Below are positions 1-64,000 of a DNA stretch of 64,000 nt, one piece after another. The stretch's first letter is position 1. Each line of letters opens with the position of its first letter. The DNA comes from Candidatus Poseidoniia archaeon (lineage in GTDB: Archaea; Thermoplasmatota; Poseidoniia; MGIII; CG-Epi1), in NCBI GenBank assembly GCA_030748895.1, contig JASMLC010000004.1, positions 62,001-126,000 of the forward strand. The letters are read 5' to 3'. Below the pieces are notes generated by a model. It had not been told where the DNA came from and searched no databases. It saw only the letters and a program-made list of their open reading frames with translations. The position numbers were made by a program, and so were the translations under genes.

Positions 1-537
1 CATTGCGGTAGTGGTGTTGGGGACGAGATCCTCCTTGATACCGAAAGCTGGCAGGTAGAATGAGTGGATGACATCGACCGCCTCGAGCTCGAACTTGACG
101 CGCGTGTCAGGCGGCAGCTCGACCACGTCATAGGTGGTGCTGCCGTCAGGATAGGTGAAGGTCCATGACCACTGGCTGCCGCTCACCTGCACCGTCATTT
201 CGTCGCCTTGGTCGACGTCCCAGTAGTCATCGAGTGGTCCCAGTGAAAGCCAGGTAATCCAGCACACCAGCAGCAGCGGCCCTATCGTCCACGCAATTTC
301 GAGAGTGTGATCCGCTCGCTCTGCCGGAAATACACCGGCTTTAGGCGCGTCGGGCGGGTCAGAATCACCCTCCTTGTGTCGGTACTGGTAAACTGCATAT
401 ACTAGCCAGCCAAAGACAAAAATTGTGATTATGATGGACCAGTAGAACACCTGCTGAGTCAGGCTGAGCGGATCTTCGCTGAACGGTTCCCATGATGTGG
501 GAATCGGCAGGCTGAGAAGGTCTGCAACTAGTGACAT
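1..537 (-). CDS. coxB: Cytochrome c oxidase subunit II, C-terminus cut off by window edge
   Basis: CuA-bearing subunit of a heme-copper oxidase, passing electrons from a soluble donor to subunit I. I translated 179 codons from the ATG at 537 to the window edge. There are two N-terminal membrane helices (about residues 31-50 and 83-99), with the family motif HTLEIAWTIGP at 77-87 opening the second. A beta domain follows, and VIHSFYLPAF (157-166) supplies the first CuA ligand, His158. The C-x-E-x-C-x3-H-x2-M ligand loop would lie outside the window. It is preceded on the same strand by ctaA and ctaB, so this looks like an oxidase-assembly cluster. A second, different coxB lies at 17771-18517, so the genome encodes two subunits II. 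Confidence 0.93.
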   Translation of the reverse strand, partial: MSLVADLLSLPIPTSWEPFSEDPLSLTQQVFYWSIIITIFVFGWLVYAVYQYRHKEGDSDPPDAPKAGVFPAERADHTLEIAWTIGPLLLVCWITWLSLGPLDDYWDVDQGDEMTVQVSGSQWSWTFTYPDGSTTYDVVELPPDTRVKFELEAVDVIHSFYLPAFGIKEDLVPNTTTAM

Positions 538-644
538 TTTGGGTACCAGAACAACTTGCGGCCCGACCTAAGCAGGGTATAAAACATTTATGAACATAGT
601 ATACATACGATAATATTTATGTGATGTGTATTTATACGATGCTT
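538..644 (-). promoter_or_regulatory. AT-rich promoter region upstream of coxB
   Basis: AT-rich gap between the ctaB stop and the coxB start in otherwise GC-rich DNA. On the minus strand TATA-like boxes are visible at 629-636 (TATAAATA), 611-620 and 578-585 (GTTTTATA). The last is the best placed for a short leader. Which one is used cannot be decided by eye. The gap suggests coxB has its own promoter rather than depending only on ctaAB read-through. Confidence 0.5.
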
Positions 645-1565
645 TCAGGCGGTCAGCGCAACGGCAGCCACCATCGCGCCGAACAACAGGAACAGGAATA
701 TATTCGAGTAGCCGAACAGTGTCCACGCCACCCGTTTTGACGGGGTATGCTGCAGCTTCAGCGCTAGCTGCAGGAAGCGGCCGCCGAGCAGCACCGCCGC
801 CGCGAGGAAGGGGTAGCCGAGCCCCGCCTGCCAGCCGGTGGCGAGCGATGTCAGCAACAGGGCGGCGGCGTAGCCGGTGACGTAGCGTCGCGTGGCGGCT
901 TCGCCCGCCGTGACAGGGAGCATCGGGACGCCTGCCTGCGCGTACTCGCCCGGGCGCGCCAGCGTCAGCGCCCAGAAGTGGGGCGGCGTCCAGAGGAAGA
1001 TGATGGCGACCATAGCCCATGGTAGCAGCGCCAACGGGTCACCTCCAGCGGCGGTCCAGCCAACCAGTGGTGACAGTGCGCCCGCCAGCCCGCCGATGAC
1101 TATGTTCTGTGGGGTGCGACGTTTGAGCCACATCGTGTAGACCAATACGTAGAAGAGCGCACTGAACGCGGCGAATGCAGCGGCAAGCTGGTTAGCCAAG
1201 AGCGCCAGTACCACAACACCCGAAACACAGACAACGATGCCATACACCAGCACCGCATTCGGTGCCAGTTCCCCAGACGGCAGGGGGCGTTTGCCAGTAC
1301 GCGCCATCAGCGGGTCGATGTCGCGGTCATACCACATGTTGATGGCCATCGAGCCTCCCGACGCGAGCGAACCGCCAACCAGCACGACCAGCGCGGTCTC
1401 GAGCGTCTCCGCCCACGTGCGCGCCAGGTCGTTGCCGACAAACATCGCGCGCAGCAGTTGCCGGTCGGCAATGTCGTGCGCCAGGATGGCGGCAATGGCG
1501 GTCACCTGCAACAGCACCACCACACGCAGTTTGAGCAGGCTCAGCCAGAGCCGCAGGTCAGCCAC
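645..1565 (-). CDS. ctaB: Protoheme IX farnesyltransferase (heme o synthase)
   Basis: Integral-membrane UbiA-type prenyltransferase that adds a farnesyl group to heme b to make heme o, the precursor of heme a in the oxidase. 306 residues, normal for the family. The Mg/diphosphate-binding motif is NMWYDRDID (Asn76, Asp80, Asp84), followed by the typical TGKRPLPSG. The second family block, LKRRTPQNIVIGGLAGALSP, follows about 70 residues later. Several hydrophobic helices fill the rest. The start overlaps the end of ctaA by 8 bp, so the two are almost certainly co-transcribed and act in sequence. Confidence 0.95.
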   Translation of the reverse strand: MADLRLWLSLLKLRVVVLLQVTAIAAILAHDIADRQLLRAMFVGNDLARTWAETLETALVVLVGGSLASGGSMAINMWYDRDIDPLMARTGKRPLPSGELAPNAVLVYGIVVCVSGVVVLALLANQLAAAFAAFSALFYVLVYTMWLKRRTPQNIVIGGLAGALSPLVGWTAAGGDPLALLPWAMVAIIFLWTPPHFWALTLARPGEYAQAGVPMLPVTAGEAATRRYVTGYAAALLLTSLATGWQAGLGYPFLAAAVLLGGRFLQLALKLQHTPSKRVAWTLFGYSNIFLFLLFGAMVAAVALTA

Positions 1566-2568
1566 GCAGCGGCTCCGTACAGAGCAGCCACGCCACGGCG
1601 AGGTGCAAGAAGGTCACGACGCCCAGCAGCAGGTGCAGCAGCGAGAGCCAGCCCGGATACTCGGAACCAGAAGCCATCACGAGGTAGAAGCCGCCGACGA
1701 AGAGGTTCAGGATGAACGCTCCCAGCGCGCCATCGACCAGCCGCGTCACGACCGAGCGGCCGCCGTTGTTGCGCAGCCACTGGCCGCCCCAGAATAGCGC
1801 CGCGCCCACGCCAACGGCGAGGAAGCGGTGCAGCAGTTGCGCGATGACCCCCAGCTCGAGCCCGGGTAGCAGCGCGCCTTCGCAGAGCGGCCACGCTTCC
1901 CAGCCGCCGCCGCACGCGCCGCGGTGGTAGCCGGTCGCCAGCCACGCCCCCACCAGCAGCAGCACCAGCGCCGCCAGCGCCAGCCCGGCGACCGGGCGCG
2001 CCTGCTGTTCCGCGGTCGCGGGCGCGACTTGCAGCCCCTCCGGCAGCGCTCCTTCGGCGAGCCGCGCCAGCAGCGCGACGCGCAGTAGCGCGGTCACGAA
2101 GGCGAGCGCCAGCAACAGGTGCAGCGCGACCGACCACGGCGCATTGTCGAAACCGACTGTAATCGCGCCGGCAGCCGCCTGCAACAGTAGCAGCGCCGTC
2201 GCGTGCAGGTGCGCTTCGGCGGCGCCCGGCAACGCCGCGCGCCGCTGCCACACCGCGAAATGCGACCAGAGCAGCGGCAGCGCGATAACGCCAACCAGCA
2301 GCCGGTGCAGCCACTCGCTGAAAACCTGGTCGGTCGTGTAGGCGAAGTCGGGGTCGTCCAGCCAGCGCTGGTCAGCTTCGCCCGGATGGTCGGCCCACCA
2401 TGCCTGCTGCTCTGCGGGCGGGACGTCGAAATGGTAGCCGCCGAAGCAGGCGGGCCAGTCGGGGCACGACTCGCCCGCGTCGGCAATCCGCACCCAGCCG
2501 CCGGTCAGGATAATCAGCAGCGCCAGCGCCGCCAGCACCAGCGGCACACGGTGGTTCCACGGAAGCAT
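1558..2568 (-). CDS. ctaA: Heme a synthase (COX15/CtaA)
   Basis: Membrane monooxygenase that oxidises the C8 methyl of heme o to formyl, giving heme a. 336 residues with about eight hydrophobic segments. Heme-ligand histidines sit in the family pattern: WLHR near residue 90, LHLLLA, LLHRFLA and a C-terminal LLHLLLG...FLHLAVAW block. Two extracytoplasmic Cys pairs (SCPDWPAC and ACGGGWEAWPLC) match the disulfide loops of CtaA. It is first in the ctaA-ctaB pair. A TATA-like element on the minus strand at 2591-2599 lies about 25 bp before the ATG, consistent with a short or absent leader. Confidence 0.93.
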   Translation of the reverse strand: MLPWNHRVPLVLAALALLIILTGGWVRIADAGESCPDWPACFGGYHFDVPPAEQQAWWADHPGEADQRWLDDPDFAYTTDQVFSEWLHRLLVGVIALPLLWSHFAVWQRRAALPGAAEAHLHATALLLLQAAAGAITVGFDNAPWSVALHLLLALAFVTALLRVALLARLAEGALPEGLQVAPATAEQQARPVAGLALAALVLLLVGAWLATGYHRGACGGGWEAWPLCEGALLPGLELGVIAQLLHRFLAVGVGAALFWGGQWLRNNGGRSVVTRLVDGALGAFILNLFVGGFYLVMASGSEYPGWLSLLHLLLGVVTFLHLAVAWLLCTEPLRG

Positions 2569-2690
2569 GGCGCGCGCGACTCCCCGCGCGATAAAAACCT
2601 TCGGCGTGCATGCAAGGCGGCCGGGGCGCGCCCGCTCCGGTGCGCCCCGGCCGCAAGCACCCTTAAATCCGGCACGGACGGGGGAAGCGC
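2569..2690. promoter_or_regulatory. Divergent promoter with a 13-bp perfect inverted repeat
   Basis: Spacer between ctaA (minus) and the copper-protein gene (plus). A perfect inverted repeat has arms 2617-2629 (GGCGGCCGGGGCGC core, with c2618 to c2629) and 2642-2654, separated by 12 nt. A TATA-like GGTTTTTAT at 2591-2599 (minus) serves ctaA, and TTAAAT at 2663-2668 (plus) lies about 25 bp before the ATG at 2691. The hairpin lies between the two boxes, where an operator controlling both directions could sit. That role is inference. Confidence 0.5.
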
Positions 2691-4367
2691 ATGCGTGCCA
2701 TCATCGCACTCGCCGCCCTGCTCGCAGGGCTGGCGCTGCTCGGCTCCGCGCAAGCGGCAGACTACGAAATCCACATCAACAACTTTGCGTTCGACCCGGA
2801 CGAGGTCACCATCGTTGCCGGTGACTCGGTGACCTGGTACAACGTTGACAGTTCGTCTCATACTGTTAAAAATGACACAGGAGAATTTGATTCAGGGAAT
2901 CTGGCCAGCGGACAAGAATTCTCCCATATCTTCCAAGCTGCTGGCAACTACAGCTACCACTGTGGCATTCATGAAACAATGACTGGCGTTGTTCACGTTG
3001 AAAAGGCAGAAGAAGAACCGGTTGATACGGACGGAGACGGCCTCTCGGACGAGGAGGAAGGAGAGTTGGGAACCGACCCGAATGACCCGGACACTGACGG
3101 GGACGGTGTCAACGATTACGACGAAGTCCTCTGGGAAATTGACCCCCTGAATCCTGATACGGATGGGGATGGCCTCAATGACACCGAAGGATCTGTGTAC
3201 GGGACCGAACCCGCGCTGTATGATACTGACGGGGACGGATTTGGCGATGGGGAAGAAGTCTGGAGCGGTACCGATCCTAATGATTCTGAAGACTACCCCG
3301 GTTCCGACGAGGTGCCCTTCGAGCCAGTCTTCACCGAGATGGCGCTCGTGATGGAGACGCTGACAGCAGGGCAGATGCTCATGACCGCGCCGCTGGATGG
3401 CGAAGACGCCAACGCGTTCCGCTACGGTGTGTGGTATGCTTACGAGCTGATGACCGACGGCGATATGGACGAGGCTAACGCGAGCGTCAACAACACCATG
3501 CTGCTGGCGTTCGCCGCCGCATTCTTCGAAATAGGCGGCGAAGAGGATATGGATGCGGGCATCCAGCTCAACGACGTCAACGGCACCGTGGTCCCGGGCT
3601 TCCCGAGCGTCGTGCCGACTTCGTCGCTGCTCGGGACGCTGGCCGAGAACGAGAACGAATCGCTGGCGGTGACCATGATTCACACCCTCACTTTCGACGT
3701 CGCCGACCCGGGTGACTCACCCAGCTACTTCTTCCCGGGCGACGGCGCAGATGATGGTGAGCCGTCGCCGTTCGACATCCACTTCCACTTCGTCGCGCCC
3801 GAAGGCTGGGAAATCGCCAGCGTCGAAGGTCATGACGCTGATATTGTTGGCGACACCGCTAAGCTCGACCTGGCGGCCGGCGAGCAGATACCGGACGTGA
3901 CCATCACGCTCGGGCAGTCGCTGCCGTACGACTGCGATGACGCGGCGACCTACTGCGTTATCATCAGCGACTACGCATTTACACCCTCGGAGCTGGCGGT
4001 CGGAGTGGGAGACAGCGTTGTGTTTGTCTGGAACGCGACAGTTGACGAGCACAACGTGGCGCAGGTCGCCGACGCGAACGCAATCACCTGGAACAACGGC
4101 TTCCGCTCTGGCGATAACGTCAGCGGCAGCGGCTACTGGATGCTGCCGGCTGAAGCGACCGCTGCTGATGCGACGGTCTACTACGTCTGCGAGCCGCACG
4201 CCGACATGGGCATGCGCGGTAGTATCACTGTCGGCGACGGTGGCGAGCCAGTGGACGACGGCGGCAACGATGGTGAACCACTCAATGACGATAGCGGACT
4301 TCCTGGACCGGGGGTCGTGCTTGCGGGCGCTGTCCTTGTCAGCGCTGCAATGCGCCGTCGCCGTTAG
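2691..4367 (+). CDS. Secreted dual-cupredoxin protein with calcium-binding repeats and C-terminal sorting signal
   Basis: 558 residues. Signal peptide about 1-22 (ends AQA). Cupredoxin domain 1 (about 24-104) has type-1 copper ligands His57, Cys91, His94 and Met97. Residues 111-200 carry DxDGDG-type repeats like thrombospondin type-3 calcium loops. A middle domain of about 230 residues is unrecognised. Cupredoxin domain 2 (about 410-515) has ligands His454, Cys500, His503 and Met506, in the same CxxHxxM spacing. The C-terminus is LPGPG, a hydrophobic stretch and RRRR, resembling archaeosortase (PGF-CTERM-like) signals. It is probably an extracellular copper electron carrier tethered to the membrane. 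Divergence from ctaA suggests it may donate electrons to the oxidase; that partner is inference. Confidence 0.8.
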   Translation: MRAIIALAALLAGLALLGSAQAADYEIHINNFAFDPDEVTIVAGDSVTWYNVDSSSHTVKNDTGEFDSGNLASGQEFSHIFQAAGNYSYHCGIHETMTGVVHVEKAEEEPVDTDGDGLSDEEEGELGTDPNDPDTDGDGVNDYDEVLWEIDPLNPDTDGDGLNDTEGSVYGTEPALYDTDGDGFGDGEEVWSGTDPNDSEDYPGSDEVPFEPVFTEMALVMETLTAGQMLMTAPLDGEDANAFRYGVWYAYELMTDGDMDEANASVNNTMLLAFAAAFFEIGGEEDMDAGIQLNDVNGTVVPGFPSVVPTSSLLGTLAENENESLAVTMIHTLTFDVADPGDSPSYFFPGDGADDGEPSPFDIHFHFVAPEGWEIASVEGHDADIVGDTAKLDLAAGEQIPDVTITLGQSLPYDCDDAATYCVIISDYAFTPSELAVGVGDSVVFVWNATVDEHNVAQVADANAITWNNGFRSGDNVSGSGYWMLPAEATAADATVYYVCEPHADMGMRGSITVGDGGEPVDDGGNDGEPLNDDSGLPGPGVVLAGAVLVSAAMRRRR

Positions 4368-4402
4368 GCGTATTCCAAAATAGCCCCCGCACCTGCGACT
4401 CC

Positions 4403-4747
4403 GTGAGCGACTGCCTCTTCTGCCGGATTCGCGACGGGGAAATCCCGGGCGACCTGGTCTACGAGAGCGACGCCGTGCTGGCGTTCAACGACATCAACCC
4501 GCAGGCGCCGACGCACGTGCTCATCATCCCGCGCGAGCACATCGCGACGCTCAACGACCTCGAGCCGGCGCACCGCGAGCTGGTGGGCGAAATACAGCTC
4601 ATCGCGCAGCAAATTGCGCGCGAGCGCGGCCATGCCGACGAGGGCTACCGCACGGTCTTCAACTGCAACGCCGCGGCAGGGCAGACCGTGTTCCACATCC
4701 ATCTGCATCTGCTCGGCGGGCGCAATCTGGGCTGGCCACCCGGTTAA
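4403..4747 (+). CDS. HIT-family nucleotide hydrolase/transferase
   Basis: Cytoplasmic histidine-triad protein, 114 residues, normal length. The N-terminus CLFCRIRDGEIPGDLVYE matches HINT-type members, in which the two Cys can contribute to zinc binding. The catalytic triad HIHLH is at 98-102, followed by LLGGRNLGWPPG. HINT proteins hydrolyse aminoacyl- or phosphoramidate adenylates; the in vivo substrate is unknown. Start is GTG. A weak TATA-like ccaaaatag at 4375-4383 lies about 24 bp upstream. The TAA stop runs into the shared 3' element of the convergent EVE gene. Confidence 0.93.
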   Translation: MSDCLFCRIRDGEIPGDLVYESDAVLAFNDINPQAPTHVLIIPREHIATLNDLEPAHRELVGEIQLIAQQIARERGHADEGYRTVFNCNAAAGQTVFHIHLHLLGGRNLGWPPG

Positions 4748-4765
4748 ATAGCGGTCGTCGAGAAT
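4744..4765 (-). terminator. Recurrent 3' element, diverged copy
   Basis: On the minus strand, one base after the TGA of the EVE gene, the DNA reads TTCTCGACGA, then four variable bases (CCGC), then TATTTAA. The same flanks follow the stop codons of purC (43222) and the ferredoxin gene (59142), where the four bases are TTAT. Placement immediately after three unrelated stops suggests a transcript-end signal. The mechanism is inferred. Confidence 0.4.
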
Positions 4766-5200
4766 TCAGGCTAGCCCGCCACCCATCTCGATGACGCGTT
4801 CCCAGTGCTCATCGGAGACCGGCATCACCGAGAGCCGGCCGAATTTCACCAGGTGAAATTCGGCGAACTCCGGCTGCGCCTTGACCTGCGCTAGCGTGAC
4901 CGGCTCGCGCAGCGCGGCGTGAAGCGCAACATCGACGACGGCGAGCCGGTCGTCGTGCGGCACGCCACAGTCGCACTCCGCCTGCCAGTGCGGATAGGGT
5001 TCACTCTCGACAGTGACTAGCCCGCGGACGCAGCGGTCGCTGCCCGTATGGTAGAAGAACGCCTCGTCGCCCGGCCGGCATTCGCGCAGGAGCTTTAGCG
5101 CCCAGTTGTTGCCGATGCCGGTCCAGCGAATGGTGCGGTCGCGCTCCATCTGCTCCCAGCTATAGCTCGACGGCTCGGTCTTCAGCAGCCAGCGCGCCAT
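4766..5200 (-). CDS. EVE-domain protein
   Basis: 144-residue single-domain protein of the EVE (PUA-like) family. It opens with the characteristic WLLKTEPSSYSWEQM and has W-x-G-I-G-N-N-W-A (about 26-34), then FFYHTG (48-53) lining the predicted ligand pocket. EVE domains of the thymocyte nuclear protein 1 type are thought to read modified bases in DNA or RNA; what this one recognises is not evident. The ATG abuts the stop of tatA with no gap, so both are probably on one transcript. The functional link to Tat export is unclear. Confidence 0.88.
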   Translation of the reverse strand: MARWLLKTEPSSYSWEQMERDRTIRWTGIGNNWALKLLRECRPGDEAFFYHTGSDRCVRGLVTVESEPYPHWQAECDCGVPHDDRLAVVDVALHAALREPVTLAQVKAQPEFAEFHLVKFGRLSVMPVSDEHWERVIEMGGGLA

Positions 5201-5398
5201 TCAGTCCTCGTCGGCGTCCGCGTCGTCCTCGTCGTCCTCGGCATCCGCACTGTCCGCGGGCGGCGCGCCCTCAGCGACGCCCTCGTCGAAGGCGGCCTTG
5301 GACTGCCCCAGACTCTTCGCCAGCTCGGGCAGCTTCTTCGCGCCGAACAGCAGCAGGATGATGCCGCCGATGATGAGCGCCTCGGTGGTGCCGAGCAT
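5201..5398 (-). CDS. tatA: Sec-independent protein translocase subunit TatA
   Basis: 65 residues: short N-terminus, one membrane helix (EALIIGGIILLLFGAKKLPEL, about 6-26) with the FGxxKLPEL hinge that defines TatA/B/E, a short amphipathic helix, then an extremely acidic tail of Asp, Glu and Ala. TatA oligomers form the transport element for folded, often cofactor-containing proteins. tatC is divergent 70 bp away. The acidic tail is longer and more charged than in typical bacterial TatA. Confidence 0.93.
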   Translation of the reverse strand: MLGTTEALIIGGIILLLFGAKKLPELAKSLGQSKAAFDEGVAEGAPPADSADAEDDEDDADADED

Positions 5399-5468
5399 GA
5401 AGCGGCAGCGGCGGGGGATGATTACGGTTTCGGGCGCAAGCGCTAAACTGCGCGCAGGCTGGCCCCCC

Positions 5469-6179
5469 GTGGACCGCGACGCGTGGATGACCGCCGCCGG
5501 GAGCGTCCAGCGGCATACTGCGCTGCACCTGCTGCTGGCGGGCGCGCTGTTCCTCGGCGCGTTCGAGCTGGCGCCGACGCTGCTGGCCGAGCTGCGCGAC
5601 CGCCTCCTGCCACAGGACGCGACGCTGGTCTACCTCGCCCCGGCGGAATACCTGCTGCTGCGCTTCCGGCTCGCCGGCTACGCGGCGCTCTGCGGGCTGG
5701 CACTCACCGCCGGCCTCGACGCGTGGGTCGCCTTGCGGGGTCGCCTCGCGGTGGGCAGCCCCGGAGTCGTCCGCGTCACAACGGTGCTGCTGGTGGCGCT
5801 GACGCTCTTCGCGGTGGGCATCGCGTATGCACAGCTGCTGATGCTGCCACTGGTACTCGAATACCTGCACGGCGACGCGGCGACCGCCGGCTTCGCCTCG
5901 ACCTACTCCCTGAGCGCATTCTACTCGTTCGTGCTGCTGCTCACGGTCACCCTGGGCCTCGCGTTCGAACTGCCGCTGGCGGTGCTGCTAGTGCTACGGC
6001 TCGAACTGGCAACCGTCGCGCAGCTGGCACACTACCGGCGACACCTCATCGTCGGCTTCTTCGTGCTCGCCGCCCTCATCACGCCACCTGACGTAATCTC
6101 GCAGTTCCTGCTGGCGGTGCCGCTACTGCTGCTGTTCGAGCTGTCGCTAGTGGCAGGGCGAATCGCTGGCAAGGGCTAA
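5469..6179 (+). CDS. tatC: Twin-arginine translocase subunit TatC
   Basis: Polytopic receptor subunit of the Tat pathway, about 236 residues. The C-terminal half is unmistakable: LGLAFELPLAVLLVLRL, then YRRHLIVGFFVLAALITPPDVISQFLLAVPLLLLFELSL. I chose the GTG at 5469 because a CTAAAC box lies 24 bp upstream; ATG at 5487 is an alternative. Longer frames reach back over tatA and are unlikely. The conserved cytoplasmic N-terminal HLxELRxR segment that binds the twin-arginine signal is not visible; the N-terminus reads SVQRHTALHLL instead. Pairing with the divergent tatA supports the call. Confidence 0.82.
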   Translation: MDRDAWMTAAGSVQRHTALHLLLAGALFLGAFELAPTLLAELRDRLLPQDATLVYLAPAEYLLLRFRLAGYAALCGLALTAGLDAWVALRGRLAVGSPGVVRVTTVLLVALTLFAVGIAYAQLLMLPLVLEYLHGDAATAGFASTYSLSAFYSFVLLLTVTLGLAFELPLAVLLVLRLELATVAQLAHYRRHLIVGFFVLAALITPPDVISQFLLAVPLLLLFELSLVAGRIAGKG

Positions 6180-6203
6180 ATCGCCCCGGCCATTGCGTGC
6201 TCC

Positions 6204-8807
6204 TTGTCCACGCCGATGATGAAGCAGTATTACTCCATCAAGCGCGAGCATCCTGACGCACTGCTGATGTTCCGCATGGGTGACTTCTACGAGACCTTCG
6301 GCGAAGACGCGCGCACCGTCTCGCGCGAGCTGGACATCGTGCTCACCGCGCGCGACCGGAAGGCGAAGAACCCGGTACCGCTCGCCGGCATCCCCTACCA
6401 CGCGCTCGACAGCTACCTCGCCAAACTCATCCGCCGCGGCTTCCGCGTCGCCATCTGCGACCAGCTGGAAGACCCGAAGGCGGCGCGCGGGCTGGTGAAG
6501 CGCGGCGTGGTCCGCATCGTCAGCCCCGGCACCGTCGTCGAAGGCGCGCTGCTGGGGGCAGGCCACAACTTCCTCGCCGCCGCGCTCGAGAGCGACGGTC
6601 GCTTCGGGCTGGCGCTGCTCGACATCTCGACCGGCGACTTCCGCGCGGCGCAGTTCGCCAGCCGCGGCGGCCTCGAAGCGGAGCTGGTGCGGCACGCGCC
6701 GGCCGAAGTGCTGGTCGCGCCGGTCGCGAACGCGACCGGCGCCGACGGGGACGCTGGAGCCGCGCAAGCCGACGCTGGCCTTGCGGGCTGGCTCCGCGCG
6801 CGCGGCTTCGCCGTCACCGAAGCGGAGCTGGCGGGCTGGCTGCACCCGGTCGCGGCGAAGGCGCTCGACAAGCGCTTCGGCGCACTCGAGCTGGAGCCGC
6901 TGGCGACGACCGCCGCCGGCGCGGTGCTCGAATACGCCGGCGCGACGCAGTTCTCCGAGCTGGCGCACTTGCGCCCGCCGGTGGCGCTCGCGACGCGCGA
7001 GCAGCTGGTGCTCGACGCGGTGACGCTGCGCAACCTCGAAGTGGTGCGCGCGGTCGGCGGCGGTGGCGTGCGCGACTCGCTGTTTGGGCACCTGAACGCA
7101 ACCGTCACGGCGGGCGGCGGCCGCACGCTGCGTGAATGGCTGCTGCGGCCGCTCGCGACGCTGGAGCCGCTGGCGGCGCGGCACGACGCGGTGGGCGAGC
7201 TGGTCGGGAAGACGCTGCCGCGACGCGAAATCCGCGACATCCTCAAGGGCTTCCAGGACGTCGAGCGGCTGCTGTCGCGCGTCGGCCACGGCTCGGCCTC
7301 ACCGCGCGACCTCGCCGGGCTGGGGCAGAGCCTCGCCACCGTCGGCGAACTCCAGCAACTGCTGACGGAAGAGCCGCTCGAAGCGGCGCTGCTCGCGACG
7401 ACCGCTGGCGAGATTGACCCGCACCCCGAAGTTTCGAAACATCTCGCACAGGCGCTGGTGGAAGAGCCGCCGCTGGTCATCCGCGACGGCGGGATTTTCT
7501 GCGCCGGCTTCTCGAAGAAGCTGGACGAACTGCGCGGGCAGGCGACGCAGGGGCGCGAGTGGGTCACCGCATTGCAGGCGCAGGAGCGCAAGCAGACCGG
7601 CATCGCCCGACTGAAGGTAGGCTACAACCGCGTCTTCGGCTACTACCTCGAAATCCCAAAAAAGGACGCGCAGAAGGTGCCCGAAAGCTACCACCGCAAG
7701 CAGACCGTCGCGACCGGCGAGCGCTACATCACCCCCGAGCTGAAGGAGCAGGAGTCCGCCATCCTGCGCGCCGACGAGCGCGCCACCGCGCTGGAGGGCG
7801 AGCTGTTTCGCGAGCTGCGCGAGTGGGTGCTGGCGCGGCTGCCGTCGCTGCAGGCGACCGCTCGCGCCGTCGGCCAGCTCGATGCGCTGGCGGCGCTGGC
7901 CGAAGTGGCCGGGACGCGCGACTACTGCCAGCCCGAAATGTCCGAGACCGGCGCGCTGCACGTCTCCGACGGCCGCCATCCCGTCATCGAGCGGCTGCGC
8001 GAAGGCGAGTATATTCCCAACTCGCTGCACCTTGACGACGCGCAGCGGCAGGTGATGATTCTCACCGGCCCCAACATGGGCGGCAAGTCCACCTACATGC
8101 GGCAGATCGCGCTCATCTGCCTGCTGGCGCAGGCCGGCTCATGGGTGCCGGCAGCGTCGGCGCGGCTGCCGCTGGTCGACCGCATCTTCACCCGCGTCGG
8201 CGCGCACGACGACCTGGTCCACGGCCACTCGACCTTCATGGTCGAGATGCTCGAGCTCGCCAACATTCTGCAGAACGCGACGCCGCGCTCATTGGTGCTG
8301 CTCGACGAAATCGGCCGCGGCACTTCGACTTACGACGGGCTGGCGATTGCGTGGGCCGTGGCGGAGCAGTTGCACGGTGGCAAGGGTGTCAAGACCATGT
8401 TCGCGACCCACTACCACCAGCTGACCGACCTGGCGCGGCTGCTCGACCGGGCGTTTAACGCGCACATGCAGGCACGCGAAGAAGGCCACGAACTGCTGCT
8501 GCTTTACCGCGTCGCCGAAGGCCCGGCCGATGCGTCGTTCGGCGTCCACGTCGCGCAGATGGCGGGCGTCCCCGACGCCGTGACGGCACGCGCCCGCGAA
8601 GTGCTCGGCAAGCTGGAGCAGGACGCCACCGTCGAGGTCTCGACCGCGGGCGGCCCGGTGCAGGCGGTCTTCGACCTGGCGCAGGCGGCAGCCGCCGAAC
8701 AGAAAGCGGACCCGCTGCGTGAGGAAATCCGCAAGCTGGACCTGATGAACCTCACGCCGTTGCAGGCGTTGGAGAAGCTGCACGACCTGCAGCAGGAATT
8801 GCTCTAG
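6204..8807 (+). CDS. mutS: DNA mismatch repair protein MutS
   Basis: 867 residues, full MutS1 length. The mismatch-wedge motif GDFYETF is at 26-32 (Phe28, Glu30). Connector, core and clamp domains fill the middle. The ABC-type ATPase has Walker A GPNMGGKST near 622-630, the STFMVEM signature, Walker B LVLLDEIGRGTSTYDG and FATHYHQL. Start is TTG: the residues after it (STPMMKQYYSIK) are conserved in the family, and a CTAAAT box lies about 25 bp upstream. MutS1 occurs patchily in archaea, so a bacterial origin is likely. No mutL is seen here. Its TAG stop shares CTAG with the convergent gene. Confidence 0.96.
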   Translation: MSTPMMKQYYSIKREHPDALLMFRMGDFYETFGEDARTVSRELDIVLTARDRKAKNPVPLAGIPYHALDSYLAKLIRRGFRVAICDQLEDPKAARGLVKRGVVRIVSPGTVVEGALLGAGHNFLAAALESDGRFGLALLDISTGDFRAAQFASRGGLEAELVRHAPAEVLVAPVANATGADGDAGAAQADAGLAGWLRARGFAVTEAELAGWLHPVAAKALDKRFGALELEPLATTAAGAVLEYAGATQFSELAHLRPPVALATREQLVLDAVTLRNLEVVRAVGGGGVRDSLFGHLNATVTAGGGRTLREWLLRPLATLEPLAARHDAVGELVGKTLPRREIRDILKGFQDVERLLSRVGHGSASPRDLAGLGQSLATVGELQQLLTEEPLEAALLATTAGEIDPHPEVSKHLAQALVEEPPLVIRDGGIFCAGFSKKLDELRGQATQGREWVTALQAQERKQTGIARLKVGYNRVFGYYLEIPKKDAQKVPESYHRKQTVATGERYITPELKEQESAILRADERATALEGELFRELREWVLARLPSLQATARAVGQLDALAALAEVAGTRDYCQPEMSETGALHVSDGRHPVIERLREGEYIPNSLHLDDAQRQVMILTGPNMGGKSTYMRQIALICLLAQAGSWVPAASARLPLVDRIFTRVGAHDDLVHGHSTFMVEMLELANILQNATPRSLVLLDEIGRGTSTYDGLAIAWAVAEQLHGGKGVKTMFATHYHQLTDLARLLDRAFNAHMQAREEGHELLLLYRVAEGPADASFGVHVAQMAGVPDAVTARAREVLGKLEQDATVEVSTAGGPVQAVFDLAQAAAAEQKADPLREEIRKLDLMNLTPLQALEKLHDLQQELL

Positions 8808-9517
8808 GCGACGTCGAGCAGAAAGCTGCGCTGCTTCTCGTTGCCCTGCTCGTCGAACGCGGTGATGCGCGCGGTGTAGCTGCCGGTATCGAGCCCCTCA
8901 TCTAGCAGGAAATACCAGCCGTAGCTCGCTGCGACACCCCATACGTTGCCGGCCGGCAGCGGCTGCAGCCGTCCATACGCCGCGTCGTCGAGCGGCTGCC
9001 CCGCCCCCCCCTCCTTCTTCAGCGCCAGCCGCGCTTCCGTGACTTCACGGTTGTCGCGCAGGTCGACAACGAAGAGCAGCGGTGCGTCGGCGTCGGGGAC
9101 GACGGTGGAGTTCCAGCCGTCGTCGTCCTCGATGTAGAAGTCGAGCGCGCCGACGCGAGGTGGGGCGATGTCGCTGAAGGGGGGGTTCGATAGCAGGATG
9201 AAGACCCCCAGCCAGGCGAAGACCGCCGTAAGAATCGGGCCGGCCCAGCTCTTGCGCTCGAAGCTGCTGGTGTCGATTACCAGCGGCAGGATTTTGATAA
9301 TGGCGAAGCAGGCGCTGAAGCCGAAAAGCAGGCCGTAGCGCGCCTGCCCCGTCGCGAGCGAGAGCTGCCAGCTCATGAGCCCGACGAGCAGCGCCCAGGC
9401 GACACCGATAAGCCCCGCCTTCGAGTCGCGCACCTCCTTCTCGAGCCACTCGGTGCGGTCGAATTCGGGGAACACGAACGACGGCTCCGCCTTTTCGCCC
9501 TTCTTCTTCTTGGCCAT
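8804..9517 (-). CDS. Uncharacterised membrane protein with extracytoplasmic C-terminal domain
   Basis: 237 residues from the ATG at 9517; a longer frame exists but its extra N-terminus is poor in character. A Lys-rich start (AKKKKGEK) and a charged segment precede three hydrophobic helices (about 35-55, 62-82 and 93-112). A mostly beta domain of about 120 residues follows, probably outside the cell. I do not recognise a family. A TATA-like GGCTTTATTTG (minus, 9543-9552) lies about 28 bp before the start and appears shared with the divergent protease gene. The stop overlaps that of mutS by 4 bp. Confidence 0.75.
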   Translation of the reverse strand: MAKKKKGEKAEPSFVFPEFDRTEWLEKEVRDSKAGLIGVAWALLVGLMSWQLSLATGQARYGLLFGFSACFAIIKILPLVIDTSSFERKSWAGPILTAVFAWLGVFILLSNPPFSDIAPPRVGALDFYIEDDDGWNSTVVPDADAPLLFVVDLRDNREVTEARLALKKEGGAGQPLDDAAYGRLQPLPAGNVWGVAASYGWYFLLDEGLDTGSYTARITAFDEQGNEKQRSFLLDVA

Positions 9518-9573
9518 AGCGCCGCGCGCAGCGCAGCAGGCTACAAATAAAGCCCCCCGCTCGCGCGGCACCC

Positions 9574-11643
9574 GTGGCCAGCCTTCCCGATTTCAGGCAG
9601 CTCTCCGACAGCGTGCGCACGCTCGACCGCGGCCGCATCGAGCCGTTCCTGCAAGCGCACTGGCGGCTGCTGACGTTCCTGCTAGTGCTGCTGCTGCTCG
9701 GCGGTTTCTCGCCCTCGTCGGGCTATGTCCGCTTCGCGCTGCTGGTCGCGCTCTGGGTAGGCGGGCTGCGCTGGGCGCAGAACCGGGGGCAGCTCGAGCC
9801 GCTCGGCCTCGACCTCATCTGGGGCCGCTCGTTCCTGATGTGGCGCACCGACCACGGCAAGCGCTTCATCGAGCGCATGGCGCAGTATCCCGTCGTCTGG
9901 CGCCGCTTCGGCGACGTAGGGCTGGTGATGGTCTTCGGGACGATGGTGACGATGCTGTCGCTGCTGGTGTGGCAGGCGTTCCTCGTCTTCGACATTCCCA
10001 AGTCGGCCGCCGTCTCCCCCAAGCTGATGCTGGGGCTGCCCGGCCTGAACCCGGTCATCCCGCTCTGGTACGGAATTGCCGCGCTCGCGATTGCCATCGT
10101 GGTGCACGAGTTCTGCCACGGCATCCTGGCGCGCGTCGCCAACGTGCGGCTGAAGGCGCTCGGCCTGCTCTTCTTCGCCGCACCGGTCGGCGCCTTTGTC
10201 GAGCCCGATGAAGAAGAGATGGTCGCGATGCGGCGGATTGACCGCATGCGGCTCTACGCGGCCGGCCCCGCGTCGAACATCACGCTGGCGTTCCTGTTCG
10301 CGCTGCTCTTCTCGTGGGGCATGGTTGCCGCGCTCGAGCCGGCGCACGACGGGGCGCTCACGGCGTCGGTCGTCACCGACTACGCCGGTGCCAAAGCGGG
10401 GCTGGAGCCGTGGATGCTGCTCACCACGGTAAACGGCACCGACATCGAGAGCGCCGCCGACTTCGGCGCAGCGCTGAACCAGACCTGGGCGGGGCAGAAC
10501 GTGACTGTGCAGGCGCTCGACAAGGGGCAGCCGCGCAGCTTCGATGTCACGCTCGACGACAAAGGCAGCTACTACCTGCAGTATTACCCCGATTATTACG
10601 AATCGTGGATGTCGGGGAAAGGTTTCCTCGGCGTCGCGGTCACCGACCAGTCGGCCGTCACCGAAGGGCTGGCGCACCCGGCGCAGGACGGCTGGTCGCT
10701 GCTGCGCTACATCACGCTGCCGTTCCTGAAGCTGCAGCCGTTCCCCGAGCATTTCACCGCGCTCTTCGAGCCGACGGGGTTGCCGGGAGTGCTGCCCGAC
10801 GGGCTCTTCTGGATGACAGCCAACCTGTTCTACTGGATTTTCTGGCTCAACCTGATGATCGGCATGACCAACGCGCTGCCGGCGGTCCCGCTTGACGGCG
10901 GCTTCATCTTCGGCGACTCGGTCGCCGCCATGCTCGACCGGCTCAAGCGGCCATCGCTCTCGGCGGAGCGCAAGGAGCAAATCACTGACCGGCTTGTCTC
11001 GCTGCTCGCCATCCTGGTTATCTCGCTGGTCGTCTGGCAAATGGTCGGTCCACGACTGGTCGGGACTGAAGTGGCGTTCCTGCAGGCGCGGTTTGACGCG
11101 AGCGGTGACGAGGGGTGGAATGGTGACAGCTTCGATTTCGACGCGTCGCTCTCGGTCGGCGGCTTCGTCGAGTGGGAGTGGGATTTCGGCGACGGCGCCA
11201 ACGCCAGCGGCGAGCAGGTCTCGCACGCGTGGGACGCCGGTGGAGCCTACTACGTCGTGCTGACCGCGAAGGACGCAGATGGCCGGCAGAGCCGCGACTA
11301 CCACCCGGTGGTCATCGACCAGCGCGCGCAAGCGAGCGGTAATGTTTCCATGCTCGACAGCGCGACCGAGACAATCGCCGCCAGCCCCTACATCGGCGAG
11401 GTCCGCACCGTGATTACCGTGAGCGGCGAGACCCCGTTCCTTTCGACCGACGTCACCGTCACGCTCACTTCGCCTTCCGGGGAGACGCAGCAGCAGACCG
11501 TCACGGTTTCCCAGCAGTCAACGGTTGAGTTGCCCTGGACTGCCGACGGCGAGGTGGGTGACTGGAGGATCGACCTCGAATCGGAGGATTTCGAGTTTAG
11601 CTACGAAGTGGCGTGGGAGCTGGATTACCGCCTTGCGGCCTGA
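9574..11643 (+). CDS. Site-2 protease family membrane metalloprotease with PKD domain
   Basis: 689 residues. Zinc-protease motif HEFCH (about 178-182) lies inside a membrane helix preceded by GIAALAIAIVV. The second S2P motif, NALPAVPLDGG, supplies the third ligand Asp and lies about 265 residues later. A PDZ-like segment (about 275-350) sits between them. After the last helix comes a PKD-type beta domain (about 515-590, WDFGDGANASG...HAWDAGG) and a further beta segment. Intramembrane proteolysis of membrane-tethered regulators or signal remnants is the family role; the substrate is unknown. The GTG start has an AAATAAA box about 26 bp upstream. Confidence 0.87.
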   Translation: MASLPDFRQLSDSVRTLDRGRIEPFLQAHWRLLTFLLVLLLLGGFSPSSGYVRFALLVALWVGGLRWAQNRGQLEPLGLDLIWGRSFLMWRTDHGKRFIERMAQYPVVWRRFGDVGLVMVFGTMVTMLSLLVWQAFLVFDIPKSAAVSPKLMLGLPGLNPVIPLWYGIAALAIAIVVHEFCHGILARVANVRLKALGLLFFAAPVGAFVEPDEEEMVAMRRIDRMRLYAAGPASNITLAFLFALLFSWGMVAALEPAHDGALTASVVTDYAGAKAGLEPWMLLTTVNGTDIESAADFGAALNQTWAGQNVTVQALDKGQPRSFDVTLDDKGSYYLQYYPDYYESWMSGKGFLGVAVTDQSAVTEGLAHPAQDGWSLLRYITLPFLKLQPFPEHFTALFEPTGLPGVLPDGLFWMTANLFYWIFWLNLMIGMTNALPAVPLDGGFIFGDSVAAMLDRLKRPSLSAERKEQITDRLVSLLAILVISLVVWQMVGPRLVGTEVAFLQARFDASGDEGWNGDSFDFDASLSVGGFVEWEWDFGDGANASGEQVSHAWDAGGAYYVVLTAKDADGRQSRDYHPVVIDQRAQASGNVSMLDSATETIAASPYIGEVRTVITVSGETPFLSTDVTVTLTSPSGETQQQTVTVSQQSTVELPWTADGEVGDWRIDLESEDFEFSYEVAWELDYRLAA

Positions 11644-11704
11644 TTAATCGCACTCATCGCAATCATAACTAATCTTAAGCCCCCCTGAGCCCTGCCGAGG
11701 CAGG

Positions 11705-12793
11705 ATGAGCGAAGACCCGGTTCCACTGAAAGCGATTCACCACGTCGAGCTGTGGGTCGGCAACGCCAAGCAGGCGGCCTACTACTACCGCCACGCCTTC
11801 GGCTTCTCGCAGGTCGCCTATTCGGGGCTGGAAACGGGCGTGCGCGACCGCGCCAGCTACGTGCTGGGGCAGGGGCGCATCCGGCTGGTGCTCTCGACCC
11901 CGCTCGGCGGCGACAACGGCATGTCCGCCCATCAGGCGCGACATGGCGACGGGGTGCACGACATCGCGTTCCACGTCGATGACGCCGACGCCTGCTTTGC
12001 GGCGGCGGTCGAGCGCGGCGCAAAGGTGGCGAGCGAACCGCAGACGCTCAAGGACGAAAACGGGTCGGTGCGGCACGCCGCCATCCACACCTACGGCGAC
12101 ACGTTGCACTCGTTCATTTCGCACGACGACTACGACGGCCCCTTCCTGCCGGGCTACCGCGCCGCGGAGATTGCGGGCGAGTCGGTAGGATTGCGGTTCG
12201 TCGACCACATTGTCGGCAACGTCGAGCTGGGGAAGATGGGTGAGTGGGCCAGCTTCTACGCCGGGGTGCTGGGCTTCAGCCAGCTGCTGCACTTCAGCGA
12301 CGACGACATCACGACCGAGTACAGCGCGCTGATGTCGAAAGTGATGGAGTCGGACAACGGTCGCATCAAGTTCCCCATCAACGAGCCGGCCGAGGGACGG
12401 CGCAAGTCGCAAATCGAGGAGTATCTCGACTTCTACGACGGTCCCGGTGTCCAGCACGTGGCGCTGCTGACCGACGACATCATCAACGCCATCGACAGGC
12501 TGCGCGTCAACGGCGTCGAGTTCCTGCATGTGCCTGATGACTACTACGACTCTCTGCAGGCACGTGTCGGCGCGATTGACGAGGATATGGAGGATATCCG
12601 CCGGCTGCGCATTCTCGTCGACCGCGACGAGGAGGGGTACCTGCTGCAGCTCTTCACCAAGCCGGTCGAGGACCGGCCGACGCTATTCTACGAGATTATC
12701 CAGCGCAAGGGGTCGCGCGGTTTCGGGCAGGGCAACTTCCAGGCGCTCTTCGAGGCCATCGAACTGGAACAGGCTGCGCGGGGGAATCTCTGA
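11705..12793 (+). CDS. hpd: 4-hydroxyphenylpyruvate dioxygenase
   Basis: Fe(II) enzyme converting 4-hydroxyphenylpyruvate to homogentisate in tyrosine breakdown. 362 residues with two vicinal-oxygen-chelate halves. Iron ligands in the catalytic C-terminal half are His168 (FVDHIVGNV), His251 (GVQHVALLT) and Glu330 ([10 protein letters not shown]). The C-terminal [15 protein letters not shown] block is typical. The ATG is preceded by a CTTAAG box about 28 bp upstream. The stop overlaps the hmgA start as TGATG, so translation is probably coupled. Confidence 0.96.
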
Positions 12794-13980
12794 TGCACCG
12801 CTACCACCGGCTGGGCGAGCTGCCGCGCAAGCGGCACATGGCGCTGCGCAAGCCGGACGGCGGCATCTACCATGAAGAATTGAAGGGCAACAAAGGCTTC
12901 GACGGCCCGTCGTCGCTGCTCTACCATCTCCACCGGCCTACGGCGGTGGTCGGAACGAAATTACTGCGCGAAGTGAAGCTGGAGGAAGACCCCGACCAGC
13001 GGCTGCGCATGCGCCACTTCTTCAGCGACCAGCTGAAGCGCGGCGGCAGCCCGGTGCTGGACCGCACGGCGATTATGTTCAACAACGACGTCGCGCTCTG
13101 GATGGCGTTCCCCGACGCGGAGGACAAGTTCTACTACCGCAACGCGCAGGCCGACGAAATCATCTACGTCAGCGACGGGAGCGGCGCACTCGAGACCGCC
13201 TTCGGGGAGCTGGCATATTCGCAGGGCGACTATCTTGTCATCCCGCGCGGCATCCTGCACCGCTACCGCTTCGGCAAGGGCGAGCAGCGCTTCTTCATCA
13301 CCGAGGCGACCGGCGAGGTGCGCACGCCGAAGCGCTACCGCAACGAATACGGCCAGCTCATCGAGCGCTCGCCCTTCAGCGAGCGCGACTGGCGGGTGCC
13401 CGAGAATCTCACGACCGTCGACGAGCAGGAGCCGACGCCCATCGTGGTCAAGCAGCGCGACCTGCTGACCGAGGTGACGCTGGCGCACCATCCCTGCGAC
13501 GTCGTCGGCTGGGACGGCTACTACTATCCCTACGCCTTCAGCATCCACGACTTCGAGCCGATTGTCGGCCGCTACCACGAGCCGCCGCCGGTCCACCAGA
13601 CCTTCCAGGGCGACAATTTCGTTATCTGCAGCTTCTGCCCGCGCCCCTACGATTTCGGCGAGGACGCCATCCCTGCGCCGTATAACCACGCCAACATCAT
13701 GTCCGACGAGGTTATCTACTACGCCAGTCCCAAGTTCATGTCGCGCAAGGGCATCGAGTACGGCTCAATCACGCTCCACCCCGACGGCATCACCCATGGC
13801 CCGCACCCCGGCCGCTACGAGGCGAGCATCGGCCAGAAGGCGACGGACGAGCTGGCGGTGATGGTCGATACCTACTACCCGCTCAGGGTCGCCAGACCGG
13901 CGCTCGAAATCGAGGATGGCGACTACGGCCGCTCCTGGCTCTCCGACGGCGAAGGCTTCGAGGACGCGCTCGGGGCTTGA
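12793..13980 (+). CDS. hmgA: Homogentisate 1,2-dioxygenase
   Basis: Ring-opening enzyme making maleylacetoacetate from homogentisate. 395 residues, the shorter prokaryotic form. A double-stranded beta-helix domain includes HRYRFGKGEQRFF. The iron-site region is PYNHANIMSDEVIYYA, followed by SITLHPDGITHGPHPG, containing the conserved His and Glu ligands. Coupled to hpd by a TGATG overlap. The next pathway enzyme, fumarylacetoacetase, is 9 kb away at 22745; no glutathione-type maleylacetoacetate isomerase is in the window. Confidence 0.95.
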   Translation: MHRYHRLGELPRKRHMALRKPDGGIYHEELKGNKGFDGPSSLLYHLHRPTAVVGTKLLREVKLEEDPDQRLRMRHFFSDQLKRGGSPVLDRTAIMFNNDVALWMAFPDAEDKFYYRNAQADEIIYVSDGSGALETAFGELAYSQGDYLVIPRGILHRYRFGKGEQRFFITEATGEVRTPKRYRNEYGQLIERSPFSERDWRVPENLTTVDEQEPTPIVVKQRDLLTEVTLAHHPCDVVGWDGYYYPYAFSIHDFEPIVGRYHEPPPVHQTFQGDNFVICSFCPRPYDFGEDAIPAPYNHANIMSDEVIYYASPKFMSRKGIEYGSITLHPDGITHGPHPGRYEASIGQKATDELAVMVDTYYPLRVARPALEIEDGDYGRSWLSDGEGFEDALGA

Positions 13981-14023
13981 GGGCTTGCTGCTTCCGGCTC
14001 TTGGCAGATTGTGGCCTCCGGTA

Positions 14024-14608
14024 TTACCTGTGCGCTTCCAGCCAGGTTTCCAGGAAGCGGTCAACCATGCGGTCGACGAAAGAAGGTTGATAGGTGATCA
14101 GGTTGTTGACCACCCGGTCCGGGCTGCGCAAGGCATAGGTTCGCACGCGCCCTTCCTGTTCCACGTCGTCGTCTCCGTCTCCAGAGTCGCTGTCGTCCTC
14201 GTTGGAGTCATCGTTCTCCTCGCCACCCTGCTCGTCGCTAGAATCGCTAGAATCGCTGTCGCCATCCTCTTCATCTTCTTCGTCGTCCTCGTACTCATCA
14301 TCCTCGTCGTCTTCCTCATCGTCATCTTCGTCATCGTCGCTGCCAGATGTGGAGTTAGACCCGTCAGAAGTGCTACCGCTATTCCAGGTAGAGCCGCCGG
14401 TTGTGTTTGATGTCTCGGTCGAGCCGCCAATTACATTACTGTAATCCGGGGCTGAGCTGGTCTGGGGTGTTATCTGGGAAGAGTTCGTCCCATCGTCCGG
14501 GAATATGGTATCTCCGGGCGATATCCAGTCTCCGCCTACGGCGGTCAGGCCAAGAAGGCCAGCTATGCTCAGCGACATAAGCGCTGTCAGGTAGGTTTTG
14601 CGGTTCAT
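14024..14608 (-). CDS. Secreted, extremely acidic low-complexity protein
   Basis: 194 residues from ATG 14608. A signal peptide or anchor helix (about 5-24, SLSIAGLLGLTAVG) is followed by a Ser/Thr/Asn-rich region with several N-x-S/T sequons. About 60 residues dominated by Asp, Glu and Ser come next. A C-terminal basic segment (TYALRSPDRVVNNLITYQPSFVDRMV) then looks folded. No enzymatic motif is visible. An exported cation-binding or matrix protein is possible. It converges on hmgA, and its upstream region is shared with the divergent membrane protein. Confidence 0.6.
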   Translation of the reverse strand: MNRKTYLTALMSLSIAGLLGLTAVGGDWISPGDTIFPDDGTNSSQITPQTSSAPDYSNVIGGSTETSNTTGGSTWNSGSTSDGSNSTSGSDDDEDDDEEDDEDDEYEDDEEDEEDGDSDSSDSSDEQGGEENDDSNEDDSDSGDGDDDVEQEGRVRTYALRSPDRVVNNLITYQPSFVDRMVDRFLETWLEAHR

Positions 14609-14777
14609 TTTTGCCTCTGGAGCCAGACTACCTGACTCCAAGTGTAACACCCCGGCTGCTAATAAAGGACTTCAGGGACAAAACCCGAATATTAGGACAA
14701 AACCCGAAATATCCATACCTCAGGAATTCCCCCCGGAACACCCCAAATCCTATAGGCCAGTCCCCTTGAACAGAACC
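14609..14777. promoter_or_regulatory. Divergent spacer with two direct repeats
   Basis: 169-bp AT-richer spacer between two divergent genes. The 14-mer GGACAAAACCCGAA occurs twice, at 14676-14689 and 14695-14708, a 19-bp period, each followed by an AT-rich tail (tatt or atat). The spacing places the two copies on nearly the same helix face, as for cooperative protein binding. An aataaag box at 14661-14667 may serve the minus-strand gene. The regulator is unknown. Confidence 0.4.
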
Positions 14778-15311
14778 ATGAAGATTGCCCGGCTCCTGCC
14801 ACTACTGGCAGCCCTGCTCCTGCTCAGCTCGTTCGCTGCTGCCGACGAGGGTGAAGACGACGAAAGCGATGACGACGAAGGCGGCGACGCTGGCGAAGGC
14901 TCGGGCGAAGTCGCCGCCTGGATGCTGGGCGCCGGCTTCATCTACGTCGTCGTGCGGCAGCGGCTGGTGCGTGACCGGCTCTTCATGGCGGGGCTGGAGC
15001 GCAAGCGCTACGGGGCGCTGCTGAAGCTGGCGCTAAACGGCCATATGTGGCTGATGGTGGGCGCCACCGCGCTGGCAGGCTACCACGGCTGGCTGATGGC
15101 GCAGTCGGAGGGCTGGCTGGAGGGCGACTCGCTCAGCGGACTGCTGGCGCTGGCAACGATGGCGTATCTCTCGGTCACCGGAATCCTGCTCTGGCGCCGG
15201 CTGCCGCCTGACTGGGTCAGCCGCCCGCTGCGCAAGCAGGCGCGGCTGGCACACGTCCAGCGCTGGGTGACGGTGGCGCTGCTGGTCACGCTGGCGCTGC
15301 ACCTGGGTTAG
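14778..15311 (+). CDS. Four-helix membrane protein with paired histidines (possible b-type cytochrome)
   Basis: 177 residues from the ATG at 14778. Signal peptide or first helix (4-21), an acidic linker (23-43), a short hydrophobic segment, then helices near 83-105, 119-139 and 160-176. Histidines 89, 103, 159 and 175 all fall in or at the ends of hydrophobic helices, with 14- and 16-residue spacing. This resembles the bis-His arrangement of diheme b-type cytochromes and ferric-reductase-like domains. That function is inference from pattern only; I recognise no named family. The location next to a flavoprotein fragment and the oxidase operon fits a redox role. Confidence 0.6.
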   Translation: MKIARLLPLLAALLLLSSFAAADEGEDDESDDDEGGDAGEGSGEVAAWMLGAGFIYVVVRQRLVRDRLFMAGLERKRYGALLKLALNGHMWLMVGATALAGYHGWLMAQSEGWLEGDSLSGLLALATMAYLSVTGILLWRRLPPDWVSRPLRKQARLAHVQRWVTVALLVTLALHLG

Positions 15312-15324
15312 AGCCGGGAGCGGA

Positions 15325-15630
15325 CTAGAGCCACTTGGCCCAGGCGTGGATAGCGGCGGTCTCGCCGTCAGCCCACGCGCTCGGTATCTGGTCCCAGGTC
15401 TCGTGCCGGATATCGCCGATAGCGTAGAAGCGGTCGAGCGGGGCGCCGCCCTGCCCATCGAGTACCCGGCAGTCAGCATCAGTAAAAATGGTGCCATCTT
15501 CCGCGACGGTCGCGCCCAGCTCCAGCGGCAGTTCGTTATTGACCTTGAACCAGCCGAATGACATGAAGACCTTGTCGAAGACGCGTGCTGGCACATGCTT
15601 GCTCTTCAATATTCTTTGCGTTTGGCTCAT
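15325..15630 (-). CDS. C-terminal fragment of an FAD-dependent pyridine-nucleotide oxidoreductase
   Basis: 101 residues matching only the C-terminal part of thioredoxin-reductase-like flavoproteins. VFMSFGWFKVNNELPLELGA is followed by FYAIGDIRHETWDQIPSAWA, in which the GD and the following helix would contact FAD. The N-terminal GxGxxG dinucleotide folds are absent: upstream lies the intact gene ending at 15652. It has its own ATG with AGGA a few bases before, so it may be expressed as a small protein. It could equally be the remnant of a deleted gene. It lies just downstream of coxA and the anchored protein, probably on the same transcript. Confidence 0.55.
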   Translation of the reverse strand: MSQTQRILKSKHVPARVFDKVFMSFGWFKVNNELPLELGATVAEDGTIFTDADCRVLDGQGGAPLDRFYAIGDIRHETWDQIPSAWADGETAAIHAWAKWL

Positions 15631-15651
15631 AGTTTTCCTGTTGAAAGACGT

Positions 15652-16263
15652 TCAGTAGCGTAACCTGCGCCGGCAGGCAATTCCCAGCAGCAGGGCAATG
15701 GTGAGGATTGTCGACAGGCCCGGGCTTTCCTCTTCGTAGCCACTGCCCTTTGACGTGTATTCAGCTTCATTCCAGTGGTCTTCTTCACTCGCTTCGCCGT
15801 CACCATTCACGGCGTTCCCTCTCAGCGTAAACGATACACGTAACGAATCATCAGCAGGCGCCACCCACTCAACTTTCCAGCTCCGCTGGTCGTTGCCCTC
15901 AGAGTTGTGGGTCAGCGAGCCATCCTCTTTTTCCTGTGTGTTCGAATCTACTGAAGAAAGGTCACCAGCGCTTGCCTCGAGGTTGAAGCCTCCCTGGTTC
16001 GTCGGATTAGACGTGACCTCGGGACCACCAGACAGCGCGACTGTCAGATTGTAGCGGACTCCAGCGTCATACGTAGCGGGCAGTCCCGAAAGCGTCACCA
16101 TGAGGTCACTGGCTGGCGAGCTACTGTGGCAGATGCATCCACTCTTTGAGTCATCAACCGAAATCCCACCACTGTAGGAACTAGCGTCCGGGAACGTGAT
16201 AACTGCCACAGCAATTATCAGGACCCAAGCTAGCACAGTGCCCCGGAGTGGGACTTCATCCAT
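15652..16263 (-). CDS. Exported choice-of-anchor-V-like protein with C-terminal sorting signal
   Basis: 203 residues. Signal helix (about 8-24), then GCICHSSSP (Cys43, Cys45, His46), followed by a beta domain resembling the Reeler or choice-of-anchor V family (GLPATYDAGVRYNLTVALSG). Related proteins usually carry CxxCH at this place; here only one residue separates the cysteines, so normal heme c attachment is unlikely. The C-terminus is SPGLS, a hydrophobic stretch and CRRRLRY, like an archaeosortase signal. The ATG at 16263 overlaps the coxA stop as TGATG, so it is made with the oxidase and may be an accessory surface protein. Confidence 0.65.
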   Translation of the reverse strand: MDEVPLRGTVLAWVLIIAVAVITFPDASSYSGGISVDDSKSGCICHSSSPASDLMVTLSGLPATYDAGVRYNLTVALSGGPEVTSNPTNQGGFNLEASAGDLSSVDSNTQEKEDGSLTHNSEGNDQRSWKVEWVAPADDSLRVSFTLRGNAVNGDGEASEEDHWNEAEYTSKGSGYEEESPGLSTILTIALLLGIACRRRLRY

Positions 16264-17774
16264 CAATCAGAATCACTCCATTCCAGTGTGCTGGCGCCCC
16301 AGGGGTTGCTACCTGCTTGCTCGCCGTGACTCAAACTCCTGACAAGGTTATAGAGGAAAACCAGCTGTGCCAAGAAGGCAATTACGGCGCCAATTGTGGC
16401 CACGAGGTTGTAGAGTTCCCAGGTCACCTCATCGTAGATGTAGACGCGGCGAGGCATGTCAGTCAGCACGAAGAGTGAAGCGAAAAGCAGGAGCCCGAGC
16501 ACTGTGCCCCAGAAGTGGATTTTGCCCAGCTTTTCGTCCAGGAACCGACCGAACATCCGAGGGAACCAGTAGTAAATTCCACCCACGACACCCATTACTA
16601 CGGCGCCTAGCGTGTAGTGGAAATGTGCTACAATATAGTAGGTCCCCCTCAGGTGGTAGTCGATTGCGGCTGATGACAGGAATACGCCTGTCACGCCCCC
16701 GATGACGAATACGGCCACAGCACCCAGAGCAAACAGGTTGGCAGTGGGGAAAGTGATTCTCCCGCCATACAGCGTTGCTATCAGGCAAATCATTAACACT
16801 CCGAACGGAATCGAAATCAGCTCGGTGGTCACGCTCATGAACTCCCTCAATAGCGGGTCAATGCCAGTGATGAACATGTGGTGGACCCAGACGATAACAC
16901 TGAGGGCCGTTCCGACAATGAGCGAATAGATGATGTAGCGCTTGCCATAGAGCGGCTTGCGGGCAAATACTGGAATTATCTCAGCTACAATCCCCAGTTC
17001 CGGCATCAGCACCACGTAAACCTCAGGATGGCCAAAGAACCAGAACAGGTGCCCCCACAGGATTGCGCCATTCGTCGAGTCCGCGAAGAACATCGTCCCG
17101 AAGATGCGGTCACCGACCAGCATCAGCAGTGCTCCTAGCAGGGCCGGGAAAATCACCAGCATTAGCACCACCGTGAACAGCATGGTCCAAGTGAAAATCG
17201 GCATGTCCCAGAGGCTCATTCCCGGCTTGCGGTGGTTCAGGATTGTGACTATGAAATTGATGGTTGAAGCCGTCACCGACATCACCAGCAGTACCAGCCC
17301 CGCGCCAGCCAGGTTAACTCCATTGCCGGGACTGTACTCGAGTGAGGTCAGCGGCGAATAGAAGGTCCAGCCCACGTCGGCGGCCCCACCTAGCAGGAAT
17401 CCCGAAGCAGCTACCAGCCCTCCGAGCAGGAACGCCCAGAAGCTGAACGCGTTCAGTCGCGGGAACGCCATGTCCTTCGCCCCGATCTGCAATGGGACCA
17501 TGTAGTTCGCGAAACCGAAGGAAAGCGGTGACGCGAAGAAGAGCACCATCACGGCACCATGCATGGTTACGATTGAGTTGTAGAACTCACCTGGCTCTCC
17601 CGGTCCCCAGTCGAGCAGGGCCGTCCCACTATTGGGCTGGTAGAGCTGTAGCCTAATCAGCAGCGAGAGCGCGAGGCCGATAAATCCGAACAGGAGTGTG
17701 GCGAAGAAATACATCAAGCCGACATCCTTGTGGTTGGTGGTTGAGAGCCATCGCTTCAGTACGACTGTGTTCAT
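16263..17774 (-). CDS. coxA: Cytochrome c oxidase subunit I
   Basis: Catalytic heme-copper subunit, 503 residues, about 12 helices. Heme a ligands are His72 (TMHGAVM) and His386. CuB ligands are His249, His298 and His299, with Tyr253 in the HPEVY motif for the His-Tyr cross-link. The heme a3 ligand is His384 (VAHFHYTLG). Glu251 in HPEVY marks an A-type proton channel. The terminal oxidase reduces O2 to water and pumps protons. The gene order coxC-coxB-coxA with 4-bp and 1-bp overlaps indicates one operon read leftward. Confidence 0.98.
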   Translation of the reverse strand: MNTVVLKRWLSTTNHKDVGLMYFFATLLFGFIGLALSLLIRLQLYQPNSGTALLDWGPGEPGEFYNSIVTMHGAVMVLFFASPLSFGFANYMVPLQIGAKDMAFPRLNAFSFWAFLLGGLVAASGFLLGGAADVGWTFYSPLTSLEYSPGNGVNLAGAGLVLLVMSVTASTINFIVTILNHRKPGMSLWDMPIFTWTMLFTVVLMLVIFPALLGALLMLVGDRIFGTMFFADSTNGAILWGHLFWFFGHPEVYVVLMPELGIVAEIIPVFARKPLYGKRYIIYSLIVGTALSVIVWVHHMFITGIDPLLREFMSVTTELISIPFGVLMICLIATLYGGRITFPTANLFALGAVAVFVIGGVTGVFLSSAAIDYHLRGTYYIVAHFHYTLGAVVMGVVGGIYYWFPRMFGRFLDEKLGKIHFWGTVLGLLLFASLFVLTDMPRRVYIYDEVTWELYNLVATIGAVIAFLAQLVFLYNLVRSLSHGEQAGSNPWGASTLEWSDSD

Positions 17775-18517
17775 GCTGACCCTCCATCATAGAGATTGGT
17801 GTAGTCATCTGGTTCTACAATCACCAGAGTGCCTTTCATATCGGCGTGATCTGCGCCACAGAGTTCCATGCAGTAAATGGGATATTCTCCGGTATTAGAT
17901 GCATCAAACCAGATTACGTTCGGCTCTGTGTCGCCTGGAATGGCATCAATCTTCAGCCGCAGGGCAGGAACGGCAAAATTATGCCAGACGTCATCCGAGG
18001 TCACCTCCAGAATGACCGTGGTGTCGGTTGGCACTGTGAGGGTGTCGTATGACTTATTGCCGCTGGGGTACTCGAACTCCCAGAAGTACTGCGCGCCAGT
18101 CACTTTCACAGTTACCTGTCTGCTCGCCATGCCTTCATCCGGGTTCTCGTAGAAGTTGACCATGTCAATCGTTCCAATTGTGAGCCCCATCAGGATGACG
18201 AATATGCCAGCTGTAACTGCCCAAGTCCAGGCCGGGTCTCCCCGGTGCTTGGGGATTTCGCCCAGCTTAGGGGCATCAGCAGGTTCGAAATCTCCCTCCT
18301 TGGCGCGGAACTTGAATAGGAGCCAGCCCATCCAGCCATACACTACGAGGGTGACGATACCACCAATCAGGGTATAGATGCTGAACAGCCTGTCATACTT
18401 CTCGGCATGAACACCGGTTGTACCGGTGCTAACACAGGATGCGCAGGCAGTAACCTCGCCTGCAAGCAGGATTATGACACCGAGTGCGCTGGCAATGGCG
18501 AGTGTAATTCTCCTCAT
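17771..18517 (-). CDS. coxB: Cytochrome c oxidase subunit II
   Basis: 248 residues. A signal-like N-terminus containing CASCVSTG could be a lipid-attachment Cys, but this is uncertain. Two membrane helices (about 45-70 and 95-117) follow, then the cupredoxin domain. CuA ligands are complete: His179, Cys216, Glu218 (backbone), Cys220, His224 and Met227. The soluble donor may be one of the blue-copper proteins encoded nearby rather than cytochrome c; that is inference. It overlaps coxA by 4 bp and coxC by 1 bp. It differs in sequence from the subunit II at 1-537. Confidence 0.96.
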   Translation of the reverse strand: MRRITLAIASALGVIILLAGEVTACASCVSTGTTGVHAEKYDRLFSIYTLIGGIVTLVVYGWMGWLLFKFRAKEGDFEPADAPKLGEIPKHRGDPAWTWAVTAGIFVILMGLTIGTIDMVNFYENPDEGMASRQVTVKVTGAQYFWEFEYPSGNKSYDTLTVPTDTTVILEVTSDDVWHNFAVPALRLKIDAIPGDTEPNVIWFDASNTGEYPIYCMELCGADHADMKGTLVIVEPDDYTNLYDGGSA

Positions 18518-19239
18518 TAGAGTACCTCCAGGTAGACGAAAAGAAGAATGAACACCCAGACTGCATCAACGAAGTGCCAGTAGAGCACGATGCTCTCCGG
18601 CAGTTGCGTTTCCTTGTGGAGCGAATCCGTCCTTGCCAGCCAGTGCAGGATGCTGAGGACCACGATACCCACCAGCACGTGTAGGCCATGCAGGCCGGTA
18701 AGCGCGAAGAAGGCGGTCCCGAAACTGGATTCCTGCGTCAGTCCAGCCTCATAGAGTGTGAAGTATTCGTAGCCCTGCCCGATTAGGAAAAGTGCGCCCA
18801 GTAGGATTGTGACTGGCAACCACATTGAATCAGAGGACTCGCTAAGTGACCGGTGAGCCGTGTAGGCACTTAGGAACAGGAAGAGGGAAGTTAATCCAAC
18901 AAAAGGCATATCGAATTCGACTGTTTCAGGAGGCCAAGAATCAGCCGAATAATGGCGGGCCCAGAACCAGAATGTGAAGAAGACTAGGAACACCAGAGCC
19001 TCCGTGATAACGATGATTATCGTAGCGTAGTAACCATCTCTCCATCCACCCGTTTTACTCCAGGACCATAGTTCTACTTCTTCGCCAATCCAGTGCCAGA
19101 GCCCATATACTATTATGACCAAACCTAGTGGTAGCAAGGGCCATGCTAGGAGTCCGGCTAGTAGCAGCGCGATAGCTAACGCAACTAGGATTGGTTGGAA
19201 GCTGTCATGCTCGTTTTCTGGGTCGAGATTCGAACTCAT
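18517..19239 (-). CDS. coxC: Cytochrome c oxidase subunit III
   Basis: 240-residue, roughly seven-helix subunit that stabilises subunit I. Family blocks include YATIIIVITEALVFLVFFTFWFWAR, GTAFFALTGLHGLHVLVGI and the terminal YWHFVDAVWVFILLFVYLEVL. It is the first gene of the operon, with a TATA-like palindrome about 55-65 bp upstream that is shared with the divergent V4R regulator. Confidence 0.95.
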   Translation of the reverse strand: MSSNLDPENEHDSFQPILVALAIALLLAGLLAWPLLPLGLVIIVYGLWHWIGEEVELWSWSKTGGWRDGYYATIIIVITEALVFLVFFTFWFWARHYSADSWPPETVEFDMPFVGLTSLFLFLSAYTAHRSLSESSDSMWLPVTILLGALFLIGQGYEYFTLYEAGLTQESSFGTAFFALTGLHGLHVLVGIVVLSILHWLARTDSLHKETQLPESIVLYWHFVDAVWVFILLFVYLEVL

Positions 19240-19331
19240 GGTTGAGCATTACCTCTTAAACAACGTAACTATACGTTCTTACCAATACATACCTATTTAT
19301 AGGTTTGGTTTTATGTTCACTTATCTAGAAA
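19240..19331. promoter_or_regulatory. Divergent cox/regulator promoter with two palindromes
   Basis: AT-rich 92-bp spacer. Two inverted repeats are visible: AACGTA-acta-TACGTT at 19262-19277 and ACCTAT-tt-ATAGGT at 19291-19304. The second contains TATA-like sequence on both strands, so a protein bound there would block both directions. The first lies where the coxC transcript should start. The divergent gene encodes a winged-helix/V4R regulator, the obvious candidate to bind them; this is inference. Confidence 0.6.
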
Positions 19332-20075
19332 ATGAATGGAGACGACTTCGACCTCTACAACACGCCTCGGGGGCTGAAGCCCATCACCAGTCCCATCAAG
19401 CGGGGAATCCTGAACTTGCTCAAGGACAGCCCGCGGACCCAGCGGGAAGTCATGGCCTCGATTGGGCGAGCGCAGTCTACGACTGCGCGTCACCTGCTTG
19501 AACTGGAAGCGGCGAGTCTGGTTAGGTCATCGGTAGACCCCGCGGACTCCCGGCGCAAGGTCTATCACCTCACAGGGCGGCTCGCTGCCACGGGTGGAGG
19601 ACCCACTAATGCCTTCTCCAGCTATTTTACCCAGACCGTCCGCAATGGACTGGCCAATGATGCACCACTGATGGAGCGCATCAACCACGGCCTGCGCTAC
19701 GTTACCCAATCATGGGGACTCTCGCTCGACTCGATGCTGCGCGAAGTGGGGCACGATATCGGAATCCAGATGGCGGAAAGCCTTGACAGCAGTGCGGAAC
19801 TGGATGCCGTGATTGAGAGTCTTGCAACGCTCTGGGAGGATAACAAGATGGGGCTCATCGAGAAACATCAGGATAATCCACTGGTCCTGCGCATAGACGG
19901 AAACTACGACTGCACCGGCGTCCCCGATGTGGGCAAGCCGCTCTGCGCTCTCGACGAAGGCATCATGGAGGGTGTCCTCTCGAACTCCATCGGTGGTGAC
20001 TGGAAAGTCCGTGAATTCGCCTGCCACGGCACCGGGCACGACCACTGCCTGTTCAAGGTCGAGCCCCCCTGGTGA
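19332..20075 (+). CDS. Winged-helix (ArsR-like) regulator with C-terminal V4R ligand domain
   Basis: 247 residues. The N-terminal HTH (about 18-75: KRGILNLLKDSPRTQREVMASIGRAQSTTARHLLELEAASLV) is followed by a basic wing. The C-terminal part (about 110-244) fits a V4R domain (4-vinyl reductase type), with Cys194, Cys205, Cys231, His232, His236, His238 and Cys239 as candidate metal or cluster ligands. V4R domains bind small hydrophobic or metal-linked ligands. The divergent arrangement with coxCBA suggests it controls oxidase expression in response to redox state, metal or a small molecule, and perhaps itself. Confidence 0.82.
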   Translation: MNGDDFDLYNTPRGLKPITSPIKRGILNLLKDSPRTQREVMASIGRAQSTTARHLLELEAASLVRSSVDPADSRRKVYHLTGRLAATGGGPTNAFSSYFTQTVRNGLANDAPLMERINHGLRYVTQSWGLSLDSMLREVGHDIGIQMAESLDSSAELDAVIESLATLWEDNKMGLIEKHQDNPLVLRIDGNYDCTGVPDVGKPLCALDEGIMEGVLSNSIGGDWKVREFACHGTGHDHCLFKVEPPW

Positions 20076-20108
20076 GACCTAGTTCGCCGACCTTCCGGAA
20101 ACCGTTCC

Positions 20109-20451
20109 ATGAACCCGCTGCTAGAAATCCTGCTGGTTTCAATGCGAGATGCGTTCCGGCAGGTTGCAGTTTTCGTAGCGGTAATGGTGCTGCTCTTCTC
20201 CTGAATCCAGTACCGCACGGCAGGTGGACTAGTTGAATTACTGCAACGAAAAAGGCGCTGGCAGCCACTGACTGGTGCACTGATGGGGCTGACTCCCGGC
20301 ACTGGCGGCACACGCTATCTCACAGGATGGCGATGCGCTCTTTCCGCTGCTGGCGCGCAATCGCATGGCGTCGCTCTGGGCGACTATCCATACCACTGTC
20401 CCGGCACTGCTGGTCGGCACTATCCTCTACCTGCTCGACTTCAGCGCCTGA
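20109..20451 (+). pseudogene. Decayed multi-helix permease (putative manganese/ArsP_2-type transporter remnant)
   Basis: This region (20076-20536) has no intact gene. Reading from the ATG at 20109 gives MNPLLEILLVSMRDAFRQV and a helix, then an in-frame TGA at 20202. The same frame continues IQYRTAGGLVELLQRKRRW and GALMGLTPGTGG, resembling the N-terminal part of 10-helix putative manganese/ArsP_2 permeases. After 20326 a frame shifted by +1 reads GDALFPLLARN and VPALLVGTILYLLDFSA, then TGA at 20449-20451, as in the middle of that family. The intervening region and the rest are missing. So: one stop, one frame change and a large deletion. The family name is from memory of motifs. Confidence 0.55.
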
Positions 20452-20460
20452 TGGCCCTTA

Positions 20461-20536
20461 CGCCATATTTATTGCATAAATAATACAATCAGATTACAAT
20501 CATAATCTTTTTATAATACATTGTATCGGCCATTCC
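20461..20536 (+). promoter_or_regulatory. AT-rich promoter with three nested palindromes upstream of the metal operon
   Basis: The box TTTTTATAAT (about 20508-20517) lies about 25 bp before the ATG at 20537, predicting a leaderless mRNA. Inverted repeats: ATTTAT-tgc-ATAAAT (20467-20481), GATTA-6-TAATC (20492-20507) and ATACA-t-TGTAT (20516-20526). The last sits between the TATA box and the start, an ideal repressor site. ACAATCA also occurs twice as direct repeats. The ribbon-helix-helix protein encoded in the operon is the likely binder. Confidence 0.55.
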
Positions 20537-20791
20537 ATGAGCGAATGGAATTACACCAGTTGCTCGAAGCCCTTCGATTCAGTCGAGGAGGCGCTCGAGT
20601 TCATGCAGGCGCGAAAATTCTCCGGGCAGGTGCTGAAGCGGACCGAAGAGTACACCGCAGTCTGCCCGACCTATCCCGAAGGCTACTACCCCGACGCGGT
20701 TTCCGTCGCGTCCTACGCGCCGGAGAGCGGGGTGACGCTCGCGGCCGACGAAGGCGAGGCTACAGCCGACTGCTGTGGGAGCTGCTGCTAG
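20537..20791 (+). CDS. Small Cys-tailed protein of unknown function
   Basis: 84 residues, no family recognised. An N-terminal alpha/beta region (WNYTSCSKPFDSVEEALEFM...) precedes an acidic segment and the terminus DCCGSCC. Cysteines are at 9, 43, 79, 80, 83 and 84. The clustered C-terminal cysteines suggest metal binding. It is first in an operon with a metal-sensor-like RHH protein (1-bp gap) and a ZIP transporter. It could be a metallochaperone or metal buffer. That role is inference. Confidence 0.7.
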   Translation: MSEWNYTSCSKPFDSVEEALEFMQARKFSGQVLKRTEEYTAVCPTYPEGYYPDAVSVASYAPESGVTLAADEGEATADCCGSCC

Positions 20792-20792
20792 C

Positions 20793-21035
20793 ATGGGCCG
20801 CCGCTCGCACTACGCGATTACCAAGGTCTCGGCCGACCTGCCGGCGGCGCTGGTACAGCAGCTGGACGGCTGGAAGGGAGAAATCCAGGGCATCAACCGC
20901 TCGCGGTTGATTTCGGACCTGCTGCGCTGGGCGCTCGACCGCGGGGCGGTTGACGAGCTCTACCCGGAGTGCGAGTTCGACCACAAGCACGCTGACGCCG
21001 AGGCGGATTGCGGCTGCCACTGCGTGACCTGTTGA
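20793..21035 (+). CDS. Ribbon-helix-helix regulator with Cys/His-rich tail
   Basis: 80 residues from the ATG at 20793. The N-terminus HYAITKVSADLPAALVQQLDGW forms the beta strand and first helix of an RHH fold. GINRSRLISDLLRWALDRG is the second helix, with the usual N/R-S-R cap. The tail has Cys60, His64, His66, Cys73, Cys75, His76, Cys77 and Cys80. It therefore looks like a NikR-style idea in miniature: an RHH DNA-binding domain with a metal-binding end, but far shorter than NikR and without its ACT domain. It probably represses this operon in response to Zn or a similar metal. Confidence 0.75.
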   Translation: MGRRSHYAITKVSADLPAALVQQLDGWKGEIQGINRSRLISDLLRWALDRGAVDELYPECEFDHKHADAEADCGCHCVTC

Positions 21036-21037
21036 CG

Positions 21038-21805
21038 ATGGACGACCAGACCTTTCTCTTTCTGCTGGCGGCCATCATGTTCGCCGGCGCGCTGGCGTTC
21101 GGCTACATCCCGCTCGGCTTCCGCTTTTCCCACGCGCGGCTGGAGCAGTTCATGGCGCTCGGTGCCGGGGTGCTGGTCGGCTCCGCCTTCCTGGTCATCA
21201 TCCCCGAGGGGCTGGAGCTGACGCTGGGCGCGGCAGCCGGAATCGCGCCGCTGTTCCTTGGTGGCGCAATCCTGGCCGGCTTCACGCTGATGCTATTGCT
21301 CGAGTTCTTCGGGCTGCCGCACGCAGTCCACCACGAGGCGGACCGCGAGCTGCTGAGCCTCTCGGCAACCATCGGACTGATCATCCACGCCTCGGCCGAC
21401 GGGCTGGCGCTAGGCGCCTCGGTCACCAGCAGCACCGAGACGGGTCTGATTGTCTTCGCCGCCATCATGCTCCACAAGGGGCCGACCGCCTTCGGGCTCG
21501 CCTCCTTCCTGGCGCACATCGAGACCGGGCCGGCGCGGTCGCGGCTCTACCTGCTGCTCTTTGCGCTGACGTCGCCGATTGCCGCAATCCTCGCCTTCTA
21601 CACGCTGCGCGACAGCGCGCTAGCAAGCGACGACAACGTGGGTCTGGCACTGCTCTTCTCGGCCGGCACGTTCCTCTACGTCGCAACGGTCGACGTGCTG
21701 CCCGAAGTGCACAGCCACGACCACGAAGGCGAGTCACCAACCAGCTTCGTCATCCTGGGGATGCTGCTGGTGCTGATAGTCGCGCTGCTCGGGCCGGGGC
21801 ATTAG
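21038..21805 (+). CDS. ZIP-family divalent metal transporter
   Basis: 255 residues, about eight helices, inner membrane. Helix IV carries IIHASADGLALGASV and helix V carries MLHKGPTAFGLASF, the positions of the metal-binding H-x-x-x-(E/D)-G and HKxPxxxG motifs of ZIP proteins. A His-rich piece (VHSHDHEGE) is near the C-terminus. The family imports Zn, Mn or Fe into the cytosol. The ATG at 21038 lies 2 bp after the RHH stop; an upstream in-frame start would overlap that gene. Context suggests Zn-responsive regulation. Confidence 0.88.
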   Translation: MDDQTFLFLLAAIMFAGALAFGYIPLGFRFSHARLEQFMALGAGVLVGSAFLVIIPEGLELTLGAAAGIAPLFLGGAILAGFTLMLLLEFFGLPHAVHHEADRELLSLSATIGLIIHASADGLALGASVTSSTETGLIVFAAIMLHKGPTAFGLASFLAHIETGPARSRLYLLLFALTSPIAAILAFYTLRDSALASDDNVGLALLFSAGTFLYVATVDVLPEVHSHDHEGESPTSFVILGMLLVLIVALLGPGH

Positions 21806-21848
21806 CGCCGCCTGAAAGCCTAATACCGCCCGCCTGAAGTCAGCGGAG

Positions 21849-22744
21849 ATGCGACCCGCACGCGCGCTGCTGGCCGGGATGGTCGACTACGCCGGACTCT
21901 TCCCGCCGGCGCAGCTCCCACTGGACGATGCGGTGCGCGAATACGCTGCGCACCTCGGCGACGCGGAAGCGTGGATGCTGGGGCGCTTCATCATCCCGGC
22001 GCAGCGGCTGGGCGAGCTGGAACCGCACCTCAGGGCGTTCCCGGAAACACTGCGAATCGCCGCGCTGGGGAAGGGCGGTCGTTCCGAAGACGAATATTTA
22101 AAGAATATTGACGCCGACCTCGCCGCCATCAAAAGCTTTCGCGCTGCGCACGGCGACGCGGTCGCGGTCGAGAGTTTCGAAGCGCGGCTGCCGCCGCTGC
22201 CGGTCGCCGCCGACTTCGTCGCGGCAGTCGCGGAGCGGCTGCGCGGGGCCGGGCTGGCGCAGTTCCACGAGTTCGCGGTCGGCGACCATCTCGAAGCGAC
22301 GCTGGCAACGCTCGCCGCTGCCGGGGCAGGAGCGAAGCTGCGCTGCGGCGGCGTGAGCGCCGACGCATTCCCGGCGCCCAAGCAGGTTGCGCGCTTCATC
22401 GTCGCCGCGCGCGACGCCGGCGTCGCCGCCAAGTTCACCGCCGGGCTGCACCATCCGGTGCGGTACTTCGACGAAACCGTCGGGACCGAGATGCACGGCT
22501 TCCTGAATCTTTACGTCGGCGGGATGCTGGCGCACACGGCGGGGCTGGGCTGGCAGGAATTGGCGGGAATCATCGCCGACCAGTCGCCCGACGCGTTCGC
22601 GCTGACCGGCGTCGGCGTCGAGTGGCGCGGGCGGCTGGTGCGCGCCGAGGATGTAGCGCGGCTGCGCGAAAACGCGCTGCTGGGGCAGGGGAGTTGCTCT
22701 TTTGCCGAGCCGGTGGCTGACCTGCGCGACATAGGATGGCTCTG

Positions 22745-22745
<1 letters not shown>
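21849..22745 (+). CDS. Uncharacterised protein coupled to fumarylacetoacetase
   Basis: 298 residues, cytoplasmic, no signal or helix spans. It opens with RALLAGMVDYAGLFPPAQLPL and has alternating beta/alpha segments (PETLRIAALGKGG, AVAVESFEARLPPL, AQFHEFAVGD, AKLRCGGVS, VAAKFTAGLHHPVRYFD), suggesting a TIM-barrel-like fold. Conserved-looking polar spots are KFTAGLHHPVR and EMHGFLNL. I recognise no named family. It shares TGATG with the fumarylacetoacetase start, so the two are coupled. A role in maleylacetoacetate isomerisation or a neighbouring tyrosine-catabolic step is a hypothesis only. Confidence 0.7.
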
Positions 22746-24025
<1,280 letters not shown>

Positions 24026-24070
24026 GTCCTCGCGCGCACGCCGGGCGCAGGGCGCGTTCGAGATAGCGCT

Positions 24071-24078
24071 TATATAAA
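24071..24078 (+). promoter_or_regulatory. TATA box of the oligosaccharyltransferase gene
   Basis: TATATAAA in GC-rich DNA. Archaeal spacing predicts transcription near 24100. This is downstream of the GTG at 24086 and so favours the ATG at 24134, with a leader of roughly 35 nt. Confidence 0.6.
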
Positions 24079-24133
24079 CCAGCGAGTGGCGCCCCCTCCG
24101 TCCTCCGTTCCGAAGGGCATCCAGGGACTCAAC

Positions 24134-27100
24134 ATGGCTCGAAGCACGCGCAGGCGCCGTGATGGCATACGCAGTCGCCCGCTACAGCGACCCAGCGCAG
24201 CTGCCGCCATTGCTCCGGCTGCCCCGCAAAAGCGACAGGCCGAGTCGACACCAGTCCACTGGCCCAGCCTGCTGGCGGTGCTCGGAATTTTCCTGCTGGC
24301 GCTGACGATTCGCTCGGCCTGGACGCTGGATGCCGCGACCGAGGATGGGTTCAAGCTCACCGGCGGGAGCGACCCCTACTACCACAAGCGGGTCGTTGAC
24401 TACGTCATGGAAAATGGCGAACACCTCGTCCGCGACGAGATGCTCAACTACCCCTACGGCGCCAACAACAACCGGCCGCCGCTCTTCGACTGGTCAATTG
24501 CGATTACGGGGCTGGTGCTGGCGCCCTTCTTCGGCGACGCCGCCGAATCAACCTGGTGGGCGATGGAAGTGCTGCCAGCGGTCTACGGCGCGCTGATTGT
24601 CTTCCCCGTCTACGCCATCGGCCGCGCGCAGTTCGGCCGCGAAGCGGGATTGCTCGGGGCGCTCTTCATCGCAGTCAATTCCGGCCATATTTCCCACTCG
24701 ACCATCTCGCTGGCGGACCACGATTCGTACGTGATTTTCTTCGGGACTTGTGCCTTCTTCTTCTTCATGCGCGCCCTCACCGAGGGAAGCGACGCGCGCT
24801 GGGTCGCCGACTGGCGCTCCGCCGAGAGCATCAAGCGCGGCTTCACCGACTTCCTGCAGAGCGAGCGGCTGGCGCTCGGCTACGCGGGACTAGCGGGGAT
24901 GACACTAGTGCTGGTCGCGCTGAGCTGGAAAGGGTTCCCCTACCTGATGGTGATTCTCGTAATCTACCTGATTTCCCAGATGGTAATCAACGCCTTCCGC
25001 AGGATTGACAGCCTGACGACCGCGATGCTCGGAATAGTCGCGCTTTCGCTGCCGATCCTGCTCGCGCTCCCCTACTACTGGAGCATGGGCTTCATCAGCC
25101 CCTGGTGGGACGCGCCCGCCTACATCCTGCTCGCCTTCATCGGCGCCTCGGTGCTGCTGGTGCCGACGCGCGACCTGCCGTGGCTGCTGGTGCTGGGCGG
25201 CACCGTAACGGTCGCCACACTGGGCTACCTGCTGCTCACCTACGTTTTCACCGACCTCGGCTTCCTGCTCTTCAGCGGACAGGGCTACTTCGTGCGGACC
25301 AAGCTGTTCGACACGATTGCCGAGGCGCAGCCGCCGACCTTCGCCAACTTCGTCTTCTCCTTCGGCCTCGTCTCGGTCTGGTTCGGCTTCTTCGGGCTTA
25401 TCTGGATGGCTTGGCAGCTTTTCGCCAACCGGCTCTGGAAGAAGGACTACCTCCTCATCCTGATCTGGGCAGCGGTCGCGCTCTACATGGCGCAGTCTGC
25501 GATTCGATTCATCTTCAACGCCACACCCGTAATGGCGCTACTCTCGGGCTGGGTCACCTGGCTGCTGATTGAGCGCGCCGGTTTTGGCGACGTGCTGGAG
25601 GCGTGGCGCCACTACTGGGGGCGCCACGGACCGAGCATCCTGTTCCTCGCGCTCGGGTCGCTGCTAGTCGGCTTCCTGACTTTCTTCACGGTCGGCCCGC
25701 TGGTCGGCTTCCTCGTCGGAATCCTGCTGCTGGCACTGATGCTCTCCATCGGCCACATGGCGGCGGACGAGGACCAGTACAGCCTGCGCGACCGGCTGGG
25801 TGGATTACGTCGCGCCTTCGAAATCAAGCGGCCCGCCGTCGCGTTTGTCGTGGTGGGGATGCTGCTACTGCCCAACGCCTTCTACGGCTACGATGCCGCG
25901 GTCCCCTACGAAGACAAGAAGGACCACGACACCGGCGTCTACGATTTCTTGCGCTACTCGCTGCTGCGGCCGGAGGAATACCAGTATGACCAGCGCAACA
26001 ACATCTCGCTCTACCCCGACGGCGTTAGCGGTATGTACAACCGCACGGGAGTATGTAATCTAGCCACGTATACTACTAAAACTGATTGTGAATCCAATAG
26101 TGGACGTTGGTCTGCCAGCCCGATCTGGTATATGGGCATCACCGGCCCCTCGTTCCCCGCCAGCTACTGGATAGACGGGCTGGAGTGGCTGGCGGAGCAG
26201 GATACCGAGTTGCCGCAGGAGGACCGCCCCGGCTTCATCTCGTGGTGGGATTACGGTTTCTGGGCCATCGACATTGGCGAGCACCCGACCGTGGCCGACA
26301 ACTTCCAGTTCGGCTACCAAATGGCGGGCAACTTCATCACCGCGCAGTCGGAGGAGGATGCGCTGGCGCTGCTGCTCTACCGGCTGGTCGAGCCCGAAGT
26401 GGACCGCGAGAGCGACCGCTTCCCGCCCGCGATTCGCGAAATCATGCTCACCTACTACTCTGAAGATAACGTCACGGCGCTCGAGCAGATTATCGCCAAC
26501 CCTGGCGAGCAGGTGCCGGAGGGCGAGGACATCAACAAGCGCAACGCGGCGATTCGCGCCGGGCGGCCCGTCCTGGCGTCCGCCTCCCTCACTGAGCTGG
26601 CGGACGTAATCTACGATGTCGAGCAGGCAACCGGCCACTCGATTCGCTACTTCGGCGCCGACACCCGCCTCATGCCCTACTCGGCCGAAAACACCGGTAT
26701 CCTCTACGCGCCGGTGACGCTGGCGGACTATGAGCTGAACGACTTCGTCGCGGTGAGCCTAGGGCTCTCTAACGGCCAGACCGTGACCTACGAGGAGGCG
26801 GACGAGCTGCTGCGGAACGACCCCACCCTCACCGTCACTTCGCAGGCGCTGGACTACAAACCGCGCTTCCTGAACAGCATGTTCTACCGCGCCTTCATCG
26901 GCTGGTCCGGGCCTGATATCGGCCGCGAGGCGACCGACGGCATCCCCGGCATCAGCGGCGAAATCGGCGCCGACACCAGCCTGCTACCGCTCCCCGGCTG
27001 GGGGCTGAAGCACTTCAAGCTGGCGTACGCCAACAACGGCCTGCGCATCCTGAAATACTACGACGGCGCGACCATCAACGGCGTCGTGCAGACCGAGGAG

Positions 27101-30100
27101 GGGGCACCAATCCCCAACGCGACCGTCACGCTCCTCGATGAGGGCGGCACGCCGCACGACTCGGTCGTCACCGACGCGCTGGGGCGCTACAGCGTCGTCG
27201 CGACGGCAGGCAACCACACGCTGATGGTCTCGATGGGCGAGTTCGGCTCCGATATCGAGCGGGTGCACCTCACCTCCAACAACATCCTCGCCCGCGAGGT
27301 GGGCATCCTGATTTCGGAGGCACAGGCGACTCGCGCCACGCAGCCGGAAATCCGCATCGACATAGAGGTCGAGGCGGCCAGCCTCAGCGGCGAACTCTAC
27401 TGGGACGCCGGCGAACGCGAACCGATTGCCGGGATTCCAGTTACAGCAACCCAGACCGCGACGGGGCGCGAGTTCAGTGTCGACAGCGGCGCCGACGGCA
27501 GCTTCGCCTTCGACGCTATCGCGCCGGGCGAATACCGCGTCACGGCCGACCTGAACGGGCACGAGCTGGAGTTGGCGAACTACGAGGGCGTCGCCGGCCT
27601 GCAGGCAGACCAGTCGCTGGAGATTGACGGCGCAGTCGTCCCCGCCAGCGTGCTGGGGCTGATTGGCCCCGGCATCGGCTACATTCCCGGAATGGTCTCC
27701 TTCACGCTCGAGGACCACACCAACGGCACGCTGATGCAGCGCGAGGCGCTGACCAGCTTCCGCTTCGACAACCTGCTGCCGGGCAACTACACCCTGCGAC
27801 TCGACAACGACAACAAGTTCAGCGAGTGGGACAACAACACTGTCGCCTTCACCCTCGCCGCAGGCAAGGAGAGTTACCACAACACCACCATCACCGAGGG
27901 CACGCGCGTCAGCGGCGTCCTCAGCTGGCAGGGCGAACCGGTCGCCGACGAACATCTCTCAATCACCCACGTTGGCGGTCGGCACGCGACCGAAGTCACC
28001 AGCGACGCTAACGGCTACTTCACAACCATCCTCCCCGCGGGAACCTACGACCTCTACACGCTCCACTCCGACGCCAACGCGGCGTGGCTGGCGCGGATTG
28101 ACAGCGAGGCGCCGGGCGGCCTGCTCGACGCGGCGATGCAGCCAGCAGGCCGTATTACCGGCCTGCTCTTCAACGACCGTGACGGCGACGGAGAGTTCGA
28201 GGAGACGCAGGACGAAACTGTGGTGCGCGACGCCGAACTGCGCTTCGAATCGGTCAACGGCCGCGTCACCGTCCGCAGCGACAATCGCGGCGAATACGAC
28301 GTGGGGCTGCCGCCGGGCGACTACACTGCCTACGCCAACTACATCGACATGAACGACAAGCTGGCGGGCCTCAAGCGCATGCAACTCGACTACGGGACCC
28401 TGCAGAGCGACCTGCCGATGTCGCCCGGGCACGACCTGTTCGTCATCCTCATCGAGGAACACCTCGGCATGGAAATACCGATTTCGGGGCTCTTCACGCT
28501 CGACACCACCGCCGGGACAGTCTACACCTGGGGTGACGAGATGGCCACGATTGTTGCGCTGCCGTCCGGCAGCTACCAGCCCGCCATACTGCGCGGCGGC
28601 TACGAACCGCTGCCGCCCAACGACAAGTACGACCACTTCGCGATGGGCGAGCTCCAGTTCCAGCTGGTGCGCACACCAGTTACAGTCACGGGAACGGTCG
28701 TTTACGACGGCGTGCCGGTGCCCGGCGCGCAGCTCTCGTTCAGCCCGGCCGACCGCATCGGCGACTATTTCCTCAACTTTACCGCGGATGAGGATGGTGG
28801 CTTCTCGGTCGAGCTCCCGCCGCACGAATACGTCTACAGCTTCACGTCCGATCTGGCGGGCCAGCGCTACTTCGCACAGGGGTCGCTCACGCTGCCGCTC
28901 GCCGGTGCGCCGGTCAGCCTCGGTGAGGTCGCGACCCACCTGCTGCTGGAAGTGGGCGGCGGCGCGCTACATCAGGGCGAGCTGAAGGAGGGCGAAGTGC
29001 TCTTCACCAGTACTAGCGCGCCGTACGACGTAACGCGCATCTTTGCGACCCGCTTCAGCGGCTATCACGGCTGGCTGCCGCCCGGAGAATACTGGGTCAC
29101 CTTCGAGGGCGCGAGCGACAGCTCGCATTACAGCCACCTCTCGACGCTCGAACTGTCGGCACCGGCGCTGTTACACGACCTGTCGCTGGCGCAGGGGCAT
29201 TTCATCAACGGCGCGCTGATTTCAGAGCCAACCGGCGAACTGGTCGACGAAGACGTGACGCTGATGTTCATTTCCGGGCTGGGGACTGCTATTGCCCGCA
29301 GCAACGGCGTCGACGGAGATTACGGGCCGTTCGACCTGCAACCGGGCAGCTACCAGCTCGAAATCACCCTGCCGGGCTTCCAGCCCTACAGCGCGCCGGT
29401 CGAGGTTACCGGCAGCTCCTACTTCAACGTCGACATGATTCCCGAAACACTGCCGCTGACGCTCAACCTGACCTACCGCGACGCCGACGGAGTGCTGCAG
29501 CCCCTCGCCGGAGTCGCGGTGACCTTCAGCCGTGAGGGCGGCTGGTCGCAAACGTGGACCAGCGACGCCAACGGCACCATCCAGCTACCGGAGATGGTTC
29601 CGGCACGCTACGACGTCAGCGTCGACGACTACCTCGACGACGGTGCCGACCAGTTCTACCTCGAGCGCACACTGCGGCTGCGCCCCGGCGACGGTCACCA
29701 GTTCTTCGACTACCCCGCGACCTGGAAGGCGCGCTTCCAGGGCAGCGTCTTCTACGACCGCAACTTCGACGGAACCCCGGACGGCGACGAGCTGCTGGCG
29801 GGCGCGACGGTCGAAATCCGGCTGGGCACCGGCGGGTCTGTGCTGGAATCGCTGGAGACCGACGGCAGCGGCAGTTTCCTGATTTACCTCAAGCCGGACA
29901 ACTACCTGCTGCGCGCTTTCTCCGGGAGCGGTACTGCCTACACGCTCATCGAACCGCTGGACTTCAACGGCTCGCGCGACTACAACCTGTCGCTAGAGCG
30001 CGGAGTCGAGTACGAATGGCACTTCGTCGCCAGCGACGATGGCAGCCCGGTAGCCTTCGACGACGTGCGCTTCCGCGCCGGCGACGAGCTACTGCTGCAC

Positions 30101-31039
30101 CTCGAGCCCACGGACGGGACTATCACCACCATCCTGCCGCCGGGCACATACAACCTCACGGCACTGCTGGAAGTCCTCGACGGATCGCCAGACCGCATCT
30201 TCGTGCTCGACGAGGCTATCGCGCTGGCGCTGGCTGACGACGGCAGCGCGACCACGCTTGAACTGGAGCGGCAGCTGCTGCGGGGCGCCGATGTCGCCGT
30301 CGACCGGCTCACGGCGCCAGCCGCCGTCGGGCAGTCGGTGAACTTCACCTTCAACTTCACCGGGACCGGCCACCGCACCACCACCTTCCAGGTCGAGGTA
30401 ACAGGCGACGGGGATAACTGGACAGCCATTTTCCGGGCGCCTGATGTGAGCGTGGGGCCGGGCGAGAGCCGCGAACTAGTGCTCGATATCACGCCGGGTG
30501 ACGGCGTTATTCCCGGCGTCTACCGCAACTTCAACGTCCGTTTCTTCTGGGAAGGGCAGGAACTCTACGACGACGTCAGCTTCGATTTCGCGCTGGAAGT
30601 GACACCGACCGAGAGGCCGCCGCCCGACTTCAGCATCAGCGAAGTTACCTGGGCGCCCGACAACATCGAGCCCGGGACCGAGGTGACGCTACAGGCGACC
30701 GTCACCAACACCATTGCCGGCTCGGGCGAGCAGTTCCCACAGGTCGGCTTCTACCTTAACGACGAACTGATTGAGATGACCAGCGCCGCCTTCGACGGCG
30801 AGGGCGAGTCGGTGGTCGAGGCGACCTGGGTTGCCAGCGAAGGCATCCACAGCTTCCGCGTCGAGGTCGACCCGCAGGAACTCTTCAGCGAGCAGGACGA
30901 GACCAACAACGCGAAGCCGCTGGCGCTGACGGTCGAGGCGGCCGCGGAAGAGGCGGAGGGCTTCCCGTGGCTGATGGCTTTCGTGGTCGCGACGCTACTG
31001 CTGACTATCGCCTATTTCGCACTCAGGCTGCGGCGCTGA
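24134..31039 (+). CDS. aglB: STT3/AglB oligosaccharyltransferase fused to a long extracellular beta-domain chain
   Basis: 2301 residues from the ATG at 24134; archaeal AglB is usually 800-1000. Residues 1-600 are multi-spanning, beginning with a basic tail and TGGSDPYYHKRVVDY, the first extracellular loop with the catalytic Asp. The acceptor-sequon motif WWDYG is at about 704-708. From about 975 there follow many carboxypeptidase-regulatory or CNA-B-like units (for example GVVQTEEGAPIPNATVTLLD, and FYDRNFDGTPDGDELLAGATV). A CARDB-like domain (about 2160-2265) and a final helix with LRLRR end it. It transfers lipid-linked glycans to Asn-x-Ser/Thr. The giant extension may bind glycan, substrate or the cell wall. 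A short AT-rich patch at 26041-26110 interrupts the catalytic region. Confidence 0.9.
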   Translation: MARSTRRRRDGIRSRPLQRPSAAAAIAPAAPQKRQAESTPVHWPSLLAVLGIFLLALTIRSAWTLDAATEDGFKLTGGSDPYYHKRVVDYVMENGEHLVRDEMLNYPYGANNNRPPLFDWSIAITGLVLAPFFGDAAESTWWAMEVLPAVYGALIVFPVYAIGRAQFGREAGLLGALFIAVNSGHISHSTISLADHDSYVIFFGTCAFFFFMRALTEGSDARWVADWRSAESIKRGFTDFLQSERLALGYAGLAGMTLVLVALSWKGFPYLMVILVIYLISQMVINAFRRIDSLTTAMLGIVALSLPILLALPYYWSMGFISPWWDAPAYILLAFIGASVLLVPTRDLPWLLVLGGTVTVATLGYLLLTYVFTDLGFLLFSGQGYFVRTKLFDTIAEAQPPTFANFVFSFGLVSVWFGFFGLIWMAWQLFANRLWKKDYLLILIWAAVALYMAQSAIRFIFNATPVMALLSGWVTWLLIERAGFGDVLEAWRHYWGRHGPSILFLALGSLLVGFLTFFTVGPLVGFLVGILLLALMLSIGHMAADEDQYSLRDRLGGLRRAFEIKRPAVAFVVVGMLLLPNAFYGYDAAVPYEDKKDHDTGVYDFLRYSLLRPEEYQYDQRNNISLYPDGVSGMYNRTGVCNLATYTTKTDCESNSGRWSASPIWYMGITGPSFPASYWIDGLEWLAEQDTELPQEDRPGFISWWDYGFWAIDIGEHPTVADNFQFGYQMAGNFITAQSEEDALALLLYRLVEPEVDRESDRFPPAIREIMLTYYSEDNVTALEQIIANPGEQVPEGEDINKRNAAIRAGRPVLASASLTELADVIYDVEQATGHSIRYFGADTRLMPYSAENTGILYAPVTLADYELNDFVAVSLGLSNGQTVTYEEADELLRNDPTLTVTSQALDYKPRFLNSMFYRAFIGWSGPDIGREATDGIPGISGEIGADTSLLPLPGWGLKHFKLAYANNGLRILKYYDGATINGVVQTEEGAPIPNATVTLLDEGGTPHDSVVTDALGRYSVVATAGNHTLMVSMGEFGSDIERVHLTSNNILAREVGILISEAQATRATQPEIRIDIEVEAASLSGELYWDAGEREPIAGIPVTATQTATGREFSVDSGADGSFAFDAIAPGEYRVTADLNGHELELANYEGVAGLQADQSLEIDGAVVPASVLGLIGPGIGYIPGMVSFTLEDHTNGTLMQREALTSFRFDNLLPGNYTLRLDNDNKFSEWDNNTVAFTLAAGKESYHNTTITEGTRVSGVLSWQGEPVADEHLSITHVGGRHATEVTSDANGYFTTILPAGTYDLYTLHSDANAAWLARIDSEAPGGLLDAAMQPAGRITGLLFNDRDGDGEFEETQDETVVRDAELRFESVNGRVTVRSDNRGEYDVGLPPGDYTAYANYIDMNDKLAGLKRMQLDYGTLQSDLPMSPGHDLFVILIEEHLGMEIPISGLFTLDTTAGTVYTWGDEMATIVALPSGSYQPAILRGGYEPLPPNDKYDHFAMGELQFQLVRTPVTVTGTVVYDGVPVPGAQLSFSPADRIGDYFLNFTADEDGGFSVELPPHEYVYSFTSDLAGQRYFAQGSLTLPLAGAPVSLGEVATHLLLEVGGGALHQGELKEGEVLFTSTSAPYDVTRIFATRFSGYHGWLPPGEYWVTFEGASDSSHYSHLSTLELSAPALLHDLSLAQGHFINGALISEPTGELVDEDVTLMFISGLGTAIARSNGVDGDYGPFDLQPGSYQLEITLPGFQPYSAPVEVTGSSYFNVDMIPETLPLTLNLTYRDADGVLQPLAGVAVTFSREGGWSQTWTSDANGTIQLPEMVPARYDVSVDDYLDDGADQFYLERTLRLRPGDGHQFFDYPATWKARFQGSVFYDRNFDGTPDGDELLAGATVEIRLGTGGSVLESLETDGSGSFLIYLKPDNYLLRAFSGSGTAYTLIEPLDFNGSRDYNLSLERGVEYEWHFVASDDGSPVAFDDVRFRAGDELLLHLEPTDGTITTILPPGTYNLTALLEVLDGSPDRIFVLDEAIALALADDGSATTLELERQLLRGADVAVDRLTAPAAVGQSVNFTFNFTGTGHRTTTFQVEVTGDGDNWTAIFRAPDVSVGPGESRELVLDITPGDGVIPGVYRNFNVRFFWEGQELYDDVSFDFALEVTPTERPPPDFSISEVTWAPDNIEPGTEVTLQATVTNTIAGSGEQFPQVGFYLNDELIEMTSAAFDGEGESVVEATWVASEGIHSFRVEVDPQELFSEQDETNNAKPLALTVEAAAEEAEGFPWLMAFVVATLLLTIAYFALRLRR

Positions 31040-31048
31040 AGCAGAGCT

Positions 31049-31177
31049 TCAGGAAATCGTGAGGTCCTTGACCTCGTAGTTCTCGGCATGCTTGTCGATG
31101 TACTCAATCAGGTCGGAAACGTGCGGCGACTCAAGCATGATTTCGCCACTCTCGTGGTCCACGATTCGGAAGGGCAT
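31049..31177 (-). CDS. Conserved-looking 42-residue protein
   Basis: Short frame starting MPFRIVDHESGEIMLESPHV and ending KDLTIS before TGA. Composition is normal for a soluble alpha/beta peptide (FRIVDHESGEIML strands, DLIEYIDKHAENY helix), not low-complexity. Codon choice resembles neighbours. On its strand GGGGGAGGT directly precedes the ATG, and a GATAAATAG box (31198-31208) lies about 25 bp upstream. Function unknown. The promoter spacer is shared with thyA. Confidence 0.6.
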   Translation of the reverse strand: MPFRIVDHESGEIMLESPHVSDLIEYIDKHAENYEVKDLTIS

Positions 31178-31256
31178 ACCTCCCCCTGCCTTGATATCTA
31201 TTTATCAGTTTCGAATTTTGCCCCAACGCCTTAACCCCGCGGCGAAATAGGCCGGC
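31178..31256. promoter_or_regulatory. Divergent promoter of the small gene and thyA
   Basis: AT-rich spacer with CTATTTATCAG (31198-31208), read on the minus strand for the small gene, and CCTTAACC (about 31229-31236), read on the plus strand 25 bp before the thyA GTG. Both spacings predict leaderless transcripts. No palindromic operator is evident. Confidence 0.5.
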
Positions 31257-32135
31257 GTGAAGCAGTACCTGGAGCTGGTTGAGGAGGTCCTCGACCGCGG
31301 AACGCGCAAGCAGAACCGGACCGGTGTTGACACCATCTCGGCGTTCAACGTCAACTACGCCATTGACCTTCAACAGGGCTTTCCGCTGCTGACGACCAAG
31401 GAGATTTCGTGGAAAAACATCGTCGTCGAGAATCTCTGGTTCCTCTCGGGCGACCGCCACATCGGACTGCTCCAGAAGCATGGCTGCAAGTTCTGGGACC
31501 CATGGGCCGACGCGGAGGGTTTCGTGCCGAGCGCCTACGGCAATTTCTGGCGCCATTTCCCGGTCCACGCCGAAGGGGGAGCGGGGTTCAACGATCAGGT
31601 GCGCTACGTGCTGCGGACGCTGCGCGAGAACCCGGCGAGTCGCCGCATGGTGGTTTCTGCCTGGGCGCCCGGCAACGCGCAGGCGAGCCAGCTGCCGCCG
31701 TGCCACCTGATGTTCATCTTCAACGTGCAGTATGACGCCGACGGCGAGCCGCACCTCTGCCTGCATCTGACACAACGCAGCTGCGATGTGGCGCTGGGCG
31801 TTCCGTACAACATCGCCGGCTACGCCTTCCTGCTCTCGCTCTTCGCGCATCTGGCGGGGATGCGGGCCGGCACCTTCGGCCATTCGCTGGTTGACGCGCA
31901 CATCTATACCGCCAAACCGGACGGCTCGATGGGCGAATACGACCACGTTCCGGGGCTGCGCGAGCAGTTGCAGCGCGAGCCGCGGCAGCTGCCGCGGCTC
32001 GCTATCAGCCCCGACCTCAAAACGCTGGACGACGTGCTGGCGCTTTGCGACTCTGACCTCGACGATATCCTCGCTGCGTTCCGGCTCGACGGCTACGACC
32101 CGCAGCCGGCGATTTCCTTCAAGGTCGCGGTGTGA
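31257..32135 (+). CDS. thyA: Thymidylate synthase (ThyA type)
   Basis: Makes dTMP from dUMP with methylene-tetrahydrofolate, releasing dihydrofolate. 292 residues. Motifs: RTGVDTISAFNV at the N-terminus, paired arginines in SRRMVVSAW, catalytic Cys149 in QLPPCHLMFIFNV, QRSCDVALGVPYNIA for dUMP binding, and HIYTAKPD. Start is GTG. The stop overlaps folA in GTGTGAG, coupling the two enzymes of the thymidylate cycle. Many archaea use ThyX instead, so the ThyA-DHFR pair is characteristic of a folate-using lineage. Confidence 0.97.
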   Translation: MKQYLELVEEVLDRGTRKQNRTGVDTISAFNVNYAIDLQQGFPLLTTKEISWKNIVVENLWFLSGDRHIGLLQKHGCKFWDPWADAEGFVPSAYGNFWRHFPVHAEGGAGFNDQVRYVLRTLRENPASRRMVVSAWAPGNAQASQLPPCHLMFIFNVQYDADGEPHLCLHLTQRSCDVALGVPYNIAGYAFLLSLFAHLAGMRAGTFGHSLVDAHIYTAKPDGSMGEYDHVPGLREQLQREPRQLPRLAISPDLKTLDDVLALCDSDLDDILAAFRLDGYDPQPAISFKVAV

Positions 32136-32596
32136 GCGGGACCATCCTGGCGGCGGTCTCGCCCGACGGGGTTATCGGCCGCGACGGTGGGATTCCATGG
32201 CATTATTCGGGCGACCTGCAGCGGTTCAAGCGGCTGACGCTTGGTCACACTATAATCATGGGCCGCCGCACCTGGGAGTCGCTGCCACGCAAGCCGCTCC
32301 CCGGGCGGCGCAACATCGTACTCACCTCGCGCCCGCTCGACGGGGTGGAGTGCTTTGCGTCGCTGGCGGAGGCGGTCGCGGCCGCCGACGGGGAGCTGTT
32401 CTTCATCGGCGGTGCGAGGCTCTATGCTGAGGCGCTGGGCTGCGCCGACTGCATCGACCTGGTGCTGGTCCCCGACGCAGTGCCGGTCGAGGGGAGCGTG
32501 CTCTTCCCGCGCATCCCCGACGGGTGGGTCGCCGGCGCGGTCGAGCCGCACCCCGACGAGCCGGCGCTGCGGTTGCAGCGCTGGCGGCGCGGCTGA
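32132..32596 (+). CDS. folA: Dihydrofolate reductase
   Basis: 154 residues, normal. Family blocks: LAAVSPDGVIGRDGGIPWHYSGDLQRFK (the acidic substrate-binding residue is replaced here by Tyr/Ser-Gly-Asp context), IIMGRRTWESLP and PLPGRRNIVLTSR for NADPH, then ELFFIGGARLYAEAL. It regenerates tetrahydrofolate consumed by ThyA. It starts with GTG overlapping the thyA stop by 4 bp. Confidence 0.95.
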   Translation: MSGTILAAVSPDGVIGRDGGIPWHYSGDLQRFKRLTLGHTIIMGRRTWESLPRKPLPGRRNIVLTSRPLDGVECFASLAEAVAAADGELFFIGGARLYAEALGCADCIDLVLVPDAVPVEGSVLFPRIPDGWVAGAVEPHPDEPALRLQRWRRG

Positions 32597-32636
32597 GGGC
32601 ATCTTTATACCGTGCGGGAATCCCCGGCCCGGAAGC

Positions 32637-35600
32637 ATGTCCCGCAAGTCCTTCACATTCCTGCTAGCGCTCCTGATGCTGCTGCCGCCCGTCCAGGGCG
32701 ACGAGAATGACCCTGACCTGACCATCGAGGATATCAGCTTCAGCGATGACTCGCCGGCAGGCGGCGATGAGATTATGATTACCGCTGAGGTTGCTAATGA
32801 TGGGGGGGCAACCGGCCTGCAGTCGGTGACGGCAAATGTTACCTTCTACTGGGACAACAACTCCATCGGGCAAGATATGGTCACTATTCCTGGCGGCCAG
32901 TCAGCCGACGCCAGCGTCGAGTGGACTGCCGTCGGTGGCACCCACAACATCACCGCCATTGTCGACGAAGAAAACGATGTGCAGGAATCTAACGAGGATA
33001 ACAATCAGCGCAGCGAATACATCACGGTCACCTACCCCTCAATCGCTGTGATTGACGACGATGGGGGAGAGAACAACGGTGGCACGAGGGTCGACGTAGA
33101 TGGATACTATACCGACGCGCTGGATTCACTAGAACTCACCTACGATCTGCTGCGCGTCGATAGCGGAGATGACGGACCTGACGCAGACACGCTCACCAAC
33201 TATGGACTGGTGATTTGGTTTGTCGGTTCGGATTTAAGCACCACCTTTACGCAAAACGATCAGGACGCGATGGCTCAGTTCCTCGACGATGGGGGGACTG
33301 CCTGGGTCACGGGACACGATATCCTCTGGGACTTGAACACCGCGACTGGCTCTCGCTCTGAGGGTGACTGGGAGTACGATTATCTCGGCGTAGGTTATGT
33401 CGACCACGACAATGGCACAGCTAATCCTGTTGGTGGTGTCCAGGATGACCCTGTCACTGACGGGGCGGAATATGACACCGACGACTCCCTATTCTTTGAC
33501 TATGGCGATGACCTCGCACCGCGCAGTGACTTCCACGGTATCTTCAACACTACCGATGACGATGGCACCCTCTGGTCAGCGCTGCGCACCGAGGAAGGCT
33601 ACGGGATGGTGTTCCTGGCGTTCGAGTTCGCCTACATCGCGAGTACTGACAACCGGACCGATCTGGTCGACAGGATTGTCGAATACCTGCTGGAGGAGCT
33701 GGAGCACGACGTCTCACTGAGCCGCTTCAACTCACCGCGCGACGGAGACACCATCGAGCCCGACGTTACGCAGGTCATCAACGTCACAGTCCGCAACCGC
33801 GGTAGCGAGGACGAGAGTAACGTGCAGGTGAATCTGGACATCGATTGTCGTAACAGCAGTGCTAACGACCACTCTGACTCGAAAACCATCTCGTCACTAC
33901 CCGCTGGCGCTACTACAACCGTTACCTTCGACTGGGACGTGCCGGAGGAGGAGGACTACGTCTATGATATCGAGGCAGAGGCGTATATTTCCAGTGACGA
34001 GAAACGCACCAATGACAAGCGCAGCATCACTGTTGATACCTATGTGCTGCACAACCTCGCCCTCGAGGCGGCGCGCGCGACGCCACGGCTTGGAGAGCCC
34101 GATGAAGAACGCACACTCTCGGTGAAGGTCGAGAACAGTGGCGACGTGACACTGACGCGCGATGTTCGCGGGCTGGTCTTCGAGGGCGACGAGGAGCTAT
34201 GGGATGGCGGCACGCAGGAAGTGACGCTGGGACCAGGCGAGAACACCACCCTCGAATGGGACTGGACTCCCAACGGCTACGGCACCTTCACCTTCCGCGC
34301 CCAGCTCGAGCAGGAAGACGAAGACTCGAATGACGACGTGGCGGCAGGTGAACTACGCGCGGTGAACATCGAGTTCCGCGACAGCTTCGAGTCGGGACGC
34401 AACGGCTGGAGCGACTATCGCCCCATTTCCAACGCCTGGCACCTGATAGACACTGACAATGACGAGAATCGCGAAGCATATAGTCCAACACACTCACTCT
34501 GGGTCGGTGACGAGGGCAAAGGCGATGGCGAATATGACGATAACTGGGACTACTCTGTCTTTACTGACCAAGATATAACGCTGGGCGCTGGTAGCGAGCT
34601 GGTAATCCAGCACTGGTATTCAATGGAATCCAGCTGGGATGGCGGCAACGTCCAGATTACCACGGATGGCGGTGAGAGCTGGACAGTTATCCATCCTAAT
34701 GGAGGCTACCCTGATGATGCGGTTGTAGGGCTGGACAATCAGCCTGGCTTCACTGGCTCCTCGGACGACTGGGAGGAAGCACGCTTTGACCTCGTCGATT
34801 TCTCGGGTGAGGACGTGCGCTTCCGCTTTCGCTTTGGGAGCGATAGCTCTGTCAATTCTTACGAAGGATGGTATCTGGACGACATCGAGGTAAGCGGCTC
34901 TGATGGTACCTTTAGTGACGATCTGGAAGATGGCGACGGAAACTGGAATTTCTCTGGTGAGAACAGCGAATGGTCGCTGGATGATGCACGTGCGGTCTCC
35001 GGCAGCCACGCCTGGCGACTGGGCAATCCGGAAACTGGCACCTACAGCCCCGGGCTGAACGACTCGCTCGAGTCGCCCACGATTGACCTGGGAGACGGCT
35101 CCGAGAAGGGGGTCGCGATTATGGCATGGTTCGCGGTCGACGGGCCGTATGACGAATTCTATCTGGAGATCAACGTTTCCGGCGAGTGGGAGATGCTTGA
35201 GAGTGGGCCGGGCGATGACGGTGACTATTCCAGCGACTACGACGAGGCGGATGGCGAGGGATGGCTCTACCTCGAGAGCGACCTTTCGGATTACAGCGAT
35301 GAAGTGACGCTGCGCCTTCGCTTCATCTCCGACACCTGGACACAACTGGAAGGACTCTATGTTGATGACTTTACCGTCTTCAGCCTGCCGCAGCTGCAGG
35401 ACGACGTCGGCGTGCGTGATATTGATGCACCCGACGAGGCGGGGCCGGGCGAGGCGGTCGACTTCAGCGGTGACGTCTACAACTTCGGCGCCAACGACCA
35501 GACGAACGTGGATGTGCGCGCGACGGTCACGCGCGACGGCGACGGCAGCGAAGTCTACAACCAGTCCCGCACGATTGCGCAGCTTGATTCAGGCGAGAAC

Positions 35601-38600
35601 GCGACGCTCGACTGGACCTGGCAGGGGGGCGATAACGGCAGCTACACCATCCGCGTCCAGAGCCTGCTCGACGACGATGAGCGGCCCGGCAACGACGCCT
35701 CGGAACAGGTCATCGACATTCGCGAATCGGCCTGGGCGGTCGCACTGGCAGTCGAGGAGGCGGTTAAGGACGTCCTCTCGGGCGAAGCGACCTTCTTCAA
35801 CTTCACCGCCACCAACGAGGGCGACGAGGGCGGCTACTACGACGTCGCCGCTGCCGGCAGCGGCGACGGCTGGTATGCGATTCCGCTTGAGGAAGTTATC
35901 TACATTTCGGCCGGTGGCTCGACCGACTTCACCGTCACGGTCATCGCGCCGACGCAGGAGCCGACCGGAGCAAGCCGTGACTTCACCGTCAGCGTCACCA
36001 GCCAGAACGATGCGGCGGCGCGCGACTCGGAGGAGATAACCGGCACCGCCGATTACCGCGAAGGCACGGACGGCGACAGCGTGCTGCTGGTTGATGCCAA
36101 CTTCGGGCATAACAATGGCTACAACCACTACTACCAGACCGACGAGATTGACCGACGTCTAAAGCTGGCTCTACAGGACTATTTTGGCGAGGGTGAGGCG
36201 CGGGGCTATGACGTCCATACACTCCCCTACGACAGCTCAGCCGGCGACTACGGCGAGCTGGACCCCTATCCGACGGTCGAACTGCTGACGCAGTACGACA
36301 TCGTGGTCTGGACACAGGGTGAGCATCACCAGCGTGACCTGGATGCATGGCGCGATACAATCGGTGGTTACCTCGATTCTGGCGACGGAGGACTCTGGCT
36401 GATTGGATCGAACTACCTGACTGCGCTCAACAGCAGCGATGGTTACCGGGAACCGGGAGACTTCGAGTACGACTATCTGATGGTCGAGCGGATTGACAAC
36501 GACCGTGAAACGCCCGACCCGCTGGTCGGCGCCAGCAACGATGAAGTATTCGACGGAGCTGAGTTCAGCAGTTCCGACCGCACCATCTACTCCAGCTCCT
36601 ACTCCGACTGGGTTATTCCACGTTCAATCGCAACCGGTGGTATCTACGCAGACGCAGGGAGCTGGTGGCACGTCTCCGACAACTCGGAAGCCACGGGTGA
36701 CCCGGAACGCGAGGCGAGCAGCCCGACACATGCCCTCTGGGTCGGTGACGGTGACAAGGACACCGGCGAGTACGATGATAACTGGGACGAGGTATTGCTG
36801 ACGCGCGATTCCTACGAACTGGGCGAGGACGGGCAGCTCAACTTCCAGAACTGGTACTCGACCGAGAACGGCTATGACGGAGGCAATGTGCAGATTTCGA
36901 CCGATGGCGGCGGGACCTGGGAGGTCATCAACCCGGCCGAGGAGTATTCAGATGACTCGGTGATTGGTCTAGATAACGAGCCTGGTTACACCGGCAGCTC
37001 GGACGGCTGGGTATCCGCCTCGTTTAGCCTTAGCGAATACGCAAATGAGGAGGTAACATTCAAGTTCCGCTTTGGAAGTGATAGTTCGGCCAGCAGCTAC
37101 GAGGGCTGGTACATTGACGATGTCGAGTTGCAGGACGCGAGTGGGGTCCTCTTCAGCGATGACCTCGAGTCGGGCGGCGATAACTGGGTTTTCGGCGCGT
37201 CGTCAGGGTACAACCTGACGCTGCGCTACGAAGGCGACTACCAGCTGATGCTGAGCCCCTTCACCTTCGCTTTCCTCGACGACGAACGCGAGCGCTCCGA
37301 TATCGTCGAGCGGGTGCTTGACTGGCTCTTCGCCGCCGCGGCGGCGCACGACGTCGGCACGCGGCTGCTGGACGTCCCGTCGGAGGGCGACGAGAACACG
37401 ACTGTCGAGTTCAGCAGCACTATCCGCAACTACGGCTCCGAGGACCAGTCCAGCTTCACCGTCCGCGCGCAGGCGCTGCTGGACGGCGACGTCATCTGGA
37501 GTGACACGCAGACGGTCGGCTTCCTCGCCGCGGGCGACGAGGTCGAGCTAACGTGGAGCTGGGAGGATGGCGGGCCGACCGGCGAATACGTCATTGGCGT
37601 CGAGACCGAGCTGGCGGGCGACGAGAATACGAATAACGACCGGCGCGAGGCGGATTTCGAGGCAGTCATGCTCCACGCCCCGGCGGTCTCGACGGTCAGC
37701 GCCAGCAAGGAGGGCGAGCCGGGGCAGACGCTGACATTCAAGGTAACCCTGCGCAACGACGCGACCGGCCGCGACAAGCTGAGCCTCTCGCTCTCGGGCA
37801 CGGCAGCCGACTGGGCTGAGTTGCAGATAAGCGCGGTCACGCTCGAATCGGACGATGAACGCGATATCGATATTGATGTTGAGCTGCCGGAGGACGCGGC
37901 GGATGGTGAATATAGCCTGATGGTAGAGGTCACGGCAGGTGACGTTACTGTCACGCAGGAGCTGACTGCAACCGTTACCGAGGACCCCACCGAATATGGC
38001 GTCACACTCGAGCTGGAACCACAGTTTATCGACCTGATTGCGGGGCAGTCTGCCGATTTCAGCGTAACCGTGGCCAATACCGGTGACGACAGTGATACCT
38101 TCGATCTGGAGGCGCTGGGCGACCGTCCCGAATGGGTCTCTTTCGCCGCCTCGCAGGTGAGTCTGGCAGCGGGCGAATCCATCGAGGTTGACGGCACGCT
38201 CACGGTTCCGGACGACGCACTCGATGACCGCTACGAACTCAGTGTGCGAGCAGTCTCACAGGGCGATGACAGCGCCAACGACGAGCAGGCCCTCACCGTT
38301 GACGTTATCGAGCGGCAGCACGACCTGCAGTTCCGGCTCGTGACAGGCGAGCTGACACGCGTGACCGTCGCGCCAGGCGAAACTGCCAGCTTCAACTTCT
38401 CGCTCGAGAACCGGGGCAATTCGGCTGATACATTCAGCATCAGCTTCGAGGACACGGCCGCCGACTGGGCGACGGCCGCGCCAGCCCAGGTCACGCTCGA
38501 GCCCGAAGACAAAACAAATATCACGGTGACCGTCACGGTTCCGACTGGCGCCGCGCTCGCCGAATACCGGGTGGGAATCATCGCTACGGCCGACGACGGC

Positions 38601-39179
38601 CAGACCGACCAGCGGCGGACGCTGACGCTCGAGGTCGAAGTGCCGGTCACCGAGACGCACTCACTCGAGCTCTGCTTCACGATGCCGTCAGGCGACTGCC
38701 TCTCGCAGCGAGCGCTGGAGGTTGCGGTCGAGCAGGGCGAAATCCAGACCGGCGCCTACGGCTTCCGCGTCACCAACAACGGCAATTCCGACGCTGAAAT
38801 CAGCCTCACACTGACGCTCCCGTCAGGGTCGACCGACTGGCAGGCGAGCTTCACCGACGGCGGTGGCAACCGCTGGTATGTGCGGCTCGACCCCGACACG
38901 GCCGACTACCCACTCCAGCTCATGCCCGGAGGGCAGATGGACTGGGGTGCACTGGTGATTAACAACCATAAGCTGGCCGCTGGCGGCAGCTACGCCTTCA
39001 CGCTAACTGCGGAAGTCGTTGGCCAGCCGGGAACCGCGCAGCAGCTGTCGGTGACCGTGACCGTGACCGAGCCGGACGCCCCGCCACCGACCGACGAGGA
39101 AGGCGGCGGACTGCCGGCGCCTTCGCTGCTGGCTGTGCTGCTGCTGCTCGGTGGTGTCGCCTTGCGGCGCCGCCGCTAG
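32637..39179 (+). CDS. Giant surface protein with CARDB, ThuA-like and jelly-roll repeats and sorting signal
   Basis: 2180 residues. Signal peptide 1-20 (FTFLLALLMLLPPVQG). Domains roughly in order: CARDB (25-125), ThuA/glutaminase-like Rossmann domain (127-330), two CARDB (330-570), two choice-of-anchor-J/MAM-like jelly rolls (575-905), CARDB (915-1010), alpha-galactosidase-NEW3-like (1010-1100), a second ThuA-like domain interrupted by another jelly roll (1140-1570), then CARDB and several NEW3-like beta units. The C-terminus is GLPAPS, a hydrophobic stretch and LRRRR, an archaeosortase-type signal. A TTTATA box at 32604-32609 and the ATG at 32637 fit a minimal leader. It converges on the archaeosortase locus and is the prime candidate substrate. 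Confidence 0.85.
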   Translation: MSRKSFTFLLALLMLLPPVQGDENDPDLTIEDISFSDDSPAGGDEIMITAEVANDGGATGLQSVTANVTFYWDNNSIGQDMVTIPGGQSADASVEWTAVGGTHNITAIVDEENDVQESNEDNNQRSEYITVTYPSIAVIDDDGGENNGGTRVDVDGYYTDALDSLELTYDLLRVDSGDDGPDADTLTNYGLVIWFVGSDLSTTFTQNDQDAMAQFLDDGGTAWVTGHDILWDLNTATGSRSEGDWEYDYLGVGYVDHDNGTANPVGGVQDDPVTDGAEYDTDDSLFFDYGDDLAPRSDFHGIFNTTDDDGTLWSALRTEEGYGMVFLAFEFAYIASTDNRTDLVDRIVEYLLEELEHDVSLSRFNSPRDGDTIEPDVTQVINVTVRNRGSEDESNVQVNLDIDCRNSSANDHSDSKTISSLPAGATTTVTFDWDVPEEEDYVYDIEAEAYISSDEKRTNDKRSITVDTYVLHNLALEAARATPRLGEPDEERTLSVKVENSGDVTLTRDVRGLVFEGDEELWDGGTQEVTLGPGENTTLEWDWTPNGYGTFTFRAQLEQEDEDSNDDVAAGELRAVNIEFRDSFESGRNGWSDYRPISNAWHLIDTDNDENREAYSPTHSLWVGDEGKGDGEYDDNWDYSVFTDQDITLGAGSELVIQHWYSMESSWDGGNVQITTDGGESWTVIHPNGGYPDDAVVGLDNQPGFTGSSDDWEEARFDLVDFSGEDVRFRFRFGSDSSVNSYEGWYLDDIEVSGSDGTFSDDLEDGDGNWNFSGENSEWSLDDARAVSGSHAWRLGNPETGTYSPGLNDSLESPTIDLGDGSEKGVAIMAWFAVDGPYDEFYLEINVSGEWEMLESGPGDDGDYSSDYDEADGEGWLYLESDLSDYSDEVTLRLRFISDTWTQLEGLYVDDFTVFSLPQLQDDVGVRDIDAPDEAGPGEAVDFSGDVYNFGANDQTNVDVRATVTRDGDGSEVYNQSRTIAQLDSGENATLDWTWQGGDNGSYTIRVQSLLDDDERPGNDASEQVIDIRESAWAVALAVEEAVKDVLSGEATFFNFTATNEGDEGGYYDVAAAGSGDGWYAIPLEEVIYISAGGSTDFTVTVIAPTQEPTGASRDFTVSVTSQNDAAARDSEEITGTADYREGTDGDSVLLVDANFGHNNGYNHYYQTDEIDRRLKLALQDYFGEGEARGYDVHTLPYDSSAGDYGELDPYPTVELLTQYDIVVWTQGEHHQRDLDAWRDTIGGYLDSGDGGLWLIGSNYLTALNSSDGYREPGDFEYDYLMVERIDNDRETPDPLVGASNDEVFDGAEFSSSDRTIYSSSYSDWVIPRSIATGGIYADAGSWWHVSDNSEATGDPEREASSPTHALWVGDGDKDTGEYDDNWDEVLLTRDSYELGEDGQLNFQNWYSTENGYDGGNVQISTDGGGTWEVINPAEEYSDDSVIGLDNEPGYTGSSDGWVSASFSLSEYANEEVTFKFRFGSDSSASSYEGWYIDDVELQDASGVLFSDDLESGGDNWVFGASSGYNLTLRYEGDYQLMLSPFTFAFLDDERERSDIVERVLDWLFAAAAAHDVGTRLLDVPSEGDENTTVEFSSTIRNYGSEDQSSFTVRAQALLDGDVIWSDTQTVGFLAAGDEVELTWSWEDGGPTGEYVIGVETELAGDENTNNDRREADFEAVMLHAPAVSTVSASKEGEPGQTLTFKVTLRNDATGRDKLSLSLSGTAADWAELQISAVTLESDDERDIDIDVELPEDAADGEYSLMVEVTAGDVTVTQELTATVTEDPTEYGVTLELEPQFIDLIAGQSADFSVTVANTGDDSDTFDLEALGDRPEWVSFAASQVSLAAGESIEVDGTLTVPDDALDDRYELSVRAVSQGDDSANDEQALTVDVIERQHDLQFRLVTGELTRVTVAPGETASFNFSLENRGNSADTFSISFEDTAADWATAAPAQVTLEPEDKTNITVTVTVPTGAALAEYRVGIIATADDGQTDQRRTLTLEVEVPVTETHSLELCFTMPSGDCLSQRALEVAVEQGEIQTGAYGFRVTNNGNSDAEISLTLTLPSGSTDWQASFTDGGGNRWYVRLDPDTADYPLQLMPGGQMDWGALVINNHKLAAGGSYAFTLTAEVVGQPGTAQQLSVTVTVTEPDAPPPTDEEGGGLPAPSLLAVLLLLGGVALRRRR

Positions 39180-39949
39180 TCGCGCCAGCCGGGGTCGTTG
39201 CGCAGCACCCACAGCGGGCTGCCGAAGAGGTAGCCAGCGTCGAGCAGCGCCGCTGCGGTCCAGAGCAATTCCCACGCCGCATGGTCGAGCCACGCCGCCA
39301 GCAGCGCGAACTGGAGCAGCAGCACCGCACCGAAAATCGGCAGCTGGTTCGGGCCGCGCGCCTTGTGGTAGGGCAGCGTCGAAACCATCGTGAACGCCGC
39401 CAGCCCGAGCAGCGCCGGCGGCCACGTCGCCCCGTCGCCGGTGAGCCAGGACCAGCGCAGGCAGACTGTCAGCACCAGCACCATCATCGCCGGCGTCGGC
39501 ATCCCCGAGAAGTGGCGCAGCTGCTCCTCGCGGTCGTGGGTGAAGCGCGCCAGCCGCAGCACCCCCAGCAGGCCCACCAGCAGCGCGCCCGCAAGTGCGA
39601 GCAGGTTCGGCAGGTCCACCCCGCCCGAGAGCGAGAGCGCCGGCCCGCGCGAGAGGTCGTAGTAGAGCGTGTAGACCAGCAGCGCCGGCGCGAGGCAGAA
39701 GCTGATGACGTCGGCCAGCGAGTCGAGCAACGGCCCGAAGCGGTGGCTCGACCCGTATTTGCGCACCAGCATCCCGTCGATGCTGTCGAAAAACGCCCCG
39801 ACGATGAGCAGCAGCATCCCGACCAGGATTGCGTCGCGCGTCCCGTCGAGGAAATAGGTAATCGCCAGCATCCCGCAGGCGGCGTTGGCGAGCGTCGCGA
39901 GGTCGCCGACTGAAATCCTGAACAGCGGCCGGAAGAGCCTGCGCAGCAT
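39176..39949 (-). CDS. pssA: CDP-alcohol phosphatidyltransferase, phosphatidylserine/archaetidylserine synthase type
   Basis: 257 residues from the ATG at 39949, multi-spanning. The CDP-OH-P motif is complete apart from Ala replaced by Val: Asp56, Asp59, Gly60, Arg64, Gly73, Asp77 and Asp81 (SIDGMLVRKY...RFGPLLDSLAD). The context DSLADVISFCLAPALL is typical of PssA. It would condense CDP-archaeol with serine. The start overlaps the stop of the archaeosortase-decarboxylase gene as TGATG. Together they would make archaetidylserine and then archaetidylethanolamine. The stop shares CTAG with the convergent surface-protein gene. Confidence 0.9.
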   Translation of the reverse strand: MLRRLFRPLFRISVGDLATLANAACGMLAITYFLDGTRDAILVGMLLLIVGAFFDSIDGMLVRKYGSSHRFGPLLDSLADVISFCLAPALLVYTLYYDLSRGPALSLSGGVDLPNLLALAGALLVGLLGVLRLARFTHDREEQLRHFSGMPTPAMMVLVLTVCLRWSWLTGDGATWPPALLGLAAFTMVSTLPYHKARGPNQLPIFGAVLLLQFALLAAWLDHAAWELLWTAAALLDAGYLFGSPLWVLRNDPGWRD

Positions 39950-41487
39950 CACGCCCCCGCCAGGCGCGCTACCGTCTGCCCCGCCCGCAGCTTCTGCCCC
40001 AGCCGCACGACCATCTCCGCCCCCAGCGGCAGTTCGAGGTCAACGCGCGAGCCGAGGTGGATGATGCCGATGCGCTCGCCCTTCGCCAGCTGCTGCCCCT
40101 CGGAAAGGTAGCTGGTGATGCGCCGCGCCAGCGCGCCGGCCACCTGCGTCACCGCCACCGGTCCGACAGTGGTCTCCAGTTCGGTGCGCACCTGCAGATT
40201 GCCGTCGGCGGCCGCGCTGTAGGCGGGGCTGAAGCCTGCCCCGGAGCGCTGCTGCGCGCTGACGCGGCCGGTAATCGGCGCGCGGTTGACGTGCACGTTG
40301 AAGGGCGACATGAAAATTGAGAGCCGTACGTGGTCGTCCCGCCTGTCAACCGAGAGCACCGTACCGTCGGCGGGACTGACGACGCCAACGCCGACCGGAC
40401 GCGGCGGGTCGCGGTGGAACCAGAGCAGACCACCGCCCAGCGCCAGTAGCGCCGCGGCCGCCCATGCCGCGGCATCGAGCGGCAGTTCCGACGGGGTGCC
40501 GGCAGCGGCGCCGAACGGCAGCAGTACCAGCCCGCCCACGAAGGCGATAGTAATCCATTCGGGCGTTCCGGCAGCGAAGGGCGGCGTGCGCATTCCCGCC
40601 GGTGACTCGCGCCACGGCAGGTCCATCACGCCGAGGATGGCGTCCTGCATCTCCGGCAGGTAGTGGAAGACGATATACGCCAGCGCGACCAGCGCGACGA
40701 GGCTGCCGCCCTTGCCAATCCAGGCGTGCGCGTAGTAGAATGTGTCATCGCCCCACACATGCTCGTAAGTTAGCCAGATTACGACTGCGTTGCGGATGAG
40801 ATTCAGTACGTAAATCGTCGGCACCGTCGCCAGGAAGGCGTAGACGCGCCGCTCTCGCGGCGCGCTGGTACAGAGCACCCCGCCAACGAATATTATCATC
40901 GATTGCAGCGCGGTGCACGCCAGCACGATGCTGACCGCAGGCGACATCGGATCGCGCCACGCCGCCTCGACGGGGACGCTCACTTCCTGGTGTGCTGAGC
41001 CGAGGCGGTACCAGCGCGAACCTTCGCCGTAGTCGAGTGGCCCGAGCGTTGTCGGAGCGCCTGCAATATCGAGCAGCCAGATCGACTGCTCCGCGACGAC
41101 CTGGATGAGCCAGCCCGCGAGGAACGGCACCCGCTCGACGAGGAAGTAGATGCCGCCAGCAACGACGGTCATCGCCACCAGCCAGCGCAGCGCCGGATAT
41201 TCAGCGCGCCACTGAATGGTGAGCCAGTGGTGGTACGCCAGATAGCCGAAGAACGGTAGCGCCATGGCGCAGAAGAGCGCATTGACCGGGTCGCGAATCA
41301 GGATGTAGTGCTCAACCTCGCTCCACCAGAAACCTCCCAGCGCCAGCCAGCCAACCATGCAGAGCCGGTGGCCTGCGGCGGCCGGGAGCCTGCGGCCCGC
41401 CATGCGGTGCGGCCCGCTTGAGAGCCGATAGCCTGCCGCGAGCAGCAGCAGCGACCCGATGGCGAGCACCTCGCTGGCTGGTATCAT
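39949..41487 (-). CDS. Archaeosortase fused to phosphatidylserine decarboxylase
   Basis: 512 residues from the ATG at 41487; positions below count an optional TTG codon before it. Residues 1-300 are multi-spanning, with the exosortase/archaeosortase catalytic set: Cys192 (VLACTALQSM), Arg233 (LNLIRNAVVI) and His255 (AHAWIGKGGS). After two more helices, about 365-513 is a small-type phosphatidylserine decarboxylase: PRPVGVGVVSPADGTV, FMSPFNVHVNRAPITG and IHLGSRVDLELP, with the predicted self-cleavage and pyruvoyl Ser at 481. Archaeosortase A cleaves C-terminally sorted proteins; in haloarchaea PssA and PssD are needed for lipid anchoring of its substrates. Here decarboxylase and sortase are one protein, coupled to pssA. 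Confidence 0.88.
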   Translation of the reverse strand: MIPASEVLAIGSLLLLAAGYRLSSGPHRMAGRRLPAAAGHRLCMVGWLALGGFWWSEVEHYILIRDPVNALFCAMALPFFGYLAYHHWLTIQWRAEYPALRWLVAMTVVAGGIYFLVERVPFLAGWLIQVVAEQSIWLLDIAGAPTTLGPLDYGEGSRWYRLGSAHQEVSVPVEAAWRDPMSPAVSIVLACTALQSMIIFVGGVLCTSAPRERRVYAFLATVPTIYVLNLIRNAVVIWLTYEHVWGDDTFYYAHAWIGKGGSLVALVALAYIVFHYLPEMQDAILGVMDLPWRESPAGMRTPPFAAGTPEWITIAFVGGLVLLPFGAAAGTPSELPLDAAAWAAAALLALGGGLLWFHRDPPRPVGVGVVSPADGTVLSVDRRDDHVRLSIFMSPFNVHVNRAPITGRVSAQQRSGAGFSPAYSAAADGNLQVRTELETTVGPVAVTQVAGALARRITSYLSEGQQLAKGERIGIIHLGSRVDLELPLGAEMVVRLGQKLRAGQTVARLAGA

Positions 41488-41523
41488 CAACCTGCGCGAC
41501 CCCGCGCCGCTAAAAAAACCTCT

Positions 41524-42249
41524 TCAGCCGAAATGGGCGCACGCCGCCGCATATGATTCGGGGTCACCGATATCGAACCAGGTCCCACTATACGCGATGC
41601 CGCGCACCGTCGCGCGACCGATGCGCCACGGCAGGAAATGGCCTAGCGCGTCACGCTCGCCGCCCGCCGCGAGGTAGGCGGCGAGCGCACACACCCCGCC
41701 GGGCGAGAGCAGCCAGCAGGCGGTCGCCGCCAGCGTCGAGCGCGGCTCCGCCGGCTTCTCGACGAAATCAACTATTATGCCATCCTCGAGCGTCGCGATG
41801 CCGTAGAGCTGCGCCAGCCCGGTATCGCCAACGTCGTAGAGCCCGATAACGTCGTCGCCCGTGCTTGCGTGCAACGCAGTCATGCGGGCGAGATCGAAGT
41901 CGAAAAGGTTGTCGCCGCCGACGATGAAGAGCGGTCCCGCCAGACGATGCTGTGCCACCAGCTGCCCCAGCGCGCCGAGGGCGCCGGGCTTCTCGCCTTC
42001 GGCGCGCGCCTGCTCGACCGCCAATTCCAGTATCAGCGGGCCGTCGTAGCTGGCGATGAACACGTCAAACTGGCTGGCAAAAGCGGCGTTGACCGCCAGC
42101 AGCACGCGGTCGGGCGCAACTGCCTCGAGCGAGCGCAGGACGTGCGCCAGTAGCGGCTCGCCGGCGACTGGGAGCAACTGCTTTGGAGTGTGGCGCACCA
42201 GCTCCCCCATACGGCGCGCGAAGCCGCCCGCCAGGACGATGGCGTCCAT
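41524..42249 (-). CDS. Sugar-1-phosphate nucleotidyltransferase
   Basis: 241 residues, single NTP-transferase domain. The N-terminus AIVLAGGFARRMGELVRHTPKQLLPVAGEPLL is the nucleotide-binding signature with the catalytic Lys in PKQLLP. GGDNLFDFDL supplies the metal Asp, and VEKP and GTWFDIGDPESYAAA fit glucose-1-phosphate thymidylyl- or uridylyltransferases. It lacks the C-terminal hexapeptide repeats of bifunctional forms. It probably activates a sugar for surface glycans; the sugar cannot be told. Its ATG overlaps the coiled-coil gene's stop by 1 bp. Confidence 0.88.
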   Translation of the reverse strand: MDAIVLAGGFARRMGELVRHTPKQLLPVAGEPLLAHVLRSLEAVAPDRVLLAVNAAFASQFDVFIASYDGPLILELAVEQARAEGEKPGALGALGQLVAQHRLAGPLFIVGGDNLFDFDLARMTALHASTGDDVIGLYDVGDTGLAQLYGIATLEDGIIVDFVEKPAEPRSTLAATACWLLSPGGVCALAAYLAAGGERDALGHFLPWRIGRATVRGIAYSGTWFDIGDPESYAAACAHFG

Positions 42250-43136
42250 CAGAGCGATATCTTGCCGCCCGACATCAGTTCCCTGATAGCGTCGTCGGCC
42301 GCCGCGGCCAGCTTCTTGTCATCGTAGAGCGCTTCCTTGACCTCCTTGCGGCGGTCGCGCACCACCTTCCAGCGCGCCTGCTGTTCCTCGCGCGCCACAT
42401 TCCGGTGGGTCCGCAACTGGTCGAGCATCTCCATCGCGCGCTCGTGCTGGTGGTCGGCGCGTTTACGCACGTCAACGAACTCCTGATGCTTCTTGTCTGA
42501 TTCGCCCGAGAGGTGTGCCGCCTCCTTCATCAGCTCGGTCATCTTGTCGTAAAGCTTCGAATTGAGCTTCGCCAGCCGCACCACTTCCAGATGGTGCTGG
42601 TCTGCCTCGCTGAACCGCTCGTCAATCGACTGGTCCAGTTCGCCTACCTCGGCGTGCAGGTGCTCCTGCTCCTCGAGTGAGGACTGCTGCTCGCCCAGAC
42701 TACGGCGCAGGATGGAAATCCGCTCGAGCAGCGCCCGCTCCTTGGCAATCGTCATCTCGGTTGTCTCGAGCCGGCGCTCGGACGCCATGATTTCGGACAT
42801 CAGCGCCTCGACCGTCTCGCGCAGCCCCTTGCTGCCTTTGCCATCCTTGCGTCGCGCCTGCTTGGCGGCAATCAACTTGCGCGCCTGGTCCTGTAGTTTG
42901 TTGCGCGCCTGCATACTGCGCTGTTTCGCCTGCGAATGCGCCTTCATTTCGTCGCGCATGGCCAGGATTTTCTGCATCACCTTTCCGCGCTGGTCATGGA
43001 TGGCATCGCGCTCGTCGCGTAGCATGCGCGCCTCGCTGTTGTATTCGTTACGACGGTCGACAAAACGCTGGAACCGCTCTTCCGAGCGTTGTGTCTCGGT
43101 CTTCGGCTTGCGCTGCTGCCTCTTCTTCTGCGCCAT
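42249..43136 (-). CDS. Archaeal coiled-coil protein
   Basis: 295 residues, almost wholly charged heptad-like helices (Lys, Arg, Glu, Gln) from about 15 to 280, no signal or membrane segment. It resembles the widespread archaeal coiled-coil family (COG1340-like) of unknown function, sometimes mis-annotated as a phosphatase. An ATATAAAA box (read on minus at about 43163-43170) lies about 28 bp before the ATG. Co-transcribed with the nucleotidyltransferase and probably the sortase genes downstream. A scaffold or cell-envelope role would be guesswork. Confidence 0.75.
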   Translation of the reverse strand: MAQKKRQQRKPKTETQRSEERFQRFVDRRNEYNSEARMLRDERDAIHDQRGKVMQKILAMRDEMKAHSQAKQRSMQARNKLQDQARKLIAAKQARRKDGKGSKGLRETVEALMSEIMASERRLETTEMTIAKERALLERISILRRSLGEQQSSLEEQEHLHAEVGELDQSIDERFSEADQHHLEVVRLAKLNSKLYDKMTELMKEAAHLSGESDKKHQEFVDVRKRADHQHERAMEMLDQLRTHRNVAREEQQARWKVVRDRRKEVKEALYDDKKLAAAADDAIRELMSGGKISL

Positions 43137-43198
43137 GGGAGCGAGGTGACGGCTGGCGCACTGATATAAAATCAGCCCTGCCAGATTATAGTATTATC

Positions 43199-43222
43199 TT
43201 TTAAATAATAATCGTCGAGAAC
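43199..43222 (-). terminator. Recurrent 3' element, exact copy after purC
   Basis: On the minus strand the 24 bp beginning at the last base of the purC TAG read G, TTCTCGACGA, TTAT, TATTTAA, AA. Positions 59143-59166 carry the identical 24 bp in the same sense relative to the gene just ended. The T-rich second half resembles archaeal termination tracts. Two exact copies of 24 bp after unrelated genes are unlikely by chance. Confidence 0.5.
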
Positions 43223-44184
43223 TAGATAAACGGGTTGAGCACCTGATAAATTGTGTCGCCGGCCGGTCCCAATTCCAGCGGCATCTCCTCTCCGGTGAAG
43301 GTTTCGGCCACTTCGATGTAGCGTGCGGCCGCCTCCACCCGCAGGTCGTCAGTCAGCGCGGGCGGCTTGCCCTTGCCGGTAAATCCTTGCTCCGCGAGCC
43401 AGGTGCGGACGTATTCCTTATCGAACTTGCGCGGCTCTTCTCCTTTCTCGAAGCGCTTTTCGTAGTCGTCTGCCATCCAGTAGCGGCTGGAGTCGGGCGT
43501 ATTGACCTCGTCCATCAGCATAATCTTACCGCTGGAGATACCGAACTCGTACTTGGTATCGACAAAAATCATGCCGTGCTCAGCGGCGCGCTTGACGCCC
43601 CGGTGGTAGAGCCGCATCGATATTTTTGCCAGCTCGCGATAGAGCCCGGGGTCGACCGCGCCGCGGCGGAAGAGCTCCTCCGGGGCGACCGATTCGTCGT
43701 GTTCACCCTGCTCTGCCTTGGTCGAGGGAGTGATGATTGGCTCGGGCAATTTCTCGTGCTTGCGCATCCCGTCTGGCAGCTCGTTGCCGCAGAAATTGCG
43801 GTCGCCCTTCTCGTAGGCGGTCCAGATTGAGGTAGGAGTAATCCCGGTCAGGTAGCCTCGCACAACCATCTCGACCTGGATCGGGTCGCAGCGGCGAACG
43901 GTCCAGACGTTGGGGTGCGGCCGGCGCAGGACGTGGTTGGCGACGATGTCGGCCGTCTCGCCGAACCACCAGTCGGCCAGCTCGACCAGCGCCTGCCCCT
44001 TGAAGGGGACAGTTCCCAGCACGCGGTCGAAGGCAGAGATACGGTCAGTGGTGACCATCGTGATGGTCTCTTCCTTGATGTAGTTGTCGCGCACCTTGCC
44101 GCGGTAGAGCTCGCCCTGGTCCTCGTAATTGGTCTCCACAAGAGTATGGGGGAGCTGCTGTTTCAGAATGTCGCGGGCGACCAT
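43222..44184 (-). CDS. purC: Phosphoribosylaminoimidazole-succinocarboxamide synthase
   Basis: Purine synthesis step joining aspartate to CAIR with ATP. 320 residues, the longer form. Motifs: LYRGKVRDNYIKEE (ATP), TTDRISAFDRVLGTVPFKG, EMVVRGYLTGITPTS, MIFVDTKYEFGI and LMDEVNTPDSSRYW. A GCTTTTAG box about 28 bp upstream (44207-44214 region) drives it. purS and purL lie 2 kb away on the other strand. Confidence 0.96.
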   Translation of the reverse strand: MVARDILKQQLPHTLVETNYEDQGELYRGKVRDNYIKEETITMVTTDRISAFDRVLGTVPFKGQALVELADWWFGETADIVANHVLRRPHPNVWTVRRCDPIQVEMVVRGYLTGITPTSIWTAYEKGDRNFCGNELPDGMRKHEKLPEPIITPSTKAEQGEHDESVAPEELFRRGAVDPGLYRELAKISMRLYHRGVKRAAEHGMIFVDTKYEFGISSGKIMLMDEVNTPDSSRYWMADDYEKRFEKGEEPRKFDKEYVRTWLAEQGFTGKGKPPALTDDLRVEAAARYIEVAETFTGEEMPLELGPAGDTIYQVLNPFI

Positions 44185-44280
44185 GCCGCCCCGAAAGCAG
44201 GAGTGGGACTAAAAGCAATACCGGTGCCCATGCAGCGGCCGGCGCAAATATTGAATAGCCACAAGTGACTCCCGCGGAGC

Positions 44281-44925
44281 GTGCTTAGCGACATATTGAG
44301 AAAGCGTAGCAACGAACTGCTGCGCCCACTGGGTGTTTTCATGGGTCGCATCGGCATCCGCCCCAATAACCTCACCTTCCTCGGACTAGCGCTGACTGTT
44401 GCTGCAGCGTGGCAACTGTACGCATCGGACCACGACGGGAAGCCTGTCGCCATCCTGCCTGGAGTAGCACTGATGTTGCTGGCTGGGCTGGCTGACGGCG
44501 GCGACGGGCTGCTGGCGCGCGCTGCCGGCCAGACGAGCGTGCGCGGCGGCTTCCTCGACGCGCTGACCGACCGCTACTCGGACAGCCTGCTCTTCGGCGC
44601 GCTGCTACTCGGCGGCTGGCTGGTGCCGCTACCACAGGCGTCCGGAATCCCGGGCGAGGCGTGGGCGCTGGCAGCGCTCATCGGCGCGTTGCTCACCTCC
44701 TACGCGCGCGCAGCAGCGGAGCGCCTCGGCGTGAGCCAGCAGGCGGTCGGCCTCATCGAGCGGCCGGAGCGCATCATCCTGCTGGCACTCGGCCTCGCGG
44801 TGGGCGAACTGGCGGGCGACCCGGCGCTCTGGGCTACCGGCACGCTAGCGCTGCTGGCGCTGCTGGGGAACCTCACGGTGGCGCAGCGGCTGGTCCATTT
44901 CTGGCGGAACGCGTCGGAAGTATAG
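44281..44925 (+). CDS. CDP-alcohol phosphatidyltransferase, archaetidylinositol-phosphate-synthase-like
   Basis: 214 residues, about six helices. The CDP-OH-P motif is complete: Asp72, Asp75, Gly76, Ala79, Arg80, Gly89, Asp93 and Asp97 (ADGGDGLLARAAGQTSVRGG, then FLDALTDRYSD). The DRYSD extension is characteristic of archaeal AIP synthase/PgsA-like members, which use CDP-archaeol with inositol-1-phosphate. It is followed by pgpA, a phosphatase of the same kind of product, so together they probably make a phosphoinositol or glycerol archaeal lipid. Start is GTG. Its last five codons lie in the duplicated 78-bp unit. Confidence 0.88.
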   Translation: MLSDILRKRSNELLRPLGVFMGRIGIRPNNLTFLGLALTVAAAWQLYASDHDGKPVAILPGVALMLLAGLADGGDGLLARAAGQTSVRGGFLDALTDRYSDSLLFGALLLGGWLVPLPQASGIPGEAWALAALIGALLTSYARAAAERLGVSQQAVGLIERPERIILLALGLAVGELAGDPALWATGTLALLALLGNLTVAQRLVHFWRNASEV

Positions 44926-45063
44926 CAGCCGGTGGAAGCGCAGAGCGGTTCCACACAGGCTGCGCCGCTGCCGCAGGCGGGAGTTAACGCGTCGGAAGTA
45001 TAGCAGCCGGTGGAAGCGCAGAGCGATTCCACTCAGGCTGCGCCGCTGCCACAGGCAGGAGTT
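44908..45063. repeat. Tandem duplication of a 78-bp unit containing a hairpin
   Basis: Two adjacent 78-bp units (44908-44985 and 44986-45063) differ at four positions. Unit 1 includes the last five codons and stop of the preceding gene; unit 2 repeats them as non-coding sequence. Each unit holds a nested stem: GCAGCC ... GGCTGC outside and GTGGAA ... TTCCAC inside, with an 11-nt loop. The differences fall in loops or outside the stems. It is probably a terminator or structured RNA, duplicated recently. Confidence 0.75.
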
Positions 45064-45088
45064 ATATAGGGGTCGTCGGTGGAAAATA

Positions 45089-45562
45089 ATGGTTGACTGG
45101 CGTGAACTGGCGGCGACCGGCCTCGGGCTGGGGCGGGCGCCATACGGCCCCGGCACCGCCGGGAGTGCTGGCGCAGCGGCGCTGGCGTGGGCTGCCGTGA
45201 CTTATGGCGGACCGCAGGGCGGCTACGCGCTGCTGGCGGTCGCGCTGCTGCTCTACCCGGCCGGCCGCAGCCTTGCTGAGTGGGCCGAACGGGAATGGGG
45301 CGAAGACCCCGGCCGCTTCGTGCTGGACGAGGTGGCGGGCTACCTGCTCGGCGCCGCCACTATCTGGCTCGCCGCTGGCGTCCCCGAAACAGTGGATTTG
45401 CTGGCTCTGTTCGTCCTGTTCCGCGCTTTCGACATCCTGAAGCCGTGGCCGGTCTCGCGGCTCGAGGAAATCGGGGGTGGTGACGGGGTGATGCTCGACG
45501 ATGTCGCCGCCGGAATCCTGGCGGCTGCCGTGCTGCTGCTGGCGCCGCTCCTGTTTTATTGA
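45089..45562 (+). CDS. pgpA: Phosphatidylglycerophosphatase A family protein
   Basis: 157 residues, about four helices. Family motifs: GLGRAPYGPGTAGS, DPGRFVLDEVAGY (metal Asp, Glu) and LFRAFDILKPWPVSRLE ... GGDGVMLDDVAAG. It removes the terminal phosphate from glycero- or inositol-phospholipid phosphate intermediates; after an AIP-synthase-like enzyme, the archaeal lipid phosphate is the expected substrate. TTATATA at 45062-45068 lies 24 bp before the ATG. Confidence 0.93.
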   Translation: MVDWRELAATGLGLGRAPYGPGTAGSAGAAALAWAAVTYGGPQGGYALLAVALLLYPAGRSLAEWAEREWGEDPGRFVLDEVAGYLLGAATIWLAAGVPETVDLLALFVLFRAFDILKPWPVSRLEEIGGGDGVMLDDVAAGILAAAVLLLAPLLFY

Positions 45563-45582
45563 CCCCCCTCATCTGCGGCGCC

Positions 45583-46086
45583 ATGGCCGAAATCGTCCTC
45601 TATCTGCATATCGTCGGCGCGATTGCGCTCTTCAGCGGCTTGATTGCAACCGCGGTCGCGATGCTGCGCATGGAACGCGCCGCGGGCGAAACGCGCTGCG
45701 AGCTGGCGTCGATGGCGCGCGCAATGGCGTCAATGGCGGCAGGAGGCGGCGCACTGACGCTGCTATTCGGGCTCTATATGGTACTCAATGAGCCACAGTT
45801 CGAGTTAGGGCAGGCATGGATTGACAACTCGCTCGGCCTGCTACTGGTAATGGTTGCAGTTATCCCGCTAGTGATGGTCCCACGGCTGCGCGCGATTGCC
45901 GACGGGGACGATGGGGCAGGCGATCCAGTGCTCTGGATTACGACAACTGGCATGCTAGGGGGATCTTTCGGCATCGAGTACTTGATGGTTGCGAAACCGC
46001 TAGCACACGGCAGCGACGACGGCGTGCTGTTGCTGTTCCTGCTGCTCGGCGCAGGGGCAGGCTGGCTGCGGACGCGGGAAGCCTGA
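45583..46086 (+). CDS. Uncharacterised four-helix membrane protein
   Basis: 167 residues from the ATG at 45583; an in-frame TTG at 45559 touches the pgpA stop. Helices near 4-24, 47-67, 82-102 and 140-160. The first has LYLHIVGAIALFSG, resembling DUF2269/CopD-like membrane proteins in which such a His may bind heme or metal. No catalytic motif is evident. It is likely in the pgpA transcript; function unknown. Confidence 0.65.
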   Translation: MAEIVLYLHIVGAIALFSGLIATAVAMLRMERAAGETRCELASMARAMASMAAGGGALTLLFGLYMVLNEPQFELGQAWIDNSLGLLLVMVAVIPLVMVPRLRAIADGDDGAGDPVLWITTTGMLGGSFGIEYLMVAKPLAHGSDDGVLLLFLLLGAGAGWLRTREA

Positions 46087-46122
46087 GTTTCGTTTTTTAC
46101 CCACCCTCATATTGGGGGCATA

Positions 46123-46365
46123 ATGACTGAAATCGAGATACGTGTCGGACTCAAGCCGGGTATGGCTGACCCCGAGGGCGCCAACGTCCAGAAAGCACTG
46201 GGATTGCTCGGCTTCGATTCCGTCGGGGCGGTCGCGTCAGCGCGTTGCTACCGCATCTCGCTTGAGCTTCCCGAGCCGGAGGCGCTCGAGGAAGCGGAGC
46301 GCATGTGCCGGCGGCTGCTTGCAAATCCTGTGGTGCACGACTATTCGATTTCGGTGGCGGAATGA
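46123..46365 (+). CDS. purS: FGAM synthase small subunit PurS
   Basis: 80 residues with the PurS pattern: EIRVGLKPGMADPEGANVQKAL, GFDSVGAV, then a C-terminal NPVVHDYSI. PurS bridges the amidotransferase PurQ and the synthase PurL. It overlaps purL as ATGA. A T-rich box about 26 bp upstream (46090-46098) is the likely promoter. purQ is not in the window. Confidence 0.94.
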   Translation: MTEIEIRVGLKPGMADPEGANVQKALGLLGFDSVGAVASARCYRISLELPEPEALEEAERMCRRLLANPVVHDYSISVAE

Positions 46366-48650
46366 GGCTGCAGCCGCTAGCAGGCGCGGAGCAGGCGTTC
46401 GCCGTCCCGCTCGACGGCGACCTCGAGGCGACGGGCGAGGCTCTGGGACTGGGGCTCTCGCTGGCGGAGCTGGAGAAGGTGCGCGACCATTTTCGCGACG
46501 AAGGGCGGGTGCCGACCGACGTCGAATTGCAGGCGATTGACCAGGCGTGGTCGGAGCACTGCTGCTACAAGTCGTCGCGCCCCGTGCTGGAGGAAACGGT
46601 ATTCGGCCTCGACGTACCGCGCAAGGTCGCCGTGCGGGAAGACGCAGGAATCATGGAGTTCGACGCCGACCACTACTACGCCGTCGGGCTGGAGTCGCAC
46701 AACCACCCGTCGGCGCTCGACCCGTACGGCGGCGCGGCGACCGGTATCGGCGGTATCCTGCGCGACGTGGTCTGCATGGGCGCGCAGCCGATTGCGCTGG
46801 TCGACCCTCTATTTTTCGGAGAACTGGACACGCCGCGCAGCGAACTGCCTGACGGCGTCAAGCACCCGCGCTACCTGATGGGGGGCGTCGTGGCGGGCAT
46901 CCGCGACTACGGCAACCGCGTCGGGATTCCCACGGTAGCGGGGCAGGTGGCGTTCCACCCCGCCTACACCGGCAACCCGCTGGTGAATGTCGGCTGCATC
47001 GGCATCATGCCGAAGAGCGAGCTGATTCACAGCCGTGCCGGCGGTGCGGGCGACATCTACATCCTTGCCGGCGGGCGGACCGGGCGCGACGGCATCCACG
47101 GCGTCACCTTCGCGTCGCGCGAACTGGAAGCCGGTTCCGAGAGCGACATCGGCGCAGTGCAGCTGGGCGACCCGATTACCAAGGAGCCGCTGATGCACCT
47201 CTGCCTCGAGCTGAACCGCGCCGGGCTGCTGACCGGGATGAAGGACCTCGGCGGCGGCGGACTCTCCTGCGTCGTCGGTGAGCTGGCGCTTGACGGCGGC
47301 TGCGGCGCGCGCGTCGACCTCGAGCGGGTGCCGCTCAAGCAGCCGGGAATGGCGCCGTGGGAAATCTGGGTCTCTGAGTCGCAGGAGCGCATGATGTTCA
47401 CCGTCCGCCCCGATAACGTCGCGGCGGTGCTCGAAAGCTGTGCGGCGTGGGACGTCGAGGCAATCGAAATTGGCGAGGTCGTCCCGCAGAAGCGGACGCG
47501 CGTCGACTGGCACGGGACGACCGTGCTCGACCTTGACCTGGAGTTCACGACCGGCGGTCCCGCCTACCGGCGGCCGTCGCTCGAGCCGCAGGCGCCGACG
47601 GCCGCTACGGTCGAGCTGGAGCAGCCCGCTGACCTTGGGGCACTGCTGCTCGAACTGCTTGCGACCCCCGAAATGGGGTCGCGCGAGTGGGTTATCCGGC
47701 AGTACGACCACCAGGTGCGCGGCGCCACAGCGCTGAACCCGTTGCAAGGCCCCGTAGGCCGTGAGGGACCGGGCGACGCCGCCGTGCTGAAGCCCGTTCC
47801 CGGAAGCTGGCGCGGGCTGGCGCTGACCAGCGACGTCAGCCCCTGGCTGATGGAGGCCGACCCCCGCGCGGGGACTCTGCTGGCGATTGCCGAGGTGTGC
47901 GGCAACCTGACGGCGGTCGGCGCGCGGATTGACTCGCTCGCTGACTGCCTCTGCTTCGGCAACCCGCAGAAACCTGAAATCATGGGACAGTTCTGTGCCG
48001 CGTGCGAGGCGCTCGCCGAGGGTGCGCTGGCGCTGGGGGTGCCGTACGTCTCGGGCAACGTCAGCTTCTACAACGAAACCCCGCAAGGCGCGATTCCGCC
48101 GACGCCAGTGCTGATGGGAGTCGGTATCGTCGAGGATATCCGCAACTGCGTCACGAGCGACCTGAAGGCGGAGGGCGAGCTGTGGCTCGTCGGCCCCACC
48201 GGCCCGGAGATGGGCGCCAGCCTGCTCTCGCGCACCCTCGGCGGGGCCGGGGGTGCGCTGCCGCCGGTCGACTTTGCGGCGCTGGTACCGCGCATGGAAG
48301 CGCTGGTGGCAGCCATCGCCGCGGGCGAAGTGGTCGCGTGCCACGACCTCTCGGCGGGTGGCCTGGCGCTGGCGCTGGCCGAGATGTGCCTTTCCGGGCA
48401 GGGCGCAGCGGTCGAGCTGCCCTCCGGGCCGGCGATGACGGCGCTCTTCAGCGAAAGCCCCGGGCGCTGGCTGGTGCAGGTCGCCCCCGGCTGCGAAGCG
48501 CGTTTTGCGAAGCGCTTCGATTACGCAGAGCGGCTCGGCGCGCCCGCCGGCGAACTGCGCGTGACCTGCGGCGACGAAACGCTGCTGACGCTCGCACCGG
48601 CAGCACTGCGAGCAGCTTGGGAAACACCGCTCGACGCGCGGCTGGCCTAA
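46362..48650 (+). CDS. purL: Phosphoribosylformylglycinamidine synthase subunit PurL
   Basis: Converts FGAR to FGAM with ATP and ammonia from PurQ. 762 residues from the ATG at 46362, typical of small PurL. Motifs: QAWSEHCCYKSSR, GLESHNHPSALDPYGGAATGIGGILRD, KDLGGGGLSCVVGELA and CHDLSAGGLALALAEM, with two AIR-synthase-like halves. The start overlaps the purS stop. Longer frames reach into purS and are not needed. Confidence 0.96.
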   Translation: MRLQPLAGAEQAFAVPLDGDLEATGEALGLGLSLAELEKVRDHFRDEGRVPTDVELQAIDQAWSEHCCYKSSRPVLEETVFGLDVPRKVAVREDAGIMEFDADHYYAVGLESHNHPSALDPYGGAATGIGGILRDVVCMGAQPIALVDPLFFGELDTPRSELPDGVKHPRYLMGGVVAGIRDYGNRVGIPTVAGQVAFHPAYTGNPLVNVGCIGIMPKSELIHSRAGGAGDIYILAGGRTGRDGIHGVTFASRELEAGSESDIGAVQLGDPITKEPLMHLCLELNRAGLLTGMKDLGGGGLSCVVGELALDGGCGARVDLERVPLKQPGMAPWEIWVSESQERMMFTVRPDNVAAVLESCAAWDVEAIEIGEVVPQKRTRVDWHGTTVLDLDLEFTTGGPAYRRPSLEPQAPTAATVELEQPADLGALLLELLATPEMGSREWVIRQYDHQVRGATALNPLQGPVGREGPGDAAVLKPVPGSWRGLALTSDVSPWLMEADPRAGTLLAIAEVCGNLTAVGARIDSLADCLCFGNPQKPEIMGQFCAACEALAEGALALGVPYVSGNVSFYNETPQGAIPPTPVLMGVGIVEDIRNCVTSDLKAEGELWLVGPTGPEMGASLLSRTLGGAGGALPPVDFAALVPRMEALVAAIAAGEVVACHDLSAGGLALALAEMCLSGQGAAVELPSGPAMTALFSESPGRWLVQVAPGCEARFAKRFDYAERLGAPAGELRVTCGDETLLTLAPAALRAAWETPLDARLA

Positions 48651-48680
48651 GCTTTTATCAACCCCTTTAATGGCGGCAGG

Positions 48681-50072
48681 ATGACACTCGCAGCGACGTT
48701 GATACTGCTTATTTTCATAGTTGCCTTTGTACTAATTTTAGGAGAATTTGTCCACCGTACTTTAGCTGCATGGGGAGGTGCTGTAGCTATGCTTATTGTC
48801 GGAAAAATATATGGTACCTTAGATTGGTGCTCTGGACATGGTAGTAATCATTGTGAACACAATTTGTTCTCTGCGATTGATTTCAATGTAATTGGGTTGT
48901 TAGTAGGAATGATGATTTTTGCCGCAATGTTAGAGATATGTGGTTTCTTTGAATTTGTTGCAATAAAAGCTACAAAGCTATCGAAAGGAGACCCTTGGAT
49001 GTTAGTTGTTTATTTGGGTACTTTCACAACTTTAATATCTGTTGTTATAGACAATGTAACTGCAATCATTCTGATTGCACCAATTACAATCAAAATATGT
49101 GATAAGATAAAAATCAGTGCAATCCCTCCATTAATTGCTGAAGCTATTCTATCAGATACGGGTGGTGTCGCTACATTAGTGGGAGATCCACCTAATGTAA
49201 TGATTGCCTCATTTACTGCAAGTGACCCCAATGTATCTGCGTTTACTTTTAACAGTTTCATTGAACATTTGACGCCTTTGACATTCTTTGCTTGGGTCGC
49301 TACATTAGGATATATGCGATATTATTACAGAGACTGGAGTGAAACGAAACCTGGGAATGTGGAAGAGGTTTTGCAGGAAAATGAATGGACAGCTGTAAAT
49401 GACAGGGGCATGATGAACAAAACCTTGATGGCTTTAGTTGGTACCATAATTCTATTCTCACTACACGAACTCGTACTAAGTCCCAGAGGCATACATATTG
49501 AAATTTCTGCGATTGCGCTTAGTGGTGCTGGAATTGCTATGGTTTTGTCATTGCCTGATATTCATACTGTAATTGAGAAAGTTGAATGGACTGCGTTAGT
49601 ATTCTTTGCAGGTTTATTCGTAATGGTAGGGGGCCTTGAACACATGGGACACTTAGAATCTGTAGCTAATTGGATTTTTGGTAATTTTGGCCCTGATGGA
49701 GCTATCACAAGTAACCCTATGATATTAGCTGTAGTCATGATATGGGTAGCTGCAATAGCATCAGCTATCGTTGACAATATACCCTTCTGCGCAGCGATGC
49801 TTCCTATTATTCAAAAACTAGGAGAATTAAGTGAAGAAGTAAATGTAATACCATTATACTGGGCCTTGGCAATGGGTTGTGGTTTTGGTGGAAACGCAAC
49901 ACCTATTGGATCTAGTGCTAATGTAATGACCGTTTCAATAAGTGAAAAGGGCGGTCACGCCATTACCACGGCTGAGTGGATGCGGGTGGGTCTGCCTGTG
50001 ATGATGATTACTTGTGTCGTCGCGACCATTTTCATGGTCCTCTTCTACGACTCGCTCTACGTCAATCCCTGA
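48681..50072 (+). CDS. nhaD: NhaD/ArsB-like sodium-proton antiporter with AT-rich core
   Basis: 463 residues, about eleven helices. Family marks: VVIDNVTAIILIAPITIKI, TGGVATLVGDPPNVMIASF and GCGFGGNATPIGSSANVM, the two reentrant substrate motifs of the ion-transporter superfamily. It likely extrudes Na+ in exchange for H+; related members move arsenite or dicarboxylates. From about 48707 to 49945 codons end mostly in A or T, unlike the GC-rich neighbours, while the first eight and last forty or so codons look native. Reading frame is intact. The end overlaps the rhomboid gene by 16 bp. Confidence 0.9.
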   Translation: MTLAATLILLIFIVAFVLILGEFVHRTLAAWGGAVAMLIVGKIYGTLDWCSGHGSNHCEHNLFSAIDFNVIGLLVGMMIFAAMLEICGFFEFVAIKATKLSKGDPWMLVVYLGTFTTLISVVIDNVTAIILIAPITIKICDKIKISAIPPLIAEAILSDTGGVATLVGDPPNVMIASFTASDPNVSAFTFNSFIEHLTPLTFFAWVATLGYMRYYYRDWSETKPGNVEEVLQENEWTAVNDRGMMNKTLMALVGTIILFSLHELVLSPRGIHIEISAIALSGAGIAMVLSLPDIHTVIEKVEWTALVFFAGLFVMVGGLEHMGHLESVANWIFGNFGPDGAITSNPMILAVVMIWVAAIASAIVDNIPFCAAMLPIIQKLGELSEEVNVIPLYWALAMGCGFGGNATPIGSSANVMTVSISEKGGHAITTAEWMRVGLPVMMITCVVATIFMVLFYDSLYVNP

Positions 50073-50929
50073 GCCAGGATTGGACGGCAGGCGGCACAGT
50101 CCTCCACGGCGCTAACGGCAGCCCCGCACTCCGCGCAATGCGCGCGCTCACGGAAGCGTTCCAGCCATGCCGCACGCAGCTCTGGCTCATCGGCTTCCAT
50201 CGCGTGCCGTAGCTCCTCGTCCGCGCCTTCCAGTGCAGTCAGGTGTTCCAGCCCCGGCATCGCCGCGACGCTGTGCGGCTGCGGTCGCAGCAGCGGCGCC
50301 ATGAAGACTCCGGCGACGAAGCCGGCGGCGTGCGCCGTATGGCCAACGCCGTCGCTGATGCCGGCCGCGACGTAGGCGGTCTCGCCGCCCATGAAGACCA
50401 GCGCCGCCAGCAGCACCGGTACACGCGGCAGGAAGAGCGGTCCCAGCAGCATCGGAATTTCATCGCGTGGATAGAGCAGCGCGAAGGCGCCCATCACCGC
50501 GAAGACCGCCCCCGAAGCGCCGATGTGGATGCCTGCCTCGCCCTGCCAGAGCGCCAGCAGCCCGCTCACCAGCGATGCGAGCAGACCGCCGGCGAAGAAG
50601 ACGATAAGCAGCCGCCGCGTGCCGATGCGCTCCTCGAACGGCGCGCCGAGCAGCAGCAGCACCAGCATATTCATCAGCAGGTGCAGCGGCCCCGCGTGCA
50701 GGAACATTGCGGTTACGAGCGTCGCCCATTCCGCGCCGGGCTGCGCCAGGTAACCGGGGCGGAACCCCAGCTCGAGCCAGGTGGCCACCGGCGCTCCCGC
50801 CAGCCACCACGCGCCGAAGAGCGCGAAGTTGGCCAGCACCAGCGCCTGCGCCGCGTACATCCGGGCGCGCAGTCCGCTGACCAATACCGTGGCCGCGAGC
50901 AGCAGCAGCAGCAGGGAGAGCGCGCTCAT
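50057..50929 (-). CDS. Rhomboid-family intramembrane serine protease with C-terminal zinc knuckle
   Basis: 290 residues, six or seven helices. The catalytic Ser139 is in IGASGAVFAVMG, the catalytic His200 in GHTAHAAGF, and Asn87 in HLLMNM may form the oxyanion hole. The C-terminal cytoplasmic tail has Cys265-x2-Cys268 and Cys278-x2-Cys281, a likely Zn site, unusual for a rhomboid. Rhomboids cut membrane proteins inside helices; the substrate is unknown. Tail-to-tail with nhaD. Confidence 0.9.
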   Translation of the reverse strand: MSALSLLLLLLAATVLVSGLRARMYAAQALVLANFALFGAWWLAGAPVATWLELGFRPGYLAQPGAEWATLVTAMFLHAGPLHLLMNMLVLLLLGAPFEERIGTRRLLIVFFAGGLLASLVSGLLALWQGEAGIHIGASGAVFAVMGAFALLYPRDEIPMLLGPLFLPRVPVLLAALVFMGGETAYVAAGISDGVGHTAHAAGFVAGVFMAPLLRPQPHSVAAMPGLEHLTALEGADEELRHAMEADEPELRAAWLERFRERAHCAECGAAVSAVEDCAACRPILAQGLT

Positions 50930-50981
50930 TGCCGGGGGCGAGCGCAGCGCCGGTTAAGGCTCACGCTAGGGCAGGGGGGTT

Positions 50982-51000
50982 GGGGCCTCCGGGAGGCCCC
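50982..51000 (-). terminator. GC hairpin after the giant surface-protein gene
   Basis: GGGGCCTC-cgg-GAGGCCCC, a perfect 8-bp stem with a 3-nt loop, 22 bp beyond the stop of the 51023 gene and 53 bp before the rhomboid start. It could end the long transcript or lie in the rhomboid leader. No U-tract follows, so its terminator role is uncertain. Confidence 0.4.
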
Positions 51001-51022
51001 CCGTAGCGCCTGGAGCGCCTGT

Positions 51023-54000
51023 TTATGCGTCTTCCCGGCGGCGGAGGGCTACACCCAGGCCAGCCAGGAGGGATGCCATGCTCAGTCCGAAGAGGGTCAA
51101 CGCGAACGACGGAGTCGTATCGGACGCTGCCACAATCGAGACGGTGCCGCTGATGACGTTGTCGTCCTGCTGATTCAGGAACTCGTCATGGTGAGTGCGG
51201 CCGTCCGCGATGTCCTCGGTCTCGAGCGTCGGGTTGATCTGGGCATAGACGGTCACGTCCCAGTACTCGCCGCCGTTACCCTTCTCTGCTCCCTTCTCAG
51301 GAATGAAGGGGTCGACCCAGGTTATTGAAGCGGTGCTGTAGGTCAGGACCTTGTTGTCCACCTTCTTCTGCTCAGTCAGCACAGCCGTGGGCGCCATGCG
51401 GGCAATTTCGGTGTCGCCGATGCGGGTAACCCGCTTCATGCCGTCCGGGAAGGAGACCATCTTGCCGCCCTTGGGGTCGTAGACGTAGAAGACGACCAGC
51501 ACATCCTGTGCGTAGTTGCCGTCGTTCTCGGCCGTGACCCGGATAGAGACGCCGTTGTCGTCGCCCTCGAGGACCGCAATGCGGTCAACCGAGATGCCAG
51601 TCAGTGAGAACTGAGGCGGCCGGATGAAGAGCGACGCTGAGAGAGGCTCGTCCATATCCGCGTTGTTCGCGGTGTCCTTGCCGTTCAGCTTGATGTCGAA
51701 CTCCCGGTTACCGGCAGGTTCGCCAGTGTCCCAGTCGAAGTCGGGGGCCCAGATAGAGAGGGTGATGGTCACCTGCTGGTCAGCATCCAGCGGGATGCTG
51801 GTGGTTCCGTCTATCGAGGAAGTGGTCACCGGTGTTCCAGAGCTGGAGTCGGTCACCGCCCGGTAGATGGACCAGTCAGTGGTGTCGTATGCACTGCCTC
51901 CCGCCACGAGTGCCGGAGAGATTTCCAGCACGTTGGCAAGGGTTCCGATGTTGCGCGCGGTGTAGACGACATCCACACCCAGCGAGGGGTAGATTTCGTA
52001 CACACGCGTGTCGTGGTCGACCTTGTCCCAGAAGATACCGTGGTCGAGCGTACGGACCACCTTGACGCCACCAATGGAGGCGCTACCCAGCGGACCCTTC
52101 GCCTGGAAGACAAAGGAGTACTGGTTATCTGGTGCAGGGTCGTAGTCCATCCCGTTCAGGCCCAGCTTGCTGGTGTCGAGGTGGATGTAGTAGGGATTCC
52201 AACCGCCCGAGTCACCCGCCAGCGAGCCGCCGACGGCGCTGTGGTCGCTTCCATCGACTATCGTGAAGCCGTTGGGTGACCAGAGTGCAACGGTCCTGCC
52301 GCTGTCGAAGGAGTGACCCTTCTGCTGTGCGAAGACCATGATCTCGTTGCCGGCGCTCATGTCGTAGTCGGCCCAGAACATGAGGTAGCTGTCATCGGTC
52401 CAGAGTGGCACATAGTTGGTACGCGCCTGCTCGGTCGCGACTGCCGCCGCGACGACCACGATTGTGCCAGCCATCATCGTGTGGAAGCCACAGTAGTAGG
52501 TGAAAGTCCCGACTTCGCTGAAGGTCAGCGAAGCACTATCGCCTGCGGCGAGCGTGATTTCAGGCCAGTCACCATCAGTGGAGGTCACTGTGTGGGTAAT
52601 GGTGTCGTCGTTGGTCCAGGTGATGGTAGTTCCGAGCAAGGCCTCAACATAGCCGGGGCTGTAGCCGCCGACCTGGCCAACGATTGAGATGCCCATGTCA
52701 TCAGTAACCACGTCGGTTTCGTCCCAGCTTACCGAGAGAGCACCGTCGCCGACTGAGGCAGGTTCGTCTGCCACGTCAACCCAGTCCTCTCCGCCGGTCA
52801 GCAGCGGGGTGCCGAGATTCTGCTCGGTACCTACCAGCAGCATGTGGCTGGCACCGTTGTTCGTCGCGAACAGGTCCTTCAGCGTGTCGCTCGTACCGGG
52901 TGTGGCCAGTTTGACACCGATGGTGTACATACCGGGCGTAGAGATACCAGGGAAGCTTATGCTGAAAGTGCCAGTCTCACTAGCCATCGGCAAGTTGCTG
53001 ATGGAGTAGGAACTGTCACTCCAGACGGTGTTCCCGTCAGAGTCTATCGCGTAGGCGTAGATGTCAGCGCTGCTGATTGGACCGCCAGTGCCAAGGTCGC
53101 CCATGCCCACGTTCTTGAAGCTCGTGGTGATGGTTGAACCCTCGCCCAGCTCCAGCTTGTAGGGCAGGCTGGAGGAGGTCTGCTCGATGTCGAAACCGAG
53201 AGCGTAGATACCAACCTCGTCAACAAACCAGGCCGGATCCCAGTCGGGGTAAGATCCACCCAAATGGAAGCTGACTGACATGTCGTCCATTCCCGTACCG
53301 GTGAAGGTGTCGAGTCGCGCCTGCGACTCAGTCCAACCTCCCGAAGAAGAGACGAACGCCGGCAGGTTATTCAGCGGGTTGCCGTAGTAGAGATAGTTGT
53401 AGATCGTGCCGCCATACAGATTGCCCTGGGTTGGTGTCACAATGCTCCGGGTGGAGCTGGAACCGGATGGGCCGGCGGTCGATATGTCAACGTTGCCACC
53501 TTCGTAATAGTACGCGGCAAAGGCGCTGACGGAGGCGTAGAATGCATACCGGTGCTTGAACACCATCTTGGACGAGGTCGCCTGCGACAGATCTATCGAG
53601 GGCGAGTTAAGCCGTGCGTCGTCACCGTTGTAGGCTGTGCCGAAGGTATCGTCGCCAAGACCCCAAGAGGCTGCGCCAGCATAGACCTCAGACGTCTGAG
53701 TATGCCAGTCTGCTGTGCCCATCGCAAGGGTGGTTGACCAGCCGTCCGCGTAGAGGTCGCCTGAGCCACCGTTGACACAGCCTGCACACGTCATCTCAGC
53801 TTCAGCGTCGGTGTATGCCACGGTGAACATGGTCTCACGCGATATATCGCGCTTGTTATCACCGGAGAACTCGTCCACTGCAACGTTACCGTCCTCATCA
53901 AGGTAGCCGTCAATCCAAGCCTCTACCCGCACCTTGTACTGGCCGGGGACACTGAAATGGTAGTTCCAGTTGATATCCTTGGACTCGCCACTGGCGAATG

Positions 54001-57000
54001 CCCCACCAGTACCATCACCAGAGATGCTGACTGTGTCCTGGTAAACTACATCTGCCAAATCGGTGCCGGTGATATTCAGGTTGTCAATCACCCACTTCTC
54101 ACCGTCATACGGCCACATGTAGTTCCAGAACCCGAAGTGGAACCGGAAGGCGACATTATCCTCGCCGATATAGTCAGCAAGGCTGAACTCGCTCTCAATC
54201 CAGTCACCGTCTGGCCACGCCGACGAGCCACCGCTCGTGCCGACGAAAGCATCCTGTCCAAAGAGCGGATTGCCCCAACCAGCGTAGTTGTAGATTTGTC
54301 CGTTGTATCCACTGGTCGGAACTACCTTGGTCCAGGTTTCCGAACCCGCCGTGGACGAGTCGTAGTCTGTAGAGATTTCGACGATTCCGCCGTTCGGGTT
54401 GTAGCCCATCCCACTAGTCCAGTGGAAATTCCAGCGGTGCAGCATGGTCATCTTGGCGTCATCCGGAGCCGAACTCAGATCGTACGACTCGGTAACCAGG
54501 AAGCCCTCACCACCGGCGTAGTACATCGCGAACTCACCGCCGTTGCTGTTGCCAGGACCCCAAGCGTCAGACCCGTCAAAGCCATCCTGTCCAGAGGGGA
54601 ATGTCCAGCCAGGCTGGCTGCTCCAGGAAGCGCCGGGAGTCGTATAGGACGCCGTCCAGGGGTGGTTCGAAGCTGTGTAGCTGTCATGATCCTCGGCAAT
54701 CAGGTTAGTGACGTCCTCGGTTCCGATAGTGAGGCGTGCCATGGACGTCCCAGCGGTCTGGGGATTGACACCCGCGTTAATCACGGTGGTGCCAATATCG
54801 GGGTTGCCGTTGATCGGAATCGGGTCGACTACGTCGGGGGCCGCAATAGCAAGGTTGTCGTTGTAGACCACACCAGTAATGGCGAGGTCATCCAACCGGT
54901 AGAAGCCGTTGGAGTAGGTGCCGAAGGCAACCGAGGACCAGCCGACGTGCCAGCGGACGCGAACGTCGTCCTGTCCTACATACGGGGTCAGGTCGAAGGT
55001 CTTCTTCTCCCACGCCTGTGGCGAGGGTGTGTAGGTGAAGGCACCGCCCGCGCTACCATAGAAGCTAAACGCGGGGTAACCACGAAGTGGGTTCGCGTAG
55101 AACGCGTAGTTGTAGATTGACTGGGTATAGCCACCAACAGGCGCAAATGGGCCCCATGTCTCGCCACCGTCTTCCGAAATTTCGACGACCACTCCATCGT
55201 ACGTGTAATAGAAGTAGTACGAGTGCTGGAAGGTCAATTCAGCCGAAACCGGCATTTTCAGGTCGAGGTTGGGTGTGGAGGCCCACGGATCGCCTGGACT
55301 GGTCTGGTCGTACTTGCGACCACTGTCGAGCGAGCAGGGTGCAGAGGTGGCGTCGTTCGAGTCTGCGCTCCAGATTGAGGCACCCGAAGAGTCACGACCG
55401 AAAATCCAGTCGCTGGCGTCGCAGTCATCAAAGTTTTCCGAGAAGATGACGTACTTGACGTCGCGGAATGCGTTGAAGCGGTTGTCCGAGAGATCCTCGT
55501 CACCATAGTCGTCGATGATGGCCATCGAGACGCCGACCATATCGCCCGACTTCAGGCCGTTCGCCGCAGGCGTGAACGGGGTGAAGTCGACCGCGACGGT
55601 CTCCTTGAAGGCAATCGAGGCAATCGTCTTGGTCTCATCGACGAAGGTCTGGTCGATATCAATCAAATCAACCGACACGTCATCGAGGCGGAAGTAGCTG
55701 TTGTAGTACAACCATGCGGAGCTGTACCAGTACTGGTTGTAGGCCACTGTCCAGCGTACCTTAACGTCGGGGTAGCCGGTGTAATCGCCCAGGTCTACCT
55801 CCGTGTAATCCCACTTGCACTCCTGCCGGCAGGCCACATCGAAGCCACCGAGGCCGCCGTTGTAGGCGTAGTAGGTGAATGCCTGCTTCAGGACTACCTC
55901 TTCGGGGGTGTTGTACCACGATATAATCTGGCCGTTGATACCACTAACATAGCCACCAGTGGTGAACTTGTCCTTGTCAATGTACTCCCACGTAGTACCG
56001 CCATCGGTCGAAGCCTCCATGATAGCGCCCTCGTACCGGAAGTAGAAGAAGTACGAGTGCTTGAACTTGAGGGTCATACCGACTGCGGTCGAGGTGTCAA
56101 TTGAGGGGGTCGTAAGGTGGCTCAGCATCGCAGGCTGCGGTCCTAGCACCTTGTCAAGACTACCGTCCGAAAGGTCATAGTAGCCGACCTTGTCGTAAGC
56201 GTTGTAGAAGTAGTACTCACGGAAGTGGTACATGCTGCTGACGTACACATGAGTGTCGGTCATGGCAATCGAACCCACGTAGGTGTTCCAGCCACCGCCA
56301 TAATCTGATACTACGGTGGACCAGGAGCAACTCGTGGTCGAAATCTTCTTCAGGCCACCATAGAAGCTGGTGTAGTAATAACCTGACGTGTAGACAGAGC
56401 CCTCATAGACATCGACACTGCTCGAGTAGTACAGATACCCGGCGCCATTGTACTGGCAGTCAGTGTATGAGTTGGCGCTGTAGCTGCCGCCGGAGCTGCG
56501 AGTGTACTTCCGCAGTGTTGACTGGCTGTAATGGCGCCAGATCATCCAGATGTCACCAGTGTCGTCATCTACGTCCAAATCTTCCCAGTAGTAGGAACGT
56601 GATTTGCCGTTACCGTAGGTGAAGGTGCCATCAAGCGAGCCGTCATCTGCGTCCAGCTTGACTATCTTGGTATTCGCGGTCTGGAAGTGGACCTGCAGCG
56701 CGAAGACCTGCCCGTCATAGTAGGTAATTCCGGTCCCGTACTTGATTGTCGACCCACCCGTAGTCCATAGAAGGGTACCAGTCGAACTGAACTTCTTTAC
56801 CCACGTGTTGGTACAATACAGGTAACCTATGCCCGAACAGCGGCCTATCACGTAGATATTGCCACTTGAATCCGTGGTCACGTCCAGCGGGTTGGTAAGG
56901 CCCTGAATGACAACCGTTCCGGAGTTGGAACTGTCGAACTTCCATATCTGCCCATGCAGCCTGTCGGAAACATAGAGGTGGGTGCCGTCATGGTGAATGC

Positions 57001-58126
57001 GCGTACTGTCGTCGAACATGCCGCCAACTGCAGCCTCCTTACGGCCGGACGACATAGAGCGATCGGATGTGTCACCGTCATTGTAGTAGTCGTCGCCGTA
57101 GTTGTAGTTGCTAACGTGTGCGCCCTGGCTGTCATTAATGTCTCCTGTCCAGAGGTTAGCACCGTGAGTTGAACTGGAGGTGAAGTCGCCGGGGCCAGAG
57201 TCGAAGTCCTCGTCAATAACTGTGCTGATTGCAGTTGAGAACACCTTGGCGTTGACGCCAACGTCGGTCTGGGTGTCAGTACCCTTGTTGACTACGTTGG
57301 CCGACATCGAGTTCTCGGTCGCCAGCGAGAGGGGATCCGGGACAGATGGACTGTCCAGTTTCAGTTGGTCCACTGGGGGCGGAGGTGGGTAGAACATGAT
57401 GGCCTTGTTGTTGTACGAGGAACTCATCTGGGAGTAGGCATAGCTCAGGCCGTCACCGCCCTTTGTCTGGATACCAATCGAGACTGTCTCGTAGGAACCT
57501 GCTCCGTAGAATGTACCATCCTGATATTGGTAAACGATGTTACCATTCTCGTACACGATGGCCTGGAAGGTAGTCGTGTCAGACGAGGTACAGTAGTAGT
57601 ACATGTTCATCTTGTTCCAGGTGATTACCAGCTTCCGGTCGGGAGCTGTGCCTAATGTCTCGTACTTGATGTCTGCGCCACTTGCGCAGTAACGGTAGTC
57701 CTGCCAGTAGGGTGAGAGCATGGTGCCAGCAATCCCGGTCCATGGCATTAGGTATGGAACCCAAGCGTAACTGACAGAGGGTGCGTCAAACGTGAACCAC
57801 CCATTGTCACCGCCGAGGTAGAATTCGTCGTAGTCTACACCGTAATAGGTTATGGTGAAGCCCATGTCGAATGCACTGGTGACATAGTCACCGGGATTCC
57901 CTATGGATGTCCCAGTACTCAGGATATCAATCCAGTCATACGACACTTTACCATCCGATTCAGTACTGTCGGTAAAGTTGTATCCGAAGGTATCTGGTCC
58001 TCCGGTCTTGGCCGCAGCATTGGGCGCCAGCAGCACGAACGTGCTGGTGACCATGGTTACGGCGACTACGAAGGCAACGAGCCTTGCAGTCCAGGCGATA
58101 GAGTTCTCTGTACGGGTTTCTTGCAT
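51023..58126 (-). CDS. Giant surface protein with jelly-roll repeats, beta-propeller and blue-copper domain
   Basis: 2367 residues from the ATG at 58126. Signal peptide about 1-38 (ends NAAA). An N-terminal beta domain is followed by a jelly roll (about 290-860) interrupted by an NHL-like beta-propeller (about 365-715). Three or more further MAM/choice-of-anchor-J jelly rolls follow, each with a HSYYFYY-type or HRYAFY-type strand. A cupredoxin domain comes next, with HTVTST and YYCGFHTMM (Cys, His, Met ligands), then CARDB-like units. The C-terminus is TPSFA, a hydrophobic stretch and LRRREDA, a weaker sorting signal. A GTG 9 bp upstream is an alternative start. It probably forms part of the cell surface, perhaps binding sugars or particles. 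Confidence 0.82.
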   Translation of the reverse strand: MQETRTENSIAWTARLVAFVVAVTMVTSTFVLLAPNAAAKTGGPDTFGYNFTDSTESDGKVSYDWIDILSTGTSIGNPGDYVTSAFDMGFTITYYGVDYDEFYLGGDNGWFTFDAPSVSYAWVPYLMPWTGIAGTMLSPYWQDYRYCASGADIKYETLGTAPDRKLVITWNKMNMYYYCTSSDTTTFQAIVYENGNIVYQYQDGTFYGAGSYETVSIGIQTKGGDGLSYAYSQMSSSYNNKAIMFYPPPPPVDQLKLDSPSVPDPLSLATENSMSANVVNKGTDTQTDVGVNAKVFSTAISTVIDEDFDSGPGDFTSSSTHGANLWTGDINDSQGAHVSNYNYGDDYYNDGDTSDRSMSSGRKEAAVGGMFDDSTRIHHDGTHLYVSDRLHGQIWKFDSSNSGTVVIQGLTNPLDVTTDSSGNIYVIGRCSGIGYLYCTNTWVKKFSSTGTLLWTTGGSTIKYGTGITYYDGQVFALQVHFQTANTKIVKLDADDGSLDGTFTYGNGKSRSYYWEDLDVDDDTGDIWMIWRHYSQSTLRKYTRSSGGSYSANSYTDCQYNGAGYLYYSSSVDVYEGSVYTSGYYYTSFYGGLKKISTTSCSWSTVVSDYGGGWNTYVGSIAMTDTHVYVSSMYHFREYYFYNAYDKVGYYDLSDGSLDKVLGPQPAMLSHLTTPSIDTSTAVGMTLKFKHSYFFYFRYEGAIMEASTDGGTTWEYIDKDKFTTGGYVSGINGQIISWYNTPEEVVLKQAFTYYAYNGGLGGFDVACRQECKWDYTEVDLGDYTGYPDVKVRWTVAYNQYWYSSAWLYYNSYFRLDDVSVDLIDIDQTFVDETKTIASIAFKETVAVDFTPFTPAANGLKSGDMVGVSMAIIDDYGDEDLSDNRFNAFRDVKYVIFSENFDDCDASDWIFGRDSSGASIWSADSNDATSAPCSLDSGRKYDQTSPGDPWASTPNLDLKMPVSAELTFQHSYYFYYTYDGVVVEISEDGGETWGPFAPVGGYTQSIYNYAFYANPLRGYPAFSFYGSAGGAFTYTPSPQAWEKKTFDLTPYVGQDDVRVRWHVGWSSVAFGTYSNGFYRLDDLAITGVVYNDNLAIAAPDVVDPIPINGNPDIGTTVINAGVNPQTAGTSMARLTIGTEDVTNLIAEDHDSYTASNHPWTASYTTPGASWSSQPGWTFPSGQDGFDGSDAWGPGNSNGGEFAMYYAGGEGFLVTESYDLSSAPDDAKMTMLHRWNFHWTSGMGYNPNGGIVEISTDYDSSTAGSETWTKVVPTSGYNGQIYNYAGWGNPLFGQDAFVGTSGGSSAWPDGDWIESEFSLADYIGEDNVAFRFHFGFWNYMWPYDGEKWVIDNLNITGTDLADVVYQDTVSISGDGTGGAFASGESKDINWNYHFSVPGQYKVRVEAWIDGYLDEDGNVAVDEFSGDNKRDISRETMFTVAYTDAEAEMTCAGCVNGGSGDLYADGWSTTLAMGTADWHTQTSEVYAGAASWGLGDDTFGTAYNGDDARLNSPSIDLSQATSSKMVFKHRYAFYASVSAFAAYYYEGGNVDISTAGPSGSSSTRSIVTPTQGNLYGGTIYNYLYYGNPLNNLPAFVSSSGGWTESQARLDTFTGTGMDDMSVSFHLGGSYPDWDPAWFVDEVGIYALGFDIEQTSSSLPYKLELGEGSTITTSFKNVGMGDLGTGGPISSADIYAYAIDSDGNTVWSDSSYSISNLPMASETGTFSISFPGISTPGMYTIGVKLATPGTSDTLKDLFATNNGASHMLLVGTEQNLGTPLLTGGEDWVDVADEPASVGDGALSVSWDETDVVTDDMGISIVGQVGGYSPGYVEALLGTTITWTNDDTITHTVTSTDGDWPEITLAAGDSASLTFSEVGTFTYYCGFHTMMAGTIVVVAAAVATEQARTNYVPLWTDDSYLMFWADYDMSAGNEIMVFAQQKGHSFDSGRTVALWSPNGFTIVDGSDHSAVGGSLAGDSGGWNPYYIHLDTSKLGLNGMDYDPAPDNQYSFVFQAKGPLGSASIGGVKVVRTLDHGIFWDKVDHDTRVYEIYPSLGVDVVYTARNIGTLANVLEISPALVAGGSAYDTTDWSIYRAVTDSSSGTPVTTSSIDGTTSIPLDADQQVTITLSIWAPDFDWDTGEPAGNREFDIKLNGKDTANNADMDEPLSASLFIRPPQFSLTGISVDRIAVLEGDDNGVSIRVTAENDGNYAQDVLVVFYVYDPKGGKMVSFPDGMKRVTRIGDTEIARMAPTAVLTEQKKVDNKVLTYSTASITWVDPFIPEKGAEKGNGGEYWDVTVYAQINPTLETEDIADGRTHHDEFLNQQDDNVISGTVSIVAASDTTPSFALTLFGLSMASLLAGLGVALRRREDA

Positions 58127-58210
58127 ATGACACACCTTGGTTGAGTCCTTGTCTCAGCGGGTGGGATACCCACTGAAGGGTTCCCATCATGCTGCGCGGT
58201 TCATATAAAG
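58127..58210 (-). promoter_or_regulatory. Promoter and leader of the giant surface protein
   Basis: CTTTATATGA (minus, 58201-58210) is a good TATA box about 80 bp before the ATG, predicting a leader of about 50 nt, unusually long here. The leader contains GTGGG-tat-CCCAC (58161-58173), a small perfect hairpin that could affect translation or stability. No riboswitch is recognised. Confidence 0.45.
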
Positions 58211-58267
58211 CGTTCGCCCGGCCTGAAAACGGGCTAAGCGATAAAGCAGGGGGAGGGCTGTACCGTC

Positions 58268-58807
58268 GTGAAAATCGGGGTACTGGCACTGCAGGGAGCG
58301 GTCAGCGAGCACTGTCGGGCGCTGGCGGCGTGCGGCGCTCGCGTGGGGGAGGTGAGGACGCCCGCAGAACTGGAAAAAGTGGATGGCCTGGTGGTGCCGG
58401 GCGGCGAGTCCACAACGCTGCGCCACCTGCTGCAAAACGCCGGCTTGTGGGAGCCATTGCGAGCGTGGGAGCGCCCCATGCTGGGGACGTGCGCCGGCGC
58501 CATCCTGCTCGGCCGCGGAAGCGAAACGCTCGGCCGGATGGCGATGGAGCTGGACCGCAACGCCTACGGACGGCAGCAGGAGTCGTTCGAAGCCGACGTC
58601 GCGCTGGAGGCGGGCGAACCGTTTCCCGGAATTTTCATCCGGGCGCCTGCCATCGCCTTCACCGACGATGGGTGTACCCCGATAGCGTGGCACAACGGAA
58701 ATATCGTGGGTGCGGTGCAGCCGCCACACATGGCGCTCACGTTCCACCCCGAGCTGACCAGCGACCGGCGGCTGCACCAGCGCTGGCTGGAGATGGTACC
58801 ACGGTAA
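58268..58807 (+). CDS. pdxT: Pyridoxal 5'-phosphate synthase glutaminase subunit PdxT
   Basis: Supplies ammonia to PdxS for PLP synthesis. 179 residues. MKIGVLALQGAVSEH is the PdxT start, PGGESTTLRHLL precedes catalytic Cys75 (GTCAGAILLG), and the His160-Glu162 pair is in TFHPELT. It is not PurQ: the ALQG and GGESTT signatures are PdxT-specific. The GTG start has CGATAAAGC about 25 bp upstream. PdxS is not in the window. Confidence 0.95.
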   Translation: MKIGVLALQGAVSEHCRALAACGARVGEVRTPAELEKVDGLVVPGGESTTLRHLLQNAGLWEPLRAWERPMLGTCAGAILLGRGSETLGRMAMELDRNAYGRQQESFEADVALEAGEPFPGIFIRAPAIAFTDDGCTPIAWHNGNIVGAVQPPHMALTFHPELTSDRRLHQRWLEMVPR

Positions 58808-59142
58808 CTGACCCGAAAGGCCGCCCGCAGCCGGGCTACGAGCGGCACGTCTTCATCTGCGGGCACGAGCGGCCGCCCGATGCCGCGCGCCCCTGCTGTG
58901 CCGGGCGCGACAGCTTGGCGGTGCTGAAGCAGATGAAGGCGACCGCGCGCGAGGCGGGCCTGACGGGAGTGCGGGTGCAGAAGTCGGGTTGCCTTGATTT
59001 CTGCGAGAACGGCATCTCCTGCGTGGTCTACCCGGAAGGCGTGTGGTATCGCATCGCCGACCCGGAGCGCGATGTGCCGGAAATCATCGAGCGGCACCTG
59101 CGCCACGGAGAGGTCGTCGAGCGCTGCCTGATGAAGTTCTGA
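58804..59142 (+). CDS. Thioredoxin-like [2Fe-2S] ferredoxin, apparent GTA start
   Basis: About 112 residues. GYERHVFICGHERPP and VQKSGCLDFCENGISCVVYPEGVWY match the thioredoxin-fold [2Fe-2S] ferredoxins; candidate cluster ligands are Cys19, Cys31 or 32, Cys63 and Cys67. No ATG, GTG or TTG lies in frame between the end of pdxT and the domain. The expected start position holds GTA, overlapping the pdxT TAA exactly as GTGA overlaps do elsewhere. Either GTA is used, or a GTG was mutated, or the base is an error. Function: small electron carrier, partner unknown. Confidence 0.72.
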   Translation, partial: VTDPKGRPQPGYERHVFICGHERPPDAARPCCAGRDSLAVLKQMKATAREAGLTGVRVQKSGCLDFCENGISCVVYPEGVWYRIADPERDVPEIIERHLRHGEVVERCLMKF

Positions 59143-59166
59143 GTTCTCGACGATTATTATTTAAAA
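59143..59166 (+). terminator. Recurrent 3' element, exact copy after the ferredoxin gene
   Basis: Begins directly after the TGA of the ferredoxin gene; G, TTCTCGACGA, TTAT, TATTTAA, AA, identical over 24 bp to the element after purC. A tRNA gene on the other strand ends about 20 bp further on. Confidence 0.5.
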
Positions 59167-59188
59167 AACGGGCTTCGTAAAAGGATAG

Positions 59189-59276
59189 TGGTGCGCGGGG
59201 CAGGATTCGAACCTGCGAACCCCTGAGGGAGAAGGTCTTGAGCCTTCCGCGATTGGCCAGACTATGCGACCCGCGC
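59189..59276 (-). tRNA. tRNA-Leu (anticodon CAA)
   Basis: Read on the minus strand, acceptor GCGCGGG pairs with CCCGCGC (59193-59199 with 59270-59276). The anticodon stem GAAGG/CCTTC encloses CTCAAGA, giving anticodon CAA. A long variable arm marks a class II tRNA. The T arm is GCAGG-TTCGAAT-CCTGC. The discriminator is A (59192) and CCA is encoded (59189-59191). No intron is visible. Confidence 0.95.
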
Positions 59277-59326
59277 CCTGCGGCCGAAGGTCGGGGGTAT
59301 TTTAGCCGCGCGTCGCTGCCCGGGGC

Positions 59327-59935
59327 ATGGGCAAGCCAAAGTGGTGGGGCCGCGCCTGCGACGAACTGCGCGCGGGCGACCCGGTGCTGGGGGCGATTAT
59401 CGACCGCTTCCCGGGCGAGCGGCTCGAACCGCGCGCGGAGCCGTTCTTCACGCTCGCGCGCGCGATAGTGGGACAGCAGATTTCGGTCAGGGCGGCACAG
59501 ACCGTCTGGGGCCGGCTCGAGGCCATCTGCGGCGGGGCGGTGAGCGTCGAGACAGTGCTGACGCGCAGCGTCGAACAGCTGCGGCCGGCAGGGCTTTCGC
59601 AACGCAAGGCGGAGTACCTGCATGGGCTGGCGCAGGACCGGGAGGTGTGGGACATTGACTGGGTCCCGCTCGACGACGAGGCGGCGATTGCGCGGCTCTG
59701 CCGGCTGCGCGGGGTGGGGCGCTGGACGGCGGAGATGTTTCTGATATTCCACGTGTTGCGACCCGACGTGCTGCCGCTGGATGACCTCGGGCTGGTGGCG
59801 GGGATGCGGCGTGCTTACGGCGACGACCTCGAGACGGCGCAGTTGCGCGAAATCGGCGCGGTGTGGCGGCCGTGGCGGTCGGTCGCGACGTGGTACCTCT
59901 GGCGCTCGCTCGACCCGGAGCCGGTCGAGTACTAA
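59327..59935 (+). CDS. alkA: DNA-3-methyladenine glycosylase II (AlkA-like)
   Basis: Base-excision repair enzyme removing alkylated purines. 202 residues, HhH-GPD fold without the AlkA N-terminal domain. ARAIVGQQISVRAA is the start of the fold, the helix-hairpin-helix is LCRLRGVGRWTAEMFLIF (124-141) and the catalytic Asp is in LPLDDLGL (Asp153). No Fe-S cluster loop. TATTTTAG at 59298-59305 lies 25 bp before the ATG. The stop overlaps agmatinase by 4 bp, tail-to-tail. Confidence 0.93.
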   Translation: MGKPKWWGRACDELRAGDPVLGAIIDRFPGERLEPRAEPFFTLARAIVGQQISVRAAQTVWGRLEAICGGAVSVETVLTRSVEQLRPAGLSQRKAEYLHGLAQDREVWDIDWVPLDDEAAIARLCRLRGVGRWTAEMFLIFHVLRPDVLPLDDLGLVAGMRRAYGDDLETAQLREIGAVWRPWRSVATWYLWRSLDPEPVEY

Positions 59936-60792
59936 CCGTCGCGTGGCTGTGCCTTGGCGACGGCGCCGATGGTATGGCGCACCAGTCGTGCCGCGAGCGC
60001 CGCGGTGTTACCGTTGTCGGCGGGCGGGCAGGTCTCGACACAGTCGAAACCAACCAGCCGGTCGCTCAGGAAATTGAGAACCTGCACCACCTCATAGGGA
60101 GTCATGCCGAACGGCTCGGGGGTGCCGACGCCGGGGGCGAAAGCGGGGTCAATCGCATCCATGTCGAGGCTCAGGTAGAGCGGGCCATCGAGCGACTCGA
60201 CCAGATCGGAGAGGTGTTCGCGCAGTTCGCTCCAGCCCGCCTCGACGTAGTGCAGCCCATCCTCACGCGCAGCGTGCAGCTCTTCGCGCGAGAGCGAGCG
60301 GATGCCAATAGGGCGGACACGCTCGGGGCCAACTATTTCGGAGACGCGGCGCGTCGTCGCGGCGTGCGACCACTTCGCGCCCTGATAGCCGTCGCGATAA
60401 TCGAGGTGCGCGTCGAGGATGATGACTCCAAGTTCGGGATAGTGCTGCTTCAGTGCGGCGACCGCCGGCGGGGTGAGCGAATGCTCGCCGCCGAGGCCGA
60501 CCGGGAACTTGCCGGCAGCACCGATGCGGCCAACGATTTCCCCGATGGCACTGTTGTTGGCCGCCTGGTCGGCGACTGCTTCGACGTCGCCCCAGTCGTG
60601 GGCCGGAACGTCGCGCAGGTCGAGGCCCAGCTCGTTGAGCCACGACTCGAAATTGTGGCTGTGGAAGCGAATCGCCTCTGGACCAGCGGCAGTACCCTTG
60701 CGAAAGCAGGCAGTACCATCAAAGGGGTAGCCCCAGATTACGAAACGCGCGTCATCGAAAGCCGCTTCAGCGTCGGCAAAAAACTCAGGCAC
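59932..60792 (-). CDS. speB: Agmatinase (ureohydrolase family)
   Basis: 286 residues. Mn ligands in GGEHS, DAHLDYRDGY and SLDMDAIDPAFAPGVG, with the terminal ETCPPADNGNTAAL block. It hydrolyses agmatine to putrescine and urea. It overlaps the end of the aIF5A gene by 8 bp. This pairing is sensible, since putrescine leads to the spermidine that modifies aIF5A to hypusine. A related guanidino substrate cannot be excluded. Confidence 0.92.
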   Translation of the reverse strand: MPEFFADAEAAFDDARFVIWGYPFDGTACFRKGTAAGPEAIRFHSHNFESWLNELGLDLRDVPAHDWGDVEAVADQAANNSAIGEIVGRIGAAGKFPVGLGGEHSLTPPAVAALKQHYPELGVIILDAHLDYRDGYQGAKWSHAATTRRVSEIVGPERVRPIGIRSLSREELHAAREDGLHYVEAGWSELREHLSDLVESLDGPLYLSLDMDAIDPAFAPGVGTPEPFGMTPYEVVQVLNFLSDRLVGFDCVETCPPADNGNTAALAARLVRHTIGAVAKAQPRDG

Positions 60793-61180
60793 GCGTGACC
60801 AGCCGCCGCCCCATTGCCTGCAGGAAGCGGATTTCGCTGCCGGGCTCGAGGCTGCCCTGGAACTCCTCGGGGATGTCGGCCATCGGGATGGTAAAGGTCT
60901 CCCAGGTCTCCAGGTCCATGAACTGCACCTCGGGACCCATGTGCGCCAGCACCTGCCCCTTGCGATTGTCCACCTGCGGCACGTGCAGCTTGTGCTTGAC
61001 GGGGTGGACCAGCGACCGTTTGGTGCCGTCGAAGATTCCGACCGCGACTATGCGCGCCTTGGCTTCGCCGTGCTTGCCGGGCTTGGAGGTGATGTACTCA
61101 ACAATCCGGCACGGAGCGTCATCGACGAGGATGTAGCGCCCTACCTTGAGCGACCGGATTTCCTGGATAGTGGTGGTCAT
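60785..61180 (-). CDS. Translation factor aIF5A
   Basis: 131 residues from the ATG at 61180. The hypusine loop TSKPGKHGEAKARI places the modified Lys at 36. An SH3-like N-terminal domain and an OB-fold C-terminal domain follow. It promotes peptide-bond formation at stalling sequences. A longer frame extends 39 codons upstream into the TBP gene and is not credible. The order TBP-aIF5A-agmatinase on one strand with 23-bp and overlapping junctions suggests an operon. Confidence 0.96.
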   Translation of the reverse strand: MTTTIQEIRSLKVGRYILVDDAPCRIVEYITSKPGKHGEAKARIVAVGIFDGTKRSLVHPVKHKLHVPQVDNRKGQVLAHMGPEVQFMDLETWETFTIPMADIPEEFQGSLEPGSEIRFLQAMGRRLVTRA

Positions 61181-61203
61181 AGTTGCGTCTCGCTGGTGGG
61201 AAG

Positions 61204-61758
61204 CTAGTCCTCGCGCAGTAGTCCAGCGGTGCGCAGCTCGTGCTTGATGTTGCGGACGGCGTTCTTGATGTCGTTGACCTCGCGCGCGCCGACGCAAACC
61301 ATCTTGCCGCTGCCAAAGAGCAGCAGCACGACCTTCGGGTCAGCCATGCGGTAGACCAGCCCGGGGAACGCCTCGGGCTCGTATTCGACGTTCTCGAAGC
61401 CGAGTGACATCGCAATCTGAATCAGGTTGAGCGTCGACTCCAGATTGGTGGTGGCGACGATGTTCTGGATGACGATATCTGGCTCGTCATGGACCGGCAT
61501 CTTGAGCGTGCGCAGCTCGGCCACCACCTTGTTGATGGCGACATGCACGTCCGGAATCGAGCGCGCGCCGGTGCAGACCACCTTCCCGCTGCGGAAGATG
61601 AGCACCGCCGTTTTCGGCTCGGCGAGCTTGTAGATCAGGCCCGGGAATCGGTCCTGGTCATACTCGGCCCCCTCGAGCTGGAAGGCGATGTCCTGCAACA
61701 TCAGTTCCTTGCCAATCGAGGCGCTTGCTACAACGTTGACTACTGTTATTTCAGCCAT
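61204..61758 (-). CDS. tbp: TATA-box-binding protein
   Basis: 184 residues made of two direct repeats: VVNVVASASIGKELML...FPGLIYKLAEPKTAVLIFRSGKVVCTGAR and IVIQNIVATTNLES...FPGLVYRMADPKVVLLLFGSGKMVCVGAR. General archaeal transcription factor; strong evidence that the DNA is archaeal. Leu/Val-rich stirrups and the FPGL and GKVVCTGA blocks are intact. Confidence 0.98.
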   Translation of the reverse strand: MAEITVVNVVASASIGKELMLQDIAFQLEGAEYDQDRFPGLIYKLAEPKTAVLIFRSGKVVCTGARSIPDVHVAINKVVAELRTLKMPVHDEPDIVIQNIVATTNLESTLNLIQIAMSLGFENVEYEPEAFPGLVYRMADPKVVLLLFGSGKMVCVGAREVNDIKNAVRNIKHELRTAGLLRED

Positions 61759-61810
61759 GGTAAAACCCCTGAGGACCGCCTATTTAAGTCAGCTATATAA
61801 AGCTTAAATA
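61759..61810 (-). promoter_or_regulatory. Promoter of tbp-aIF5A-speB
   Basis: On the minus strand CTTAAATA (61781-61788) lies about 25 bp before the tbp ATG. A second TATA-like stretch in the quasi-palindrome AGCTATATAAAGCT (61791-61804) lies just upstream. Two boxes could give two start sites, or the palindrome may be an operator, possibly for TBP self-control; this is inference. Confidence 0.5.
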
Positions 61811-61877
61811 TGATTCAGCACGCATCCAGAATCGGTTCCGCGACCTTTTTAGCGCACCCTGCGTGGCGCCGCCGGCG

Positions 61878-61955
61878 GGGCCCGTAGGGTAGCTTGGTCA
61901 ATCCTTCGGCGTTCGGGACGCCGGTACTCCAGTTCAAATCTGGGCGGGCCCACCA
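61878..61955 (+). tRNA. tRNA-Pro (anticodon CGG)
   Basis: Acceptor GGGCCCG (61878-61884) pairs with CGGGCCC (61945-61951). The anticodon stem CGGCG/CGCCG encloses TTCGGGA, anticodon CGG. The T arm contains TTCAAAT. Discriminator A at 61952 and encoded CCA at 61953-61955. A T-rich box (tttttag) lies about 25-30 bp upstream of the gene. No intron is visible. Confidence 0.95.
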
Positions 61956-62034
61956 TTTCGGCTGCTGCAATCCGTCCAGACCGACAAATCACCCCCGGCC
62001 AGCACGCTCACGGCTGACGATGGCGGGCGACCCG

Positions 62035-62781
62035 CTAGAGTGGCTCGCCCGCCGCGAAAAGCGTCTCGAAAATCAGCCCCGAAAGCCGCGCCAGCTCCTC
62101 GTGGTGCAACCAGAGCCCGAGCAGGTGCGCCGCTGATTCCGGCTTTTCCAGGCCGCCGATGAGCAATTCGGCCTGGTCGATGATGAACATCCCGGCAGCG
62201 GGGGTCGCGGCGCGGCGGATTTCGTAATTGCCGGGGAGCCGCGCCAGGTCGAGCGGCGCCTCGCCCAGCGGGAAGAGCAGCCGCACGCGGACGCCGGCGC
62301 GCGAACCGCTCGCGAGTGCGCGGCAGAGCGAGTCGGGGATGGCCGACGGCAGGAAAGCGGCAATGCCGTCGATGCTCTCGGTCGCGCGCAGGCACATCTC
62401 CTCGACCTGCTGGAAGACACCCATGTCGCGCACCGTCACCGACTCTGTGTAGGAGCGCTCCTGCGTTTCGTAGAGCGGAATCAGCGTCTCCTCGGCGGCG
62501 GCGCAGGCCGCTTCGACTTCGCGCAGCCGCAGCTCGGCCAGCCGGCGCGGGTTCTCGGGCGCGTAGGTGCGCGGATGCGCCGAGACCTGATGCGCCGCAC
62601 CGTGGGCGGCGAGGTTGTCCAGGATGCCGTAAATCCGGGCGCGTGAGAAGGCGCAGCCGCGGCTGATGTCCCCGACACTGGCTTCGCCAGCCCGGAGCAG
62701 CAGCCGGTACACCTCCGCCTCGCCGTCGGAAAGCCCCAGCGTGTGGAGTACGGCATCCGGACTGTGTGGTGTGGTGCCCAC
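62035..62781 (-). CDS. TrmB-family transcriptional regulator
   Basis: About 248 residues. N-terminal winged helix: VLHTLGLSDGEAEVYRLLLRAGEASVGDISRGCAFSRARIYGILDNLAAHG. A coiled linker follows, then a TrmB/phospholipase-D-like ligand domain with MFIIDQAELLIGG near the C-terminus. I prefer the GTG at 62781: a TTTATATA box centred near 62806 puts transcription at that codon. A TTG three codons upstream is the alternative. The divergent thiolase gene is a plausible target. Ligand unknown. Confidence 0.85.
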   Translation of the reverse strand: MGTTPHSPDAVLHTLGLSDGEAEVYRLLLRAGEASVGDISRGCAFSRARIYGILDNLAAHGAAHQVSAHPRTYAPENPRRLAELRLREVEAACAAAEETLIPLYETQERSYTESVTVRDMGVFQQVEEMCLRATESIDGIAAFLPSAIPDSLCRALASGSRAGVRVRLLFPLGEAPLDLARLPGNYEIRRAATPAAGMFIIDQAELLIGGLEKPESAAHLLGLWLHHEELARLSGLIFETLFAAGEPL

Positions 62782-62856
62782 GCTCCGCAAAAGGGGTTCT
62801 GCTATATAAATGTTTTACTTTATTAAACTATTATATACCGGGAAGTTTGGGGTTTG
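62782..62856. promoter_or_regulatory. Divergent TrmB-regulator/thiolase promoter
   Basis: 75-bp spacer, very AT-rich from 62800. TTTATATA (minus, about 62803-62810) serves the regulator and TTATATA (plus, 62831-62837) lies about 24 bp before the thiolase ATG. The two boxes are about 28 bp apart, so one bound regulator could affect both. Confidence 0.55.
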
Positions 62857-63993
62857 ATGAGCGAGGCAGTAATTGCAGGCTATGTCCGTTCGCCCTTCAC
62901 CCCCGCTCGCAAGGGCGCGCTGGCGAAGGTGAGACCTGATGAACTGATGGCACAGGTGGTGCGCGGGCTGCTCGAACGGAGCGGCACCGACCCGGCCGGG
63001 CTGGAAGACCTGATTATCGGCTGCGCGTTCCCGGAAGGCGAGCAGGGGCTCAACGTGGCGCGCATTGTCGGCTTCCTTGCGGACCTGCCGCCAGCGGTGG
63101 CGGGGACGACGGTGAACCGCTTCTGCGGCTCGTCGATGCAGGCCATCCACATGGCGGCCGGCGCCATCGCGTCTGGCGCGGGCGAGGCGTTCGTCTGCGG
63201 CGGGGTCGAGTCGATGTCGCGCGTGCCGATGATGGGGTTCAACCCGCTGCCGCATCCGGGGCTTTACGAGCGCGCGCCCGAAGTCTACATTAACATGGGG
63301 CTGACCGCTGAGAACCTGGCGCGCAAATACGATGTTTCGCGCGAAGCGCAGGAGGCATTCGCGCTCGAGTCGCAGCAGCGCGCGGTGCGCGCGGCGAGCG
63401 ACGGCAGCTTCGCTGACGAAATCGTGCCGGTCGAAAACGGCGGTGGCCCGGTCAGCGCCGACGGCTGCCCGCGTCCCGACACCAGCCTCGAGGCGCTGGC
63501 GGGGCTGAAGCCTGCGTTCGACGCTGAAGGCAACGTGACGGCCGGCACTTCGTCACCGCTAACCGACGGCGCGGCGGCGGTGCTGGTGACTTCGGCTGAC
63601 TACGCAAAGCGCCACAAACTGCCCGCCATGGCGCGCATCCGCGCCACCGCGGTCTCGGGCTGCGCGCCCGAAATCATGGGCATCGGCCCCGTCGAGGCGA
63701 CCCGCAAGGCGCTCGAACGCGCCGGGCTGGAGCTGGGGCAGATGGACCTTGTCGAGCTTAACGAGGCGTTCGCAGCGCAGTCGCTAGCGGTGCTGGACGA
63801 ACTGGGGCTGTCGCACGACCGCGTGAATCTGGACGGCGGTGCGATTGCACTGGGCCACCCGCTGGGGGCGAGCGGCGCGCGCATCACCGGCAAGGCAGCA
63901 TCGCTGCTCCAGCGCGAGGGCGGTCGCTACGCGCTGGCGACGATGTGTATCGGCGGCGGACAGGGCATCGCGACGGTGCTCGAGGCAGCGTAA
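62857..63993 (+). CDS. Thiolase (acetyl-CoA C-acyltransferase)
   Basis: 378 residues from the ATG at 62857. Nucleophilic Cys90 is in VNRFCGSSMQAIHMAA; LNEAFAAQSLAVL, the active-site His in GHPLGASGARITG and the second Cys in CIGGGQGIA complete the set. Cleaves 3-ketoacyl-CoA in beta-oxidation, or condenses acetyl-CoA. The stop overlaps the next start as TAATG, as in fadA-fadB-like pairs, so a degradative role is more likely. Divergent from a TrmB regulator. Confidence 0.95.
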   Translation: MSEAVIAGYVRSPFTPARKGALAKVRPDELMAQVVRGLLERSGTDPAGLEDLIIGCAFPEGEQGLNVARIVGFLADLPPAVAGTTVNRFCGSSMQAIHMAAGAIASGAGEAFVCGGVESMSRVPMMGFNPLPHPGLYERAPEVYINMGLTAENLARKYDVSREAQEAFALESQQRAVRAASDGSFADEIVPVENGGGPVSADGCPRPDTSLEALAGLKPAFDAEGNVTAGTSSPLTDGAAAVLVTSADYAKRHKLPAMARIRATAVSGCAPEIMGIGPVEATRKALERAGLELGQMDLVELNEAFAAQSLAVLDELGLSHDRVNLDGGAIALGHPLGASGARITGKAASLLQREGGRYALATMCIGGGQGIATVLEAA

Positions 63994-64000
63994 TGGAGCG
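63993..64000 (+). CDS. Start of a further gene, cut by the window end
   Basis: Only ATGGAGCG is visible, overlapping the thiolase TAA as TAATG. The coupling indicates an operon partner. A 3-hydroxyacyl-CoA dehydrogenase would be usual, but the sequence cannot show it. Confidence 0.35.

Follow-up and report, generated by a model that had tools for sequence, protein, structure and literature searches.

An archaeosortase-decarboxylase fusion conserved in most of Marine Group III, with a proposed role in lipid anchoring

In Marine Group III (MGIII) archaea the archaeosortase ArtA and a phosphatidylserine-type decarboxylase (PSD) are joined in a single protein. We studied this protein in a 64,000 nt stretch of DNA, in the following called the window, from the genome of a Candidatus Poseidoniia archaeon (G000; 1.41 Mb, 97% complete). 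Its nearest relatives with a name belong to MGIII (class Poseidoniia, Thermoplasmatota), CG-Epi1 and AG-343 isolates among them. The joining of the two domains is confirmed as a true, selected fusion. Its best explanation, to which we assign a probability of about 0.6, is a single bifunctional membrane protein that combines a sortase with the decarboxylase making archaetidylethanolamine (AE), AE being the lipid that becomes attached to the sorted protein. Neither the lipid nor the chemistry by which archaeosortases anchor proteins has been proven, and the fusion offers a single polypeptide for testing the model in which AE acts as the nucleophile. Being kept through most of MGIII and having evolved at least twice, it also provides evidence of an independent kind for a place of the decarboxylase in the anchoring pathway.

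The pathway is known from Haloferax volcanii. In this organism, ArtA-dependent cleavage is blocked in mutants lacking pssA or pssD, and without pssA the S-layer protein loses its covalent lipid (PMC7157517). The first-pass annotation of the window had invoked this link between PssA/PssD and ArtA-dependent anchoring, and the link is real. The role of AE as nucleophile, which it predicted as well, had already been proposed in 2020 (PMC7157517, Fig. 5A), where the clustering of artA, pssA and pssD in Methanosarcina provided the clue. The window encodes the same three enzyme families in another arrangement. The three genes are separate and unlinked in Haloferax and clustered but separate in Methanosarcina, with no ArtA-PssD fusion reported in the accessible part of that paper, whereas in the window ArtA and PSD form one protein with which PssA is probably co-translated. 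What is new in the fusion is the architecture, the pathway being known; no report of an ArtA-PSD fusion was found in the literature searched, the coverage of which was limited.

The fusion gene and its operon

Open reading frame and profile analysis revealed a single unbroken frame on the minus strand (39949-41490; Table 1). The N-terminal domain scored 145.3 bits against TIGR04125, exceeding the curated cut-off of 75 about twofold, and also matched TIGR04178, the signature of exosortases in general (64 bits, cut-off 23). The C-terminal domain reached 114.9 bits against PF02666, exceeding the cut-off of 22 fivefold, and matched NF003683 with an E-value of 1.1e-55. The first-pass annotation was thus right in placing both domains in one uninterrupted frame. 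With 132.7 bits (cut-off 230) for TIGR00164 and 152.5 bits (cut-off 240) for NF038088 the PSD domain stayed below the archaetidylserine decarboxylase cut-offs; it is the gene context that suggests archaetidylserine as its substrate.

Table 1. Coordinates of the fusion gene, its parts and its neighbours in the window.
Feature	Position	Strand	Remarks
artA::psd fusion gene	39949..41487	-	512 aa from ATG 41487; 513 aa from the adjacent TTG 41490
Archaeosortase A domain	40618..41373	-	TIGR04125, residues 40-291 (TTG numbering)
Cys192 codon, predicted ArtA nucleophile	40915..40917	-	C in 48/48 alignment rows having a residue there
Arg233 codon	40792..40794	-	R in 45/45 alignment rows having a residue
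His255 codon	40726..40728	-	H in 45/45 alignment rows having a residue
Two-helix membrane hairpin joining the domains	40417..40563	-	Residues 310-358; AlphaFold2 helices 310-328 and 338-358, hydropathy
Short pyruvoyl-type phosphatidylserine/archaetidylserine decarboxylase domain	39967..40425	-	Residues 356-508
Ser481 codon (Gly480-Ser481), predicted self-cleavage site and pyruvoyl precursor	40048..40050	-	Sequence alignment
pssA, CDP-alcohol phosphatidyltransferase, likely archaetidylserine synthase	39176..39952	-	4-nt overlap with the fusion stop
Nucleotidyltransferase-like gene	41524..42249	-	Same strand, immediately upstream of the fusion
Large surface protein (CARDB and other domains)	32355..39179	+	Convergent with the operon; ends in candidate sorting signal ..GGGLPAPSLLAVLLLLGGVALRRRR

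The PSD domain contains Asp375, His400 and Gly480-Ser481, i.e. an Asp-His-Ser set with a Gly-Ser site. These residues as well as C192, R233 and H255 show no variation among nine fusion proteins, which represent three lineages. The residues concerned in the mutagenesis of Haloferax ArtA are Cys173, Arg214 and Arg253. The Cys-Arg spacing is 41 in both proteins, while His255 of the window is not equated with Arg253. Residue numbers are counted from TTG 41490 and are one lower if counted from ATG 41487; the numbers C192, R233, H255 and S481 given by the first-pass annotation are correct from the TTG and one lower from the start at 41487 that it had itself adopted. Its count of 33 C-terminal residues (481-513) produced by self-cleavage holds. 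Their release would not normally be expected, as the small subunit of known PSDs remains bound after self-cleavage.

The coupling of pssA to the fusion had also been proposed by the first-pass annotation, and the overlap with the fusion stop agrees with it; the two are probably co-translated. At the family level pssA is recognized by PF01066 (51.5 bits versus a cut-off of 22), and it falls below the cut-offs of the archaetidylserine synthase profiles (TIGR04217, 88.6 versus 200; NF038087, 98.9 versus 240). PSD, ArtA and pssA each have one match in G000. A nucleotidyltransferase-like gene comparable to the one upstream of the fusion is found directly upstream of the artA gene of CG-Bathy1 (L086).

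Sequence searches of the PDB returned no match for the fusion. A fold search provided a weak match to the PSD part only, the best being PsiD (PDB 8x4q, E-value 1.8e-3, 14% identity). PsiD is a pyruvoyl-family L-tryptophan decarboxylase and acts on an amino acid, unlike the PSD domain of the fusion, which is assigned to a lipid.

Conservation and recurrence of the fusion

The whole fused frame, 524-587 aa long, is present in 16 of the 21 sampled genomes of MGIII, the family of the window. Among the remaining five, one frame is broken by a run of N, three are apparently cut within the gene at contig ends and one genome (G400) has a stand-alone artA. The fusion also occurs in loci L077 and L080, which belong to AG-series isolates without a MAG label and, judging from the isolate names, come from single-cell genomes. 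An assembly or sequencing artefact is ruled out by the whole frame in 16 genomes together with these two loci. Its identity to the frame of G331 is 93%, and MGIII proteins of only about 57% identity still keep the frame, which is explained neither by chance nor by sequencing error. In addition, dN was well below dS (0.02-0.09 for ArtA and 0.04-0.18 for PSD, at a dS of 0.4-1.4), and also in the linker between the domains dN was smaller than dS. The two findings by which the first-pass annotation would have been refuted were looked for: no stop codon or frameshift separates the domains, and the relatives do not invariably have separate genes. A PSD that appeared to be half deleted (G078/L085) is explained by a stretch of Ns in its scaffold.

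Both domains in one gene, for which the first-pass annotation had suggested a search of archaeal genomes, were found twice more in Thermoplasmatota in addition to MGIII: in L028 (G011) and in L016/L025 with their counterparts L090/L089. On the ArtA tree a single clade of all fused rows was rejected (AU p = 9e-5), which rules out a common origin of all fusions. One clade of MGIII and L028 was likewise rejected (p = 0.0011), while a single event for L028 and L089/L090 was not (p = 0.497). The tree thus points to at least two separate fusion events within Thermoplasmatota, and their number is probably three; the PSD tree is too weakly supported to decide on the number of origins. The junction of L028 differs from that of the window, since it is without hairpin and the PSD is attached to the last ArtA helices. 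In the AlphaFold2 model of L028 this joint is of low confidence at residues 261-263.

Apart from MGIII, L028 and L089/L090, artA-psd-pssA operons of Thermoplasmatota consist of separate frames in the same gene order as in the window, often with 4-nt overlaps. Where artA and psd are unfused neighbours, the two genes share a strand and psd comes immediately after artA in all 33 loci; a 4-nt overlap of both genes is the most frequent arrangement among them, and pssA, if detected together with psd, is always located behind it. The adjacent artA-psd operon is the obvious pre-fusion state. G001 and G077, with frames of 689 and 731 aa, seemed to have fusions as well; the stop-to-stop frames show two separate genes in each case. 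A second, partial psd-pssA piece lies at a contig end (G285:C2:48782-50091) and possibly stems from another strain in the bin.

Such overlapping neighbours could have been joined by loss of a stop as a mere convenience. The PSD would then make AE for the bulk membrane without a direct role in anchoring, and the fusion would be tolerated and fix the stoichiometry only. A small change suffices for this, given that the 4-nt overlap is the commonest unfused state. Moreover, the only PSD found in G000 sits in the fusion, such that it must supply all AE of the cell. We nevertheless consider this account rather unlikely: The frame is kept throughout the MGIII fusion clade, similar fusions arose at least one more time with a different junction, and the synteny of artA, psd and pssA in the phylum and in Methanosarcina (PMC7157517), together with the phenotypes of the Haloferax mutants, favours a functional link. 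Conservation and recurrence of the fusion and the adjacency of artA and psd make the case for a functional link between ArtA and PSD a strong one.

Predicted topology and supply of the lipid

The AlphaFold2 model of the fusion had a pLDDT of 94.1 and a pTM of 0.87. Charge and hydropathy analysis provided positive loops at residues 19-50 and 204-223 and acidic loops at residues 58-69, 133-190 and 235-258. This charge distribution and the predicted helices agree with an ArtA active site at the outer side of the membrane, where Cys192, Arg233 and His255 are accordingly predicted to lie. The placement requires that one of the helices 99-120 and 122-142 does not span the membrane, which leaves the relative sidedness of the two active sites unaffected. 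For ArtA the active site is given as extracellular (PMC9263693). After His255 the model of the window protein contains one more crossing, then the hairpin and then the PSD. In the L028 model a single helix without hairpin follows His255, with the same sidedness. The PSD is thus predicted to be on the cytoplasmic face, opposite to the Cys-Arg-His site.

If the sites are on opposite faces, AE made in the inner leaflet must flip before it can be used by ArtA, and the fusion by itself does not deliver AE to ArtA. The first-pass annotation had predicted the contrary, namely that AE from the C-terminal domain is passed straight to the N-terminal transpeptidase, and had suggested structure prediction to see whether the two sites face a shared lipid cavity. 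Physical fusion and a confident single-chain model would suit such a hand-over. Both AlphaFold2 models, from the window and from L028, separate the sites by the membrane, however, and the extracellular site listed for ArtA (PMC9263693) speaks against it as well, such that we regard direct channelling as very unlikely. Similarly far from probable is a self-contained anchoring machine, in which the fused PSD would feed its own sortase with AE ahead of the bulk membrane AE and the membrane domain itself would move the lipid across the bilayer. The support is better for co-localization and a fixed stoichiometry than for a direct hand-over.

For the bifunctional protein that we favour, the steps would be as follows. 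The N-terminal ArtA half would cut PGF-type C-terminal tails of exported proteins at the outer face via Cys192 and then transfer the cut protein to lipid. At the cytoplasmic face the C-terminal PSD half would convert archaetidylserine from PssA to AE. Most likely a separate flip would bring AE to the outer leaflet, where it would act as the amine that frees the protein from Cys192, so that the protein ends up anchored by the lipid. Having a fusion in place of two side-by-side genes would fix a 1:1 ratio and co-localize AE synthesis with the enzyme that uses AE. Both enzyme activities, the flip and AE as the attached lipid are what we infer from this arrangement. We know of no Thermoplasmatota for which the anchor lipid has been identified.

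The PSD half might instead be mainly structural or regulatory, in which case the bound PSD protein, and not the lipid it makes, would be what ArtA needs for assembly or midcell placement. In L028 the PSD no longer has a membrane hairpin of its own and is attached to ArtA, as would fit a structural partner. Yet the catalytic PSD residues are all conserved in all fusions and under purifying selection, as for an active enzyme, which makes this idea hardly probable.

Relatives with ArtA only and candidate substrates

CG-Bathy1 and Thalassarchaeaceae provide natural counter-cases: ArtA is retained and the decarboxylase is missing. In CG-Bathy1 (L086) the upstream genes match those of the window, and the stand-alone artA stops where the ArtA domain stops. 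In the genome G400, which is of CG-Bathy1 type, matches L086 and is 79% complete, no PSD was found and the pssA match was marginal only. Most sampled Thalassarchaeaceae (family f3, to which the name is tied by inference) have ArtA and no PSD; of those tested for pssA, most are without a clear match. PGF-CTERM proteins above the curated cut-off are encoded both in G400 and in the one f3 genome checked (G033). As ArtA and PGF-CTERM proteins are kept in the absence of PSD, ArtA is not strictly dependent on AE in this class and is evidently able to use another lipid or acceptor. AE is thus not universally required for ArtA anchoring, which weakens AE as a general nucleophile and also lends some support to a fusion of mere convenience. 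The ArtA tree places CG-Bathy1 as sister group next to the fused clade (support 91), such that either a fusion after the split of CG-Bathy1 or a loss in CG-Bathy1 is possible. In Poseidoniaceae the PSD is mostly longer (frames of about 280-300 aa) and located away from artA.

A tail survey covering part of the genome found no protein of G000 above the cut-off of TIGR04126 (PGF-CTERM), though many tails of similar build: an acidic spacer, (L/I)P-G/A-F/P-G/S, a hydrophobic stretch and RRRR, with LPGFG, IPGPG and LPAPS as variants. The PAPS variant of PGF seems to be common in G000. In other MGIII genomes proteins do score above the TIGR04126 cut-off. Candidate sortase substrates in the window are encoded at 2667-4367 (+), 15652-16266 (-), 24026-31039 (+), 32355-39179 (+) and 51023-58153 (-). 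They end in a hydrophobic stretch and a basic cluster, e.g. ..LPGPGVVLAGAVLVSAAMRRRR, and three of them are very large (>2200 aa).

Outside the window G000 encodes a second protein of the exosortase/archaeosortase family (G000:C4, approximately 13069-13875, minus strand; L214:4070-4876, minus strand). It scored 30.8 bits against TIGR04178 (cut-off 23), with no specific subfamily above its cut-off. Not all tails need therefore be processed by the fusion. Next to the second archaeosortase gene lie a Nudix-like gene and one for a choice-of-anchor T protein, which ends in ..VPGFESAFSLLALAFVAITLARVKRDDE (neighbour L214:5363-6337, minus strand), and this protein and the second archaeosortase may be a dedicated sortase-substrate pair. 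A similar trio is present in the CG-Bathy1 type G400 (L215).
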